From positions 1-58,679 of the forward strand of contig QCUJ01000007.1 of assembly GCA_003210795.1 (NCBI GenBank): a stretch of 58,679 nt of DNA, read 5' to 3'. A program made the translations under genes and the position numbers. Origin of the DNA: Synechococcus sp. AG-679-B05. GTDB taxonomy: Bacteria; Cyanobacteriota; Cyanobacteriia; PCC-6307; Cyanobiaceae. Shown piece by piece: positions 1 through 58,679 of this stretch. The number at the start of each line of letters is the position of its first letter. Position 1 is the first letter of the stretch. The notes beneath the pieces were generated by a model. That model saw only the letters and a program-made list of their open reading frames with translations, ran no database searches and was not told where the DNA came from.

Positions 1-687
1 GGAAAGGACATCATTTACCCCCGTTTCGGGGTCCGCAGTGGGGCAGTCGATGAAGACACTCGGCGGGGGCTGACGCAACTGTTCTATGCGCGTCAATTTG
101 AGAAAGGGGAAATGCGCGATGTGACTGTTCTCGATTTCACGCGGGCCGCTTTCACACAGATGCTGATGGCAGAAAAAGCAACCTGGAATGAAAGGCAGGC
201 CAGTTGGGACTTTTTTGACGGCCAGATTCTCACCCTGAACCCCAACGGAAGCTCCACGAAGGTTGGCTTTGATCGTTATGTCTACCCACTTGGTTCAGGC
301 CCACTTCGTTTAGCTGCGGTTGAGAAAGATGCCGTGAACATGACTGTCGCAGAAGCTCTTCAGGCAGAACGCCTGTATTTGGATGCCGGAAGCATCAAGG
401 ATGCCCGCAAAATTCAGGTGCGAATTCAGGAGAAATTCACCGTGCCGCTCACCTGCCTGGTGTTCGGCCTATTCGGAGCCACCCTTGGATGCCTCCCCAG
501 CTACAGGACCAGCCGCAGTTTTTCTTTTGTGCTCGCGCTTGGAATTATTTGCGTGTACTACGTGGTGGGGTTCAGCTTCAGTTCCTTAGGTGTCAGGGGC
601 ACCATGCCACCGGTGCTGGCTGCATGGATGCCGCTCGTGCTGTCTCTGGGAGGTGGAGGCCTGTTACTGCGGCAAGCCAGTCGATGA
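1..687 (+). CDS. LptF/LptG-family permease, 3' part (5' end outside window)
   Basis: The reading frame is open from the first base, so only the last 228 residues of this permease are visible. The first in-frame ATG at 112 is internal. The visible part has a soluble region followed by three membrane spans at about visible residues 146-167, 174-195 and 203-224. This is the C-terminal plan of the YjgP/YjgQ (LptF/LptG) family: periplasmic jelly-roll domain, then a last three-helix bundle. Family members are the membrane half of the ABC exporter that moves lipopolysaccharide to the outer membrane; cyanobacteria usually carry a single fused-role copy. It ends 36 bases before ccsA on the same strand. 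The family call is confident; the choice between LptF and LptG is not. Confidence 0.8.
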   Translation, partial: GKDIIYPRFGVRSGAVDEDTRRGLTQLFYARQFEKGEMRDVTVLDFTRAAFTQMLMAEKATWNERQASWDFFDGQILTLNPNGSSTKVGFDRYVYPLGSGPLRLAAVEKDAVNMTVAEALQAERLYLDAGSIKDARKIQVRIQEKFTVPLTCLVFGLFGATLGCLPSYRTSRSFSFVLALGIICVYYVVGFSFSSLGVRGTMPPVLAAWMPLVLSLGGGGLLLRQASR

Positions 688-723
688 TCCATTCCGGCAG
701 AATCAGAGTCGTGTTTCGCCGAA

Positions 724-1644
724 GTGTTGCTGAGCCTTCCGTTTGATCTGGTAACCGGACTGGGCTTTGGGGCGTTTGTGCTCCTGTTGCTTGCAATGCC
801 GATCGCGTTCTGGTCGGCGTCCTCCGCCCAGCGCACCGGCGTGGTGCAACTTCTGGTGGCGGTCGCCAACCTTCTTCTCACATCGCAACTGGTTCTGCGT
901 TGGTGGGAATCGGGTCATTTTCCGATCAGCAATCTCTACGAATCGCTCTGCTTCCTTGCCTGGGCCTGCACACTCACGCAATTGCTGGTGGAACGCACTT
1001 GGCCATCGCCGATTGTTGCGGCTGCTGCAACCCCCATGGGTCTCGGTTGCATCGCTTTTGCCAGTTTTGCTCTGCCCGATCAGTTGCAGACCTCCGCTCC
1101 CTTGGTTCCTGCCCTTCGCTCGAGCTGGCTGGTCATGCATGTGAGCGTGATCATGGTGAGCTATGCCGCTCTGCTGGTGGGATCACTGTTGTCCCTGGCC
1201 GTCCTGTTCACGGACAGGGGAGAAGCTCTTGAACTGAGGAGCAGCTCGATTGGAAGCGGTGGTTACCGCAGAGCAGTGGCCACAACAGAGGGAGGCCTGA
1301 TCCAGCTTCAATCGGTGCAGTTCAGCACTAACGAACAGCTGGACAGCCTCAGTTACAGGACCATCACGGTGGGGTTCTTAATGCTCACAGTCGGCATTGT
1401 GAGCGGTGCTGTCTGGGCCAATGAAGCCTGGGGCAGTTATTGGAGCTGGGATCCGAAGGAAACCTGGGCCCTGATCTGTTGGCTTGTGTACGCCGCCTAT
1501 TTGCACACCAGGTTGAGTCGAGGTTGGCAAGGGCGGCGCCCAGCGCTGGTCGCCGTTGCTGGTTTGGTTGTGATCGCAGTTTGCTACATCGGAGTCAACC
1601 TTCTCGGCATCGGCCTACACAGCTATGGCTGGTTTCTTTCATAG
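724..1644 (+). CDS. ccsA: Cytochrome c biogenesis protein CcsA (Ycf5)
   Basis: A 306-residue polytopic protein of the CcsA/ResC heme-handling family, the membrane partner of Ccs1/ResB in system II cytochrome c maturation. It carries heme across the thylakoid or plasma membrane and presents it to apocytochrome. The tryptophan-rich WWD-type motif ([16 protein letters not shown]) lies at residues 231-246. Conserved histidines likely to ligate heme are seen at about residue 139 (VMHVSV) and near the C-terminus (GLHSYGW). About eight membrane spans fit the family. The start is a GTG at 724, 36 bases after the upstream permease; no better start lies nearby. Length agrees with cyanobacterial CcsA. 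Confidence 0.93.
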
Positions 1645-2007
1645 AAGCCAACCACAAAGATTACAATTCTTGTCTACAAGAAAACCACGCTGTACAGATC
1701 AGGAATGAGAGCATAAAGACAAGCAACTTTGGGTCCAAATAACATCAAGAGTCAGAGATCAATCCATCCATTTTATTGACGATTAGATCCTGAACAATAT
1801 CAGCCAAGTTCCATAGCAAACTCGACCTGTCGAGGAGCAAAACACAGCAAGAACAAGCAGCAAACATCGATGCCAACATCCAATATTTGAAACAAAAGAC
1901 ATGCCTGTTGACCAACCAAAACAAGACCCGCCGTCAGCTAAATTCTTAATAATACGCACTTAATTAGGCCTGCTGGCACCGACGAAATGATGAGTGCTAC
2001 TGAATAG
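1645..2007. other. Non-coding AT-rich intergenic stretch
   Basis: This gap between ccsA (rightward) and the leftward phosphatase gene is AT-rich. I see no open frame with protein-like composition, no tRNA and no clear rightward terminator. Confidence 0.5.
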
Positions 2008-2037
2008 AAAAAAAGCTGACCCCCGAAGGGATCAGAG
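2008..2037 (-). terminator. Rho-independent terminator of the phosphatase gene
   Basis: Read leftward, a GC-rich hairpin (CTGATCCC, TTCG-type loop, GGGGTCAG, with one mismatch) is followed directly by a run of seven to eight T. It lies about 40 bases past the stop codon of the leftward lipoprotein phosphatase gene. Confidence 0.75.
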
Positions 2038-2074
2038 CCGGTCTATGAAACTTTGGTTCTGATTTGAAACTGAA

Positions 2075-2851
2075 TCAGAACTCAGCGAGCTCCTGCCACT
2101 GTTTAGGTAGGATTTTTGCCACAAGATTGAATTTGCCGTCCCTAAGGGGTTTCGCAACGTAGGCAACGCCCATGGGTGCTGGGTAAATTCCATTGGAAGG
2201 AACGATCGGCATCGTCACACCCTGGAAGGGATCGTCATGCCCCACGAGGAAGGTGTTTTTTCCATCCTCTGGTTGCGCAGACATCAGGGGAGAAAGACGT
2301 TCAGCATATGTCTCGTAATCCTCAGGCGTGCACTCCACACAGGGAAGGAAATTCAAATTAGAGTCCTTTTGGAAAGTACCGAATGCTAACTCGGCAGTGT
2401 TATAGGCACGACAATATTCGCTGGAAATGACATTTCCCACAGGAATTCCGGCAGCCTTAATGCCCTCACCGATCTCTTTGGCGTCAACCTTACCTTCATC
2501 GCTTAATTGACGCTGCGTGTTGCAATCTTCAAGATCCAGTTCAGGACTGATCTGATCACCCCAATCCTTATTTGTTTTCGCATGTCGGATATAAATGACA
2601 TGCCCCCCCTCTCTTAGAGCAGCGACAAGATCTTCATTATCGAGCTTATTGACAAAATCATTATTATTTTGTTCTCCGGAAAGAGTGGTTTCATTCTGCT
2701 CATAGTCTTCGACGTCACTGTTGCTCGCAACAGGTTGCTCCTGACCAGCCGATTCAGATGATTGATCCTTGGATGCATCATTACTGCTTGATCCAGAGGA
2801 ACATGCAGCCATCAGCAGGAGTGCTGCAAAACACGTTGCTTTCTTGAGCAT
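2075..2851 (-). CDS. Lipoprotein histidine-phosphatase-family protein
   Basis: A 258-residue protein with a lipoprotein signal peptide (lipobox LMAAC, Cys at about 17) and a Ser/Asp/Glu-rich linker to about residue 70, so it is probably anchored in a membrane facing the periplasm. The mature part is a histidine phosphatase (phosphoglycerate-mutase-like) domain. It has the catalytic RH pair at R89-H90 (IRHAKT) and the second catalytic histidine at about H205 (VGHDDP). The RHAKT form is typical of the SixA/small-phosphatase side of the family rather than RHG mutases. Substrate is unknown. It is transcribed alone, with a strong terminator after it. The initiator is an ATG preceded by a purine-rich GGAG-type site. 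Confidence 0.8.
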   Translation of the reverse strand: MLKKATCFAALLLMAACSSGSSSNDASKDQSSESAGQEQPVASNSDVEDYEQNETTLSGEQNNNDFVNKLDNEDLVAALREGGHVIYIRHAKTNKDWGDQISPELDLEDCNTQRQLSDEGKVDAKEIGEGIKAAGIPVGNVISSEYCRAYNTAELAFGTFQKDSNLNFLPCVECTPEDYETYAERLSPLMSAQPEDGKNTFLVGHDDPFQGVTMPIVPSNGIYPAPMGVAYVAKPLRDGKFNLVAKILPKQWQELAEF

Positions 2852-3093
2852 AAAAAAAATGAATCTCCTTTATTAAAGCGATTTTGAGGTGCAACAACAT
2901 TTTGTAAGTCACGCAAACACGTAACTGTTGATACAGCTCGGCGAGCAAGGTAAAACCGACAATCCCCAATGAATGTAGGCATTTGGGATAAGCAATATTG
3001 ACTCAAGAGTGAACAACCCATATAGGGCGAGAAAAATAAAATCATCGACACTCTTCAATATTGACCTGGCTTTCAAACAAATAAAGCTGGGTA

Positions 3094-3501
3094 TTAGATC
3101 TTGGATTTACTTTGCCTGTATTGGACTGCCTTTTCAAGATGCTCAACTCTTTTCTCCAGATCCTTGCAAACAACCTGACCCTCAAGTGCATCGATCCTGT
3201 GGATCAGGATTTCAAAAGCGCTAACGAATTCTCTGTTATCCGTTTCAACCCTCTCCAATCGTTCCAGCATCTCGGCATAGGTTCCCCTGGTTGTAATGCT
3301 GCTTGAGGCTGCAACCGTCTCAGTGAGCGATGAAACAGACGTTTGATCAAGCACAATGCCTTGAGAGTCCAGGTAAAGACCCATGAGCTCCTCAAGCACC
3401 TGGTTGCATGGCTTCCCATGCTTTTGGCAAAGTGCCTTGAATGCTTCGAGAATGTCAGCATCAAAGTCGGAACTGAATGCACCTGGTGCTGTGGGGGACA
3501 T
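3094..3501 (-). CDS. Hypothetical protein with C-terminal coiled coil
   Basis: A 135-residue protein I do not recognise. The N-terminal 50 residues (ADILEAFKALCQKHGKP and following) look like a helical, ribbon-helix-helix-like or oligomerisation segment. Residues 80-130 show heptad-like Leu/Val spacing with many charged residues (MLERLERVE, DLEKRVEHLEKAV), indicating a coiled coil. No signal peptide or membrane span is seen. It stands alone, about 240 bases upstream (in its own direction) of the phosphatase gene. Protein-like composition supports it being real. Confidence 0.6.
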   Translation of the reverse strand: MSPTAPGAFSSDFDADILEAFKALCQKHGKPCNQVLEELMGLYLDSQGIVLDQTSVSSLTETVAASSSITTRGTYAEMLERLERVETDNREFVSAFEILIHRIDALEGQVVCKDLEKRVEHLEKAVQYRQSKSKI

Positions 3502-4023
3502 TCCATTGGTCTGCCACTGAAGTTAACAATACCTCTGCGGTGTCTGCCAGACACGAATCGTTTAACCCTGGTTCAATGGGCCACATCCATGAGCCAATTT
3601 TTTAACATCGGCAGACCGCATCGATTCAAACTGCAAACCAAATATTCTCTTCAGAGGTAATCTGGAGAGAACCCAGATCGAGATTTCCAACCAATAACAA
3701 AGTGATTCCGTTTTTTATTGAGACTTGAAACTGCCTTGTGCAAATTCAATCAAATCAACTTGTGCCGTACTCTTCCATAGATCAATCAAAATCAAGTGGC
3801 TCATGATTTTCCAATCACAACCAGTCATCGATGAATCATAAGCAAGGAGGATGGACGAGACCTCCAGAAAACTCCACAACATGAACGGGATAAAAAATCA
3901 AGATTTTGAGAATATCCGAGTCATATCTCCTCAAAGAATAGCTGATACTATTAAATTAAACAATCAGACACACCCTGCAAGAAGCATGACTGTATTTACA
4001 GTCAAATTAATCGTACTCTTGGA
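3502..4023. other. Gene-poor intergenic stretch
   Basis: AT-rich. The only candidate is a 58-codon rightward frame at 3851-4027 with AAGGAGG placed immediately before its ATG. The zero spacing and unremarkable composition argue against it. No tRNA or hairpin terminator was seen. Confidence 0.4.
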
Positions 4024-4619
4024 GTGAATCGAATCAAACTAATGAGATGGCAACCTCAATATCTTGTCATTCTGATAGGTTGTAGCCAGGCCTTTGCACA
4101 ACCGACGATCGATCCCTGCTTTAAAGCTGCAGACTACAAAGGGTGCAGGGACTATCACGATAAAAGGTCTCCAGGACAAGTTGTCGTCGATAAGCCGAAT
4201 GATCATGAATACAGGCCAGAATCCATTCAAAAGCAAAAGGTAAGGGGGCGTTATGGTCGATATTTAACGTTTACTGGCATAACCCTTAATGCATATAAAG
4301 GGACTCCTGCTCAATGGAACCCAGGGCAATCTGGAACCAAGCAATGCAATACGGTGTACGGATATAACAACAAAAGCAAAACCACTACCTGTAAGCAAGT
4401 CGGCTATGTAGCACCGAGTTACACCCCAGCAACGCCAGGAGGCGTAGAACGGAGAAGTTTTCGTTACCCATGACCTTTGATCGCAAGGGAGATTTCAGTG
4501 GTTTTGGCAATAAAGGATGGTTAAATGTCGATGATGATCCAACTGCAAAAGCTGTAGCGGATCGCTATTGCCCGATCATAGAAACATTAAACAAGCAAGA
4601 GACGGAAGACGAAAGTTAG
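4024..4619 (+). pseudogene. Secreted hypothetical protein gene, broken by a frameshift
   Basis: The first frame (GTG at 4024, or ATG at 4042) encodes 149 residues: a signal peptide with a cleavage site near AFA-QP, paired cysteines and a Tyr/Gly-rich body. It stops at 4471-4473 right after SFRY. The other frame opens at an overlapping ATG (4470) and runs 49 codons to a TAG at 4617-4619. It begins MTFDRKGDFSGFGNKGW and contains DPTAKAVADRYCP, which looks like the C-terminal part of the same secreted family; from memory these proteins continue from the RY region through a short Asp-Cys segment into TFDRKGD. I infer a small deletion near 4468 that removed that segment and shifted the frame. An alternative is two overlapping genes. 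Confidence 0.6.
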
Positions 4620-5281
4620 TAGATCATAGAAGCAATTGGGAGGCAATCAATCCAGCCATGAAGCGAAAGGCACAATCAATGAATTCCCGATAGATATCAA
4701 TTTATCATCAAGTCAAAAGTCATCCGTTCATAGCAAATGCCCTTACTGGATTCTCAGAAACTCTGAATTCAATCCTCATTTTCACAAAGAGTCGGTAAAA
4801 AAACTCTAAATACACGTATATTGGCGAACGCAAAGTCGAATCGTGCGACACATCAGCTACAAATCAATCCGCAGACAACCTGATCAATTCATGGGAAATT
4901 TCTGCCTGTTTTGGACAGGCATACTTGAGTAAAACGAACAAATTACCTGCCATTCTAATATTACACTAAGGCCAGGACTTAGATCATTGATGCAGAATCA
5001 GCAGTATTAGCTTTATTAAATCTCACGCAGAGTTACGAATGCACGATTCAAGCATCATTTCAATGTCGATGCCCTTCCCCTTGGGCTCCACCTAGATCAA
5101 TGTTGCAGGAGACACTGTTCTATAGGGCACTTTGCAGACCTTGATGGGGCTTGAAGACACTCGAAGGATGTACCTGACGGCAGCTCTGTGTTTTTAGGTG
5201 GTGCAGACTGTTGGTTTTGACAATTCAATGTGTTTATTCGACGGATGCCCAGAAGTATGATTACATAAGATTAGAAAAATA
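4620..5281. other. Gene-poor intergenic stretch
   Basis: About 660 bases with no convincing gene on either strand. A TTGACA at 5217-5222 resembles a -35 box for the following gene, but no well-spaced -10 box follows it. Confidence 0.4.
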
Positions 5282-5578
5282 ATGACATCAATGCCCGCCC
5301 CAAAAAATAGAGAAGTGCGTCGTGGAGTTTCTCATCAACCCCCCAAGCGCGTTACACCTGAATCATCAATCAATATTGTAAGCGTAGCTACTGAGTTAGA
5401 ACCCTGGGCACCTTCAGATGAATCGGCCAGGCAGGATGTCAATTCTGCAATGGAAGATATTCGAACGATACTTCAAAAACTCCAGCAAAAGATTGGGGCT
5501 AGCGATCAATACATTTACGGATTACTCGACTGCATATCCGATGACTATCGTGCACAATTGCCAAGTGGCAAAGCCTGA
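5282..5578 (+). CDS. Small hypothetical protein (GASDQ/DDYR domain)
   Basis: A 98-residue soluble protein of unknown function. The first 45 residues are basic and Pro/Ser-rich, probably disordered. Residues 55-95 form an amphipathic segment ending in KIGASDQYIYGLLDCISDDY. That stretch resembles the C-terminal half of the 62-residue protein at 19515-19703 (ETGADDRFVHMILGGLMNDY), with the same spacing from a preceding LQ-rich helix to a shared DYR. I infer a small paralogous domain family. It is followed 33 bases later by another small gene on the same strand. Confidence 0.6.
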   Translation: MTSMPAPKNREVRRGVSHQPPKRVTPESSINIVSVATELEPWAPSDESARQDVNSAMEDIRTILQKLQQKIGASDQYIYGLLDCISDDYRAQLPSGKA

Positions 5579-5611
5579 AACTTTTTAAGACTTATTTGAT
5601 TCATTTTATTC

Positions 5612-5782
5612 ATGGATGGCAAGACCAATTGGCATCGCGACGTCGAAGCCCTTGAGTGGATTGATACGTTGCTTGATGATGCCTACAGTCGAAAGCTGCT
5701 TCCGAATCAACTGTCAAATCAGGCTCGAGCCCGCGAACTTGTCAGTCTTTGGCGGGATCAGATCGGGATCCGGCCAAAGTGA
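5612..5782 (+). CDS. Small conserved-looking hypothetical protein, 56 aa
   Basis: An ATG-initiated 56-codon frame with protein-like composition (WHRDVEALEWIDTLLDDAYSR, then ARELVSLWRDQIG), predicted as two or three soluble helices. It sits 33 bases after the preceding small gene and ends 25 bases before the hairpin shared with rpe, so the two may form a short operon. Function unknown. Confidence 0.55.
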   Translation: MDGKTNWHRDVEALEWIDTLLDDAYSRKLLPNQLSNQARARELVSLWRDQIGIRPK

Positions 5783-5800
5783 ACAAATCAGTTAATTAAT

Positions 5801-5825
5801 AAAAAAAGCCCTGAATATTCAGGGC
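5801..5825 (-). terminator. Terminator of rpe (possibly bidirectional)
   Basis: A perfect 18-base palindrome GCCCTGAATATTCAGGGC (5808-5825) is followed, read leftward, by seven T. It lies 27 bases past the rpe stop. The hairpin is symmetric and may also stop rightward transcripts, though no T run follows on that side. Confidence 0.85.
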
Positions 5826-5852
5826 CAAGATTAATTCGGAGGCCTTAATCGA

Positions 5853-6587
5853 TCAGGCTGGTGTTGGCAAAACAGTCCCTGCCTGAGCATCAGTTGCAAC
5901 ACGACGTAGATCGTCACAGCCTTCCTTCAAGCTCGGGTAAGCAAACATTCCACTACCTGCGATGAAACAGTTTGCTCCAGCGGCACAACACTGAGAGATA
6001 GTCCAGTTTGCTTTGATTCCACCATCAACTTCGATATCGACATCAAGATCACGGTCGACAATTATTTTTCGAAGCTCACTAATTTTATCAAGCATTGTTG
6101 GTATGTAAGCCTGACCACCAAAACCAGGATTGACCGTCATCACCAGCACGTGATCAACAAGGTCAAGAACATTTTTGACCATGTCCACAGGAGTGTGCGG
6201 ATTCAATGCCACAGACGGGCTGCCACCGAGTTGACGGATGCGTCCCAGGACGCGGTGGAGGTGTGTATTGGCCTCAACGTGAGCAATGACAACCCCAGGT
6301 TCACCATTGGCGCCCTTGGTGGCATCGACGTACTGCTCCAGCATGGTTTCGCAGTTGTACTGGCTCACCATTAGCTGTGTTTCAAATGGCACAGCGCAGT
6401 ACTTACGGCAGGCCTTGATCAGTTCTGGTCCAAAGGTCAGGTTTGGAACGAAATTGCCATCCATCACATCGAACTGGATTCGATCAACCCCTGCGGCCTC
6501 TAGATCTTTGACGCACTGCCCCATCGCGGCCCAGTCCGCAGGGAGCACGGAAGGGATGATTTGAATCGGACGATGGGCGGCAGACAT
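5853..6587 (-). CDS. rpe: Ribulose-phosphate 3-epimerase-like protein, atypical
   Basis: A 244-residue TIM-barrel protein of the ribulose-5-phosphate 3-epimerase family, which interconverts ribulose-5-P and xylulose-5-P in the Calvin cycle and pentose-phosphate pathway. Family motifs are clear: DVMDGNFVPN, ALNPHTP, VMTVNPGFGGQ, and EVDGG with the catalytic/metal Asp. Two histidines that normally bind the active-site metal appear replaced by glutamine: IQFDVMDG where the family has H-x-DVMDG, and ETQLMV where it has the HLM motif. The barrel is otherwise complete. It is divergently transcribed from glpX, a neighbour in the same pathway, which supports the role. The unusual residues leave open a changed metal dependence or substrate. 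Confidence 0.8.
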   Translation of the reverse strand: MSAAHRPIQIIPSVLPADWAAMGQCVKDLEAAGVDRIQFDVMDGNFVPNLTFGPELIKACRKYCAVPFETQLMVSQYNCETMLEQYVDATKGANGEPGVVIAHVEANTHLHRVLGRIRQLGGSPSVALNPHTPVDMVKNVLDLVDHVLVMTVNPGFGGQAYIPTMLDKISELRKIIVDRDLDVDIEVDGGIKANWTISQCCAAGANCFIAGSGMFAYPSLKEGCDDLRRVATDAQAGTVLPTPA

Positions 6588-6750
6588 ATACGAAAGGAAG
6601 CTCGGGTGACTTTACGGAAGGCCCTGCGGAGGCCCCCCCGAAAGACACTGATACAGTGAGCCGCGCTCAGGCGTCGAGATCCATTGCGGTAAGGGCAGAT
6701 AGCTCTGCCTGATGGAGTCGCCAACCCTTAACACCACCATCCGGAGTCCC

Positions 6751-7755
6751 GTGGACCAGACCCTGATTCAGGAAATTCTCGAGATCGTCGAGCAGGCCGC
6801 CATCGCTTCCGCCACGCTCTCCGGCAAAGGCCTGAAAGACGAGGCTGATGCATTAGCCGTGGATGCCATGCGCAAGCGCATGAACAAAATCCAGATGCAG
6901 GGCAAAATCGTCATCGGCGAAGGCGAGCGTGACGAAGCTCCCATGCTGTACATCGGCGAAGAAGTTGGAACCGGCACTGGTCCAGGCGTCGACTTTGCTG
7001 TGGACCCCTGCGAAGGAACCAACCTTTGTGCTTACAGCCAGCGTGGCTCAATGGCCGTTCTGGCTGCTTCTGACCGTGGTGGGTTGTTCAACGCTCCCGA
7101 CTTCTATATGAAGAAGCTGGCTGCCCCCCCAGCAGCTAAGGGCAAGGTGGATATCCGCAAATCGGCGACCGAAAACATCAAAATTCTCAGTGAGTGTTTA
7201 GGTCTTGCCCCTGACGAACTCACCATCGTTGTGATGGATCGTGCTCGTCACAAGGACTTGATCACTGAAATTCGTGCCACAGGTGCACGCATTCAACCCA
7301 TCTCTGACGGCGATGTACAAGCTGCCATTGCCTGTGGTTTTGCTGGTACTGGCACCCATTGCTTGATGGGTATCGGTGCTGCTCCCGAGGGTGTGATCTC
7401 CGCCGCTGCCATGCGTGCTTTGGGTGGTCACTTCCAGGGTCAGTTGGTCTATGACCCTGCCATTGCTCAGACCTCCGAGTGGGCGGACATGACGAAGGAA
7501 GGCAACTTGCAGCGTCTGGCCGAGATGGGCATCACCGATCCAGATAAGGTGTACGAAGCCTCAGAACTCGCTTGCGGCGAACATGTTGTTTTTGCTGGAA
7601 GCGGCATCACTGATGGACTTCTGTTCAATGGTGTCAAGTTTGAAGCTGATTGCACCCGCACCAGCAGCTTGATCATCAGCAACGTGAACAACACCTGCAG
7701 TTTCACCACCACCATCCACATGAAGGATGGGGCTCAGAGCATTGCTCTGAACTGA
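6751..7755 (+). CDS. glpX: Class II fructose-1,6-/sedoheptulose-1,7-bisphosphatase
   Basis: Class II bisphosphatase that in cyanobacteria hydrolyses both FBP and SBP, the committed regeneration steps of the Calvin cycle. I chose the GTG at 6751, giving 334 residues beginning with (M)[10 protein letters not shown], because known cyanobacterial enzymes begin there and a GGAG lies just upstream. An in-frame ATG at 6712 would add 13 residues. Metal and phosphate motifs are intact: [11 protein letters not shown] from residue 56 and DPCEGT from residue 85. The rest is collinear with the family. It opens a rightward series with hemA, glgC, gnd and pgl. Confidence 0.95.
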
Positions 7756-7785
7756 TCGTCACTTCCGGTTGAGAGGAACGTCTCC

Positions 7786-9084
7786 ATGCATATCGCCGTT
7801 GTCGGCCTAAGCCATCGCACGGCACCGGTTGAGATCCGGGAAAAGCTCAGCATTCCTGAGCAGACCATGGAGACGTCCCTTCAATCGCTCCGCGGAAATG
7901 AGCAGGTGATTGAGGCTTCCATCCTCAGCACCTGCAATCGGCTTGAAATTTATACATTGGTTCGCAATCCAGACCTTGGGATCTCGGCAGTCAATGAATT
8001 CCTGAGTGGTCATTCAGGTCTGGAAACCGGAGATCTGTCACCTCACCTGTTCAGTTACCACCACGCAGATGCGGTGGACCATCTGATGCGGGTGGCGGCT
8101 GGTCTGGACAGCCTTGTGCTGGGCGAGGGGCAGATCCTTTCCCAGGTCAAAAAAATGATGCGCCTGGGCCAGGAGCACAAATCCCTCGGTCCGATTCTGA
8201 ATCGATTGCTGACGCAGGCAGTCAGCACCGGCAAGAGAGTCCGTAGTGAAACCAACCTCGGAACCGGAGCTGTTTCAATCAGTTCAGCTGCGGTCGAATT
8301 AGCTCAGCTCAAGCTTGGTCAGTCTCGAGGCCTTGACCAGTTGGTCACCCTCGAGGATGAGCAAATTGCTGTTGTGGGAGCTGGTCGTATGAGCCGCCTG
8401 CTGCTTCAACATCTGCAATCGAAAGGAAGTTCCGGCGTGGTCCTTCTCAACCGCACCGTTGAGCGGGCTGAGCTACTGGCCCGCGATTTTCCTGACTTAC
8501 CGGTTCACTGCCGTCCGCTCACGGAATTGGATCAATGCCTTAGCACCTGCTCCTTGGTCTTCACCAGCACGGCCGCTGATGATCCGATTATTGATGCTGC
8601 ACGGCTCCTGCCGCTGAACCGACGCAGCCGACTTCGATTGATTGACATTGGGGTACCCAGAAACATCGCAGCCGATGCGGGCGATGTTGAGGGTGTGGAA
8701 TCCCACGATGTTGATGATCTTCAGGAAGTCGTCGCCAGAAATCAGGAGGCCCGTCAAGCCATCGCCCGAGAGGCTGAGGCGCTGCTGCAGGAGGAGGCAA
8801 GGCAGTTTCTTGAATGGTGGGACAGCCTTGAGGCTGTGCCGACAATCAACAGGCTTCGCTCTTCAATGGAAGCCATTCGCACGGAAGAACTCCAAAAGGC
8901 ACTCAGCCGCATGGGTCCGGACTTTTCGGCCCGAGAACGCAAGGTTGTGGAGGCTCTGAGCAAGGGCATCATCAACAAAATCCTCCACACCCCAGTGACC
9001 CAGTTGCGTGCTCCCATGGCCCGACAGGATCGTCAACAGTCACTTCGCACCGTGGAACGACTTTTTTCACTCGATGAGGAGTGA
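7786..9084 (+). CDS. hemA: Glutamyl-tRNA reductase
   Basis: First enzyme of the C5 route to tetrapyrroles: NADPH-dependent reduction of glutamyl-tRNA to glutamate-1-semialdehyde, feeding chlorophyll, heme and bilins. At 432 residues it matches the family. The N-terminal catalytic domain has GLSHRTAPVEIRE at 7-19 and STCNRLEIY with the nucleophile Cys50; GEGQILSQVK follows at about 113. The NADPH domain shows VVGAGRMS near residue 197, and the C-terminal dimerisation helices are present. It starts 30 bases after glpX with a GAGG-type ribosome site, so co-transcription is likely. Confidence 0.97.
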   Translation: MHIAVVGLSHRTAPVEIREKLSIPEQTMETSLQSLRGNEQVIEASILSTCNRLEIYTLVRNPDLGISAVNEFLSGHSGLETGDLSPHLFSYHHADAVDHLMRVAAGLDSLVLGEGQILSQVKKMMRLGQEHKSLGPILNRLLTQAVSTGKRVRSETNLGTGAVSISSAAVELAQLKLGQSRGLDQLVTLEDEQIAVVGAGRMSRLLLQHLQSKGSSGVVLLNRTVERAELLARDFPDLPVHCRPLTELDQCLSTCSLVFTSTAADDPIIDAARLLPLNRRSRLRLIDIGVPRNIAADAGDVEGVESHDVDDLQEVVARNQEARQAIAREAEALLQEEARQFLEWWDSLEAVPTINRLRSSMEAIRTEELQKALSRMGPDFSARERKVVEALSKGIINKILHTPVTQLRAPMARQDRQQSLRTVERLFSLDEE

Positions 9085-9209
9085 GTTGTTCGTCGAAGAC
9101 AGCTGTCGCGAAATGAATCCCAGCAATCTCGACGAATTGCAGTGATTCGACGTTCGAACAGCGACAAACTCCGGTAAGTTCTTGCGGCAACGCCGATCTG
9201 GATTACGGC

Positions 9210-10505
9210 ATGAAGCGTGTTTTGGCCATTATTCTTGGCGGCGGCGCTGGAACGCGTCTCTACCCGCTCACCAAGATGCGCGCCAAGCCTGCTGTGCCTC
9301 TGGCAGGTAAGTATCGATTAATTGATATTCCCATCAGCAACTGCATCAACTCCAACATCAACAAGATGTATGTGATGACGCAGTTCAACAGCGCGTCACT
9401 CAACCGTCATCTCAGCCAGACCTTCAACCTAAGCAATTCCTTCGGCGGCGGATTTGTCGAGGTGCTGGCTGCACAGCAGACGCCCGACAGTCCTTCCTGG
9501 TTCGAAGGAACAGCTGACGCTGTTCGCAAATACCAGTGGCTGTTTCAGGAATGGGACGTTGATGAGTACTTGATCCTCTCCGGTGACCAGCTCTACCGGA
9601 TGGATTACAGCCTGTTCATCGAGCATCACCGCCTCACCGGCGCTGACCTCACCGTGGCAGCGCTCCCGGTTGATCCAAAGCAAGCTGAGGCCTTCGGCTT
9701 GATGCGCACCGACGAACAGGGCTCCATCAAGGAATTCCGTGAGAAGCCCAAGGGGGATGCTCTACGGGAAATGGTTGTTGACACAAGCCGTTTCGGCCTT
9801 TCCAAGGAATCGGCTGAAGCCCGGCCTCACCTTGCATCGATGGGCATCTACGTGTTCAGTCGTGACACGTTGTTTGATCTCCTCGATAATCATCCGAGCT
9901 ACAAGGATTTTGGTAAGGAGCTGATTCCTGAAGCTTTGAAGCGGGGCGACAACCTGCAGAGCTATGTCTTTGATGACTACTGGGAAGACATCGGCACGAT
10001 CGGTGCCTTCTACGAAGCAAACCTGGCTCTGACACAACAGCCACAGCCCCCATTCAGCTTCTACGACGAGAAGTTCCCGATCTACACCCGCCCCCGTTAT
10101 CTGCCCCCCAGCAAGCTCGTTGATGCGCAGATCACCAATTCCATTGTTGGTGAAGGCTCAATTCTCAAGTCCTGCAGCATCAACCATTGTGTTCTCGGAG
10201 TCCGGAGCCGAGTCGAATCGGATGTTGTGCTTCAGGACACGCTGGTCATGGGTGCCGACTTCTTTGAGTCGTCCGATGAACGGGCCCTGTTGCGCGAACG
10301 GGGAGGCATTCCTGTGGGCGTTGGTGCTGGCACCACGGTGAAGCGCGCCATCCTCGACAAAAACACCCGCATCGGTTCCAACGTCACCATCGTCAACAAG
10401 GACAACGTTGAAGAGGGTGACCGCTCGGATCAGGGCTTTTATATCCGTAACGGAATCGTTGTTGTTCAGAAGAACGCCACGATTCAGGACGGCACCATCA
10501 TCTGA
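9210..10505 (+). CDS. glgC: Glucose-1-phosphate adenylyltransferase (ADP-glucose pyrophosphorylase)
   Basis: Makes ADP-glucose from glucose-1-P and ATP, the regulated step of glycogen synthesis. The 431 residues show the nucleotidyltransferase signature [12 protein letters not shown] at the N-terminus, [16 protein letters not shown] (allosteric and substrate region), [10 protein letters not shown], and [14 protein letters not shown] left-handed beta-helix C-terminal domain follows. The 125-base gap after hemA may hold its own promoter. Family members in cyanobacteria are activated by 3-phosphoglycerate, linking storage to the Calvin-cycle genes upstream. Confidence 0.97.
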
Positions 10506-10606
10506 TTCTCCCTGTGGTGCTTCATTCCTGACAGAACATTGGGATTGGCAGCAAAACAGCGTCGTCGTGCTCACACTGACGACAATTGTCAGTGGTGGCC
10601 TGGGCC

Positions 10607-12028
10607 ATGTCCAACAAATCCCACTTCGGTCTGATCGGCCTCGGTGTGATGGGCGAAAATCTCGTCCTTAACGCTGAGCGCAACGGTTTCTCGAGCGTCG
10701 TCTACAACCGTACCTACGCCAAAACAGAGGACTTCCTCAGCGGCCGTGGTCAGGGCAAGCAAATCCAGGGCGCTACCGATCTGCAGGATTTCGTCGGAAA
10801 GCTCGAACGTCCGCGGCGCATTCTGATAATGGTGAAGGCAGGCCCTGCCGTGGATGCCGTTGTGGAGCAGATCTCACCTTTCCTTGAGGAGGGCGACCTC
10901 CTCATTGACGGTGGCAACTCCGACTATCACGACACCGAACGGCGAGTGAAGCAGCTTGAGAGCCGTAGTTTCGGCTTCATCGGGATGGGCGTTTCGGGGG
11001 GCGCCAAGGGCGCACTCGAAGGTCCCAGCATGATGCCCGGTGGCACCAAAGCGTCCTATGACGCCATCGAAAGCCTGGTGAACAAAATGGCCGCCCAGGT
11101 GGATGACGGCCCATGCGTCACCTACATCGGCCCCGGTGGGGCCGGCCACCTGGTCAAGACCGTTCACAACGGGATCGAATACGGGATTGAACAGATCCTG
11201 GCTGAGGGATATGACCTGATGAAACGGGTCAAGGGGATGACCGGCGAACAGATGGCCGATGTGTTCGCCCATTGGAACGCCAGTGAAGAACTCTCCTCTT
11301 ACCTGGTGGAGATCACCGAGGTCTGTCTTCGCACCAAGGACCCTCTGGATGGAGCCGATCTCGTCGAAAAGATCGTGGATCAGGCCGGTCAAAAGGGAAC
11401 GGGTCTCTGGACCGTGGTCACAGCTCTAAAGATGGGAGCTTCCGTGCCCACCATCTACGCCTCACTCAACGGGCGGGTGATGAGCTCGCTGAAGCCCCAG
11501 CGTGTCAAGGCTGAGTCGGTGTTCAAACCGCTGCCGATCAAGGATTTCGATCTAGGCAGCATCGACGATGGAATGGCTCCTCTGATGGATGCCACGGTTC
11601 TCAGCTGCATCGCGAGCTATGCCCAGGGCATGGAGCTGCTGCGCATCGCCTCACAGGACCTCGATTATGAGCTTCACATGCCCTCGATCGCTCAGATCTG
11701 GAAGGGCGGCTGCATCATCCGGGCTCAACTGCTTCAACGCATTCAGGACGCTTACAACCGTGACCCCCAGCTCTCCAACCTGATGCTGGATCCATGGTTC
11801 GTCGATCAGGTCAACCGTCGACTGCCTGGTCTGGCCCAGGTTGTGGCCGGTGCTGCCCAGTCCGGCATCCCCGTTCCCTGCTTCAGCAGCACCCTGGATT
11901 ACATCAACAGCTACCGCACTGGACGCCTGCCTCAGAACCTGGTACAGGCGATGCGTGACTGCTTCGGCTCCCACACCTACCAGCGACTGGACAAGGAAGG
12001 TGCATTCCACACCGAGTGGCTCGGTTGA
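10607..12028 (+). CDS. gnd: 6-phosphogluconate dehydrogenase (decarboxylating)
   Basis: Oxidative pentose-phosphate enzyme converting 6-phosphogluconate to ribulose-5-P with NADP+ reduction. The 473 residues begin MSNKSHFGLIGLGVMGENL, with the Rossmann GLGVMG motif at the N-terminus; this ATG is preferred over an upstream in-frame TTG at 10586. Conserved parts include the substrate loop DGGNSDYHDTERR, GVSGGAKGALEGPS-type loop, and GTGLWTV. The C-terminal helical domain is full length. It is followed 11 bases later by pgl, the preceding enzyme of the same route, which indicates an operon. Confidence 0.97.
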   Translation: MSNKSHFGLIGLGVMGENLVLNAERNGFSSVVYNRTYAKTEDFLSGRGQGKQIQGATDLQDFVGKLERPRRILIMVKAGPAVDAVVEQISPFLEEGDLLIDGGNSDYHDTERRVKQLESRSFGFIGMGVSGGAKGALEGPSMMPGGTKASYDAIESLVNKMAAQVDDGPCVTYIGPGGAGHLVKTVHNGIEYGIEQILAEGYDLMKRVKGMTGEQMADVFAHWNASEELSSYLVEITEVCLRTKDPLDGADLVEKIVDQAGQKGTGLWTVVTALKMGASVPTIYASLNGRVMSSLKPQRVKAESVFKPLPIKDFDLGSIDDGMAPLMDATVLSCIASYAQGMELLRIASQDLDYELHMPSIAQIWKGGCIIRAQLLQRIQDAYNRDPQLSNLMLDPWFVDQVNRRLPGLAQVVAGAAQSGIPVPCFSSTLDYINSYRTGRLPQNLVQAMRDCFGSHTYQRLDKEGAFHTEWLG

Positions 12029-12039
12029 GCTGAACGCTG

Positions 12040-12753
12040 ATGACCGATTACCGCATCGAGCGGGCCAGCGATGCAGATGCACTGGCCCGCATGGCAGCTG
12101 ACTGGATTGCAGCGCAGATAAGTCTTGTGCTCGATCAACGAGATCGGTGCTGCATTGCTCTTTCCGGAGGCAGCACCCCAGCTCGTGCCTACAGACTGCT
12201 GGGTCAGGAACGACTGCCATGGGATCGTGTTGATGTGGTTCTGGGAGATGAGCGCTGGGTTGCGGCGGACGATCCTTCCAGCAATGCCCTCATGCTTCGT
12301 CAAACCCTGATGAAGCATGGTCCGGGCTCCGCTGCCGTCTTTCATCCAGTTCCCACGATCGATCTGGCAAATGCTGAGGCCAGTGCTGCAGCACTGGCTG
12401 AGCTGTCGAATCGACTCTGTTCCGGCGAACCGCCGGTGTTTGACGTGATGCTGTTGGGACTTGGGGATGATGGCCACACCGCCTCGCTGTTCCCCGGCAC
12501 CGAGGCCACAACCATCAAGGATCAATGGGCAACCGTGGGACGTGGAAAGGAATTGGACCGGATCACCCTCACGGCTCCGGTCCTCAGCGCCGCTCGTGAG
12601 GTCATCTTCCTGGTGAGCGGTTCGGGGAAGCGTCAAGCGCTACAGCGTCTGGTTGATCCGCAGGAATCCCCCGAGCGGACCCCCGCCAAGCTGGTTTCCC
12701 CTGCTAAGCCAGTCTTGATCCTTGCTGATCAAGATGCAGCCTCCGGTCTCTGA
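12040..12753 (+). CDS. pgl: 6-phosphogluconolactonase
   Basis: A 237-residue DevB/Pgl-type lactonase hydrolysing 6-phosphogluconolactone to 6-phosphogluconate. Family motifs are present: LSGGSTPARAY, GDERWV and GLGDDGHTASLFPG. It is 11 bases downstream of gnd, and its last bases overlap the start of the CIA30-family gene, so these genes are probably translated from one message. Confidence 0.93.
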   Translation: MTDYRIERASDADALARMAADWIAAQISLVLDQRDRCCIALSGGSTPARAYRLLGQERLPWDRVDVVLGDERWVAADDPSSNALMLRQTLMKHGPGSAAVFHPVPTIDLANAEASAAALAELSNRLCSGEPPVFDVMLLGLGDDGHTASLFPGTEATTIKDQWATVGRGKELDRITLTAPVLSAAREVIFLVSGSGKRQALQRLVDPQESPERTPAKLVSPAKPVLILADQDAASGL

Positions 12754-13306
12754 TCTGCCCGCAGGGCAGGTGCTTTTTGAAGGGTCGGCTTTCGCCGAGT
12801 GGTCCAGCCTCAATGACACGATCATGGGCGGCCGTTCCAAAGCTGGCTGTCGGGTTGTCTCCGACGGTTTGCTGTTGGAAGGCGAATTGATCGAGCAAGG
12901 TGGTGGCTTTGTCAGCTGCCGTTCGCCGCGGTTGCAGCCGCCGCTTGATCTGTCGCCCTATTCCGCCATCCAACTGGATGTGGAGGCGGAGGGTCGGACT
13001 CTCAAAATCGCCCTGGGTTGCCGGGATGGAGCACTGGGTCTGACGGAGCTTATTCCAGGAGGATTGCGCTGGGTGGTGGATGTGACCACCCTCAGCGAAG
13101 GTGTGACGCGGCTGACCGTTCCGTTCAGTGATCTACGCCCCACCATCCGCGCCAAACCGGTGGGGCTGCCGTTGCGTTTCGACCGCTCAGCCATCAGCCG
13201 CATCCAGTTGCTGCATTCCAAATTCGGCGACGATGGCTCGCTCAATCCAGGTTTCCGCGCAGGACCGATCCGAATGTTGGTCCGTACCATCCGCGCCTTC
13301 CCGTAA
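12734..13306 (+). CDS. CIA30-family protein (NDUFAF1-like)
   Basis: A 190-residue protein of the complex I intermediate-associated protein 30 family, a galactose-binding-like beta fold. The diagnostic N-terminal block SLNDTIMGGRSKAG is present at about residues 25-38, and the C-terminal part has DLRPT and the RIQLLHSKFG block. In plants and cyanobacteria relatives are linked to assembly of membrane complexes; the exact role is unknown. I chose the ATG at 12734, which overlaps the end of pgl by 20 bases; an in-frame TTG at 12722 is less likely. No signal peptide is seen. Confidence 0.8.
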   Translation: MQPPVSDLPAGQVLFEGSAFAEWSSLNDTIMGGRSKAGCRVVSDGLLLEGELIEQGGGFVSCRSPRLQPPLDLSPYSAIQLDVEAEGRTLKIALGCRDGALGLTELIPGGLRWVVDVTTLSEGVTRLTVPFSDLRPTIRAKPVGLPLRFDRSAISRIQLLHSKFGDDGSLNPGFRAGPIRMLVRTIRAFP

Positions 13307-13310
13307 CGCG

Positions 13311-13676
13311 ATGGACCTACTGGTGCTGATCGCCAAGACCGCTGACGTCTGCCGGAAACCCTGGCGGCACGCTGTGGTGTTGGTGGATCCCTCAGCAGCT
13401 GTCGAACTGGACGATTTGAATGTGCGAATTGAATGTCGCGACGGGGACGGAAAGCGCCAAACCGAACACGACCTCGCACTGGAGGTGTATCGCAGCGGAG
13501 CCGAAATCAACCTGATGCTCAGCTGGTGGGATCAACCCAACCGCCCCCTGCTTTGGCATGGGAGGCACCCGGTATGGATGAGTGGTGAAACGGGTGAGCG
13601 GTGCAGCGCTCCTGCTGATGCTGCACCGATCGAGGCTCTGGGTCGACGTCTCCGCTCCCTGCTTCAGCCCGACTGA
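13311..13676 (+). CDS. Hypothetical protein, 121 aa
   Basis: An ATG five bases after the CIA30 stop opens a 121-residue frame. It has a hydrophobic beta-like N-terminus (MDLLVLIAKTADVCRKPW), acidic middle (VELDDLNVRIECRDGDGK) and a Trp-rich part (LMLSWWDQPNRPLLWHGRHPVWMSG). I do not recognise the family. Position suggests it is the last gene of the gnd-pgl operon. It ends exactly where convergent ilvD ends, with no room for a terminator between them. Confidence 0.65.
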   Translation: MDLLVLIAKTADVCRKPWRHAVVLVDPSAAVELDDLNVRIECRDGDGKRQTEHDLALEVYRSGAEINLMLSWWDQPNRPLLWHGRHPVWMSGETGERCSAPADAAPIEALGRRLRSLLQPD

Positions 13677-15350
13677 TCAATCCGGCTGGTCGGTGACTGC
13701 GCCACGGCTTGAACTCGAAACGAGTCGGGAATATTTGCCGAGGATTCCTGTTCGATAGCGCGGAGTGGGACGTGTCCAGATGGAACGACGACGCTCGAGT
13801 TCAGCTTCATCAACATTCAGCTGCAGCAAGAGTTGATCCGCATCCACGGTGATGCTGTCGCCCTCATGAACCAGACCGATGGTTCCACCTACAGCAGCTT
13901 CCGGAGCAACGTGACCCACAACAAGTCCGTAGGAGCCACCGCTGAAGCGACCATCAGTGATCAGGGCCACTTTTTCTCCCAGACCCTGACCAACAATCGC
14001 TGATGTCGGTGAAAGCATTTCGCGCATGCCGGGACCTCCAACGGGTCCCTCGTAGCGAACAACCACCACATCCCCAGCCTTGATCTGGCGGTCGAGAATG
14101 GCAGCCAGGCAGGTTTCCTCGCTTTCAAACACCCTGGCGGGTCCTGTCAAAACAGGTGTTTTCACTCCACTGATCTTGGCGACACTCCCCTCCTGAGCAA
14201 GGTTTCCCTTAAGGATCGCCAGGTGCCCCTTTTGATAAAGCGGTCTGGAAATCGGCCGGATCACGTCCTGATTGGCGGGAGGCTCAGAAGGAACTTTGGC
14301 CAAAAGTTCCCGAAGCGTTTTTCCTTCGATCGTGCGGCAATCGCCGTGCAGCAGTCCGGCATCCAGCAGCTGTTTCATCACCTGCGGAATTCCACCAGCC
14401 CGATGAAGATCCACCGTCACGTAGCGGCCGCTTGGCTTGAGATCGCAAAACACCGGCACACGCTGGCGAATGGCCTCAAAGTCATCGATGCTCAATGTCA
14501 CACCTGCTGTGCGAGCTATCGCAAGCAGGTGAAGAACGGAGTTGGTCGATCCCCCCACGGCCATGATCACGCTGATCGCGTTCTCGAAGGCTTCCCGGGT
14601 CAGGAGATCAAGAGGACGAATGTTGGCTTTCACCGCCTTCAACAGCACCTCGGCTGAACGAGCTGCGCTGTCGGCTTTTTCCTGGTCCTCAGCCGCCATG
14701 GTGGAACTGCAAGGCAAGCTGAGCCCCATCGTTTCGATGGCGGCGCTCATGGTGTTGGCCGTGAACATGCCACCACAACTTCCAGCGCCAGGGCAGGCGT
14801 TTTTTTCAACAGCGATCAGCTGCTCTTCATCAATGTTGCCGTTGGTCAGCTGACCGACGGCTTCAAAGGCGCTCACCACGGTGAGATCGCAGCCGCCCAG
14901 TTTTCCCGGCTTGATCGTGCCTCCGTACACGAAGATCGCTGGGATGTTCATTCGGGCCATGGCGAGCATCGCCCCCGGCATGTTCTTGTCGCAGCCCCCA
15001 ACGGCCAGCACCCCATCCATGCTCTGGCCGTTGCAGGCGGTTTCGATCGCGTCGGCGATCACTTCACGGCTGACGAGGGAATACTTCATCCCCTCGGTTC
15101 CCATCGAGATTCCGTCGCTGACGGTGATGGTTCCGAACATCTGGGGCATGCCTCCCGCATCACGGGCAGCAGATTCAGCCCGTTTAGAGAGATCGTTCAG
15201 CCCAACGTTGCAGGGCGTGATCGTGCTGTAACCGTTGGCAATACCCAGAATCGGTTTGCCGAAATCATCGTCTTCAAAACCGACGGCCCGCAGCATGGCG
15301 CGGTTTGGTGAGCGCTGAATTCCTTTGGTGACGGCGTCGGAACGAAGCAT
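13677..15350 (-). CDS. ilvD: Dihydroxy-acid dehydratase
   Basis: Iron-sulfur enzyme of branched-chain amino acid and pantothenate synthesis, dehydrating 2,3-dihydroxy acids to 2-keto acids. The ATG at 15350 gives 557 residues beginning [20 protein letters not shown], the usual start; an in-frame upstream extension to 15383 is unlikely. Cluster-binding cysteines are in GGCDKNMPG and [12 protein letters not shown], and the C-terminal catalytic region DGRFSGG is intact. It is convergent with the preceding rightward operon. Confidence 0.96.
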
Positions 15351-15395
15351 GAGCCTGGGAATTGGCCTGGGCAATCTCGCCAACCTACCGACCGC

Positions 15396-15674
15396 TCAGT
15401 CGTCGGAACCAAGCCGTTCCAGCTGGGCCCTCACCCGGGCAATCTCGGCATTTAATTTCTCAACACGCTCTTCAAGAAGACCGCCACCACTGGGCTCCAA
15501 AACCTCTGAACCGTCCTGCATTCGAGGGGCATGAAGCATGGCCTGGTGGTGGTTGACTCGCCGGCGTCGATCCGCCTCGTTCAGCAGCCACCAAGCGAGT
15601 CCCGCGGCACCAAACAAGGCCCCGGTGACAAGAGTGGCGAAGGTTCCTGAACTGCTTGGGTGGTGTTGGCTCAT
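15396..15674 (-). CDS. Small single-span membrane protein with coiled coil
   Basis: A 92-residue protein starting MSQHHPSSSG. A single membrane span (FATLVTGALFGAAGLAWWLL) lies at about residues 12-31. It is followed by an Arg-rich segment (EADRRRRVNHHQ) and a C-terminal coiled coil (LLEERVEKLNAEIARVRAQLERL). The ATG at 15674 is preferred over a TTG at 15683. It lies upstream of ilvD on the same strand with a 45-base gap. Function unknown. Confidence 0.65.
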   Translation of the reverse strand: MSQHHPSSSGTFATLVTGALFGAAGLAWWLLNEADRRRRVNHHQAMLHAPRMQDGSEVLEPSGGGLLEERVEKLNAEIARVRAQLERLGSDD

Positions 15675-15710
15675 CGTTAGCAACGTCTTGATGAAAATCT
15701 AGTCATGGCC

Positions 15711-16316
15711 TCAGCTTCTGATCTTCAGACGTCGCACAGGGTCACCGATACCTGGGTCGATCTGGCCCTCGCCATCGACCCCTTCATCAATACAGGCCGT
15801 GTGAAGGGTGAGATCAGAGATCTCTTCCCCAAGCCGCTTTAAGCCGGGGCTGGAGCAGAGAGCTGTGATCAGACGCAGGCGACGACCGTCGACACCGAGC
15901 TCCTGCAACTGGCGCAGGTGCGTGAGAATGGCATCGCCATCACTGATTTGATCGACAAACAGGATCACTCCGGCATTGGCTTCGATCGACGAAGGAACTC
16001 CGTTGAGACAGAGCGACGCTTCCGGCAGAACACTGCGGGCTCCCTGCCAGAGTTCAAGCCCGACAGGGAGTGTGGGAATGGCCAGGAGTGGAACTCCCGT
16101 CTCCACCACTGTTCCCTCTGTCTCGGAGAGAGGTGTGGGAACACGTTCCTTTCGATGGGGCAGCCAATCGCGAAGGGCCTCGTAGGTGAGCCAGCGCCCC
16201 AGCTCCTGCATCGCTGTGGCGTACAGCGCTGGGGGTGTGTCGCGATGGCGCAACATCGTCAACCAGTGACCGATCAGGGGATGGGGTGGCACCACCACAC
16301 GCAGACTCATCGCCAT
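15711..16316 (-). CDS. upp: Uracil phosphoribosyltransferase-like protein with degenerate PRPP loop
   Basis: A 201-residue protein collinear with uracil phosphoribosyltransferase: the N-terminal block VVVPPHPLIGHWLTMLRH, LTYEALRDWLP, and the C-terminal TACIDEGVDGEGQIDPGIGD block that normally binds uracil. The PRPP-binding loop, normally DPMLATGGS, reads DQISDGDA here, and the family RAG motif region reads VGLELWQGA. So it belongs to the family, but catalysis with PRPP is doubtful; a regulatory role is possible. It is divergent from the pentapeptide gene. Confidence 0.7.
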   Translation of the reverse strand: MAMSLRVVVPPHPLIGHWLTMLRHRDTPPALYATAMQELGRWLTYEALRDWLPHRKERVPTPLSETEGTVVETGVPLLAIPTLPVGLELWQGARSVLPEASLCLNGVPSSIEANAGVILFVDQISDGDAILTHLRQLQELGVDGRRLRLITALCSSPGLKRLGEEISDLTLHTACIDEGVDGEGQIDPGIGDPVRRLKIRS

Positions 16317-16372
16317 ATCGCCTCGTTCCGTCGGCAGCTGCCATAACGTGATCGTTCAAGTTACCGGCTCCG

Positions 16373-16882
16373 ATGCAGCTTGTTCTTCGCCCGGTGTCCC
16401 TGTTCACGGCGGTTCTCGTTGGTTTCTGCGCCTTGGTATGGCCTGGATTAGCTGAGGCGATCACCGCTCCTGAACTTCGGGGGCAGCGAGCCGTTCAGGA
16501 AATTACGGCTGATATGCACGGCCTCGATCTGAAGGAGAAGGAGTTTCTCAAGGCGGATCTTCGCGACGTGAATCTCAGCGATACCGATCTGCGAGGTGCA
16601 GTGATCAACACCTCACAACTTCAGGGAGCCGATCTTCGCGGTGCAGACCTGTCCGATGTGGTCGGCTTTGCCAGCCGTTTCGATGGGGCTGACCTGCGCA
16701 ATGCGAATTTCACCAACGCGATGCTGATGCAAAGCCGTTTTGCTGACGCTGAGATTGAGGGCACCGACTTCACCAACGCGGTGATGGACCTTCCCCAACA
16801 GAAAGCACTTTGCGCAAGGGCTGACGGGGTCAATGCCGTGACAGGTATCTCAACCAGAGAAAGCCTCGGCTGTCGTTCCTGA
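16373..16882 (+). CDS. Secreted/lumenal pentapeptide-repeat protein
   Basis: A 169-residue protein with an N-terminal signal peptide (cleavage near AEA-IT, about residue 29). About twelve A(D/N)LXX-type pentapeptides span residues 55-140 (KADLRD, DTDLRG, GADLRG, GADLRN, GTDFTN), forming a right-handed beta-helix. C-terminal cysteines (ALCARAD, SLGCRS) may make a disulfide. Cyanobacterial thylakoid-lumen pentapeptide proteins look like this. The role is structural but undefined. The next gene starts five bases after its stop. Confidence 0.82.
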
Positions 16883-16887
16883 ATTCA

Positions 16888-17991
16888 ATGCCCAAACGCA
16901 TTCCGGTCACCGTCGTCACCGGCTTCCTTGGAGCTGGCAAGACCACTGTTTTGAGGCACCTGCTCACCCACAGTGGCCAACGCCTTGCGGTAATGGTCAA
17001 CGAGTTTGGAAGTGTTGGTCTCGATGGAGATCTGATCCGGAGTTGCGGTTTCTGTCCGGATGATGAGGTTGATGGACGACTTGTGGAGCTAAATAACGGC
17101 TGCCTTTGTTGCACTGTTCAGGATGACTTTCTGCCCACGATGCAGACATTGCTGAAACGGGCTGATGATCTGGATGGCATTGTTGTCGAGACCAGTGGGC
17201 TGGCGCTGCCTCGGCCGTTGCTGCAAGCCTTGGACTGGCCTGAAATTAGAAATCGCGTGCATGTGAATGGGGTTGTCACCTTGGTGGACGGCGAGGCCCT
17301 CGCCGCTGGCAGCCCCGTGGCTGACATAAAGGCTCTCGAGCGCCAGCGCGAGGAGGATCCAAGCCTTGATCACATCACCGCCATCGACGATCTGTTTCAC
17401 GATCAGCTTCAAGCAGCGGATCTGGTCTTGATCAGCCGGGCTGATCAACTAAAAGCGGATCGACTGTCTGCACTTCAGAGCGAGCTGGAGCAACAGGTCA
17501 GGAAGGGAACCGCCTTTCTTCCTGTGGCTCAGGGAAAGGTCGACACCTCCGTTGTGCTGGGTCTGGACCATCACCCCGTTCAGACTGATGTCGATCGTGA
17601 TGATCATGCCCATCAGCATCACGGCCATCACCAACACCACGATGACGTGCACGATCATCACGATCACAGCCACGTTGACGTTGTGGGCCGTGGTGTGCAG
17701 ATCGAGGCTGCGCTGGATAGGACCAGTCTGGAATCACTGCTGCCCCCACTGGTGAGCGAGCATCAGGTTCTGCGGCTCAAAGGGCGTCTATGGATACCGG
17801 GAAAAGCATTGCCGTTGCAGATACAAATGGTGGGTCCAAGGTTGAACAGCTGGTTTGAAGCGGCTCCAGAACGGGCATGGAAACCGGCTGGCGGAGCTGG
17901 CGCCGATCTTGTTGTGCTGGCATTACAGAAGGGAGCAGCAGATGCGATCGAATCTGCTTTACAGAAATTGGCGCAAAGCACATCGACTTAG
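16888..17991 (+). CDS. COG0523/CobW-family metal GTPase with His-rich loop
   Basis: A 367-residue G3E GTPase. Motifs in order: Walker [10 protein letters not shown] at 11-19, CGFCPDDE, the metal-binding NNGCLCC at about 69-75 with the family C-x-[10 protein letters not shown], and the base-recognition-like SRADQL. An internal histidine-rich stretch (about residues 228-262, with blocks such as [12 protein letters not shown] and [10 protein letters not shown]) precedes the CobW C-terminal domain. Members move or insert metal; His-rich ones such as YjiA/ZigA act in zinc homeostasis, but cobalt or nickel cannot be excluded. No Zur-type operator was recognised upstream. It starts five bases after the pentapeptide gene, so co-transcription is likely. 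Confidence 0.88.
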
Positions 17992-18181
17992 TACCTAGTG
18001 GAGATCTGACCAGACGGATTGGATCATGCACTGAAAAAAATCTTAGATAGACCTATCAACTTTCAAACAACAGGAATAGCGATCTATTTCACAATAAAAA
18101 GCTTGGTCAACACAAACATTCAAAGCAGTGACTGCGCAATGGAGACAGTAGCGGTAAAATAAGCAATCAGACTCGAATCCA

Positions 18182-18400
18182 ATGCTCAGCAAATCCCCCG
18201 CGCTCCGGAGAATCGGAATTTATACCATATTAAGCTACATTGCACTAGTATTGGTCAATAATAGTGGCTACAAGCTTGAAAATATGTGGCTCATTTATGC
18301 CCCAATGTTTGTTACTGTCTATGTCTTCTCAAGATGGGTTGACAGCAAGCTTCCTGCTGATTCAACAAAAAATCAAAAGACACAAAACAAAGAAAACTGA
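18182..18400 (+). CDS. Small two-span membrane protein, 72 aa
   Basis: An ATG-initiated frame with two hydrophobic segments (YTILSYIALVLVN and LIYAPMFVTVYVFS) and a hydrophilic Lys/Asn-rich tail. No family is recognised. It is isolated, 190 bases downstream of the COG0523 gene, in a more AT-rich stretch. Confidence 0.5.
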   Translation: MLSKSPALRRIGIYTILSYIALVLVNNSGYKLENMWLIYAPMFVTVYVFSRWVDSKLPADSTKNQKTQNKEN

Positions 18401-19095
18401 TCAAGAAGGCAGCTAACGGAGCACAAAAACGAATTTCTCTCCAATCTTGCCTTGCTCTTAGCGATATTATTACCCCATCTACATTTTTCAGAGAGAAGCA
18501 AAATAAGCAAGAAAAATCACCATCAAACAAGGGCTCTGTGCAACAAGAAAGGAAGACTTCAAGAACAGCAAAACTCGCTTGGCTGCCATAGAATTAATTC
18601 TGCAATATTCCTTCCTTGAAACGGCTCCTAATCGTCCATAATCTTAAAACAGGGCAAGACATTATTCATGAATTCTGCGATATGGACTTTGCCTTTGAGC
18701 TGGTAAAAGGCAGCCCTGAGCCTGATATCAATGGAGACCTCGACGTGGAATCCAGATTATTTTATCGACTTGACTGACCATGATGGCATGCAATCGATAC
18801 GATCGGACTGAAAACAAACACCTTGCTATTCAGGCCTTGGTCACCACTGATTTAATCTATCTTGTAGCAACTGAATAACTTTTGCATGACGCACAAGAGA
18901 TCTAGAAGAACCCTCCCTTGCACGCCCTGGAGCAATTGAGGACACAATAAATGTCATTACGCACAAATACCCTATCCTTGAAGCAATGATTTTTGCGAAG
19001 ACAATAACTGGAGGCGCAAACGATCAGGCCTACGATTAAAAGTCCACGACTCCAGATGCTTATACTACAAGTTAATTACAGATTCAACAATCAGG
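18401..19095. other. Gene-poor AT-rich stretch with one candidate small frame
   Basis: Apart from the candidate at 18616-18777 described separately, I see no protein-like frame, tRNA or clear terminator on either strand. Confidence 0.4.
18616..18777 (+). CDS. Candidate small protein, 53 aa (TTG start)
   Basis: A frame from TTG at 18616 to TGA at 18777 encodes a sequence with clearly protein-like composition: LKRLLIVHNLKTGQDIIHEF, followed by acidic blocks such as KGSPEPDINGDLDVE and LFYRLD. There is no ATG or GTG start and no good ribosome site, so it may be a remnant of a longer gene. Function unknown. Confidence 0.35.
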   Translation: MKRLLIVHNLKTGQDIIHEFCDMDFAFELVKGSPEPDINGDLDVESRLFYRLD

Positions 19096-19305
19096 ATGAA
19101 AGGTCTTGTCCCAATTTGCCTGTTAAGCATTGCCTTGATCTCCTGCGGTCAAACTGATAACAGAACTAATTATGCTCGCCTCCTGACGATCCGGAAAAAC
19201 TCAAACTCTGACCAGAAAATCAAAGCCAGTGAATTACGAATGGAGCTTTCAAAACGCATAAAACTGTCGCCAAAGCAAGTTGATTTTTTTGTATTCATTT
19301 TCTAG
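19096..19305 (+). CDS. Putative small lipoprotein, 69 aa
   Basis: The N-terminus MKGLVPICLLSIALISCGQ is a lipoprotein signal with lipobox ALISC (Cys at about 17). A short Lys-rich soluble part follows. It ends on an aromatic tail (FFVFIF), which is odd and may mean the C-terminus is truncated. Isolated gene, no recognised family. Confidence 0.5.
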   Translation: MKGLVPICLLSIALISCGQTDNRTNYARLLTIRKNSNSDQKIKASELRMELSKRIKLSPKQVDFFVFIF

Positions 19306-19514
19306 GTAAGACACCTATAGTACGCCGATTACCTCCAAAGAAAACAACTAAATCCCCGCAAACATAAATTCCCGTAATCAGCGAATAACTAATCAACCAT
19401 GAATTGAAGCCTACAAATCAATATTACATTAAAACCGTAAAATTGAATAACAAAATTCTAGAAATCAATATCTAATAGAAATCAGCGACAGCTTTACGCC
19501 TGAAAAAGGTGGCT

Positions 19515-19703
19515 CTACCGAAAAGATTTAGAGATTGGCTCCTCCTCGAATCGATAATCATTCATAAGACCACCTAGAATCATATGCACAAAACGATCAT
19601 CAGCACCAGTCTCTTTTTGAAAATCTTGCAATAACTTAGAAACTGAATCAACTAATTCAGGAATCTCATTCTTCAACTGAGCTTTGCTTGGGTGATAAAC
19701 CAA
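19515..19703 (-). CDS. Small hypothetical protein related to the gene at 5282
   Basis: A 62-residue soluble helical protein. Residues 20-55 (SKLLQDFQKETGADDRFVHM, then LGGLMNDYRFEEE) align without gaps to the C-terminal part of the 98-residue protein at 5282-5578 (LQKLQQKIGASDQYIYGLLD, then DDYR). No N-terminal extension is present here. Function unknown; the similarity supports that both are real genes. Confidence 0.55.
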   Translation of the reverse strand: MVYHPSKAQLKNEIPELVDSVSKLLQDFQKETGADDRFVHMILGGLMNDYRFEEEPISKSFR

Positions 19704-19898
19704 AACTGTTCCTCGTTGAATTCAACCTATTCCATTAGGGACGTTGATGTGGCTTCGTCTTGGTGTCAGCACACTGTTCTGTAGAAAATTGGCATAGGGC
19801 TTTGAATCCAAATATTGATTCCGAAAACCCTGCAGCTATTCGGGTCGCGGATTCATTCTTACTAAAAGGGTCGTCAATCCAGATATCCGACCAAGGAA

Positions 19899-19985
19899 TC
19901 AAGCTTGTTGTTTGAACGAGCTAGGACCAAATGGGTTGCTTTGAAGATTGATGCTTGGTGGTGTTGTGACCGGGTCTCCAGCCAT
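19899..19985 (-). CDS. Candidate 28-aa microprotein after the EamA gene
   Basis: An ATG at 19985 opens 28 codons (MAGDPVTTPPSINLQSNPFG and a Ser/Lys/Gln tail). A strong AGGAGG lies at ideal spacing upstream, 17 bases after the EamA stop on the same strand. The peptide is Pro/Ser/Asn-rich with no membrane span. Only the ribosome site and operon-like position support it; it could equally be chance. Confidence 0.3.
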   Translation of the reverse strand: MAGDPVTTPPSINLQSNPFGPSSFKQQA

Positions 19986-20001
19986 GAAGTCCTCCTGGAC
20001 A

Positions 20002-20853
20002 TCAACGGGCTGTTGACGTGGTAAGGGCAACACCAGTCACCGCCAGCAAAGCGGCCGCAATCCCGCGGGGTTGAATCGGATCTCCTTCAAAGCGGCCGAT
20101 CAGTAAAGCCATCACTGGAGCTGTGCCCATCAGCGTCACACCCGGTCCAACAGCCATTTTTTGAAACACAAACTGCTGCAACACAATCCCGAGATTGGTT
20201 CCGAGCACCGTTGCGACGATCATTCGAACACCGAGGGGGCTGATCCAGTTCTGAATGGATCCATTGTTCAGTCGCAACCAGGGAAGGAGTCCAACCCAGC
20301 CCCCACACAGTCGCACCGAAGCTGTTTGCAAAGGAGTCAGTGCACTGCTGATCAGAACCTCTCGGGCCAGAAAGGCACCTCCAAGACCGCTGACGACCGC
20401 CAACAGCGCCAGAACCAAACCAGCACCATCTCGCCCCATGGCATCTGATGGGCCGGCGACCAGAACGACAGAGCTAGTGACCATGGCCGCACCGATCCAG
20501 GCTTGCGGTGCAAGAACCTCACCCATCAGCACTACGCTGCCAAGACTGGCCAGCACTGGACCGATGGCTTCCACCGTGAGAGTTCGGCGCGTGCCCAGCC
20601 TGCGCAGGGTTGCCAGATAAAAACTGTCGCCCGCTGCAATCCCTACAACTCCGCTGAGCAGAAGCAACCCGACTGCTGGACCATTGCCCCCCCAGGGGAA
20701 GGTCAGCAAGACCGGTAAAAAAATGAGGCTGGCCATGCCGTTTTTCGCGGCATTCAGGGCCAGGGCTGATCCCTGGTTCGACAGGGAGCGCCAAAGTCCA
20801 CTGGCCAGAGTCCATGCCAAAGCAGCGCCGAGGGCCGCGAAATGCCCCGTCAT
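20002..20853 (-). CDS. EamA/DMT-superfamily transporter
   Basis: From the ATG at 20853 the protein has 283 residues and ten predicted membrane spans in two EamA repeats (GAALAWTLASGLWRSLS at the start, VTLMGTAPVMALLIGRF in the second half). This is the drug/metabolite transporter plan. An in-frame TTG at 20898 would add 15 polar residues and is less likely. The substrate cannot be told from sequence. It is divergent from the broken DUF389 gene. Confidence 0.8.
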   Translation of the reverse strand: MTGHFAALGAALAWTLASGLWRSLSNQGSALALNAAKNGMASLIFLPVLLTFPWGGNGPAVGLLLLSGVVGIAAGDSFYLATLRRLGTRRTLTVEAIGPVLASLGSVVLMGEVLAPQAWIGAAMVTSSVVLVAGPSDAMGRDGAGLVLALLAVVSGLGGAFLAREVLISSALTPLQTASVRLCGGWVGLLPWLRLNNGSIQNWISPLGVRMIVATVLGTNLGIVLQQFVFQKMAVGPGVTLMGTAPVMALLIGRFEGDPIQPRGIAAALLAVTGVALTTSTAR

Positions 20854-20953
20854 CGATGAATCAGCAGACTTGGCACAGCATGTCGCGATGATGGCCAATC
20901 CAATCCTGAGGTTCGTCGAGACGTTCTCCGGCCACTGGGCGATGAACCTTTAG

Positions 20954-22001
20954 ACGAAGGTTCCTCGGATTGAGCTTTACGAGAAGCGCATTGCTTCTTC
21001 AAAGCCTTCCCTGGGCTTTTTTGTGCTGCTGTCTGTTCGGCAGTCATCGCCACCTTGGGGTTGATCTCCAACAGCACTGCTGTGGTGATCGGCGCCATGA
21101 TTGTCGCTCCCTTAATGGACCCGATCCTCAGCCTTGCCTTTGGTCTGGCGGTGAGCGACGGCAAGTTGATTCGCCGTTCGGCCGTGACGGTGATGTTTGG
21201 CATGGCGGCGGTGGTCGGAACGGCTTCCCTGCTGAGCCTGATGCTTGGAATCAGCAACGTGCAATCGAAAATCATCGGCCGGACGTCGCCCAATTTGATT
21301 GATCTGGGTATTGCCGTGGCTGCGGCGGTAGCTGGGTCATTTTCGATGACCCGTGAGCGCCTTTCCAACTCCATTGCGGGTGTGGCCATCGCCGTCGCTC
21401 TGGTGCCACCACTGTGTGTGAGCGGGATCGGGCTGACGCTGGGCTCGGACATGACCGCTGTGTTTGGACGCGGCACCGTGGCCGGTTTGACCAATCAGAT
21501 CGCAGAGGGGTCCTTTCTTCTGTTCCTCGCCAACCTGACCGGCATCGCCGTGGCCAGTTTGTTGGTCTTTCTGATTCAGCGTTATGGCTCCGTGAGCCGT
21601 TGCTGGCGCAATCTGGTCGTGTGGATGGGTTTGCTGGGCTGCTTTGCATCCCTCTGGGATCGTCACTTCATGACTTCAGCGTTCGGCAATACCTGGAAGC
21701 TGAATTCGAAAAAATCAAGGCCGGACAGATCAAGCGTCTGAAGGTGGCTGAGAAGAACCCGAGATTGTTGAGTCGCGTTCGCTTGCTTTACATCAATGTT
21801 CGGGTGAATGACAACATTGCCAGTGTCGATTTAGTACTCAATGCACCGGAAGATCTTCTCGATCAGGCAGCAATCACATCCATGCAGCAAAACCTTCTGA
21901 AGCGTTCCCTTCAGTTAGGGGTTGACGACATCGACTTCAACATCAGCATTGTTCCGAATCGGGTCTACCGGTTCGAGATGAATCCGGATCTCAAGAGTTG
22001 A
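20954..22001 (+). pseudogene. DUF389 (TIGR00341-type) membrane protein gene with at least two frameshifts
   Basis: Three frames together encode one DUF389 protein. The first frame (20954 to about 21040) reads IELYEKRIASSKPSLGFFVL. The second (about 21043 to 21655) reads SAVIATLGLISNSTAVVIGA and the rest of the multi-span core (APLMDPILSLAFGLAV and on). The third (about 21650 to 22001) carries the soluble C-terminal domain beginning RQYLEAEFEKIKAGQIKRL. Each junction needs the equivalent of a one-base deletion. The core frame has no start codon before the TTG at 21055, and the N-terminal frame lacks one too. Sequencing error could mimic this, but neighbouring genes are mostly intact, so I call it a pseudogene. 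Confidence 0.75.
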
Positions 22002-22944
22002 GAACTGATTCAATCCGCTCTTGGCTGAGGGTCCACAGTCTCTCAGCCTTCAGAGAGTCGCTGGCTTCAGCGGATGGCTCCGTCTGTTCAAACCGGTGCA
22101 GCCCAGGCTTCACCAGCGTGTTGCTCCAGTAGCGGAAGCCACTATCTCCATGCTCCAAAACCAGTTGAACCAGACGCTCTCCTGCATTGTCGACCGATTC
22201 GGTGATCCGCAGAAGATCCCTGGCCACGAAACCGAAGAGTGCTTGACCGAGTGGATTGGCCCGACGGCTTTCCCTGAAGAAACCGCCTGATGCACGGGGA
22301 ATCACAAGACCAGGACTCCAGCTGATGACAGGGAGCTCCGGATGCAGGTTCGCAGTATGAAGGCCCATCAGCATGTTGCAGAGCTTGCTGTCTTTGTAAG
22401 CCTTGTCTGCATCGAAGCGGCTGTTGCCATCCAGCATCGGCGCAGACGTGGTGCTGTCCAGCCCGCTGAGGTCACCCAGGCTGGCGGGGCGACCAACCCT
22501 GCCACCGCCGCTGGCGGGGCTATGAACCTCCGATGCCGTGATTACCAGGCGTGGGCTGGTGGATTGCAGCAACATCGGCAACAGCCGCATCAGCAAAAGC
22601 TGATGCGCGAGATGATTCACGGCCACCGTGAGCTCGAATCCCTGGGGGCTCCAGCGAGGCTGCTTGTAACCGGCGTATTGCAAACCGGCATTGAGCACTA
22701 AGCAATCAAGAGGTTCCGCACGACTTTGAACACTGCTGCAGAGCTGATCAACCGAAGCCAGATCCGCAAGATCCGCCAGCAACACCGTCGTTTGGGGCGC
22801 GACCCAATCCAGGGCCTCCCGGGCGCGTTCCTGGTTTCGGCAGACGAGTGTGAGTCTGTGGCCGGCCCGCTCCAACCGTTGAGCCGCTACACGGCCGATG
22901 CCGCTGCTGGCGCCGGTGATCAGCAGATGTTGGCCGTTAGTCAT
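21991..22944 (-). CDS. Short-chain dehydrogenase/reductase, protochlorophyllide-reductase-like
   Basis: A 317-residue classical SDR from the ATG at 22944 (an upstream in-frame start at 22977 would lie inside the preceding gene). Cofactor motif TGASSGIG is at residues 8-15, LVLNAG in the middle, and the catalytic Tyr-Lys in AYKDSK. Its long C-terminal region and the arrangement around HLAHQLLLMRL are those of the light-dependent protochlorophyllide reductase side of the SDR superfamily, but I do not call it por itself. Substrate unknown. Its start overlaps the stop of the upstream SdiA-regulated-type gene by eight bases. Confidence 0.78.
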   Translation of the reverse strand: MTNGQHLLITGASSGIGRVAAQRLERAGHRLTLVCRNQERAREALDWVAPQTTVLLADLADLASVDQLCSSVQSRAEPLDCLVLNAGLQYAGYKQPRWSPQGFELTVAVNHLAHQLLLMRLLPMLLQSTSPRLVITASEVHSPASGGGRVGRPASLGDLSGLDSTTSAPMLDGNSRFDADKAYKDSKLCNMLMGLHTANLHPELPVISWSPGLVIPRASGGFFRESRRANPLGQALFGFVARDLLRITESVDNAGERLVQLVLEHGDSGFRYWSNTLVKPGLHRFEQTEPSAEASDSLKAERLWTLSQERIESVLNS

Positions 22945-23748
22945 GGGAATGAATTTGGTAGGTGAATTGATCTCCATCCCGTTCGCTCACCACGAAAAGC
23001 CTTTGAAGTGCAGGGTCGATCGCCACTCCTTCGGACTTGCGCACTTTGGAGGATGGTTTATCCCCTTTGCGGTTCAGATCCAGCCTTTGAATCACACGAT
23101 TGTTGGTCCAGTCGTAGTGGAAGAGGCACTGCCCTTTGTCACTGGTGATCCAGAACGTGTCGCGGCTGCTGTCGTAGCTGAGGCCAGAGAAATCGAGCTT
23201 GTCGATCGAAAGGCGGGGATGGCTGAACCCGTTGGACTCCGTCAGCAATCGGGAATGAAGGATCCGCCCCTGTGGAAGATCGATCTCGATTAACAAACCT
23301 GGACGACATTCCTTTACGACCACGATGTGACCGGATCGGGTGTTGAAGGTGATTCCCTCCAGCCCCTTGTTGTTTGGTCGTTTCGGGAAGTGCTCCGCGA
23401 TGCTGGCGAAGTTCTCCATACCCACCAGCGGCTGTCGATTGATCTCGGCGCGAGCAGCGATGTCAAAGCTGATCACACTGTTGGTGTCCTCCTGGACCGC
23501 ATACAGCTGATGGCCATCGCCACTGATGGCGATCCCTTCGAGGTCTTCAACACCGATGAAGAAGGACTCTTCGACCGTTACGCGGCTCTCCAGATCGAGC
23601 CGGAAAATGGCTTTGGTGTCATCGCTGACGGTGTAAAGAGCCGTGCCGTCGTGGTGAGGGTCAGCCCGGACGGTTCATTCAGTCCAAGAGCCCGATCAAC
23701 GATGTGGTGCTTGTTGATCAGGCTGAGACTCAGCTTGGCCTCAGTCAT
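22937..23748 (-). pseudogene. SdiA-regulated-type beta-propeller protein gene with one frameshift
   Basis: An ATG at 23748 begins MTEAKLSLSLINKHH and reaches LGLNEPSGLTLT. The frame then breaks near 23653. In the next frame the protein continues HDGTALYTVSDDTKAIFRLD, then EDLEGIAISGDG and on to the stop at 22937. Repeated blocks such as LEGI, LSGLSYDSSRDTFWI and SEGVAIDPALQRLFVVSE fit the SdiA-regulated beta-propeller family (PF06977). Restoring one base gives a full-length, about 270-residue protein. The gene overlaps the SDR gene downstream. Loss of function or a sequencing slip are both possible. Confidence 0.65.
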
Positions 23749-23803
23749 TGGCACTGCATTGAAGAGATGCCGTTGAGAATGCTGGAAATTGGTCGAAGGG
23801 GCT

Positions 23804-24364
23804 ATGCGACGTCTTGCGGTGTATTGCGGATCCCGCCGAGGTCACGATCCAGCCTTTGCCAAAGCAGCTGCAGCTTTGGGAGAAACAATGGCCCTTCGTG
23901 GTATTGGCCTGGTTTACGGCGCAGCCCAAACCGGATTGATGGGAGTGGTTGCTGACACCGTTCTGGAGCTTGGTGGTGAGGTGATCGGCGTGATCCCTGA
24001 AGCACTGATGGCGAATGAGATCGTGCATCCCCGCCTTACCAAACTCGAGGTGGTTGACTCGATGCATCAGCGCAAAGCGCGGATGCTCGAACTGGCAGAC
24101 GCGATGGTGGCGTTGCCCGGTGGATTCGGAACCCTGGAGGAATTGTTTGAAGTTCTGGCCTGGCTCCAGCTGGGACTGCATCAAAAGCCCTGTGGCCTGC
24201 TGAATGTGGCCGGCTTCTTTGATCCTCTGCTGCGGTATCTCGACGCGTCAGTGGAGCAGGGTTTCCTGAATCCTCATCATCGCCAGCTGCTTCGACTCCA
24301 CACCGATGACGATTTGTTGTTGCAGAACCTTCAGGAGCACGATCGATGCAGCGAACCATCCTGA
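23804..24364 (+). CDS. LOG-family protein (cytokinin riboside 5'-phosphate phosphoribohydrolase-like)
   Basis: A 186-residue Rossmann-type protein of the TIGR00730/LOG family, which hydrolyses the N-glycosidic bond of nucleoside 5'-monophosphates. The diagnostic PGGFGTLEE is at about residues 105-113, preceded by MHQRKARML; the N-terminus RRLAVYCGSRRG is typical. I chose the ATG at 23804; 23789 is an alternative. Its end overlaps the next gene's start by 19 bases. The physiological substrate in cyanobacteria is uncertain. Confidence 0.88.
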   Translation: MRRLAVYCGSRRGHDPAFAKAAAALGETMALRGIGLVYGAAQTGLMGVVADTVLELGGEVIGVIPEALMANEIVHPRLTKLEVVDSMHQRKARMLELADAMVALPGGFGTLEELFEVLAWLQLGLHQKPCGLLNVAGFFDPLLRYLDASVEQGFLNPHHRQLLRLHTDDDLLLQNLQEHDRCSEPS

Positions 24365-25041
24365 TCACTGGAGCCAGCCGCGGCATTGGCCGCGGTATCG
24401 CCGAGCGTTTATTGCGGGAAGGGCACCGTCTCAGCCTGGGATTGCGGCAGCCGGACCAACTCGTCGGCACTGTTCTCGATCATCCAGACGTGCTACGGGT
24501 GCGATACGACGCGAGTGATCCTTCGGCAGGAGATGCCTTTGTGCAGAAGACAGAGGAGATGTGGGGCGGTTTCGACAGCCTGATTCACTGTGCAGGCTGC
24601 CTGCACCGGACGCCCCTGTTGTTCGATGACGCCGCTGAACCGGAACTGGAAGAACTCTGGCGAATCAATCTGATGGGACCCTGGCGGCTGACACGGGCTG
24701 CGTGGCGATTGTTGAAACAGAGTGGCCGAGGGCGAATTCAGGTGCTCGTCTCAATGAGTGGCAAACGGGTCAAGGGCCGAATGACCGGCTACCCGGTGAG
24801 CAAATTCGGCTTGATGGCTCTCTGCCAGGCCATGCGCAATGAAGGTTGGGACGAGGGAATCCGTGTCACAGCGATCTGCCCCAGCTGGGTGGCGACGGAC
24901 ATGGCACTGGGAATCAGCACGCTCCCGGCTGAGGACATGACCCAACCCGCCGACTTGGCAGAGCTGTCCAGCAGCCTGCTTCGAGTTGCCAACACCGCCG
25001 TGCCGTTCGAGTTGGCGGTAAATTGCGTTCTGGAAGTCTGA
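24346..25041 (+). CDS. Short-chain dehydrogenase/reductase
   Basis: A 231-residue classical SDR: cofactor site TGASRGIGRG at 7-16, IHCAG in the middle, and a catalytic S-Y-K triad with the Tyr-Lys in GYPVSK (SMSGKRVKGRMTGYPVSK). The substrate is not deducible. It overlaps the LOG gene by 19 bases, so the two are probably translationally coupled. Confidence 0.85.
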   Translation: MQRTILITGASRGIGRGIAERLLREGHRLSLGLRQPDQLVGTVLDHPDVLRVRYDASDPSAGDAFVQKTEEMWGGFDSLIHCAGCLHRTPLLFDDAAEPELEELWRINLMGPWRLTRAAWRLLKQSGRGRIQVLVSMSGKRVKGRMTGYPVSKFGLMALCQAMRNEGWDEGIRVTAICPSWVATDMALGISTLPAEDMTQPADLAELSSSLLRVANTAVPFELAVNCVLEV

Positions 25042-25044
25042 GGT

Positions 25045-25353
25045 TCAGCTGCGCCGCAGCCAATACGGTGCCCCGCTGAACCAATCCCCAAGGTCGTCCT
25101 GATCTAGATCAAAACGGCTGTCTGGGTCTCGATCGTTTAAGTCCAGTTGATCGAGGAGAGCATCAACACCCTGCCCCGTCGTCAGCTGGTGGTGCTGCTG
25201 GCGTCTGCGTGCTCGGCGAAGCCAGGCTGCCACCGTTGGATCACGATCGGCCTGGCGTTGAAGATTGATCCGCTCCTCAAGAGTCACGTTCTGCCCCGTT
25301 GCCAGTCTCCTGAGAATTCCCTGAAGATGAAGCCGGGTTTCTGGTGTGAACAT
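25045..25353 (-). CDS. Small soluble hypothetical protein, 102 aa
   Basis: From the ATG at 25353 the protein starts MFTPETRLHLQGILRRLATG. It is helical and rich in Arg, Gln and Asp, ending in acidic and aromatic residues (DQDDLGDWFSGAPYWLRR). Upstream in-frame sequence to 25665 does not look coding. No recognised domain. It is convergent with the SDR gene, three bases apart. Confidence 0.6.
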   Translation of the reverse strand: MFTPETRLHLQGILRRLATGQNVTLEERINLQRQADRDPTVAAWLRRARRRQQHHQLTTGQGVDALLDQLDLNDRDPDSRFDLDQDDLGDWFSGAPYWLRRS

Positions 25354-25507
25354 CGAGCATCTTCTTCGCTGCCCATGACTACCAACAGGCAAGGGTTGGT
25401 TGCCATTCCCTTGGGATTGTCTCCGGTTTGATGTGCTTTCTGGTTGTGATGTGACCTCAACTGCAAGTTTCGCTAACACTGAAATATTCGGTGAGCCGAA
25501 CTGACTG

Positions 25508-25795
25508 ATGTGTCTATTCGCCGCTCTTGGCCTGTTAGCACCACGCTTGATCCTGCTGTTGATGTGGTTGTTCAACAGCACATTTGTCATGCAGCCCTTC
25601 GCGGGCTTTGCAGTTCCAAATCCGATCCTTCCGGTGCTGGGACTGGTGATGCTGCCCACAACCACCCTTGGTTACTGCTGGGCAACATCCGCTTTTGGCG
25701 GAGTGTCGTCGTTCAGCGGGCTTCTCGTGGTTGCAATCGGACTGATCATCGATCTGGGCTTGATTGGCAATGGCCGTGGCGCTGCACGACGCTGA
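25508..25795 (+). CDS. Small integral membrane protein, 95 aa
   Basis: Three hydrophobic segments (ALGLLAPRLILLLMWLF, ILPVLGLVMLPTTTLGYCW and GLLVVAIGLIIDLGLIG) are separated by short loops. The sequence has the look of a small membrane protein common in cyanobacterial genomes, but I cannot name it. It is divergent from the preceding hypothetical gene. Confidence 0.65.
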   Translation: MCLFAALGLLAPRLILLLMWLFNSTFVMQPFAGFAVPNPILPVLGLVMLPTTTLGYCWATSAFGGVSSFSGLLVVAIGLIIDLGLIGNGRGAARR

Positions 25796-25843
25796 ACGTT
25801 CATCGTTGAAACGCCCAACACAACAGCGCCACCCCTGGATGCG

Positions 25844-26299
25844 ATGACATCACCCTGCCCGATCTGTGCATTGCATCAAGATCAGTGGTCGCGTGATCGC
25901 TATGAGATCCAGCGCAGTGGTCTGTGGGTGTTGCGCCATCACCCGACTCCAGCACCTTTGCCGGGTTGGATGCTGCTGGACACGCTGAGGCATTGCGCCG
26001 GGCCAGTGGATTTCACGACAGATGAAGCGATCGGTTGGGGAATCGCCGTCCAGCAGGCCAGTCAATTGGTTCAACAACTCACCCAATGCGATCGGATTTA
26101 CGCCATCGCCTTTGGTGAAGGTGCTCAACACCTACATCTGCACCTGATTCCACGTTTGATCGCAGAGGATTCAACCAAGGCCTGGGCTGTGGCGGATCAC
26201 TATCGGGCCGTGGAATTGAATGATCAACCCCCGGCTGACCCGGCCCAAGTGGAGGCATTGATTCTCAAAGCACGTCAAAACAAGATTGTTTTGGGTTGA
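25844..26299 (+). CDS. HIT-like nucleotide hydrolase/transferase
   Basis: A 151-residue protein. It begins with a CPIC pair (SPCPICALH), possibly a zinc site shared with one histidine. It carries the histidine-triad motif HLHLHLIPR at about residues 97-105, which supplies the catalytic His in hydrolases of dinucleoside polyphosphates or AMP-conjugates. The rest is shorter and more divergent than HINT proteins, so the substrate remains open. Confidence 0.75.
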   Translation: MTSPCPICALHQDQWSRDRYEIQRSGLWVLRHHPTPAPLPGWMLLDTLRHCAGPVDFTTDEAIGWGIAVQQASQLVQQLTQCDRIYAIAFGEGAQHLHLHLIPRLIAEDSTKAWAVADHYRAVELNDQPPADPAQVEALILKARQNKIVLG

Positions 26300-26303
26300 T
26301 TCA

Positions 26304-26729
26304 TCAACTGTCTTCCATCAGGTGGTCCTGTATTCGCCTCTGCTTCTTGCAACAAGGATCTCCGGTAAGATCACCCACGGGCCAACCCAGCTGACGAAGG
26401 CTGCTGATCACACGTTTTTCAGCGTCAAAATACTGGTGTCCATAACTGCTCTTCAATCCCATTTCTTTCAACGTGAGCAACAGAAGACGTTGCTCACGTC
26501 GTGTACCGCGTCGATAGGCGACAACGCCAAAACCACGCTCTGCGTAGCAGCCCAGGCCTTGTTGCAAATTGTCGCTGTAGCCAATTGCCAGGGTGCTGTC
26601 GATGTCGCGCAAAACGGTGAACACCATCCCTTCGGGATGAGCCTCAAGGGTTTGAACCCTTTCGCTTAAAGCGATCACTGCCTCCATCGTGGGAGATTGA
26701 AGAGCTTTCTCGATCTGAACAAAATCCAT
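26304..26729 (-). CDS. Hypothetical protein, possibly GIY-YIG/T5orf172-like fold
   Basis: A 141-residue soluble protein. The central region (VFTVLRDIDSTLAIGYSDNL, later FGVVAYRRGTRREQRLLLL, then YFDAEKRVISSLRQLGWP) has the strand-strand-helix order and the IGYS turn of GIY-YIG/T5orf172 domains, but the catalytic residues are not obvious. It starts two bases after the stop of a ribbon-helix-helix-like gene. I am unsure of the family. Confidence 0.55.
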   Translation of the reverse strand: MDFVQIEKALQSPTMEAVIALSERVQTLEAHPEGMVFTVLRDIDSTLAIGYSDNLQQGLGCYAERGFGVVAYRRGTRREQRLLLLTLKEMGLKSSYGHQYFDAEKRVISSLRQLGWPVGDLTGDPCCKKQRRIQDHLMEDS

Positions 26730-26731
26730 GA

Positions 26732-26968
26732 TCAGAACCCACCCGCGGCCAGCCGCTCTTCACAGGCTCGCTCATAAGAGCGAACTGCGGCAGAAGGGAT
26801 TGAGCCATTGCTTTTTAACTGCCGTACCGACAATTCCACACACTGAAGAACAACACTGGTCAGCTCCCGGCCTTCGCATAGAGCCCAACCACGCAAGAGC
26901 ACATGCAGGCTGGGAGGCACTGACACGGTGAGCTTGACCTGGTTTTCACGGGTGGCGGTTTTGACCAT
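26732..26968 (-). CDS. Small ribbon-helix-helix-like protein
   Basis: A 78-residue protein. Residues 9-45 (QVKLTVSVPPSLHVLLRGWA, then CEGRELTSVVLQCVELSVRQL) match a ribbon-helix-helix (CopG/Arc) pattern: a polar-hydrophobic beta strand followed by two helices. Such proteins usually bind operator DNA as dimers. It is the first gene of a two-gene leftward unit, which recalls antitoxin-first or regulator-first arrangements, although no known toxin is recognised downstream. Confidence 0.55.
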   Translation of the reverse strand: MVKTATRENQVKLTVSVPPSLHVLLRGWALCEGRELTSVVLQCVELSVRQLKSNGSIPSAAVRSYERACEERLAAGGF

Positions 26969-26978
26969 ACCCTGAACC

Positions 26979-27004
26979 GCTGAGTAACCTTAAAGTAGCT
27001 CAGC
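26979..27004. promoter_or_regulatory. Inverted repeat, possible operator of the RHH gene
   Basis: GCTGAG (26979-26984) and CTCAGC (26999-27004) form an inverted repeat 11 bases upstream of the RHH gene's start codon. Related AGTAACCT and AGTTACCT elements lie around it. This is where an autoregulatory operator of a ribbon-helix-helix protein would be expected; binding is inference. Confidence 0.3.
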
Positions 27005-28420
27005 AGTTACCTCCAAGCAACCCAGGAGGCTCCCCTGGGTAACCGAGAAGAATATGTCTAGCGACTCATAGTCATGGCATTCGGATGACCCCTGTGCACA
27101 CCGGCCCATGGTGCCAAAACCAATCCGCGGTCAGCACAGTGCCACTTCCGCCTTGTTGGATCTATTGAAGAGACCTCTGCGCGATCAAAGCCATTCACCA
27201 ACAATCCATCAAGAACGATTCATCCCACAGGAAAAGTCCGAAAAAGAACAAGCGATCTTTGCCGTTGAACAACCGAGTTTTCAGCGAGCATCTAATTGCC
27301 AACTAAGCAGAGGTAACTGAGTTGGTGACTCAGATCTGTTGCAACCTGCCAGAGATCTCAAGACCAAAGACAAGGCCGCTGGGCCATTGGTTGCCGAGAC
27401 GAGAACAATCAGCCGATTGTCCGCCGACGCGACTCCTCTGCTGAAACTGTTGCGCCATCGGTCATGCGATGAGACTCCTCCGCGGAGAGAGGCCTGACCG
27501 CGGACATCAAGGCTGAATCAGTCCAATAATCCGGGCTATCGAACGTTCCCAAACGCAGTGGACAGGACGGACCAGATTTCATGCCCTGCTCCCTTAAGGG
27601 CTTTCAACCTACGCCGTCGGGTGACGACTCCCCATCCGTCCACCCTCAACTGTCGTTGAGCCACTGAGCTGTCCAACCTGATCGCCTGATCAGACAACGG
27701 CCGACAAGCTGAAGAAAGAGAAGTGAGAGACCGTCGCTTGGCGCTCCCCCCTGTCTTGGCTGGAGGGCTTTTTAGTGGAAGAAGAGGGAACAGGAATAGG
27801 GCGGGCGAGACCCACGTGGTTGGCCACCGTGCCGCAATCCGATGAGGGGCTGAACACAACTCAGGAGCTTGAAGTTGATCTCAACGGCTGGTTATGCGTT
27901 CTTTATGTAGTTGCAACCATTCGAAGCTCAGGATCTATAGCTTTGAATTTCTTTGCTGCATTGCTTTAGCATTCGAAACTGGAGATAAGACAGACAGAAT
28001 CATTGCGGCAGCAAAGGCCTGAGCCCATGCCGCGCTTAAAGAGAAAGCTCCCAAGCTGACAGCACTAGAAAAAGGTATGCGGGAATCAATGCGTCGTGGT
28101 GGCCGCCCCGTCAGACATCAACGGACCACTCACTGATCAACAAGATCTTGATCCAGGACTGAGAGGCTGACAAGACTGGAATATAGCAACAATCATTAGA
28201 AACCGCTCCTTCAAATACATTTCCGGAAGTCATCAATTAATCAAGAAGATCCAGACTTAAATATTTTCTGAAAGAAGGACCTATCACCTGCAACGGCGAA
28301 CATCTCGAAAGTGACTATCTCCAACCAACAGAAAGCTTCTTTTTAAAGATTCAAGGTTACTGAAAACAAATCGGACATATTAATTGCTGACATTGACCTA
28401 CATTGAAAAATGATTATTGA
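27005..28420. other. 1.4-kb gene-poor region with possible gene remnants
   Basis: No convincing intact gene. A hairpin CCCAGG/CCTGGG lies at 27021-27039. A 70-codon rightward frame (27108-27320) and a 107-codon leftward frame (27536-27859) have low-complexity or unprotein-like composition. At about 27960-28134 a rightward frame reads FETGDKTDRIIAAAKA, an in-frame TGA, then AHAALKEKAPKLTALEKGMR and on. This looks like a small protein cut by one stop codon. Confidence 0.4.
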
Positions 28421-28567
28421 TCAAGATCGAGGCGGCGTTTGCTTGTTTTGCTGACCATCGGAGTTGGATTGAGGCTTAGCAGCTGCCTTGGAAGCCAAAG
28501 AGGCTTCAAGGCGTTGAAGCTGTGCTTCGCGGAGAGCTGCTGGAATACTCAGAGTGGGGTCTGTCAT
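28421..28567 (-). CDS. Candidate small protein, 48 aa
   Basis: The ATG at 28567 begins MTDPTLSIPAALREAQLQRL, an amphipathic helix. A low-complexity Ala/Gln/Ser/Lys tail follows (SKAAAKPQSNSDGQQNKQ). The composition resembles small acidic-basic proteins of picocyanobacteria, but no family is recognised. It lies downstream of the Hli gene group on the same strand. Confidence 0.4.
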   Translation of the reverse strand: MTDPTLSIPAALREAQLQRLEASLASKAAAKPQSNSDGQQNKQTPPRS

Positions 28568-28797
28568 CGATTGGCTTTCCCGACTGCAGCTTGCACAAAG
28601 CGACGTACGGACGGAAGTGGGCCTTGAAATCCGAGAACGTGCAAAACATAAGAAGGCTGAGCCCCCAAGCCACTGGTGAAAATGCCTAGATCAGCAACCC
28701 GTAACAACGACGGTCACATAAGGCACAGATCTTCGACTTGAACGTCTATTCCAGGCAATTCACGCCTACTGACGCCCGCCCATCTGCCCGGAACGAA

Positions 28798-28998
28798 CTA
28801 AACGCTGGCCTCCAGTGTCAAAGCAGAGCTCATACGCTTCTCTTCCTGGACGAGGAAATCAGCCCACATGCCCACAAGGAAGCTGAGTGTGTTCAGCGCA
28901 CGAACTTGCTCCTTGGAACCAGGGCTCGTGTACTTGAAATCCATGAACACCTGATCAGCGACACGCTGTTGTTCTCTGCATCGATTGTCGATCGACAT
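28798..28998 (-). CDS. Small hypothetical protein in Hli operon, 66 aa
   Basis: The third gene of a leftward unit with the Hli protein at 29314. The ATG at 28998 lies two bases after the stop of the 39-residue gene. The protein has a central hydrophobic stretch (ALNTLSFLVGMWADFLV) flanked by charged residues, possibly a membrane-associated helix. Function unknown; its place after hli suggests light- or stress-linked expression. Confidence 0.55.
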   Translation of the reverse strand: MSIDNRCREQQRVADQVFMDFKYTSPGSKEQVRALNTLSFLVGMWADFLVQEEKRMSSALTLEASV

Positions 28999-29000
28999 CG

Positions 29001-29120
29001 TTAGCTCTGCCTCTGAATGACTGGGATATCCGTGGGCTGTGCCAGAACATAGAGAACAGCGGATGTCAGCAGTCCGGCAGCCGCAACCAGTCCCCAGATG
29101 GCGGTTGAATAATCAGTCAT
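29001..29120 (-). CDS. Single-span membrane microprotein, 39 aa
   Basis: Its ATG overlaps the Hli stop codon (TGATG), implying coupled translation. The 39 residues hold one membrane helix (YSTAIWGLVAAAGLLTSAVLYVLA) and a short polar tail. It resembles the small single-helix subunits found in thylakoid complexes; the role is unknown. Confidence 0.6.
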   Translation of the reverse strand: MTDYSTAIWGLVAAAGLLTSAVLYVLAQPTDIPVIQRQS

Positions 29121-29314
29121 CAGTTGCCACCAAAAAAGCCGAAGGTGACCTGACTCACAATGCCCTGTCCTGTGATTGCTTCAGTCAGCAGACCAATCAC
29201 GAATCCGAGCATCGCCACGCGACCATTCAGACGCTCAGCGCCCTGGCGACGCTCAGACTGAATTTGCGCGGCAGCTGCAACCTGGTACCAGCTATCACCA
29301 GAGCCCGAAGTCAT
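29120..29314 (-). CDS. hli: High-light-inducible protein (Hli/Scp)
   Basis: A 64-residue one-helix chlorophyll-binding protein. The generic Chl-binding motif ERLNGRVAMLGFVIGLLTE is at about residues 27-45, followed by TGQGI, both diagnostic for Hlips. They bind chlorophyll and carotenoid near photosystem II assembly sites and quench excess energy. The N-terminal 25 residues are polar and Gln-rich. First gene of a three-gene unit with two microproteins. Confidence 0.9.
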   Translation of the reverse strand: MTSGSGDSWYQVAAAAQIQSERRQGAERLNGRVAMLGFVIGLLTEAITGQGIVSQVTFGFFGGN

Positions 29315-30061
29315 TACGTTTAAGCAGATGAAGAAACATTAAGCGCTCTGTTACGAGATGTAAATAGGCGTATTTGCCTGCCCCTGCCCGCCGGGGCCTT
29401 TTGTCTGGAACGCTTCTCACCTCTTCGTGACCAACAGATGAATGGGGAGAGCTCTGCGGAGTGGCCAGCTATCCCCAGCTTGATCGCTGAAACAACAACA
29501 CCTCAGGCGCAGTAGGGCAGCCCCCTCTACAAACGGGGCTCAATTGCCAGCCGTCTGATCAGGGAAAGGACTGCGGAGACCGCGAGAAGAGGTTGCCCTT
29601 CCCGAGCGATGCGGTAGCTGCAAGGTAAAGCTCGTTCACCCATCTCCAGATGGGCCATACGCACTTGTTTTCTTCAGATTTAAACAGCGCAGAACGTTGT
29701 CTCCCGCGATCGCTCGCACGGGAGACGGGGTTCTGCCGGCCCTCGGATCGCTCTCCCGAGACCGTCGCGTGTGGATGAACTCCCCATGTCCGCGCCGCAC
29801 AAATATGAAGGCCATTCGAAGGAATTGCAACCGATCTTTTGACCATTTCCTGGAACCCAAAAAATCCCCGCAAAGCCTCATGTCTTTGGTGTGGAAGAGC
29901 ACGGACATCCGGCTCCAGGCATGACCAAAAACTTGTAGTCGCCTGCCTTCTCGGACTTTAGGGACGAGATGAGTGACCTGTTCAACATGACCACGGCGAT
30001 CACCTGTCATCGGCGTTGGGCCGTGACTCAAGTTATCACCACGATGACAATGGCTTAGGAC
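29315..30061. other. Intergenic stretch between the two hli genes
   Basis: No convincing gene. It holds a rightward terminator-like hairpin at 29380-29404 and a second hairpin AGCCCC/GGGGCT around 29519-29540 without a T run. Long frames across it (for example leftward 29636-30172) have composition unlike protein. Confidence 0.4.
29380..29404 (+). terminator. Terminator-like hairpin
   Basis: GCCCC, an eight-base loop and GGGGC are followed by CTTTTG on the rightward strand. No rightward gene precedes it, so it could end an antisense or small RNA arising over the hli promoter region. Confidence 0.4.
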
Positions 30062-30085
30062 AAAAAACCCTGCCAATGGCAGGGG
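30062..30085 (-). terminator. Terminator of the second hli gene
   Basis: Read leftward, CCCTGCC-ATT-GGCAGGG is followed by six T. It lies about 35 bases past the stop of the hli gene at 30121-30264. Confidence 0.85.
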
Positions 30086-30120
30086 AGATTGTTGAAGCGT
30101 CTGAGGCCGTGAAGACAGAT

Positions 30121-30264
30121 TCAGCCAAAAATGCCGAAGACCTGCTGAATAATCCCTTGGCCAGTGATCCACTCTGTTGCCAAGCCAATCGCCAGACCGA
30201 GCATTGCAACTCTGCCGTTCAGCTTTTCAGAAAAGACCTTTGCGGGATCTGGAGTGTTGGACAT
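30121..30264 (-). CDS. hli: High-light-inducible protein (Hli/Scp), short form
   Basis: A 47-residue Hlip starting MSNTPDPAKVFSEKLNGRVA. The Chl-binding motif EKLNGRVAMLGLAIGLATE is complete, followed by WITGQGI. It is transcribed alone with a strong terminator directly downstream. Short single-helix Hlips of this type are typical of marine Synechococcus and Prochlorococcus. Confidence 0.92.
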   Translation of the reverse strand: MSNTPDPAKVFSEKLNGRVAMLGLAIGLATEWITGQGIIQQVFGIFG

Positions 30265-30394
30265 AAAAAAAGAAGCTAGTCCGATCAATGTAAAGAGATG
30301 TAAAGAAGACTTGATGTGTTATTTGTTACGCGCTGGCCTTGGAGTCCCAGGTTGTCGAGGAGCGAGAGGTCCGCAGGAGATGCTTTAGTGAACA

Positions 30395-30460
30395 TGTGGG
30401 CCTCCTCGCACAAGGATCCACACCTCACACACATCGAGCCCCTCACAAAGGGGCTTTTTT
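30395..30460 (+). ncRNA. Candidate small RNA with strong terminator (Yfr1-like motif)
   Basis: An unpaired pyrimidine/purine stretch ACACCTCACACAC is followed by a perfect hairpin AGCCCC-TCACAAA-GGGGCT and six T (30437-30460), with no gene ending upstream on this strand. The unpaired motif resembles the core of the cyanobacterial sRNA Yfr1 (ACUCCUCACAC), differing at one position, but the Yfr1 locus is usually elsewhere. The start is a guess; a TTTAGT-like -10 lies near 30384. Confidence 0.5.
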
Positions 30461-30516
30461 GTACTCGATTGGCGGACGATTCCACGCTGGATTGAGCTAT
30501 GGCTTACGGCATCAAT

Positions 30517-30828
30517 TCAGTCGTGAGAATCAAAATCCCCCCAGATCAACTGGCATTCATTGGTTCTGGAGGAAAGCAACAGGACCATATCTTTGCCGTG
30601 GGCGTTCAGACCGGTCTGCTCCCGCACCAGATCTGTACTGGCGAGTGCCAAGCCGCCTGTTTCCGTAAACAGCACAGGCAGCGAACCGGGATGACCGCGC
30701 ATCCCCTGCAGATCGAGAGCCTGCCTCACAGCGCGCTGAGCGCGATCGGTTCCCAGCCGCTCGACGAAGGACGGCCAAAGGTGATTGACGGGCACTAATG
30801 CCGCAAAGTCAAGCTGGGAATCGGGCAT
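30517..30828 (-). CDS. Hypothetical protein, 103 aa
   Basis: A soluble 103-residue protein with a leucine-rich middle (DRAQRAVRQALDLQGMRGHP) and strand-like C-terminal half (GSLPVLFTETGGLALASTDL). Its ATG overlaps the stop of the preceding gene (TAATG), so translation is probably coupled. No family recognised. Confidence 0.6.
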   Translation of the reverse strand: MPDSQLDFAALVPVNHLWPSFVERLGTDRAQRAVRQALDLQGMRGHPGSLPVLFTETGGLALASTDLVREQTGLNAHGKDMVLLLSSRTNECQLIWGDFDSHD

Positions 30829-31085
30829 TACGACGGCAGCAGTGCGATCGCTTCAGAAATCATCTGCGGAGTCACCGCAATGGTCTCCAGGGGATCGACA
30901 TTGTCCAGATAAGCGTCGAAGGAAGCAAATCGCTCGACCTTCGGATCTGCACCATCGGCTCCGCAGGCTTCCAACCAGTTGCCGTCTTTCGGTTTGACCG
31001 CCAAATAAGCCTGAAGAGCTTCCTCGAGATCACCGCCATCCCCGATGCCTTCCCCATGCCAGATCGCTTCGAAGAATTCAGACAT
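30828..31085 (-). CDS. Small acidic hypothetical protein, 85 aa
   Basis: From the ATG at 31085 (MSEFFEAIWHGEGIGDGGDL) the protein is acidic (AYLDNVDPLETIAVTPQMIS) and likely a small soluble domain. A longer in-frame extension to 31250 overlaps dnaG and looks non-coding. It lies 52 bases after dnaG on the same strand and overlaps the next gene by one base. Confidence 0.6.
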   Translation of the reverse strand: MSEFFEAIWHGEGIGDGGDLEEALQAYLAVKPKDGNWLEACGADGADPKVERFASFDAYLDNVDPLETIAVTPQMISEAIALLPS

Positions 31086-31137
31086 GTGGAAAGGAACGGA
31101 AGGGCGCTGGACGCACTGAAGAAGCGTATCGGGACGA

Positions 31138-33189
31138 TTAAGCGACTTTTCCGAACCCACCGCGACGTTGCTCATCGAGATGAAGGATGTGCTTGCGCTC
31201 GGAGTAGTACAGCTCCTGATAACGCAGGGCATCACTGTTGAGATTGTCAAACAGTGTCTGAATGCGTACCTCCATGTCGGTCCCAGCGTCTGGATCAGTG
31301 TCCGCGGAGGAGGACTGCTCTATCAATACAGCGATGCAAGATTCAAGGGTCTGCAGCCGTTGGCCTCCCCACGCCTCGAGCAGATGTCGACATCGCTTGA
31401 GACTTTTCTGACGTTCCAGCAGCGCTGTGATGCCTCGCAACTGCTCCAACGGCTCGGCCAGAGCCAGGCGCTGGAGTTCGCCAGGTTCCAGCAGAGGCGT
31501 CAGGCGGGACACCAGTGCACTGTTCTCCAACAACAACTGATCGGTTAGCAAGCGGGGTAGGTCCAGATTGTCGAGACCTTCGCCGGATTCATCACCGCGA
31601 CTGATGGCCTCCAGTCGTCCTTCGCCGATGTTCGACTCCTCGAGCTCAGTGAGTGCTGCCCAGAGATGACGATGATGTGGGATGGCGAAATCCTCCAGTT
31701 CACGCTGCCGGAGCTCCTGCCGGATGGTGGGACGGTGACGGGGGCAATGGAGATAGAGCCGAAGGAGATCGGCTTCACATCGTTCGCGCTGACTGGTGTC
31801 TCCAGGTTGCTCATGGCGGCTGGAACGTCCATGCCAGCGCTGGCCCTTGACCTGCTGCCGTAAATCCTCCTCGAGCTGCAGCGCCAAACGGCCCTGCCCA
31901 CCGCTGAGCCGTTCAGCCACCCGTTGCAGGTAGTGGGTGCGAACAGCGGACTGCGGCAGTTTGCCCAGCAGATCGACCAGCGCCGCGACCGCCTGCTGGA
32001 ACTGATCAGCCCTGGAGAGATCACGTTCCGCAAGAGCCTGCTCGATCTGCCAATCGAGCCAGAGCGGAGCCTGATCGAGAAGTGCCCGGTAGTCGCCAGC
32101 ACCATGATCCTTGAGGAACTCATCCGGATCCTTGCCGGAGGGGAGATGGAGAACCCGCAGCTCCAGTTGGCCCTGCAAAGCCAGCTGCTCCACCTCACCG
32201 ATGGCACGGTTGGCAGCGCGAACACCTGCTCCATCGGCGTCGAAATTGAGAACAATCCGCTTGCCATCGCTGACGCGACAAAGCTGGGTGATCTGTTGAC
32301 TGCTGAGGGCGGTCCCCAGAGAGGCCACAGCATTGGTGATGCCAGAGGCATGCAGCGCAATCACATCGAAATAGCCTTCGACAACAACGGCGCGGTCGTC
32401 CTTGCGAATGGCATTGGTGGCCTTGTCGAGTCCGAAAAGATGCTTGCCCTTCTCGAACAGCTCCGTTTCAGGAGAGTTGAGGTATTTCGGTTCGCTGCCA
32501 TCGAGGCTGCGACCACCGAAGCCGATCACACGACCCTGGCGATCGTGAATCGGCACGATCACACGATGGCGGAAACGGTCGTAAAAACCGTTGCCTCCCT
32601 TGCGAGGAACCACAAGCCCGGCAGCTTCCAACAGCTCGGGCGAACACCCTTCAACCTGCTGAAGATGTTTGAGCAGACCATCCCACTGGTCTGGGGCATA
32701 ACCGAGCTCGAACGTCTCCTGAGTGGCCATGCTCAGGCCACGGGTTTCACTCAGATAAACCTGAGCCTGCTGACCGGCAGGACTGAGCAACTGGGTGCGA
32801 AACCAGCCAGAAGCGAGAGCCAGAACGCGCTGTAGCTTCTCCCGTCGTGAAAGCTGCTGTCGCAGACGCTCCTGCTGAGGACCATCAACGGTCTCAACCG
32901 GGACCTGATAACGCCGTGCCAGATCGAGAACCACATCACTGAAGCTCTGCCTCTGAAACTCCATCAGGAACTTGATGGAATTTCCGCCAGCACCACAGGA
33001 GAAGCAGTAATAGAACTGCTTGGCGGGGGAGACCGTCATCGAGGGCTTGCTGTCGTCGTGAAACGGACAGATGCCCACAAATTCACGGCCCTTTTTCTTG
33101 AGCACGACGTGCTCACCAACCACATCAACAATGTCCGCCCGTTCCTTGACGGCGTCGATCGTTCGGGGATGGAGCCGGGCAGTGACCAT
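31138..33189 (-). CDS. dnaG: DNA primase
   Basis: Synthesises RNA primers for replication. The 683 residues show the N-terminal CHC2 zinc ribbon (CPFHDDSKPS and YYCFSCGAGG, residues about 41-66), the linker to the Toprim RNA-polymerase core (VVEGYFDVIALH, then LNFDADGAG), and a C-terminal DnaB-interaction region. The ATG at 33189 fits. Long rightward frames opposite it are shadows. Confidence 0.96.
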   Translation of the reverse strand: MVTARLHPRTIDAVKERADIVDVVGEHVVLKKKGREFVGICPFHDDSKPSMTVSPAKQFYYCFSCGAGGNSIKFLMEFQRQSFSDVVLDLARRYQVPVETVDGPQQERLRQQLSRREKLQRVLALASGWFRTQLLSPAGQQAQVYLSETRGLSMATQETFELGYAPDQWDGLLKHLQQVEGCSPELLEAAGLVVPRKGGNGFYDRFRHRVIVPIHDRQGRVIGFGGRSLDGSEPKYLNSPETELFEKGKHLFGLDKATNAIRKDDRAVVVEGYFDVIALHASGITNAVASLGTALSSQQITQLCRVSDGKRIVLNFDADGAGVRAANRAIGEVEQLALQGQLELRVLHLPSGKDPDEFLKDHGAGDYRALLDQAPLWLDWQIEQALAERDLSRADQFQQAVAALVDLLGKLPQSAVRTHYLQRVAERLSGGQGRLALQLEEDLRQQVKGQRWHGRSSRHEQPGDTSQRERCEADLLRLYLHCPRHRPTIRQELRQRELEDFAIPHHRHLWAALTELEESNIGEGRLEAISRGDESGEGLDNLDLPRLLTDQLLLENSALVSRLTPLLEPGELQRLALAEPLEQLRGITALLERQKSLKRCRHLLEAWGGQRLQTLESCIAVLIEQSSSADTDPDAGTDMEVRIQTLFDNLNSDALRYQELYYSERKHILHLDEQRRGGFGKVA

Positions 33190-33247
33190 GGTTCCATTCT
33201 GGGAAGTCGCAGGATGCCGTCAAACAACCCGGAGCAGAAAACGAAAA

Positions 33248-34135
33248 ATGGATGATCAGAGCCAGCACTGGTGGCAAACCTCAGAGATGCAGGGGGGAAG
33301 GGCTCTGATCCTGAGCTCGCTTGCCTTCAGCCTGATGACGATCTGCGTCAAGCAGCTGGGTGGAAGACTGCCCGTGAGTGAGATCGTTCTGATGCGATCG
33401 CTGGTGAGCATCGGACTCACCGGTGCGGCGATGCGGATCTATGGCATCAGTCCACTGGGCAAAAACAGACGTCTGCTGCTGATCCGAGGTCTTTCTGGAA
33501 GCATCGCGTTGCTCTGCTTCTTCGAAGCCATCACCAACCTGCCATTGGCATCGGCAACGGTGCTGCAATACACCTACCCAACGTTCACGGCAGCTGCTGC
33601 GTGGTTGTTGCTGAGGGAAAAGTTGCGTCGAAGAATTGCTCTTGCCGTTTTGCTGGGCTGGGTTGGGGTGATCTGCGTGATCCAACCGCCATGGATGGGA
33701 GCAGATCTGGCGGGGTTGCCGCTGAAACCAGTACTTCTCGGCGTAGCGGGTGCTCTGTTCACAGCACTGGCATACGTCAGTGTGAGACGACTTTCGTCAA
33801 CGGAACATCCACTGGTGATCATTCTGTACTTCCCGTTGGTCTCCGTTCCGCTGACACTCCCGGCAGTTGTTCAGAGCGGGGTCTGGCCGTCAGGGCTCGA
33901 CTGGTTTTGGCTGTTGGGAGTCGGAGTCTTGACCCAATTGGGTCAGATCTGGGTGACAAAAGGGCTCAGCTGCTTGCCTGCTGCCAGAGCCACATCCTTG
34001 AACTATGTGCAAGTCGTTTTCGCAGCCACATGGGGATGGATTTGCTTTGAAGAAGGGGTTACATCCCTCAGCTTTTTGGGCGCATTCCTGGTGTTAGTGG
34101 CCTCATGCATCAGTTTGTCTGCACGACGATCCTGA
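33248..34135 (+). CDS. EamA/DMT-superfamily transporter
   Basis: From the ATG at 33248 the protein has 295 residues and about ten spans (GGRALILSSLAFSLMTICVK at the start, LLGVGVLTQLGQIWVTKGLS later). Two EamA repeats are visible, with the LPLASATVLQYTYPTF block typical of the DMT family. Substrate unknown. It is divergent from dnaG and ends directly against the convergent lipoprotein gene, with no terminator between. Confidence 0.85.
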   Translation: MDDQSQHWWQTSEMQGGRALILSSLAFSLMTICVKQLGGRLPVSEIVLMRSLVSIGLTGAAMRIYGISPLGKNRRLLLIRGLSGSIALLCFFEAITNLPLASATVLQYTYPTFTAAAAWLLLREKLRRRIALAVLLGWVGVICVIQPPWMGADLAGLPLKPVLLGVAGALFTALAYVSVRRLSSTEHPLVIILYFPLVSVPLTLPAVVQSGVWPSGLDWFWLLGVGVLTQLGQIWVTKGLSCLPAARATSLNYVQVVFAATWGWICFEEGVTSLSFLGAFLVLVASCISLSARRS

Positions 34136-34579
34136 TCAACTCACAGGGAGACCCAACGGATACAGCAACCAGTGCTGAACATCGTCACCTTGCCCACCGA
34201 CAGGCCTGGCCAGAGTCCAACCATCACCACGTTGGCCACGCTGCAAATACAACTCAAAAGCACTATCCACCCGAATGGAATCCTGCGGAAGCTGCCAATC
34301 AAAACTGCCCTCGAGATGAACAAAACGCTCACTTTCAACCTGTACATCGTCATGGTGAGTCACCCGAACGCGACTGACCTTTGGAATATTGGTCATTGGG
34401 TCTAGACCCAGACTCTCTGAAATAGATGCCTGAGTAGCGATAATCTGCGCCTGGAGAGCTTCAATGACAATATTTCTTGGAGGCTGAGAAGTCCATGAAC
34501 AAGAAATTAATAGAAGGGAAATTAAAAAGAGACTGACAACACTTCGACCAATAGAAATTATGGAAATGTTTGCAGACAT
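34136..34579 (-). CDS. Putative lipoprotein at the end of the transport operon
   Basis: A 147-residue protein with a lipoprotein signal (lipobox LLISC, Cys at about 27) and a beta-rich soluble part (VSRVRVTHHDDVQVESERF, then SFDWQLPQDSIRV). Its ATG overlaps the stop of the symporter gene (TGATG), so it is translated with it. A helper for the symporter or binding protein is plausible; the family is not recognised. Confidence 0.65.
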   Translation of the reverse strand: MSANISIISIGRSVVSLFLISLLLISCSWTSQPPRNIVIEALQAQIIATQASISESLGLDPMTNIPKVSRVRVTHHDDVQVESERFVHLEGSFDWQLPQDSIRVDSAFELYLQRGQRGDGWTLARPVGGQGDDVQHWLLYPLGLPVS

Positions 34580-35967
34580 CAGCCCACTTCAAAAACTGAA
34601 TCATCAGAGCTCTGGGCAAGCAAACCTAGATTTGTATCCGAGGGATTGGAATCACTCGCAGGCGAAGATCTGACTGAAGAAATCACAGAAATCGACATTG
34701 CCAGAACACCGGTTGTCGCTGCACGAGGCAATGTAAGGATTGGATCAATCGCCAGGAGAAGGACAAGAACAGGAGGGGCGGGAACCTGAAAGTAGAGTAA
34801 AGCAACTGCAATGGTTGGGACAGTTGCAACACCTGTTAATCCAGCAGCCGAAATACCGGTAACGATACCGAGCGCTGCAACTTCCGCCAGCCTAAATGGC
34901 GTAAGTGCAACATCATAAAGATTTAGAGCAAAAATAATTGCTATCACGTTGTAAGTAACATTGCCAAGCCGAGCAATTAACAAACTCAATGAAGCTGAAG
35001 CTTCCACCTCAGATTCATCTCGACCCATCGATTTCAGAGTTTGGAACATCAAAGGGTATGCCGTCATACTACTGCCTGTAGACAAACTGAGCAGGAAAAT
35101 AGAATCAACAGGATTCACATTCAGGCCGGCTCTCTCTCTGGACGAAGTGAAACGGCGAAAGACAAGTCTTGAGACTCCAAGGGAAGCAACAGCCGTCAAG
35201 AAAACGCAAATAGTGAAATTAAGCAGCGCAACCACGATCTCAGCATTAATCGTTGAAACTGCTCCTGCAATAAGACAAATAAGGACAAGCGGAGCAAGAT
35301 TAAGAACGATATAGAGCAACTGAACGGAAATAGTGTTAACGCTACGCAGCAAAGTGATTAGCGGCTGCGTAAGATCTCGCTTCAAACGAGAGATCGCAAG
35401 ACCTGCAAGGATCGATCCGCTGATAACTTTTAAAGTTTGCCCAGAAGAGGCATCAGCAAAAATATTACTTGGAATGATGTTTGCAATCCAAAGGCTATTA
35501 ACCGTTGATTCAACAATGGGTATTTCTCCAACACGAATATCGGTTACGTCTAACATAAAACGGCCAATCGATAACTTTGCATCAGGAGAAAGAACTCCGG
35601 GAGCTTGGTACAGTGAAAGCAAGAGCGCAAGTACCGAGCCAAACAAAAGAGCGATAGACAAAGACACCACAAATCGACTCGAAAAGCGAAAACGATCCTC
35701 TCGACTACGCTCAGATACGCTAAAGATATTGGCAATTGATATCATTACAGCAGTCAGCACCAAGGGTATTGCTGGAAATGCGATGATCTGAACCATCGCC
35801 ACTCCTGCATCATTAAAAGTAGCAGCAGTCGAGGGAGGAATAAGCCTCCCCAAGATAATCGAGAAAGGAAGGATGTAAAAGAAGAAATTGCGCGGTTTTC
35901 GAAGTAACGGAAGAATGGCAAATATCCGTTGATAAATGCTTTTTTCAGACGGAGTTGTGGCTGTCAT
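34579..35967 (-). CDS. Divergent DAACS/SDF-family cation symporter
   Basis: A 462-residue protein of the dicarboxylate/amino acid:cation symporter family (PF00375). The family block ANIIPSNIFADASSGQTLKV and the helical-hairpin 1 region LSLSTGSSMTAYPLMF are present. The usual TM7 NMDGT signature reads RLGNVTYNVIA, and the substrate-binding end of TM8 reads DPILTLPRAATTG instead of the D..RT..N pattern, so the substrate is likely unusual. The first bases overlap the stop of the binding-protein gene (ATGA), implying a functional pair. Na+ coupling fits the neighbouring Mrp antiporter. Confidence 0.85.
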   Translation of the reverse strand: MTATTPSEKSIYQRIFAILPLLRKPRNFFFYILPFSIILGRLIPPSTAATFNDAGVAMVQIIAFPAIPLVLTAVMISIANIFSVSERSREDRFRFSSRFVVSLSIALLFGSVLALLLSLYQAPGVLSPDAKLSIGRFMLDVTDIRVGEIPIVESTVNSLWIANIIPSNIFADASSGQTLKVISGSILAGLAISRLKRDLTQPLITLLRSVNTISVQLLYIVLNLAPLVLICLIAGAVSTINAEIVVALLNFTICVFLTAVASLGVSRLVFRRFTSSRERAGLNVNPVDSIFLLSLSTGSSMTAYPLMFQTLKSMGRDESEVEASASLSLLIARLGNVTYNVIAIIFALNLYDVALTPFRLAEVAALGIVTGISAAGLTGVATVPTIAVALLYFQVPAPPVLVLLLAIDPILTLPRAATTGVLAMSISVISSVRSSPASDSNPSDTNLGLLAQSSDDSVFEVG

Positions 35968-36845
35968 GAGTCGGAAGGAAGATAAAAGGCTTGGAAATCA
36001 TCAAGAATATTCTTATCGGATTTAATTCCACCCCATTCACGTTTTAGATAATTATCTAGAAAATCAGAAAACCCAACCTTACCTTTTTCAGACAAATATA
36101 TACTTTTCCGATCAATTATGTCGTCAAAAAGTATTGGCACAAATTTCAAGGACAAAACAGGTTTCTCATAAACAATCGGTTTTATTTCAGTCGCATCACG
36201 ATAAATGGCATCAATTTTTGGACCATCAGACTTGGCGTCGTGATTTGTAAGAGCTTTTTTTGCTGCAGACCAGTTCTTAAAACCAACAAACTCAGCATTC
36301 GGAAAATTTGCCCTGCTTTCAGTTTCCCAGGTAGAGTTTTCAATCGACCCAACCCTCATCTTGGCATTTCTTAGAACATCGCCAAATTTTGGATCATCTG
36401 GATCAGTACCTAGGGATGAAATAAAACTACGGTCAGCCAAAAGTGCATGCCGAAAACTTAAATATTGAATAGGGAAAGCATCAAATAGACGTTTATATGT
36501 AAGGCCCAATTTGCCAATCGCAATATCGAAATCATCAGCACCAACTCGCTGAACTAATTCGTTAAAGCTTGTGGATGAACGATCGAACTGAACGTCAACG
36601 CCCAGCTTTTCAGCCAATCCGGTTGCCAAGTCAACATCGTAACCCTGTAAATCATCAGAGCCAGGATCCAGATAATAAGCAGGTGGAGTGTTATAAGGAG
36701 GTAAGCCTACTTTTAAAAAGCCACGCTGTTGAATTTCATCAATAAAACTGTTTTCAGCGGCACAGACCTGCAATGGAAACAAAAGGAATACAGCACAAAG
36801 AGCTGTTAACAAAAAACGCAGAAGAAGCCGAAACATATGTGGCAA
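35964..36845 (-). CDS. Periplasmic solute-binding protein (family 3-like)
   Basis: A 293-residue protein with a signal peptide ending near CAA-EN (about residue 30). The mature part follows extracellular solute-binding family 3: LKVGLPPYNTPPAYYLDPGS, GYDVDLATGLAEKLGVDVQF and DFDIAIGKLGLTYKR. Such proteins usually serve ABC importers of polar amino acids. Here there is no ABC subunit; instead the gene overlaps an SDF-type symporter by four bases. A promoter-like pair lies just upstream. Confidence 0.85.
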   Translation of the reverse strand: MPHMFRLLLRFLLTALCAVFLLFPLQVCAAENSFIDEIQQRGFLKVGLPPYNTPPAYYLDPGSDDLQGYDVDLATGLAEKLGVDVQFDRSSTSFNELVQRVGADDFDIAIGKLGLTYKRLFDAFPIQYLSFRHALLADRSFISSLGTDPDDPKFGDVLRNAKMRVGSIENSTWETESRANFPNAEFVGFKNWSAAKKALTNHDAKSDGPKIDAIYRDATEIKPIVYEKPVLSLKFVPILFDDIIDRKSIYLSEKGKVGFSDFLDNYLKREWGGIKSDKNILDDFQAFYLPSDS

Positions 36846-36876
36846 CGAGGTGCTAGAGAGCCTAGGATCATTTTAA

Positions 36877-36905
36877 ATTCTAGGTCGCGATTTAACCTTT
36901 GGCAA
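36877..36905 (-). promoter_or_regulatory. Sigma-70-like promoter before the binding-protein gene
   Basis: Read leftward: TTGCCA (36905-36900), a 17-base spacer, then TAGAAT (36882-36877), about 30 bases before the ATG of the solute-binding-protein gene. This lies in the 85-base gap after the ComA-like gene and suggests an internal start for the binding-protein/symporter/lipoprotein genes. Confidence 0.5.
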
Positions 36906-36930
36906 TCAATGATTTCTAATAAAATAAAAG

Positions 36931-37677
36931 CTAAAATTTTGGTTGCATGTCCAGCAAGGTATCTGATCTCAAGCCGCAACGAAGTGATTGAACAGCAACT
37001 AAGTCTGACAAACTAAGATTACCCAAATTAACAAAGGATCCAAAGCGTTTTAATAAGAAAGTCTGTACAGATTTAATGGGAGCCTCAAACAGTAAACTGT
37101 CAACAGGAATAACAGATGTGATCGTGTCCATGACAACAGCATCAACATCTCCTCCTGTTGAAACATAGCCGGAACGGCCTGATTCACGTGACTCTAAAAT
37201 GATCAGAGAAGCTCCTGCCTCTGCAGAGAGCTCACAATGGGAGAGCCAGTGTGTAGGTGTTAATTTTTTAGCTGGATCAGATGATTTACGACCAACCTCA
37301 CTCATAACAAAATAGTCGGAAGATAAAGTTCGAATGAATGAAGAGTAAAGATGATCTTCAATATCAATCGTACCGCGACTTAATTCAACACAATCAAGAC
37401 CAAAGGAGAGAAGATGTCTGGCGAAATCATCGAAATTATAATGATGAATCATATACTCAAAAAAAGTACCTCCTAGCAGTGGGCGAATATTGAGCCGATC
37501 GCATAGATTCTTTTTGAGAGTGAACTCTGGATCAATTAATGCACTTCCCCAGCCAAACTTAATAAAATCAATATACTGATTATAGGAATTCAAATAAGAT
37601 TCAAAGACAGGATATGGCATGCCAACTTCAAGAACATGATTTATAGAGTGAAGCTTATTGAGATGATTGCTTGGCAT
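36931..37677 (-). CDS. comA: ComA-like phosphosulfolactate synthase
   Basis: From the ATG at 37677 the protein has 248 residues and follows the ComA family, which joins sulfite to phosphoenolpyruvate to give (R)-2-phospho-3-sulfolactate. Motifs in order: IDFIKFGWG (about 37-45), LLGGTFFE (67-74), VELSRGTIDI (87-96), SEVGRKS (126-132), ESRESGRSG (152-160), FEAPIKS (197-203), NLGNL and LRCGLRSDT near the end. Upstream in-frame starts at 37704 and 37734 overlap the channel gene. No other sulfolactate gene is visible here; in other bacteria the product feeds coenzyme M or sulfolactate. The gene continues the Mrp-channel series. Confidence 0.8.
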   Translation of the reverse strand: MPSNHLNKLHSINHVLEVGMPYPVFESYLNSYNQYIDFIKFGWGSALIDPEFTLKKNLCDRLNIRPLLGGTFFEYMIHHYNFDDFARHLLSFGLDCVELSRGTIDIEDHLYSSFIRTLSSDYFVMSEVGRKSSDPAKKLTPTHWLSHCELSAEAGASLIILESRESGRSGYVSTGGDVDAVVMDTITSVIPVDSLLFEAPIKSVQTFLLKRFGSFVNLGNLSLSDLVAVQSLRCGLRSDTLLDMQPKF

Positions 37678-37684
37678 ATTATCT

Positions 37685-38440
37685 TTATGAATCGGAGGCC
37701 CCATCGAGCTCGTTATACTTTGTGTTTGATTCAATGATATTAGCTGTTAGCAATGCAACACATATTATGCCAATAATTCCAAATGAAATTGCAAGAACTT
37801 TACCCAAAGAAGTTGTTGGAGTAATATCTCCGTAACCGATTGTTGTCATTGTGACAATGGAGAACCAAAAAGACCTAACAATTGATCCAAAATGTTCTGA
37901 ATCATTATTCCTTTCAATAATATAGATTGAAAAAGCCATTAGATAGGTTACGATTGAAAGCAGTACCAAGGGAAAGAATGTATAAGCTGGAGAATCCGTT
38001 AAAATAAAATAGATACGCTTAAGTACGACCTGAAAACCAGAAAAATAGGTTGCCAGGAGCGATTTAAAGATATAGATACCGATCGCGATAAAAGAATCAT
38101 TTGGAAAGTATTCTGTCACCAACACAAATACAATCAAAAGATCTATCAAGCCATATTTAGAAAAAAACCCCTTAGCAAAACCTAACCATGAATAATCATA
38201 CCGTGACCATGTATTGGCTAGCTTCCCAACATAATCAGCTATAAAAAATATTTCTATGAAATTAAGAGCAGCATCAAGGAATATTTGCCCTTTATCAGTA
38301 TGAAATACAGGCTCAGTACTCAATGCAATTTGAGCAAGAAGCAAGACAATGACACTATTGAGAATTAGTGAATAATTATTCCCAGGAAGGCTTCCAGAAT
38401 AATCTCCAAAGTACCAAGGATCTGAATTTTTATATGACAT
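37685..38440 (-). CDS. Potassium-channel-like membrane protein
   Basis: A 251-residue protein with a six-span voltage-gated-channel layout. The selectivity filter TMTTIGYGD is at residues 197-205, followed by a last long hydrophobic helix (ISFGIIGIICVALLTANIIE). The fourth span (about residues 116-140) has only scattered Lys/Arg, so voltage sensing is doubtful. No cytoplasmic RCK domain is present. It starts three bases after mrpB and lies just upstream of the ComA-like gene, tying a K+ conductance to the antiporter. Confidence 0.85.
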   Translation of the reverse strand: MSYKNSDPWYFGDYSGSLPGNNYSLILNSVIVLLLAQIALSTEPVFHTDKGQIFLDAALNFIEIFFIADYVGKLANTWSRYDYSWLGFAKGFFSKYGLIDLLIVFVLVTEYFPNDSFIAIGIYIFKSLLATYFSGFQVVLKRIYFILTDSPAYTFFPLVLLSIVTYLMAFSIYIIERNNDSEHFGSIVRSFWFSIVTMTTIGYGDITPTTSLGKVLAISFGIIGIICVALLTANIIESNTKYNELDGASDS

Positions 38441-38443
38441 TAA

Positions 38444-39160
38444 TCAAAGAACACCACGCTTAATAACAAACAATCGAAGTATTGACCAAGATCCTATGGT
38501 GACTTTCAAAGCAGCAATGATATTCAAGGCTGGTATATATATAATAGGTGGTAAAGACGCGAAAATTGAGGAAGGGTATAGAAAAGAGCAGAACGTCGCC
38601 AAAGCAACAATAATAAAACATGCAACAGCAAATTTTTCAAATGCTGGAGCATTTGCCTTGAAATAAAAATTCTCTACTTTCTGTAATCGTCCAGTCACCA
38701 TTAGCAAAGTAATCGAGGTTGCCCCAGCAACACCAGAAGCAAATCCTCCACCTGGCGTCAAGTGACCTTTTAATGCGAGATCAAATGCAAGAAAACAGCT
38801 TAACAAGGCTGCAAAATCTAAAAGAAGACAGACTACTGGATCATTTACACCCACAAATTGCTCCTCCGAGTCTTCCTCATGAAGCAATATTTTTACTCCC
38901 AACCCTGCAATAGTAAACACAGTAACCTCACCAATTGTATCAAAAAGTCTGGTAACTAAAATAACGGAAGTAACCGCATTAGGAATATTTGTATAAGAAG
39001 TTAGGTACGAAACAATTGATTCAGTATCTCTTGCGAGGGAATCATCTCGTGTAAACAATATCATCAGCATCACTGATGTAATTGCAACTAAGTAAAGAAG
39101 AGACTTAAAGAAATCAGCGCTTAAGTCTAATCGAGGAAGTCGCCTAATAATTGAATTCAT
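38444..39160 (-). CDS. mrpB: Mrp antiporter subunit B (MnhB-like)
   Basis: A 238-residue membrane protein. The MrpB signatures AVTSVILVTRLFDTIGEVTV and GHLTPGGGFASGVAGATSI lie in the first and middle parts. It carries an extra N-terminal helix relative to short MrpB proteins. MrpB is part of the multisubunit Na+/H+ antiporter complex. The first bases overlap the end of the DUF4040 gene by four. Confidence 0.88.
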   Translation of the reverse strand: MNSIIRRLPRLDLSADFFKSLLYLVAITSVMLMILFTRDDSLARDTESIVSYLTSYTNIPNAVTSVILVTRLFDTIGEVTVFTIAGLGVKILLHEEDSEEQFVGVNDPVVCLLLDFAALLSCFLAFDLALKGHLTPGGGFASGVAGATSITLLMVTGRLQKVENFYFKANAPAFEKFAVACFIIVALATFCSFLYPSSIFASLPPIIYIPALNIIAALKVTIGSWSILRLFVIKRGVL

Positions 39161-39702
39161 GACACAGGAGGAATCTTGGTGAATGTAAGATCGTTGGGCA
39201 GTAAATTAATATCAACAACATCTTGAACATCGATCAAAAGGCTCTCAGCTTCAAAGTACATAGTTTTTTCCATCAAAAGTGCATGTGGAGAGCCCGATGA
39301 TTTTGAAGATGACAAGAACTTAAAATTCTGTTCATCATCTATCGAGAACTCTTCATCTTGGTAAATAACATTTAAATGCAATTCACCAAAAATAGATTTC
39401 AAATAATCTTTATTGCCGGGAGAAAGGGATGCGTTTTTATCAATAATAACAATTACAGAATAACATGAACGAATGGTGACAATGTACAGCAAAGACGAAA
39501 GTAATGTGCCGACCATAACCTCAGTTAGTGCAACATCTGGAGCCCCAACAAGAGCAAAAATCAGTGCTGCAATACTACCCAAGAAGGAACGATAGATTAA
39601 ACTATTAATCGGTGAAGAAGATCGTATTAGAAGAATCCCTAAGACAGGGAGCAAAAGCTCAAAAGGGAAAATGAGCGCCGTGCTGGTAAATGACTCACTC
39701 AT
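39157..39702 (-). CDS. DUF4040 protein, truncated MrpA equivalent
   Basis: A 181-residue protein. Its N-terminal half has four spans with the motif ALVGAPDVALTEVMVG, which in full-length MrpA lies in the C-terminal DUF4040 (MbhD-like) part. The second half is a soluble acidic region (ISDDEQNF-type sequence, IYQDEEFSIDDEQNF) not seen in ordinary DUF4040 domains. The large proton-pumping part of MrpA is absent. The start overlaps the end of mrpG by four bases. Confidence 0.8.
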   Translation of the reverse strand: MSESFTSTALIFPFELLLPVLGILLIRSSSPINSLIYRSFLGSIAALIFALVGAPDVALTEVMVGTLLSSLLYIVTIRSCYSVIVIIDKNASLSPGNKDYLKSIFGELHLNVIYQDEEFSIDDEQNFKFLSSSKSSGSPHALLMEKTMYFEAESLLIDVQDVVDINLLPNDLTFTKIPPVS

Positions 39703-39974
39703 GATGGCCGATCAGAAATGTTGCCAAGGATATAACTGAAAATAGTGTTCCATAAAGACAAGGAAATTGCCGTGACGAGTAGTAAAGGCCAATATTGGGG
39801 TGCTAGAAGCAATAATGCAACCACGATCAATAGAGAACCGACACTATCTGCAACCGTAAGGGTATGCAACTTATAAAAGATAGAATGTTCTTTATTTAGA
39901 ATTGGAAGTGTGCCCCAAATCCAGAAATAAAGGCCTAACGATAGGATTGCGTAAGAAACAAAGGTAATTGTCAT
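39699..39974 (-). CDS. mrpG: Mrp antiporter subunit G (MnhG-like)
   Basis: A 91-residue three-span protein of the MrpG family, with the conserved segment KLHTLTVADSVGSLLIVVALL and SLWNTIFSYILGN. It lies three bases after mrpF and overlaps the DUF4040 gene. Confidence 0.82.
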   Translation of the reverse strand: MTITFVSYAILSLGLYFWIWGTLPILNKEHSIFYKLHTLTVADSVGSLLIVVALLLLAPQYWPLLLVTAISLSLWNTIFSYILGNISDRPS

Positions 39975-39977
39975 GAT

Positions 39978-40256
39978 TCAGATCCTCATCTCAAGTAGGG
40001 AAAGAATAAGCATGCCAGCATCACCAACAATTAAAATAAAAGCACCAATACAACCAATCATCCAATCACCCCTAAATATTCCAAAAGCTATAATCATAAA
40101 TGCTAGTTTATTGCCAAAGCTGGAAGCATATGCAATTCTCTCAGTAGTAGAATTAGTTCTAGAAACTGCAAGTACAGGAACCAAACTAATCAAAAGCATG
40201 ACATAAATAACGACATATTGATAAGAGTCGAGTCGAGCAACTGCCGAATTAATCAT
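39978..40256 (-). CDS. mrpF: Mrp antiporter subunit F (MnhF-like)
   Basis: A 92-residue three-span protein. The MrpF pattern is seen as ERIAYASSFGNKLAFMIIAF followed by a last helix GCIGAFILIVGDAGMLILSL. The first bases overlap the stop of mrpE by four. Confidence 0.8.
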   Translation of the reverse strand: MINSAVARLDSYQYVVIYVMLLISLVPVLAVSRTNSTTERIAYASSFGNKLAFMIIAFGIFRGDWMIGCIGAFILIVGDAGMLILSLLEMRI

Positions 40257-40696
40257 TTGTTGCTCTCCTTGGGTTTGACTTTAGCTTCAACTTCTGAAGC
40301 TGAGGCAACGAGATGAACTCTCCAAGCATCTGAATTTTCACGACGGGTCACTAAAGACATTGGTGTAAATGTTATTCTGAATAGATCGAAAAATTCAGCA
40401 AATTTAGAACCACTTGTAGCTCTAATATTTACTTTTTCTTCTGTGAAGTTATCAATAGGATCATTTATTAACATCAATTCAAAACATTCTTTCATCATAT
40501 CGTATGGAAGACGAAGTATGAGGAGAATTTCAGGAATAAGAGCATGCATCTTCAATCGTCGGAAGTCTCCAAAGGGGATGAGAAAGCAAATAACTAAACC
40601 TATTAACAAATTTGTTGTCTCAATACTGGAAGTGACCAAACACCAGCAGCAGATTCGGAACAGTAGAACAAGAGTAAGCCTGGTAAAATTTGCCAT
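40253..40696 (-). CDS. mrpE: Mrp antiporter subunit E (MnhE-like)
   Basis: A 147-residue protein of the MrpE family (PF01899). Two N-terminal spans include TNLLIGLVICFLIPFG and a soluble C-terminal part with FRITFTPMSLVTRRENSDAW. In Mrp complexes MrpE is needed for full activity. It overlaps the mrpD stop by one base. Confidence 0.82.
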   Translation of the reverse strand: MANFTRLTLVLLFRICCWCLVTSSIETTNLLIGLVICFLIPFGDFRRLKMHALIPEILLILRLPYDMMKECFELMLINDPIDNFTEEKVNIRATSGSKFAEFFDLFRITFTPMSLVTRRENSDAWRVHLVASASEVEAKVKPKESNK

Positions 40697-42234
40697 TAAA
40701 TCTTGAGATAAATTAGGTTGGCAAGTAGTAAGGCTGCAACCAAGAAGGGTGCACCCACTAGATCTAATGTACGAGTGACAGGCTTAACAAACTCGTCAGC
40801 CTGAATCCCAACAACTGAAACAAAGAGAATTCCTCCAAGAATTGCAGAAACGATCGCGGACTGAACTGCAGAGAAGGTAAAGAGGTCTGGTGCTGCATTT
40901 GAAGCAAGGATCAAACCAACGACTGATAAAATTAAAATATAATTTTGTGATGAAGAAAATAGATCTGAAAGATTTTTAGAGGCACGGGGCAAATTTAAGA
41001 CTAAGCGAGCATAAGGTTGACGAATAAAGTCTTTGATCCGATCAAAAATCAAGCGTGCGTAGACAGTTGAGGTGAGTAATGCAGCGGTTGTATAGATAAT
41101 CTTTGCTTCATAAGGAATATCATATTTTATCCAGTTTTTAGTAATGAATCCTGCTAGGAAGGGGAACCCCATGATGGACAAACTGGCAACTACAAATACA
41201 ATTACTCTTAGAAGTTCATTTGTTACTGATAGTTTTGAAGGCGTATTATTTGAGCTAGTAATAGCCGAGGAATCCAAATTTTCATCGGCCTTTCTTGAAT
41301 AGAGAGTCGAAAATAATAATGCTTTGCAAATTCCATGCTGCATCGCATAGCTGCATGCATAAGTTGGAGATAAAATTGCAATTCCAAGCTGAGAAACTGA
41401 GCTCCATCCCAGAGCACGGCCACTGTCACGTTCAAAAACAGCGTAAATGGCAGCAATCACAGCACTGATAACACCAATCACAATCATCGAGTCACTGATG
41501 GGATTCAAGATCTGACTCATTCGTGCGATGGGAGCAATACCTGCACAAGTGACGCAACCTGCCAGTACAGCTGACGATTGAGAATTTGCATGGGAATAGA
41601 TATTGGGGACCCACAGACCACAAAGAAATACCCCTGACTTCGTTAGCAATCCGGCAACAATGAGACAAAGAGCTGTTTCTGGAGCTTTGACTAAATCCTC
41701 CAGTAGAAAACTGCCAGTAAAAGTAAATGCTTGTACCACACCAATCAGATAAATCAACATGGCTAAGCCGCCACCAATCAGATACTGAAAGGAATTGAAT
41801 AGAGACTTTCTATCATTACGGTCAGCTATCAACAAAAACGCTGAAAAACCAAGTAGTTCAAGGGATATGAACATACTCACCAAATCAACGGTTGTAAAAG
41901 ATATGAGCAGTGCGCTAAGCAACACAAGGCAAATCTGGTAATAATAATGCGTGAATTTTTTAAAAAATAGTCCGAAAACTATTAGCAAGGTGATGCAACT
42001 TCCAAAAATAAGCGGAAAACTATAGGAATCAACTGAAAATTGAATGCCACCTTCGCCAACCAAGGTAAATTGATAGGCAATATCTCTGCCAATATAATTC
42101 AAACTACTTGCAGCATATCCCAGCAACATCACGACGCTGAGCGGAAAAGTGATTTTAGGTATCACACAGCCCACAAATCCCAGCAAGGCTGGGAGAAAGA
42201 TTAGAAAGGGGAAGAGTATTTGATAATCAATCAT
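40696..42234 (-). CDS. mrpD: Mrp antiporter subunit D (MnhD/NuoN-like)
   Basis: A 512-residue protein with about 14 spans, related to the proton-pumping NuoL/M/N subunits. The conserved membrane glutamate lies in FISLELLGFSAFLL, and the key lysine in LLTKSGVFLCGLW. From the ATG at 42234 the start overlaps the stop of mrpC (ATGA); a longer frame to 42297 is less likely. This is probably the main ion-translocating subunit, since the large MrpA domain is missing here. Confidence 0.88.
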   Translation of the reverse strand: MIDYQILFPFLIFLPALLGFVGCVIPKITFPLSVVMLLGYAASSLNYIGRDIAYQFTLVGEGGIQFSVDSYSFPLIFGSCITLLIVFGLFFKKFTHYYYQICLVLLSALLISFTTVDLVSMFISLELLGFSAFLLIADRNDRKSLFNSFQYLIGGGLAMLIYLIGVVQAFTFTGSFLLEDLVKAPETALCLIVAGLLTKSGVFLCGLWVPNIYSHANSQSSAVLAGCVTCAGIAPIARMSQILNPISDSMIVIGVISAVIAAIYAVFERDSGRALGWSSVSQLGIAILSPTYACSYAMQHGICKALLFSTLYSRKADENLDSSAITSSNNTPSKLSVTNELLRVIVFVVASLSIMGFPFLAGFITKNWIKYDIPYEAKIIYTTAALLTSTVYARLIFDRIKDFIRQPYARLVLNLPRASKNLSDLFSSSQNYILILSVVGLILASNAAPDLFTFSAVQSAIVSAILGGILFVSVVGIQADEFVKPVTRTLDLVGAPFLVAALLLANLIYLKI

Positions 42235-42593
42235 TTCTCTAGGTCTCGATAACGCAACATGGGAGATCGACGACCCAGGCGAAGAGCAATCGCACAAAGC
42301 AAAGCCTGGGTTGCAAAACCAATCACAATGGCCGTTAAAATGATTGCCTGCGGATATGGATCGGAGTAAGAGCTATATCGACTGGCCGTCACAATTGGCG
42401 TCTGGGAACCAGCCGAAGCAGCGATCAGAACAAAAATACTAATCGTGGCAGTGTCAATAACATCCAGTGATAACAATGAGCGAAGCATTGTTTTCGAATT
42501 CAATAAGCCAAAACACCCAATAACAATCAATACGACCATTGGGATCAGTCTTAGCTTTTCTGGCGTTAAATCCATCAAATAAAGCCAACTCAT
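42231..42593 (-). CDS. mrpC: Mrp antiporter subunit C (MnhC/NuoK-like)
   Basis: A 120-residue, three-span NuoK-like protein, from the ATG at 42593. The MrpC/NuoK features are GCFGLLNSKTMLRSLLSLDV and QAIILTAIVIGFATQALLCA. It is the first gene of the long leftward array and is divergent from ruvA with about 100 bases between. Confidence 0.82.
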   Translation of the reverse strand: MSWLYLMDLTPEKLRLIPMVVLIVIGCFGLLNSKTMLRSLLSLDVIDTATISIFVLIAASAGSQTPIVTASRYSSYSDPYPQAIILTAIVIGFATQALLCAIALRLGRRSPMLRYRDLEK

Positions 42594-42695
42594 CAATACT
42601 AGTTGGCAAGGATTAGTCGTCAAGTCAATGAAAACCTTTGTTGCCGACGGTCAAACGCACTGTTTCGACTACTATTATGTAACGGGCGAATTTCG

Positions 42696-43313
42696 ATGAT
42701 CGGTTGGCTGAAGGGAGACATTCGGCACAGACTTCAACGGGGGAATCGCAACCAAATTCTCCTTGCTTGTGCAGGAGTGGGGTATGAGATTCAGCTAACT
42801 GAGCGCGACTGGCAACAACTTGAGACGGGCCAGGAATTGGAGCTCTGGATTCATCAGTCGATCAGCGCTGACAACTTGCAATTGTTTGGATTCGGCTTGA
42901 TTTCAGAACGAGATCTCTTTCGCGAATTGATCAGCGTTAGCGGTGTTGGACCACAAGCCGGCATCGGGCTTCTGAGTGCATGTGGCTTCAACGAGCTTGT
43001 TTCAGCGTTGGTGCAATCCGATATCAAGACGCTTTGCCGGGCTCCTGGTGTGGGCAAACGAACTGCAGAACGCCTAAGCCTTGAACTGCGCTCAAAACTA
43101 CTCAAAACCTCCGCTGATCTCACTGAGAGCCTGACTGAAATCTCTGGGACACAGCCGCAATTGATCAGCACACTTGAGGCCCTGGGCTATGAAGCCGCTG
43201 AGATCAGCAGGGCCATCAAGCTCATTCGCTCACGGGGAACAGCCTCGCCCGATGACGACGAGGAAACCTGGCTACGCGAGTGCATACGGGCGATGTCGGA
43301 GGATGGTCCCTGA
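42696..43313 (+). CDS. ruvA: Holliday junction helicase subunit RuvA
   Basis: A 205-residue protein that binds four-way junctions and loads RuvB. Domain I starts MIGWLKGDIRH, with the family GVGYEIQL. The HhH motifs VSGVGPQAGIGLLS and APGVGKRTAERLSLEL are clear. The C-terminal domain III (STLEALGYEAAEISRAI) is present. The ATG at 42696 is the usual start; upstream in-frame codons are not coding. It is followed closely by rpsO. Confidence 0.95.
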   Translation: MIGWLKGDIRHRLQRGNRNQILLACAGVGYEIQLTERDWQQLETGQELELWIHQSISADNLQLFGFGLISERDLFRELISVSGVGPQAGIGLLSACGFNELVSALVQSDIKTLCRAPGVGKRTAERLSLELRSKLLKTSADLTESLTEISGTQPQLISTLEALGYEAAEISRAIKLIRSRGTASPDDDEETWLRECIRAMSEDGP

Positions 43314-43357
43314 AGGAGTAGTGTGGTCCTTGGCAACAACAAGGCCTCCCCCCGCGC

Positions 43358-43627
43358 ATGTCGTTAGATACCACCGAAAAGCAACAGCTGATCAACACCC
43401 ATCAGACCCACGGCACCGACACCGGGTCCGCAGAGGTTCAGGTCGCCATGCTGAGCGAGCGGATCAACCGTCTCAGCAGCCACCTCCAGAACAACATTCA
43501 CGACTTCTCTTCCCGTCAAGGATTGTTGAAGATGATTGGTCGTCGCAAGCGTCTGCTGGGCTACATGCGCAGCAAAAGCGAGCAACGCTACGTGGATACG
43601 ATCGCCAAACTGGGAATCCGCGGCTGA
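43358..43627 (+). CDS. rpsO: 30S ribosomal protein S15
   Basis: An 89-residue protein matching S15 throughout: N-terminal helix (STEKQQ-like [16 protein letters not shown]), then [36 protein letters not shown] and [10 protein letters not shown]. It binds 16S rRNA early in 30S assembly. It lies 44 bases after ruvA and is probably in one unit with the PAM68-like gene. Confidence 0.98.
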
Positions 43628-43642
43628 TATCAGCGACAAACC

Positions 43643-44065
43643 ATGCCCGACAAACGCAGTTCCCTCCCCTTTGAGCCCAAAGGGTCGAAGCAGGGTTCGG
43701 GCAACAAAGACACCAAGTCAGTCTCCACCGCAGTGAAGCAGGAGGCAATTCCTCGCTACGTGGCCGATCGGATGGCTCGCAGAGTCGCCGTTTTTACTGG
43801 TTTGCCCACCGTTGCAGGCATGGGGGTCTTTGTTGGCAGTTATCTTCTGATCACCCAAGGTATTGCCGATATTGCACCTGGATTAACTCTGGCAACCTCA
43901 GGAGGGTTCTTCCTCTTAGGTCTGGTGGGCCTGAGTTTTGGTGTTCTCAGTTCCAGCTGGGATCCGGATCCTGGCAGTGTTCTGGGATTTGAAAATCTAA
44001 AACCAAATCTTCAGAGAATGAAAGAGACTATCCGTGCCGCCAAAACAAAGAACCCGTCGGATTAA
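43643..44065 (+). CDS. PAM68-like photosystem II assembly protein (DUF3464)
   Basis: A 140-residue protein. An Lys/Ser-rich N-terminus is followed by AIPRYVADRMARRVAVFTGL, two membrane spans (PTVAGMGVFVGSYLLITQG and GGFFLLGLVGLSFGVLSSSW) and a conserved tail beginning DPDPGSVLG. This is the plan of plant PAM68 and cyanobacterial homologs, which act in photosystem II assembly and chlorophyll insertion into CP47. It starts 15 bases after rpsO. Confidence 0.88.
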   Translation: MPDKRSSLPFEPKGSKQGSGNKDTKSVSTAVKQEAIPRYVADRMARRVAVFTGLPTVAGMGVFVGSYLLITQGIADIAPGLTLATSGGFFLLGLVGLSFGVLSSSWDPDPGSVLGFENLKPNLQRMKETIRAAKTKNPSD

Positions 44066-44098
44066 TCAGTATTGAACCGGTGAACTGGGCTCTCCTGA

Positions 44099-47000
44099 TC
44101 AGCTCAACACCATGTTTTCGCTTCGACGTGCTTTGAAATCCTGCTTCAGAAGGGAATCAACAGCAGCTTCCGCATTGCGAACACAGAACTGAGGCCCCAG
44201 GCGCACATATCGAATCGAAGCGCCATCGCTCACTTCAGCGATCACCGGAACCTTCACACCGAGCTCGTCTCTCTCAGGGCGATGCAGATTAAGGCATTCG
44301 CGAAGCTTGTGCTGAACTGCAATGTCACTGGCCTGGGCCGAAGGAAGCTCCACCAAAAGAAGATTGAGCTCATCAATCGCGCGACAATCATCGATGATCA
44401 ATTGAACGCGCTCATCTCGGCGATCCACCCCGGCCCAGACCAACAAACGCGCTTCTGCCATGAGGTGATCCGCAAGGCGCGCGTAGCTCTTGGGAAACAC
44501 CACCGCTTCACAGCTTCCTGTTAAGTCCTCCAACTGAAGAATCGCCATACGATCGCCCTTTCGGGTTGTCACCTGACGCAGTTCCGTGATCATCGTGATG
44601 GCGCTGACTTTGGTTTTGTCAGGCTGTTCTTCAAGGGATCCGAGACCGATTGGAGCCAGGAGCCGTGACGATGGCGTCAACTGTTTCAACGGATGATCGG
44701 AGAGATAGAAGCCAACCAGTTCTTTTTCAAGACGAAGCTTTTCGGTCGGTGGATAATCTCTGACGGGTGCCGCTTTGGGGGCCAAACTCAGATCGGCAGG
44801 ACCATCATCATCAGCTGGGGCCTCCATCAGATCAAACAGGTTGCCCTGACCACTGTCTCTGTCTTTGGCTCGAGACGAAGCCCAGTCGAGCAGAAGCTCA
44901 AGATCTGCCATCAGCTGGGCGCGATTGGCCTCAGGATCGAGAGCATCGAGCGCACCGGAGTGAATCAGTGATTCAAGGCCTCGCCGATTCAAGACTGACG
45001 ATGGAATCCGATCACAAATATCAGCCAGGGAACGGAACGCACCATCCGACTGACGCTCAGCAATCAACTGACGGATCGCACCTTCGCCGAGATTGCGGAC
45101 AGCCGAGAGACCAAAAAGGATGCGATCGCCATTTGGGGTGAAATCCGTGAGAGAGGCATTGACATCCGGCGGCATCACCTCGATACCCATCGCATTGCAG
45201 TTGGAGATGTAGCGCTGCACCTTGTCGGCAGCACCTGCATTCACCGTGAGCAGAGCAGCCATGTAGGCCACGGGATAGTGAGCCTTGAGATAAGCGGTTT
45301 GATACGTCACTGCGCCATAGGCCGTTGAATGGCTCTTGTTGAAGCAGTACTCGGCGAAAAGAACCATCTGATCAAACAATTCGTCGGCGACCTTGTCATC
45401 CACACCCCGCTCAGCAGCGCCTTTCACAAAAATGCCTCGGTGTTTCTGCATCTCCGACACCTTCTTTTTACCCATCGCACGACGGAGAAGATCGGCTTGA
45501 CCCAGCGAATAGCCCGCTAAATCCTGAGCGATCCTCATGATCTGTTCCTGATAAACCATGATCCCGTAGGTCTCACTCAGGATCGGTTCAAGGATTGCGT
45601 GAGCGAAATCAATCGCTTCACGACCATGCTTACGGTTGATGAATTTCGGGATCAGTCCGGCATCAAGTGGGCCAGGCCGATAAAGGGCAAGGATGGAGGA
45701 AATATCTTCCAGAGATGATGGCTTCAGATCACGCACGATCTGACGCATTCCGCTGGACTCCAGCTGGAAGATTCCCTCCAGATCACCACGGGCCAAAAGG
45801 GCAAACGTCTCTTCATCTTCCGGTGGAAGCCTGTCGGGATTGACACGTGTGCCACTACTGACTTCAACCAATTCAAGAGTTTTCTCAATCATCGTGAGGT
45901 TCTTCAACCCCAGGAAATCCATCTTCAGCAATCCCATGGATTCCACATCTTCCATGAAGTACTGCGTGATGACCTGACCATCGTTGTTGCGCTGCAACGG
46001 CACAAGTTCATCGAGAGGGTCAGCTGCAATCACAACCCCTGCTGCGTGCACACCGAAGGTCTTGTTGGTTCCTTCGATCCGCATTGCCATATCCACCCAA
46101 CGCTTCACATCCGGATCAGCCTTGTACTTCTCGCGGAATTCGGGATTCGGAGACTCATCGCCGATCATCGCCTTGAGCTTGGCAGGCTTCCCCCGAACAA
46201 CGGGAATCAACTTGGCGAGCCGATCGGCATCGCCGTAGGGAATATCAAGCACACGGGCGACATCCTTCAATACAGCCTTGGAGGTCATGCGGTTGAAGGT
46301 GATGATCTGCGCCACCTTGTCCTCGCCATAACGCTGGGTGACGTAGTCGATCACCTCACCACGACGTTCGATGCAGAAGTCGGTGTCGATATCTGGCATC
46401 GATTTGCGTTCCGGATTGAGAAAGCGCTCGAACAACAAGCCATTGCTCACCGGGTCGATATTTGTAATTCCAAGGCAATAGGCCACGAGTGAACCAGCGG
46501 CAGAACCACGCCCAGGCCCGACAGGGATGTTCTTTTCGCGTGCAAAGCGGATGTAATCCCAAACCACAAGGAAGTAAGTGGGAAAACCCATCTGCTCCAT
46601 GATCTTGAGCTCATGGGCCATGCGCTCGGCGTAATCATCAGGGAGAGCGTCATCAGGCTGAAGCTCAAGCCGGTTGCGCAAACCGCTCTCGGTGACCTCG
46701 CGGAGATAGGTGACCGGCGTGTGGCCATCGGGAATCGGGAACCGTGGCATCTGATAGCGGCCCAGGATGTCGTAGGGCTCAACTTTTTCGGCCACTTTCA
46801 CCGTGTTGGTGATTGCCTTCTGAACGACATCCGGTTCAAGGTGGTCGGCGAAGAGACGACCCATCTCGTCTTCCGTCTTGATGTATTCCGTACCCGTGTA
46901 TCTCAGCCGCTTCTCGTCAGAGATCAGCTTGCCGGTCAGAACACACAGCAGAGCATCATGAGCTTCAACATCCTGTTTGCTCAGGTAATGGGCGTCATTG

Positions 47001-47617
47001 GTCGCAACTAGCTCGATACCGAGCTCTGCGGCGATCTTGACGATCTCCACGTTGACGATCCGGTCCTCAGGCGAACCGTGGTCCTGAATCTCAAGATAAA
47101 AATCATCACCGAAAACGTCCTGGTACCAGCCAGCCACTTCGCGTGCGACCTCAGGACGTCCCCGGAGAATGGCCTGAGGGATCTCTCCACCCAAACAGGC
47201 GGTGGCGACGATCAATCCCTCGCTGTACTGCTTCAGAAGATGCTTGTCGATGCAGGCCCGGGAAAAGATGCCGCGTCCACGCATCCCGCGCAGGTGACTG
47301 ATGCTGGTGAGCTTGACCAGATTTCGATAACCGATCTCATTTTTCGCCAGAACGACGAGGTGATAACGCTTCTCTTTCTTCGGTTGAGGATCGTCGATCG
47401 AACCGTTGATCACATACATCTCATTGCCGATAATCGGCTTGAGATCGGTTCCTTTGCACAACTTGAGCAGCTCAACGGCGCCATACATGACCCCGTGATC
47501 GGTGAGCGCGATGGCAGGCATCCCAAGCTCCTGTGCTCGCTCAACCATCGCCGGCAACTGCGACGCCCCATCCAGGAGGCTGTAGTCACTGTGGTTGTGG
47601 AGCGGGACGAATGCCAT
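44099..47617 (-). CDS. dnaE: DNA polymerase III alpha subunit
   Basis: The replicative polymerase subunit, 1172 residues, DnaE1 type. The N-terminal PHP domain begins [11 protein letters not shown]. The catalytic palm carries the PDIDTDFC aspartates, and [19 protein letters not shown] is conserved. A helix-hairpin-helix region and an OB-fold ([20 protein letters not shown]) lie toward the C-terminus. No inteins are present. It is 67 bases after gatA on the same strand. Confidence 0.98.
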
Positions 47618-47684
47618 ACCCCCAGCCTAGGTCCCTGCGCAAGATCAAGCGTTCACCGCAAGCAAGAAACGCCAGATGTGGTGT

Positions 47685-49145
47685 TCAAGGAACCAAGTCA
47701 GCCTCGGGACGCGCCGCAAACACATCGGCTGCCTGTTCGTACTGGTGGGCCACCTGCAGCAATCTTGCTTCCTCCAGCACATTGCCAATCAACTGAACGC
47801 CAATGGGCAAACCCGACTGACTGAAGCCGCAGGGAACACTGATCGCGGGCAGACCGGCAAGGTTCACTGGAATGGTGAGCAGATCAGCCAGATACATCGA
47901 CAGAGGATCATCCGCATGAGCGCCGGTTTTGAACGCCGTGGACGGAGCCGTGGGGGTCAGCAGGACATCAACCAGCTGAAACGCCGCATCGAAATCGCGA
48001 CGAATCAGGGTGCGCACCTGCTGAGCTTTCTTGTAATAAGCATCGACATAGCCGGCCGATAGGGCGTAGGTGCCGATCAGAATCCTTCGTTGAACCTCAG
48101 CCCCGAATCCTTCGGCGCGGCTGCAGGATGTCATCGCCGCAAGACTCTCGGCGTTGTCGGCACGAAAACCATATTTCACGCCGTCATAGCGGGCCAGATT
48201 CGCAGAGGCTTCCGACGGAGCAATCACGTAGTAGGTGGCGATTCCGTCGTTGAAGCGCGGACAACTCACCTCCACCAGTTCCGCACCGAGTGCCTCCAGC
48301 TGGGCTGCGGACGCCTGGACCGAAGCCTTCACCTCAGCATCGAGACCTTCCGCTTCAAAGCATTCGCGAATCATGCCGACCTTCAACCCCTTGATCGGTT
48401 GATCAAGAGCAGCGGTGTAATCGGGAACATCCGCTTTTAAGCAGGTGGAATCCCGCGGATCCGGTCCTGCGATCACCTGAAGCAATTCGGCGGCATCGGC
48501 AACGCATGTGGCGAAGGGTCCCACCTGATCCAGCGAACTGGCGAAAGCCACCAGCCCCCAACGGCTTACACGTCCATAGGTCGGTTTAAGACCGACCACT
48601 CCACAAAAGGACGCCGGTTGTCGAATGGAACCGCCGGTGTCCGAACCAAGGGAGGCCAGGCAGCTGCCAGAAGCCACAGCCGCTGCACTTCCGCCGGAGC
48701 TTCCACCCGGCACATGGGATGTGTTCCAGGGGTTGAGGGTGGGACCGAACGCCGAGGTTTCGGTGGAACCTCCCATGGCGAACTCATCCAGGTTGGTCTT
48801 GCCCATGAGAACGCCACCGGATGCCCAGAGGCGTTCGGTGACGGTGGCTTCATAGGGCGGGACGAACCGTTCGAGCATGCGGCTGGCGCAAGTCGTGCGG
48901 ACGCCCTGGGTGCAGAGGTTGTCCTTGATGGCCAATGGGATTCCGGCCAGTGAACCGAGCGATTCACCTGCAGCACGGGCATCGTCAATGCGGCTCGCTT
49001 CCGAGCGAGCTCGGTCTGCAGTGACCTCCACATACACATTGAGGCTCGACTCCGACACCTCAATTCTTTTCAGGTGCTGATCGACCAGCTCCCGGGAAGA
49101 GACCTCACCGCTCTGAAGCCGCTGACGCCACGCGCTGATCGTCAT
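47685..49145 (-). CDS. gatA: Glutamyl/aspartyl-tRNA amidotransferase subunit A
   Basis: A 486-residue amidase-signature protein that supplies ammonia to make Gln-tRNA(Gln) (and Asn-tRNA(Asn)) from the misacylated forms. The Ser-Ser-Lys triad is visible: Lys in PLAIKDNL, serines in [16 protein letters not shown] and [13 protein letters not shown]. From the ATG at 49145 the start is [13 protein letters not shown]; an upstream extension to 49205 is not coding. Confidence 0.96.
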
Positions 49146-49188
49146 GAACCTGCGATCTGTTGCAGGAGCGACGCTATCAGCTGAGAGC

Positions 49189-49437
49189 TCAGCCCTCGGC
49201 TGCAATCGTCAGCGGCTCTGAGCGCCGCGTGCGCAGCACGGTATGGCTCATCGACTGCGGATCCTCTGAACTCACATCCTCAAGGAAAACGGGGAGCTCC
49301 TTTTCAAGCCCACGGCGGGTCACGAACGGCCCAAACCAATAGGTCACATCGGGACCAGAGGTCTCAACGCGGGCCCACCAGGCCACACCGAGACCGTTGG
49401 CCAGGCTTCGCAGCGGCCGGATCAGTGGGCTCATCAT
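49189..49437 (-). CDS. DUF1816-domain protein
   Basis: An 82-residue protein. The DUF1816 block [20 protein letters not shown] followed by [19 protein letters not shown] covers most of it. These small cyanobacterial proteins resemble the CpcD/FNR linker region, but their role is unclear. It lies 43 bases upstream of gatA on the same strand. Confidence 0.8.
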
Positions 49438-49503
49438 TGAAAAGACAGGATGGTTTTCATTTTGCTGCGATCCAGAGAAAAAAACGTGATCCCTGAGGCG
49501 AAC

Positions 49504-51177
49504 TTAGTTGGACAGCTGAATGCTCTCATCAAAGAGGATCTCCGCAGGCTCAGCGGAAGCCGAAGCCGAAGCCGAGAGATTGATCTCAATCAGATCGGAC
49601 TCCTGCACAACGGCTTCCTGGGTTGTCTCCGACTCGACCTCAGACGCCGAGTCAAGGGGTGTTGATTCAGGTTCCTCGTTAGGAGCCGTGCGAGGGCGGA
49701 CAATCGGCGGCGAGGGGGCCTGGCCGTGGATGTCCTTCATCCAGTTGCGACGCGCCACTTCATACACGCAGAGCGCAGTGGCAACCGACGCATTAAGGCT
49801 GGGTGTAATCCCGCGAAGCGGGATACGCACCAGTTGATCGCAGTGACGTCGGGTGAGCAGGGAGAGACCCTGATCCTCCGATCCGGTCACCAGAACAAGG
49901 GGGCCGTCCAAATCAACGTCGGTGAGGGTGACATCCCCCTCGGCAGCGAGTCCGATCACCCGATAGCCGGAATCCTTCAACTTCTCAAGGGAACGGTTGA
50001 GGTTGACGACACGGGCAACGGGCATGTGCTCGAGCGCGCCTGCAGCCACCTTGGCGGCCGAACCAGTGAGTCCTGCACTACGTCGTTGCGGAAGCACAAC
50101 ACCATGGGCCCCCATCGCCTCGGCGGAACGCACAATGGCACCAAGGTTATGGGGATCCGTGACCCCATCGAGCGCAAGAAGCAATGCGGGTTCGCCGAGA
50201 TCGGAACATCCATCGATCAGGGTGTCGAGGTCGAGAGTTTCAGCAGCCGCTGTCTGCAACGCGATCCCCTGATGCACTGACCCACCGGTGATCTGGCCGA
50301 GCCGGGCCCAGGTCACCTCTTCGACCAGCACGCCCGATGCCTTGGCATCGCGCAGAAGCTGCAGAAACTTTGCAGCGCTTCGCATCTCGGGAGTGCACCA
50401 GATCCGATGAATCGGACGCCCCGACTCCAGTGCTGCCAGGGAGGCGTGACGTCCCCAGATCAGATCATCTGCTGGCGGCGTCGCAGCCGCGGCCTCGGGT
50501 TGCAGCGCTGGAGCAGAACGATCGAAGCGCCCCTGACGTCCTGACGAAGCTCCGTAACGGGCCCGAGCCGGTGAACGCTCATCACCGGATTGACGCCGGT
50601 CGGGAAAACGCTCCTGCCCACGCTCTCGGTCCTTGAAACGATCCGTGCGGTCGCGGAAACGACCCTGACTGGGGCGGCTGTCTCCATCACGACGGCCGGC
50701 CGTGAAGCGACTTGATTCCGGTCGACGATTGCCTCCATCGGAGCGTCGCTCTCCATTCCAGCTGCGATTCGTGCGACCAGCCCCGCTCCGACCGGGTCCA
50801 GAACGAGCAGCTCCGGAACGCTCAGGACCTGAACGACTCCCACCACTACGGGAGGAAGCACCCCACCCTCCGGGCGAGCGTTCATCGGATCCGCGACCGT
50901 CCGAAAAACGCGCCGAAGGTCGTGCGGAAGAACGATCGGCAGGACGGCCCGGAGGGCGGCCGCGATATCGGTTATCGCCGTCGCGCCGGTCACTGCCTCG
51001 ATTATCTCCATCGCGCCTTTCAACCCCCCGCCGTTCAATCCCGCGCCTGTCACCCCCACGCCTTTCACCGTCGCGATCCCGGTCGCGACCGGGGCCATTC
51101 CAACCCCCATTCCCACGACCAGCGTTGCCGCCATCGCGGTAAGGGCCGCCTGGACGGCGTTCAAAGCGAGGGCTCAT
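49504..51177 (-). CDS. rlmB: SpoU/TrmH-family 23S rRNA 2'-O-methyltransferase with long Arg/Gly-rich N-terminus
   Basis: A 557-residue protein. Its C-terminal half is a TrmH group 3 (RlmB-like) SPOUT methyltransferase: WGRHASLAALESG, LALDGVTDPHNLGAIVRSAE, LVTGSEDQGLS and IPLRGITPSLNASVA with the knot. Residues about 1-235 are a low-complexity tail rich in Arg, Gly, Asp and Ser (RDGGNAGRGNGGWNGPGRDR and many RRDGD/RGGD units), about as long as the catalytic core; a shorter acidic Glu/Ser tail follows the core. I chose the ATG at 51177. The tail likely binds RNA. Confidence 0.88.
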   Translation of the reverse strand: MSPRFERRPGGPYRDGGNAGRGNGGWNGPGRDRDRDGERRGGDRRGIERRGVERRDGDNRGSDRRDGDNRYRGRPPGRPADRSSARPSARFSDGRGSDERSPGGWGASSRSGGSRSGPERSGAARSGPGRSGAGRTNRSWNGERRSDGGNRRPESSRFTAGRRDGDSRPSQGRFRDRTDRFKDRERGQERFPDRRQSGDERSPARARYGASSGRQGRFDRSAPALQPEAAAATPPADDLIWGRHASLAALESGRPIHRIWCTPEMRSAAKFLQLLRDAKASGVLVEEVTWARLGQITGGSVHQGIALQTAAAETLDLDTLIDGCSDLGEPALLLALDGVTDPHNLGAIVRSAEAMGAHGVVLPQRRSAGLTGSAAKVAAGALEHMPVARVVNLNRSLEKLKDSGYRVIGLAAEGDVTLTDVDLDGPLVLVTGSEDQGLSLLTRRHCDQLVRIPLRGITPSLNASVATALCVYEVARRNWMKDIHGQAPSPPIVRPRTAPNEEPESTPLDSASEVESETTQEAVVQESDLIEINLSASASASAEPAEILFDESIQLSN

Positions 51178-51187
51178 GGCGTGGGAG

Positions 51188-51571
51188 TCATTCAGGATTG
51201 GTTCCGGCACGCTCCAGATGATCCAGGAGCTCTGCAAGCCGGTCTGGGTTGTTCAGAAACAGCCAGCCAACCATTGTCTCAAACCCCGTGGCCCTGCCAT
51301 AAATCGCAGCATCGGCACGACGGGGGCCACGACCGGCATTGTTGCGACCACGGCGCACCCAGTCCATCTCGTCATCGTTGAGGAGCTGCTGCTTTTCCAG
51401 CCAGGCCAGTGCAGCGGATTGGGCATCTGCACGCACATCAGCGACAACAGCTTTGTGGAGAGCGTCTGATCGGCCCGGTTTCAGGCCATGCCTGAGCCTT
51501 TGATGCAATTCCCACACCGCATCGCCAATCCAGGCGAGTTGCAGCGGACCCAGAGCTTCTGCATCAGGCAT
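51188..51571 (-). CDS. mrnC: Mini-ribonuclease III
   Basis: A 127-residue protein holding only the RNase III catalytic domain, without a dsRNA-binding domain: PLQLAWIGDAVWELHQRLRH supplies the first acidic site, and RRGRNNAGRGPRRADAAIYG the family middle block. Mini-III matures 23S rRNA. I chose the ATG at 51571 over a TTG at 51601. Its end lies 10 bases before the rRNA methyltransferase start, a sensible pairing of two 23S rRNA-processing genes. Confidence 0.9.
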   Translation of the reverse strand: MPDAEALGPLQLAWIGDAVWELHQRLRHGLKPGRSDALHKAVVADVRADAQSAALAWLEKQQLLNDDEMDWVRRGRNNAGRGPRRADAAIYGRATGFETMVGWLFLNNPDRLAELLDHLERAGTNPE

Positions 51572-51597
51572 CGAAGCATGACACCGGATCCAGTTGC

Positions 51598-51981
51598 TCA
51601 AGCCGCCAACTGATCAATGGCGGTCGACAGATCAGTAACGAGGTGCAGAAAGTCCTCCAGACGAACGAGCTTGATCGTCTGTTCAACCCGCGAATTACCC
51701 ACGAGATTGAAGGAACGTTTTTGATCGCTGCACTGCTTGGCGAGTTGCACCAGCGCACCAAGCCCTGATGAATCGAGAAAATCAATTTTGCTCAGATCAA
51801 GCACCGCAGGGGATGTGGTGGTTTTCAACACGTCAGCGACGTACTCGATGAATTGCTTTTCGGAGTAGGCGTCGAGCTGACCGGTGAAATAAAACACCAG
51901 GCAAGATCTTGTCTGCTTGAAGCCTCCACGGAGAGAAACCGTCAGTCTTTGCAGTTCACTGATGGGACCAGTCCCCCACAC
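51598..51981 (-). CDS. STAS-domain anti-sigma-factor antagonist-like protein
   Basis: A protein of about 127 residues with a STAS domain: LVFYFTGQLDAYSEKQFIEY, then AVLDLSKIDFLDSSGLGALV, which holds the phosphorylatable serine region, and NLVGNSRVEQTIKLV. Such proteins respond to serine kinases/phosphatases in partner switching. The GTG at 51981 is chosen; a TTG at 52020 with a better ribosome site is possible. Confidence 0.82.
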   Translation of the reverse strand: MWGTGPISELQRLTVSLRGGFKQTRSCLVFYFTGQLDAYSEKQFIEYVADVLKTTTSPAVLDLSKIDFLDSSGLGALVQLAKQCSDQKRSFNLVGNSRVEQTIKLVRLEDFLHLVTDLSTAIDQLAA

Positions 51982-52025
51982 GTCATCGCGCCGAAGTGTA
52001 GTGATCCCGACCAGGGTCAACCACC

Positions 52026-53168
52026 TCAGCGTCGACGATCCGCCATCAACGCAACGAAACGGGCGAAATGATGATCCGCATCATGGGGGCCTGGGCTGGC
52101 TTCAGGATGGTATTGAACGCCGAAAACCGGCTGTTGGCGATGCTGGAAGGCCGCCACCGTGCGGTCGTTGAGGTTGAGATGGGTGACTTCAACCGATTCC
52201 GCCGCAAGTGAATCAGCATCCAGCGCAAAGCCATGGTTCTGGCTTGTGATCTCCACCTGGCCGCTGGTTCCACAGGGGTGATTGAGGCCCCGATGACCAT
52301 AGGCAAGCTTGAAGGTTCGTCCCCCAAGGGCCAAACCGAGGACCTGATGGCCCAGGCAGATCCCGAAGAGCGGAAGCTCGGCCTGCTGCAGAAGTTGTCG
52401 AGCCAGGGCAATGCCGCTGCTCACCGCCGCAGGGTCTCCGGGCCCATTGGAGAGAAACACCCCATCGGGTTGATGGGACATCACCTGATCGAGATCGGCA
52501 TGGGCGGGAACCACGGTGACGTCGCAACCATGGGCAACAAGCCGATCGAGAATGGCCCGCTTGATGCCGAAGTCAACAGCCACAACGTGGAACGACTTGT
52601 CGGGGCTGAATTGGATGCGCTGATCGAAGCCAACGGAACAGGCCGAGGTCCAGCGATAAGGCTTTGAAGTGGTGACCTGATCCGCGAGATTCAGGCCCTC
52701 CATGCTGGGGGCGCTTCGCACCTCGGCGAGTAAGTCCATCGGGGAGCGACCATCGCTGCTGATCACCCCATTCATGGCACCGCCTTCGCGAAGGAGACGC
52801 ACGAGAGCTCGGGTATCGACACCACAGATACCCACAATCCCCTGCCGCTGCATCCAGACGTCCAGTGGCTCACTGCAGCGCCAACTGCTGGGGCGAGGGG
52901 ACAACTGTCGGGCAATCACGCCACGGGCGTGGGGAACATCCGCTTCCTGGTCATCGGGATTGGCGCCGGTGTTGCCCAGTTCGGGATACGTGAAACTCAC
53001 CAGTTGCCCGGCGTAGGAGGGATCGGTCAGGACCTCCTGATACCCGGTCATGCCGGTGTTGAACACCACTTCACCAAGCACGGTTCCCCTGCTGCCAAAG
53101 GAATGACCCGTCAAAACCGTTCCATCCTCGAGGACGAGATGTGCCGGATCGGCTTTGGACGGAGGCAT
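52026..53168 (-). CDS. carA: Carbamoyl-phosphate synthase small subunit
   Basis: A 380-residue glutaminase subunit that delivers ammonia to CarB for arginine and pyrimidine synthesis. The N-terminal domain begins [15 protein letters not shown]. The class I glutaminase triad is visible: Cys in [13 protein letters not shown], His-Glu in [12 protein letters not shown]. It lies 30 bases after trpD on the same strand. Confidence 0.97.
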
Positions 53169-53198
53169 CAGTGAAGTGATCCGACTTTGTTCAGATCT

Positions 53199-54245
53199 TC
53201 ATTCTCCATCTCCACCGGCCAGGGCCTCACGCAGGGCAACAAGGCTCTGCCATGGCAGACCGGCATCCAGCGCAGCAACCGCCTGACCGGCTGCTTGGCG
53301 AAGGTCGGTTTCAAGTCCGGAGGACCAGAGAACCAATGCGGTGTTGAGGGCGACAGCGTCGCGCTGAGCCACGCTCCCCCGGCCTCGCAGCACCGTCTCG
53401 AGAATGGACTGATTCACCGTCAGATCCCCTCCACGCAGACTTTCCAATGGTGCACTGCTGAGTCCGAGATCCTCCGGCTTCAACGAATGCTCCACGATCT
53501 GCCCCCCTTCAATCAGGCGTAGGTCGTTCTCACCGGCCAAGGACGCTTCATCCAGGCCTCCAGCACCGTGGACCACGATCGATCGATCAACTCCAAGTTC
53601 TTGCAGAGCCCCTGCCATCGGATCGAGAAGATCGGGCCTGGCCACACCAAGCACCTGAGCCTGGGGACGCAGGGGGTTGACCAGTGGCCCCAGGAGGTTG
53701 AACACGGTGCGCACGCCGAGGCTGCGCCGCAGCGGAGCCAGGTTCACCAGGGCTGGATGCCAGGCCGGAGCAAATAAAAAGGTGACACCGGTGGCAGCGA
53801 TCGCATCAACCACCGTCTTGAGAGGAGCCTTGAGATTCAGACCCAGACCTTCAAGCACATCCGCCGAACCTACCTTGCCGCTGGCGCTGCGGTTGCCGTG
53901 TTTGGCCACCTTCACGCCACAGGCCGCTGCGGTGAAGGCAACGGCAGTGGAGATATTGAACGTGTCAGCACCATCACCACCGGTACCGCACGTATCCACC
54001 ATCAAAAGATCGGGTCGGGCACAGGGCAGAGGGCAGGCCTCCCGCAACACTCCGGCCATGGCCGCCAGCTCATCGGCCACCATGCCCTTGGCGCGAAGAC
54101 CCGCCAGGAAACCGCCCGTCTGCACAGGGGTCAGTTCCTCAGCCAGCCAGGCCTGCATCAATTGTGTCGACTGAGCCGCTGACAGCGCCTCTCCCTGCAG
54201 CAGCTGCTCGAGCAGAGCAGGCCAAGACGGAACGTCAGCGGACAT
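53199..54245 (-). CDS. trpD: Anthranilate phosphoribosyltransferase
   Basis: A 348-residue tryptophan-pathway enzyme joining anthranilate and PRPP. The PRPP site [14 protein letters not shown] is clear, with [20 protein letters not shown] and the family [10 protein letters not shown]. The ATG at 54245 fits; an in-frame extension to 54338 is not coding. Divergent from the ABC exporter. Confidence 0.96.
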
Positions 54246-54355
54246 CAGATCAATGCAACGGACTTCACTATCCCGCGATCCATCGGTACCTGGCCAGACG
54301 GTCACCAACTCCGACCTCCACACTCCTAGGTTGAACAACCCAGACCAAAACCGGC

Positions 54356-56110
54356 ATGGCGGCGATGCGCCTGGACCTGATCGGCCGCTACCTGCGCCCG
54401 CATCGCAGAACCGTTCTCATGGGAGCGATTGCCCTCGTGGTGGTCAACATCCTCAGCGTCACGATCCCGATGGAGGTCCGTCGGGTCATCGACGAACTTC
54501 AGGACGGCTTCTCCTACGCAAGCGTGTTGCGCCAGGCAGGCTGGATTGTGGTGCTGGCGAGCACCATGGCAGGAGTGCGCCTTCTGTCCCGCCAGTTGGT
54601 GTTCGGTGTAGGGCGGCAGGTGGAGGTGGAGCTGCGCCAGCGACTGTTCGATCACATGCTCCGCCAGGAGCCTTCCTGGGTGCAGACCCGAGGAAGCGGT
54701 GACGTGATCAGCCGGGCAACGAGCGATGTGGAGAACATCCGTCGCTTGCTGGGGTTTGCGGTATTGAGCCTGACCAACACCCTGCTCGCTTATTGCCTGA
54801 CCCTCCCGGCCATGCTGGCGATTGATCCCTGGCTGACCCTGGCAGCCATCGGGCTCTACCCGGTGATGCTCAGCGTGGTGCGCCTGTTCGGTGGTCGCAT
54901 GATGCAACAGCAGCGGCTGCAGCAGGAGGAGTTATCCGGCCTCAGTGATCTGATCCAGGAAGATCTGTCTGGCATCGGTGCCATCAAGATCTATGGCCAA
55001 GAGGCATCGGAGCAGGAAGCCTTCGCGGAACGCAACCGCAACTACCGCAACAGCGCCATCCGCCTTGCACGAACGCGCAGCACCCTGTTTCCACTGCTTG
55101 AAGGCATTTCCTCCATCTCCCTACTGCTGCTTTTGGCCCTGGGCAGCGGCAAACTTGGTGAAGGCAGTCTGACGATCGGCGGACTCGTCGCTCTCATCCT
55201 CTATGTGGAACGTCTGGTGTTTCCCACTGCATTGCTGGGATTCACCCTGAACACCTTTCAGACCGGTCAGGTGAGCCTGGAACGGGTGGAGGAGCTTCTG
55301 AGCCGTCAACCGCTGATTCGAGACTCAAAGAATGCAACCGATGAACGACAACGCGCTGAGGGACGACTCGAAGCCCGAGATCTCTGCATTCGGTACGAGG
55401 GGGCCGACCGCGACACGTTGAAGGGCGTCAGTTTCAGCATCGAACCAGGCGAATTGGTCGCCGTGGTGGGCGCTGTGGGTTGCGGCAAGACCACCCTCGC
55501 CCGTGCCTTCGGCCGCATGGTGCCGGTACCGGATGGCCAACTCTTCCTCGATGGAGTCGATGTGAACGAGTTGCCGCTGAACAGCCTTCGAGGCGACGTG
55601 GCGATGGTCCCCCAGGAAGGATTCCTGTTCACCAACACCCTGGCCGACAATCTCCGTTACGGGGAGCCCGAGGCCGAAGCCAACTCCGTTGAACAAGCCG
55701 CTGAACGGGCCCGGCTGCTCGATGACGTGAGGGGATTTCCCGAAGGATTTGCAACGATCGTGGGCGAACGGGGAAGCACTCTCAGCGGCGGGCAACGGCA
55801 ACGCACGGCTCTGGGGCGAGCTCTGCTGGTCTCCGCTCCGGTGCTTGTACTTGATGACGCCCTCGCCAGCGTTGACAACAACACGGCTGCGGCGATTCTC
55901 AACTCCATCCGCACGACCGATGGCCGGACGATTGTGATGATCAGCCACCAGTTATCAGCTGCCGCGGCCTGCGATCGGATTCTGGTGATGGAGCAGGGAC
56001 GCATCGTCCAACAAGGCCACCATCTCGATCTGATCAGCACACCAGGGGTGTATCGGCGTCTCTGGGAGAGACAACAGGCTGCTGAGCAGCTCGATGCGAT
56101 CGCGGGCTGA
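54356..56110 (+). CDS. ABC exporter, fused membrane and ATPase domains
   Basis: A 584-residue half-transporter of the MsbA/MDR type that works as a dimer. Residues 1-320 form a six-span domain. The ATPase has Walker [11 protein letters not shown]-loop region MVPQEGFLF, signature LSGGQRQR, Walker [13 protein letters not shown] (Asp replaces the usual catalytic Glu after the Walker B Asp) and switch His in ISHQLSA. That Asp weakens the certainty of full ATPase activity. The substrate is unknown. Confidence 0.92.
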
Positions 56111-56184
56111 AGCTGAAGAAGTTGCAGGCAGTCGCAGACAGACCACCGAATCGTGGCTTAGCTGTTGAAAGGCTTGGATTCCCA

Positions 56185-56448
56185 ATGACCAGTGGTTCCC
56201 CCCTGGCGATGCGCTGCACGCTCACGTTTGGCGATATCTACGGCCAGGTTCTTGCCTGGATGGTGGTGATCTTTGTCAGCCTTGCTGCAGGACTGGCTTT
56301 GATGGGCTCGAGCCGTCCACTCTTCGCCTTGGTGGGCGTAGGTTTGATTCTGGTGCTCAGCCTCCCGTTTCTGCTGTTCGCCTTTGTGACGACACTGCTG
56401 AACCACGTCCAGCTTGAGCCGGTGCCGTCAGGCGATCAGGCTTCCTAA
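56185..56448 (+). CDS. Small two-span membrane protein, 87 aa
   Basis: From the ATG at 56185 the protein shows two spans (VLAWMVVIFVSLAAGLALMG and FALVGVGLILVLSLPFLLFA) and a short polar tail. It is the type of small membrane protein common in cyanobacteria, without a named function. It lies 74 bases after the ABC exporter. Confidence 0.65.
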   Translation: MTSGSPLAMRCTLTFGDIYGQVLAWMVVIFVSLAAGLALMGSSRPLFALVGVGLILVLSLPFLLFAFVTTLLNHVQLEPVPSGDQAS

Positions 56449-56473
56449 GGTTCCATCCTGCTTCCAAGCGTTC

Positions 56474-57193
56474 ATGCTTCCGTCCTGGTTGACCCAACGC
56501 GGCGCCGAGTCCTCAATGGATGATTCTCACGCTGTGCTCGGCACTCCATTGCGAGCGCCGCTGATGAGTGATCAGAAAGAAGCTCTTTTCGCCTGCGGTT
56601 GTTTCTGGGGTGCCGAAAAAGGCTTCTGGAAACTGCCTGGCGTCGTCTCGACCGCGGTTGGCTATGCAGGCGGACATGTCCAGGATCCCAGCTATCGCGA
56701 TGTCTGCTCTGGCCGAACCGGCCACACCGAAGTTGTGCGGGTTGTCTGGAGTTCACCGGCAGTGGACTTCAGCGATCTGCTGAAACTGTTCTGGGAATGC
56801 CATGACCCAACCCAGGGAAACCGTCAGGGCAATGACACCGGCAGCCAGTATCGATCAGCCATTTACACCACCAATGAACGACAGATGGCTCTGGCCATCA
56901 GCAGCAGGGATGCCTACCAGATCGCGCTGAATCAGAACGGTTACGGGCCGATCACAACCGAGATTCAAGCCGATCAGACCTTCTATTTCGCGGAGGGCTA
57001 TCACCAGCAGTATCTGGCCAAGCCGGGGAGTCGGCCCTACTGCTCAGCCATGCCCACTCAGACCGTGCTCGAGGGCTTCGACGGCGCTGATTTCCTGTTG
57101 CCACAGACGATCTGGAACGGCTTCGACTGGAGCATCAGTCACTGCGTGCTGCGCAGCGACAATGCCCCGTTGCGGCTGGTATCCAATGGGTGA
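56474..57193 (+). CDS. msrA: Peptide methionine-S-sulfoxide reductase MsrA
   Basis: A 239-residue protein repairing oxidised methionine. The catalytic GCFWGAEKGF holds the active-site Cys. Conserved GYAGG, HTEVVRV and GNRQGNDTGSQYRSAIY follow. A C-terminal extension of about 30 residues is unusual. From the ATG at 56474 there is a 40-residue N-terminal lead; shorter starts at later ATGs (for example 56516, 56564) are possible. Confidence 0.93.
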   Translation: MLPSWLTQRGAESSMDDSHAVLGTPLRAPLMSDQKEALFACGCFWGAEKGFWKLPGVVSTAVGYAGGHVQDPSYRDVCSGRTGHTEVVRVVWSSPAVDFSDLLKLFWECHDPTQGNRQGNDTGSQYRSAIYTTNERQMALAISSRDAYQIALNQNGYGPITTEIQADQTFYFAEGYHQQYLAKPGSRPYCSAMPTQTVLEGFDGADFLLPQTIWNGFDWSISHCVLRSDNAPLRLVSNG

Positions 57194-57338
57194 TCGCCAG
57201 GTTCTGATCGCCATTGCAATCACCATTGTTCTGGTGTTGGGCCTGGTGTTCTCAACGCGAACACCGGAAGCGAGCCGTGGACCAGAGCTGCTCTGGCGCG
57301 ACACGCCGGCTGAAGCAAGTGGTTCGCTGCAAATCTGA
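57186..57338 (+). CDS. Single-span small membrane protein, 50 aa
   Basis: The ATG at 57186 overlaps the end of msrA by eight bases. The 50-residue protein has one membrane span (VLIAIAITIVLVLGLVFS) and a polar tail. Coupled translation and the helix support it as real. Function unknown. Confidence 0.5.
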   Translation: MGDRQVLIAIAITIVLVLGLVFSTRTPEASRGPELLWRDTPAEASGSLQI

Positions 57339-57400
57339 CCACCACGATGCAGCGGTCATCTGTGGAGATGGCAAGGTGAGAGCTCAGGAGGTCCGTTGTC

Positions 57401-57763
57401 TTGCCCGTCAGCGATCAGCAAGACAGAAGCGACTCGGAGAAGCGCTATTCGGAGGAGCGCTCACTACATCCCCTGCCGCGAGGACTGGTTGAGCTCTATG
57501 GCTTGGTCGCCGTCCTAGTGGTGCTCATCCCTGAATGGCTGGCGGATGGAACGATCTCCATCAGCCAGGCTGCGGGACCGGAATTTCTCCCAATGCGCTC
57601 CCGCGCTTGGCGCACTTTGCCGGAATTACGACTCGCTGCAATGAGCCTGCTCGAGTTGCGGCAGCTGGCGCGCCAGATGCGCGTTGTTCAGTACGCAAGT
57701 TGCCATCGGGAGCAACTCACCAGTCGGATGCTGCGTCGTCTCAAGGGCCGGAATGCCCTGTGA
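57401..57763 (+). CDS. Hypothetical membrane-associated protein, 120 aa (TTG start)
   Basis: A TTG at 57401 preceded by AGGAGG nine bases upstream opens a 120-residue frame. It has a basic N-terminus, one membrane span (GLVELYGLVAVLVVLIPEWL), and an Arg/Leu-rich helical tail (AAMSLLELRQLARQM, ending in RMLRRLKGR). No ATG or GTG start is available, so the strong ribosome site decides the start. Function unknown. Confidence 0.7.
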   Translation: MPVSDQQDRSDSEKRYSEERSLHPLPRGLVELYGLVAVLVVLIPEWLADGTISISQAAGPEFLPMRSRAWRTLPELRLAAMSLLELRQLARQMRVVQYASCHREQLTSRMLRRLKGRNAL

Positions 57764-57777
57764 TAACTTAAATCTGA

Positions 57778-57851
57778 CGGGGCGTGGCGCAGCTTGGTAG
57801 CGCACTACTTTGGGGTAGTAGGGGTCGTGGGTTCAAATCCCGCCGCTCCGA
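57778..57851 (+). tRNA. tRNA-Pro (anticodon TGG)
   Basis: A 74-base cloverleaf. Acceptor CGGGGCG pairs with CGCTCCG, the D-arm contains AGCTTGGTAGCGC, the anticodon stem ACTAC/GTAGT holds loop TTTGGGG with anticodon TGG, and the T-arm contains GGTTCAAATCC. CCA is not encoded. A terminator follows 53 bases later. Confidence 0.96.
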
Positions 57852-57904
57852 TTTTCTGATCCGTTCAACCCCTCCCGATGGTCCGCCGACCGTTAGGGAC
57901 ATCC

Positions 57905-57928
57905 ACCGGCGTCAACGCCGGTTTTTTT
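57905..57928 (+). terminator. Terminator after tRNA-Pro
   Basis: A perfect hairpin ACCGGCG-TCAA-CGCCGGT is followed by seven T on the rightward strand. Confidence 0.9.
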
Positions 57929-57946
57929 GTGGCTTGAAAGCACAGA

Positions 57947-57971
57947 GCAAGGGCCCGAATCGGGCCCTTGC
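57947..57971 (-). terminator. Hairpin terminator of pstS
   Basis: GCAAGGGCCCG-ATT-CGGGCCCTTGC forms an 11-base-pair stem just past the pstS stop. The T run after it, read leftward, is weak, so it could also stabilise the 3' end. Confidence 0.65.
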
Positions 57972-57988
57972 GAACGTTCAGATCCAGA

Positions 57989-58679
57989 TCACTGACCGAT
58001 CTTGTCCACAGCGGCCTTTGATTTGGCCAGGATGTCACCCTTCAATGGAACGAAGCCCAGGGAAGGAGCTTTGTTCTGGGCAGCGTCGCTGAGCATGTAG
58101 TTGAAGGCTTGCTTCACCACAGCAGCATTAGCGCCGTTGCCGGTTTTGTAGGCCAGAACCCAGGTCAGCGTTGCGATGGGATAAGCACCCTTAGCGGTGG
58201 GGTTGGGGTTCTTGCCAGCCAGATCCTCATCCAGAGTGATGCCGTTCAATGCAATGGCACCAGCCTCCACCGAGGGCATCAGGAACTCACCTGACTTGTT
58301 CTGCAACGCGGCCGCTTTCACGTTGTTCTTGATGTAGGACTGATTCACGTAGCCGATGGCTCCGACGCGGTTCTGAATCACACCGGCAACACCGGAGTTG
58401 CCTTTGGCGCCCACACCTGCAGGCCACTTCACAGACTTACCGGTTCCGAGGGTCCAAGTCTTGGAGAAGGACTCCATGGAATTGGTGAAGGCCTTGGTGG
58501 TGCCGGAGCCATCGGAACGGTGAACCCAGGTCAGCGTTCCGGCTTCACAACCCAGCTCTTGCCAGTTCTGAATGAGGCCCATCGCAATACCGACAGCCTG
58601 CTCCTGGGTGAGCTTGAGATCACAATCGGGTTTGTTGTATCCGAAGGCGATCGTTCCTCCCACCATGGGGATCTGCACA
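57989..58679 (-). CDS. pstS: Phosphate-binding protein PstS, C-terminal part
   Basis: The last 229 codons of a periplasmic phosphate-binding protein; the 5' end lies outside the window. The GTG at 58678 is internal. Typical PstS blocks are QIPMVGGTIAFGYN, VHRSDGSGTTKAFTNSM, WPAGVGAKGNSGVAGVI, GAIGYVNQSYI and AYPIATLTWVLAYKTG. This is the high-affinity Pi scavenger of the Pst ABC importer, usually induced under phosphate limitation; its promoter is not in view. Confidence 0.95.
   Translation of the reverse strand, partial: VQIPMVGGTIAFGYNKPDCDLKLTQEQAVGIAMGLIQNWQELGCEAGTLTWVHRSDGSGTTKAFTNSMESFSKTWTLGTGKSVKWPAGVGAKGNSGVAGVIQNRVGAIGYVNQSYIKNNVKAAALQNKSGEFLMPSVEAGAIALNGITLDEDLAGKNPNPTAKGAYPIATLTWVLAYKTGNGANAAVVKQAFNYMLSDAAQNKAPSLGFVPLKGDILAKSKAAVDKIGQ

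Follow-up and report, generated by a model that had tools for sequence, protein, structure and literature searches.

Eleven genes on the minus strand of the Synechococcus sp. AG-679-B05 contig make up a block at positions 34579-42593 of the window, by which we mean the whole 58,679-nt stretch of DNA analysed. The genes run in the order MrpC-D-E-F-G-A'-B, K+ channel, ComA, solute-binding protein (SBP) and SDF carrier (Table 1). The original prediction had described an array of twelve leftward, tightly packed genes. Order, direction and tight packing held up, and the MrpD and MrpC reading frames overlap by ATGA, but the unit has eleven genes and the twelfth, a lipoprotein-like gene, is native. 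Thirty of the 34 genus genomes have this gene (19/19 of the good ones), and it sits between ruvA and EamA in all 13 inspected genomes without the block; as it is present also where the block is missing, it was not counted as a member. The listed ComA reading frame extends to 37734 from a TTG; by eye and by comparison with orthologues, the likely starts are the ATG at 37677 for ComA and the ATG at 36836 for the SBP. With these starts, the gap predicted before the SBP gene is there, at about 94 rather than 85 bases. Promoter-like sites were not enriched (19 vs 20.2 in shuffled sequence), while terminator-like sites were somewhat above chance (13 vs 8.1 in shuffles, sd 2.4), none of them being trusted as an operon end.

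Table 1. Genes of the block and the adjoining native gene, with the matches on which each assignment rests.
Feature	Position	Strand	Evidence
MrpC-like subunit, 120 aa, first block gene	42231..42593	-	PF00420 (Oxidored_q2) 64.5 bits vs cut-off 26.1
MrpD-like antiporter subunit	40696..42234	-	PF00361 (Proton_antipo_M) E 1.1e-28; NCBIfam subunit D models all below cut-off
MrpE-like	40253..40696	-	PF01899 25.3 bits, slightly under cut-off 27; no NCBIfam match
MrpF-like	39978..40256	-	Position and similarity; no Pfam match
MrpG-like	39699..39974	-	PF03334 (PhaG/MnhG) above cut-off
MbhD-like protein (A'), 181 aa, matching only the C-terminal part of MrpA	39157..39702	-	PF13244 above cut-off
MrpB with N-terminal MbhE-like part	38444..39160	-	PF04039 (MnhB) above cut-off; PF20501 weak; NF009218 277.8 bits vs cut-off 184
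K+ channel with TTIGYGD filter	37685..38440	-	PF07885 (Ion_trans_2) and PF00520 above cut-off; filter read from translation
ComA-family enzyme, phosphosulfolactate synthase type	36931..37677	-	PF02679 191 bits vs cut-off 25.2
Periplasmic solute-binding protein, family 3 (SBP_bac_3)	35964..36836	-	PF00497 40.7 bits vs 26.4; signal-peptide-like N-terminus, by eye
SDF-family carrier without canonical Na+ site residues	34579..35967	-	PF00375 121 bits vs cut-off 27.9
Native lipoprotein-like gene, outside block	34136..34579	-	LISC lipobox by eye; kept at empty sites

The Mrp (CPA3) subunit row B, C, D, E, F and G is present, with B, C, D and G above Pfam cut-offs, E slightly below and F assigned by position and similarity. 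MrpC occupies the same place in 13/13 loci and is 37-47% identical to the reading frames in the MrpC position of other picocyanobacterial Mrp loci; the corresponding values for MrpF are 33-37%. No large MrpA with an ND5-like N-terminal part was found in the block, whose single Proton_antipo_M protein is MrpD. We nevertheless call the block Mrp-type because the cluster at locus L097 looks alike, also without a large MrpA. Subunit order is identical to that of picocyanobacterial Mrp (CPA3) clusters, although MrpB of the other clusters is only 35-43% identical to that of the block. In two of these (L094 and L098) an anion importer likewise lies nearby, but it is a SulP (BicA-type) protein with Pfam Sulfate_transp and STAS matches, whereas the block's partner is the SBP-SDF pair together with the channel and ComA. 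Such neighbours raise the idea that the SBP-SDF pair substitutes for BicA, which adjoins Mrp in some other picocyanobacteria, in inorganic-carbon uptake. We regard this as very improbable, as the SBP is folded like amino-acid SBPs and we know of no SDF carrier that transports bicarbonate.

The block was found in 13 of the 34 genomes of the genus, along with one copy cut within ComA (L005, from AG-670-A05) that was used in trees only; loci L077 and L078 are duplicates of L003 and L004 and were counted once. A clean empty site was seen in 13/13 inspected genomes without the block, seven incomplete genomes (G460, G461, G463, G464, G472, G473 and G477) having been left out of this inspection. Among the 13 block-bearing genomes, Mrp, SBP and SDF genes are present in all, the K+ channel in 12 (it is missing solely in G468) and ComA in 10. 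The same order thus recurs across the 13 genomes, three of which have no ComA and one no channel, and is not a matter of chance. As predicted, the genes are grouped as a conserved unit; mrp genes kept alone, with comA and the symporter gene elsewhere, are not what the genus genomes show. Across the eleven genes dN/dS was 0.03-0.31 in three close pairs (five pairs were run, two of which were saturated at many genes), and the block genes are under purifying selection.

Per-gene GC content was 34.4-44.8% for the eleven block genes, 47.1% for the lipoprotein-like gene and 53.8-58.9% for ruvA, dnaE, rpsO, EamA and dnaG, and GC3 was 26-42% in block genes vs 56-74% in flanking genes. The region is therefore more AT-rich than its flanks, as first noted. 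The accompanying suggestion of acquisition, taken as a gain by this strain, was not supported, as AT-richness marks the block whatever its host (33-48% GC for block genes across the 13 copies) and trees recover shallow host clades. GC lies clearly below that of flanking genes in 11 of the 12 copies with flanks and only slightly below in G462 (39-48 vs 47-56%); the G468 stretch shows no flanking genes and was excluded from this contrast. The deeper order of the block tree differs from that of the hosts (G462, G468 and the pairing of three main clades). Recent horizontal gain as the explanation of the low GC was disfavoured on the same grounds, and a tRNA attachment site was not indicated, the sole tRNA of the window lying at 57778. 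The patchiness is better read as ancient presence with repeated loss and local exchange, in keeping with the raised synonymous divergence between the window and L004 described below.

A loose genomic island, in which the genes travel together and have no common function, would also be AT-rich and patchy, and the copies occupy three positions inside the dnaE-dnaG interval and one outside it. Between the window and L004, moreover, synonymous divergence is higher in the block (0.26-0.91) than in dnaE, ruvA and the lipoprotein gene (0.11-0.25); the comparison with L003 showed no such excess over flanks. We consider a loose island quite improbable, given that deep branches of the genus agree in gene order and almost fully in membership, and given the purifying selection and the occurrence in G047 of a Na+/H+ exchanger, SBP and SDF in a row. 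In G033, channel, SBP and SDF genes occur together without Mrp, and the SBP there appears frameshifted.

The ComA protein matched PDB 1u83 in the structure database (E 2e-44). It belongs to the same Pfam family as ComA of methanogens and Bacillus, and the motifs KFGWG, GGTxFE, SEVG, RESG and FEAP are kept in 8/8 aligned sequences; unlike archaeal ComA, it falls under the NCBIfam archaeal equivalog cut-off (173 vs 280 bits). Only 4 of 339 genomes of the phylum encode ComA, all from one genus. Plasmids were rejected as a ComA donor, their relatives being merely 30-35% identical, and a search of the viral contigs for ComA relatives found none. A ComB-type phosphatase family is encoded away from the block in 16 of 17 genus genomes tested; it was not matched in the genome under study (G000, 77% complete). 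Where present, ComA would probably form phosphosulfolactate from sulfite and PEP, from which the ComB-type phosphatase could free sulfolactate. As ComA is absent from 3 of the 13 block-bearing genomes, sulfonate is not a defining feature of the block, and since ComB also occurs without ComA, the sulfonate link is a loose one. The joint role originally suggested, in salt or pH homeostasis and C3-sulfonate making or import, is a possible one.

These genes could also be joined in an osmotic unit, with a ComA-derived sulfonate accumulating as K+ counter-ion at high salt, the SBP-SDF pair recovering leakage, and Mrp and the channel setting Na+ and K+. ComA, channel and Mrp do lie in one block in 10/13 genomes, and the wide occurrence of the ComB-type phosphatase fits. 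We nevertheless think this unlikely: three copies have no ComA, and PMC7771541 reports that the euryhaline strain LTW-R lacks an mrp cluster and that the strictly marine WH7803 has one, which its authors count against a salinity role.

The SBP and SDF genes belong together, judging by their co-occurrence. In a sample of 292 genomes of the phylum, the SBP profile matched eight at E<=1.1e-56 (next 1.8e-21), and the SDF profile matched nine of 339 at E<=2.3e-32 (next 4.8e-25). All eight SBP genomes fall within the nine SDF genomes, and the ninth, G442, also has an SBP, so that 9/9 phylum-sample genomes with an SBP-type SDF encode the matching receptor. The genes are side by side in G311, G385, G302, Cupriavidus and Paraburkholderia and on Burkholderiales plasmids, and both are present, unlinked, in G371 and G235. 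In viral contigs the SBP adjoins the SDF in 66 of 73 loci, the other seven contigs ending within 900 bases. No SBP match was found at any of 21 ordinary SDF loci (the best-scoring ordinary ones, with up to 1.5 kb of flank), and in this respect too the block carrier, accompanied by a binding-protein gene, differs from them. Compared with phage and plasmid collections, the window SDF matched 17 plasmid and 2 phage-collection records, all below 60% identity.

SLC1/SDF-fold carriers are textbook Na+-coupled uptake systems and, to our knowledge, work without receptors. The structure model of the window SDF (pLDDT 74.5) matched the fold of GltPh-type carriers, with the aspartate transporter 9bh0 as best Foldseek match (E 1.3e-11, TM 0.64 by query length, rmsd 7.4). 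Block SDFs have the Pfam family, the fold and Arg397 in common with SLC1-type SDF/DAACS carriers (GltPh, GltP, DctA). Residues were compared at GltPh positions in 86 readable SBP-type SDFs (11 from the genus, 7 other paired, 2 second Burkholderiales copies, 2 unlinked and 64 viral), the genus tally comprising 11 of 13 SDFs with L003 and L076 left out. Asp occupies position 312 in 21/21 ordinary SDFs and 0/86 SBP-type SDFs. In all 11 genus SDFs the NMD motif is replaced by A/S-R/Q-L/I/M, position 394 is Thr/Ser rather than the Asp of GltPh-type carriers, 397 is Arg and 398 is Ala; no Asp was found at position 405 in the SDF alignments. The window carrier has arginine at the GltPh Met311 position, which is not diagnostic, as Arg311 was also found in 4 of 21 ordinary SDFs.

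According to PMC12668577, the NMD motif helps to coordinate Na1, Na2 and Na3, Asp394 holds the amino group of the substrate and Arg397 its side-chain carboxylate. As the usual Na+-site residues (the NMD motif and 405) have been replaced, the earlier description of the carrier as a Na+-coupled anion symporter is doubtful, although a carrier may lack the known Na+ residues and still be Na+-coupled. Retention of Arg397 together with the absence of the amino-group Asp394 points to an amine-free dianion as the SDF cargo.

The SBP evidence on cargo points the opposite way. The SBP model resembles amino-acid SBPs (best Z 18.5, rmsd 4.0, 242 aligned), and in alignments the protein keeps Arg119 and Asp217. 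Asp217 stands in the column that holds the amino-binding Asp in amino-acid SBPs; its retention suits an amino acid better than an amine-free anion. This favours scavenging of acidic amino acids, in which the pair would import cysteate or amino acids of the aspartate/glutamate type, the ion genes serving only to supply gradients. Relatives of the pair in other lineages lie near Asp/Glu racemases, which suggests an acidic amino acid as cargo in those lineages (viral racemases were tallied by presence within the fetched stretch, adjacency not being required), and Asp394 is kept in 62/62 readable viral SDFs and 5/7 other paired SDFs. The genus carriers themselves speak against such scavenging, with Thr/Ser at 394 and Ala at 398 throughout, and there is no racemase among the eleven block genes, which are flanked in the window by native genes. 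On balance we find it somewhat unlikely for the block.

Our preferred reading, to which we give a probability of about 0.42, is that the block would be a cation-homeostasis and organic-anion transport module, with the SBP feeding the SDF carrier and with ComA-derived sulfonate where ComA is present; this ion-and-anion module would be patchily retained in one marine Synechococcus genus. In the periplasm, the binding protein would capture a small organic dianion for delivery to the carrier. Protons, exchange or membrane potential would probably power uptake in place of classical Na+ symport, a proposal made because of the Arg at the Met311 position and the absence of Asp at 312 and 405. The Mrp-type antiporter and K+ channel would balance Na+, H+, K+ and charge, so that the anion could be used as K+ counter-ion or nutrient. 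On this reading, the cargo would most likely be an amine-free C3 sulfonate or C4 dicarboxylate. The transport partnership of SBP and SDF, its coupling, cargo and physiological role are what we infer beyond the observed gene content, conservation, empty sites, SBP-SDF co-occurrence and residue replacements.

Binding-protein-dependent secondary transporters include the TRAP (membrane proteins DctQ/DctM) and TTT systems. The SBP-SDF pair would be alike in outline, with a periplasmic receptor feeding a non-ABC carrier, but it combines an SDF-fold carrier with a family 3 SBP; the Pfam matches of the eleven block proteins include no membrane family of the TRAP or TTT kind, and the SBP's neighbour is the SDF. 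We put at even odds that such pairs form another class of secondary transporter that depends on a binding protein, one with the SLC1/SDF fold in which Na+ coupling has given way to a fixed arginine at the Na+ site and to a periplasmic receptor. Its members would be spread over cyanobacteria, Burkholderiales and very large viral contigs from freshwater, the last mostly accompanied by an Asp/Glu racemase; in marine Synechococcus the pair would have shifted to an amine-free dianion and become connected with Mrp, the K+ channel and ComA. The pair looks like an importer type that has drawn little notice; no description of the block or of a receptor-dependent SDF carrier was found in searches of open-licence PMC papers. 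An SDF branch with arginine at the Na+-site motif and a matching receptor would make it readily testable how coupling disappears and what takes its place. For the ocean, the module would link Synechococcus ion balance to an organic anion, possibly a C3 sulfonate that enters bacterial sulfur cycling.

Two individual copies of the pair are incomplete or irregular in appearance. In G127 a piece of SDF lies at the contig end, so that the contig does not cover the place where an adjoining SBP gene would be. The G471 SBP has an open frame of 293 aa, though one TGA was flagged in its SBP match.

Between ruvA and dnaG, a block of minus-strand genes encodes, in order, MrpC, D, E, F and G, an MbhD-like protein that corresponds to MrpA's C-terminal part, MrpB, a K+ channel, a ComA-family enzyme, a family-3 periplasmic binding protein (SBP) and an SDF-type carrier. 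Genes overlap or nearly touch, and MrpC and MrpD share an ATGA. The original prediction of a twelve-gene array was upheld for eleven of these genes. The twelfth, small and lipoprotein-like, was set outside the block because it is common in the genus (30 of 34 genomes) and is kept where the block is absent; all 13 block-free sites inspected read dnaE-rpsO-ruvA-lipoprotein-EamA-dnaG. Coordinates are listed in the table.

Coordinates of the block, its neighbor and compared features
Feature	Sequence	Coordinates	Strand
Eleven-gene block	window	34579-42593	minus
SDF carrier	window	34579-35967	minus
SBP	window	35964-36836	minus
Lipoprotein-like gene	window	34136-34579	
AT-rich stretch, about 42-45% GC	window	2500-5500	
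AT-rich stretch, about 40% GC	window	18000-20000	
Na+/H+ exchanger-SBP-SDF	L053 (genome G047)	1120-4968	
SBP-SDF-(about 200 aa)-racemase	L186 (viral contig)	4911-8285	

The region is AT-rich, as had been noted: GC content per gene is 34.4-44.8% in the block versus 53.8-58.9% in flanking genes. Reading this as acquisition by AG-679-B05 is unnecessary, as block genes have 33-48% GC across 13 genomes. For 12 copies flanking genes could be compared: block and flank ranges were disjoint in 11 and overlapped in G462. Most of the window has 52-62% GC, with two further AT-rich stretches.

Of the 34 genus genomes, 13 gave a match in the SBP search, and G469 adds a fourteenth, in which the SDF stands at the end of a contig. 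Mrp, SBP and SDF genes were present in all 13 block-bearing genomes, the K+ channel in 12 (absent from G468) and ComA in 10 (absent from G478, G462 and G468). Nine copies lie between ruvA and the lipoprotein gene (the window, G112, G413, G457, G471, G467, G466, G478 and G465), as does that of G469 as far as visible. G442 and G458 have the block in the rpsO-ruvA interval and G462 in the interval from the lipoprotein gene to EamA; the G468 copy is at another location. Among 151 family genomes searched, ComA was found in 2, the SDF in 5, MrpB relatives in 31 and channel relatives, the majority distant, in 120. Across the phylum, ComA occurred in 4 of 339 genomes, every one of this Synechococcus genus.

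A dnaE plus dnaG tree of 28 genomes and a block-protein tree of 14 copies agreed in shallow clades and differed in deeper order. The dN/dS values of the eleven genes were 0.03-0.31 in three close pairs, two further pairs being saturated at many genes. The block is a real, conserved and selected module. Synonymous divergence between the window and locus L004 was 0.26-0.91 in the block versus 0.11-0.25 in dnaE, ruvA and the lipoprotein gene, as if one strain had exchanged its block with a more distant relative.

The main interest of the locus is the SBP-SDF class, on which the original prediction did not centre. Separate SBP and SDF profiles selected the same phylum genomes, and the next matches scored far worse: 8 of 292 genomes for the SBP (E<=1.1e-56; next 1.8e-21) and 9 of 339 for the SDF (E<=2.3e-32; next 4.8e-25). 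G442, the ninth, also encodes the SBP. The two genes adjoin in G311, G385 and G302, with an Asp/Glu racemase gene beside the SDF in the latter two; G371 (L178, L260) and G235 (L181, L261) carry both genes unlinked, at distances of about 14 kb and 100 kb. In G033, channel, SBP and SDF occur in the absence of Mrp, and megaplasmids of Cupriavidus and Paraburkholderia have SBP-SDF-racemase followed by a second SDF. None of the 21 best-scoring ordinary SDF loci gave an SBP match.

Scanning viral contigs with the SBP alone yielded 73 loci, which are not independent events because some are near-identical or on one contig. The SDF directly followed the SBP on the same strand in 66; the remaining 7 contigs end within 900 bases. 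A racemase lay within the fetched stretch in 52 of the 66, while 11 end too soon and 3 had none. Very large contigs of this set (L182-L254, up to 524,565 bases), viral by IMG/VR's assignment, have the arrangement SBP, SDF, a protein of about 200 aa and Asp/Glu racemase. In L186 the SBP, SDF and racemase exceed Pfam cut-offs, and all four proteins match PHROG families of unknown function. Matches to phage exonuclease and protease families were obtained for neighbors in L216 and L188, and the scanned parts showed neither a capsid nor a terminase gene.

Residues of the carriers were read by alignment to GltPh. Position 312 is Asp in 21/21 ordinary SDFs and in 0/86 readable SBP-type SDFs. Arg at 311 occurs in 10/11 genus SDFs (Gln in G462), 7/7 other paired and 64/64 readable viral ones, and is not diagnostic alone since 4/21 ordinary SDFs share it. 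Position 394 is Thr/Ser in 11/11 genus SDFs, Asp in 62/62 readable viral SDFs, and Asp (5), Asn (1) or Met (1) in other paired SDFs; Arg397 is retained. PMC12668577 assigns roles to the residues at these positions and reports on an ancestral carrier binding aspartate without Na+; the term "binding protein" is absent from its main text by text search. The window SDF model (pLDDT 74.5) had as top fold matches 9bh0 and 9bgz, structures of that carrier.

The SBP model (pLDDT 82.4) matched amino-acid SBPs as well as cyclohexadienyl dehydratases (top match: Z 18.5, rmsd 4.0, 242 aligned). Lys112, Arg119, Arg216 and Asp217 were invariant in 14/14 aligned SBPs. The alignment suggests a positively charged pocket that still has its Asp, which we take to be the amino-group-binding Asp; its retention therefore counts against an amine-free cargo. 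SBP and SDF residues conflict on the cargo. We weighted the SDF slightly higher because the genus does not share, at position 394, the Asp found in most other paired carriers.

In the mechanism we propose, the receptor-fed SDF would import a dianion, both cargo and driving force being inferred, and Mrp with the K+ channel would manage Na+, H+, K+ and charge. This proposed pairing of anion importer and antiporter is supported by the parallels of Mrp-SulP neighbor loci and of G047, where genes for an Na+/H+ exchanger, SBP and SDF follow one another on the same strand (the fetched 6 kb gave neither an Mrp nor a ComA match). The block belongs in part to a familiar type, an Mrp antiporter accompanied by an anion importer, and has an unusual carrier type.

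ComA aligned to solved phosphosulfolactate synthases, with conserved blocks in 8/8 aligned. No ComB-type phosphatase (PF04029) was found in the AG-679-B05 genome (77% complete); 16 of the 17 genus genomes examined encode one, whether or not they have ComA. Most ComA-bearing strains could thus produce sulfolactate. As the phosphatase is present also without ComA, it may usually act on something other than the ComA product.
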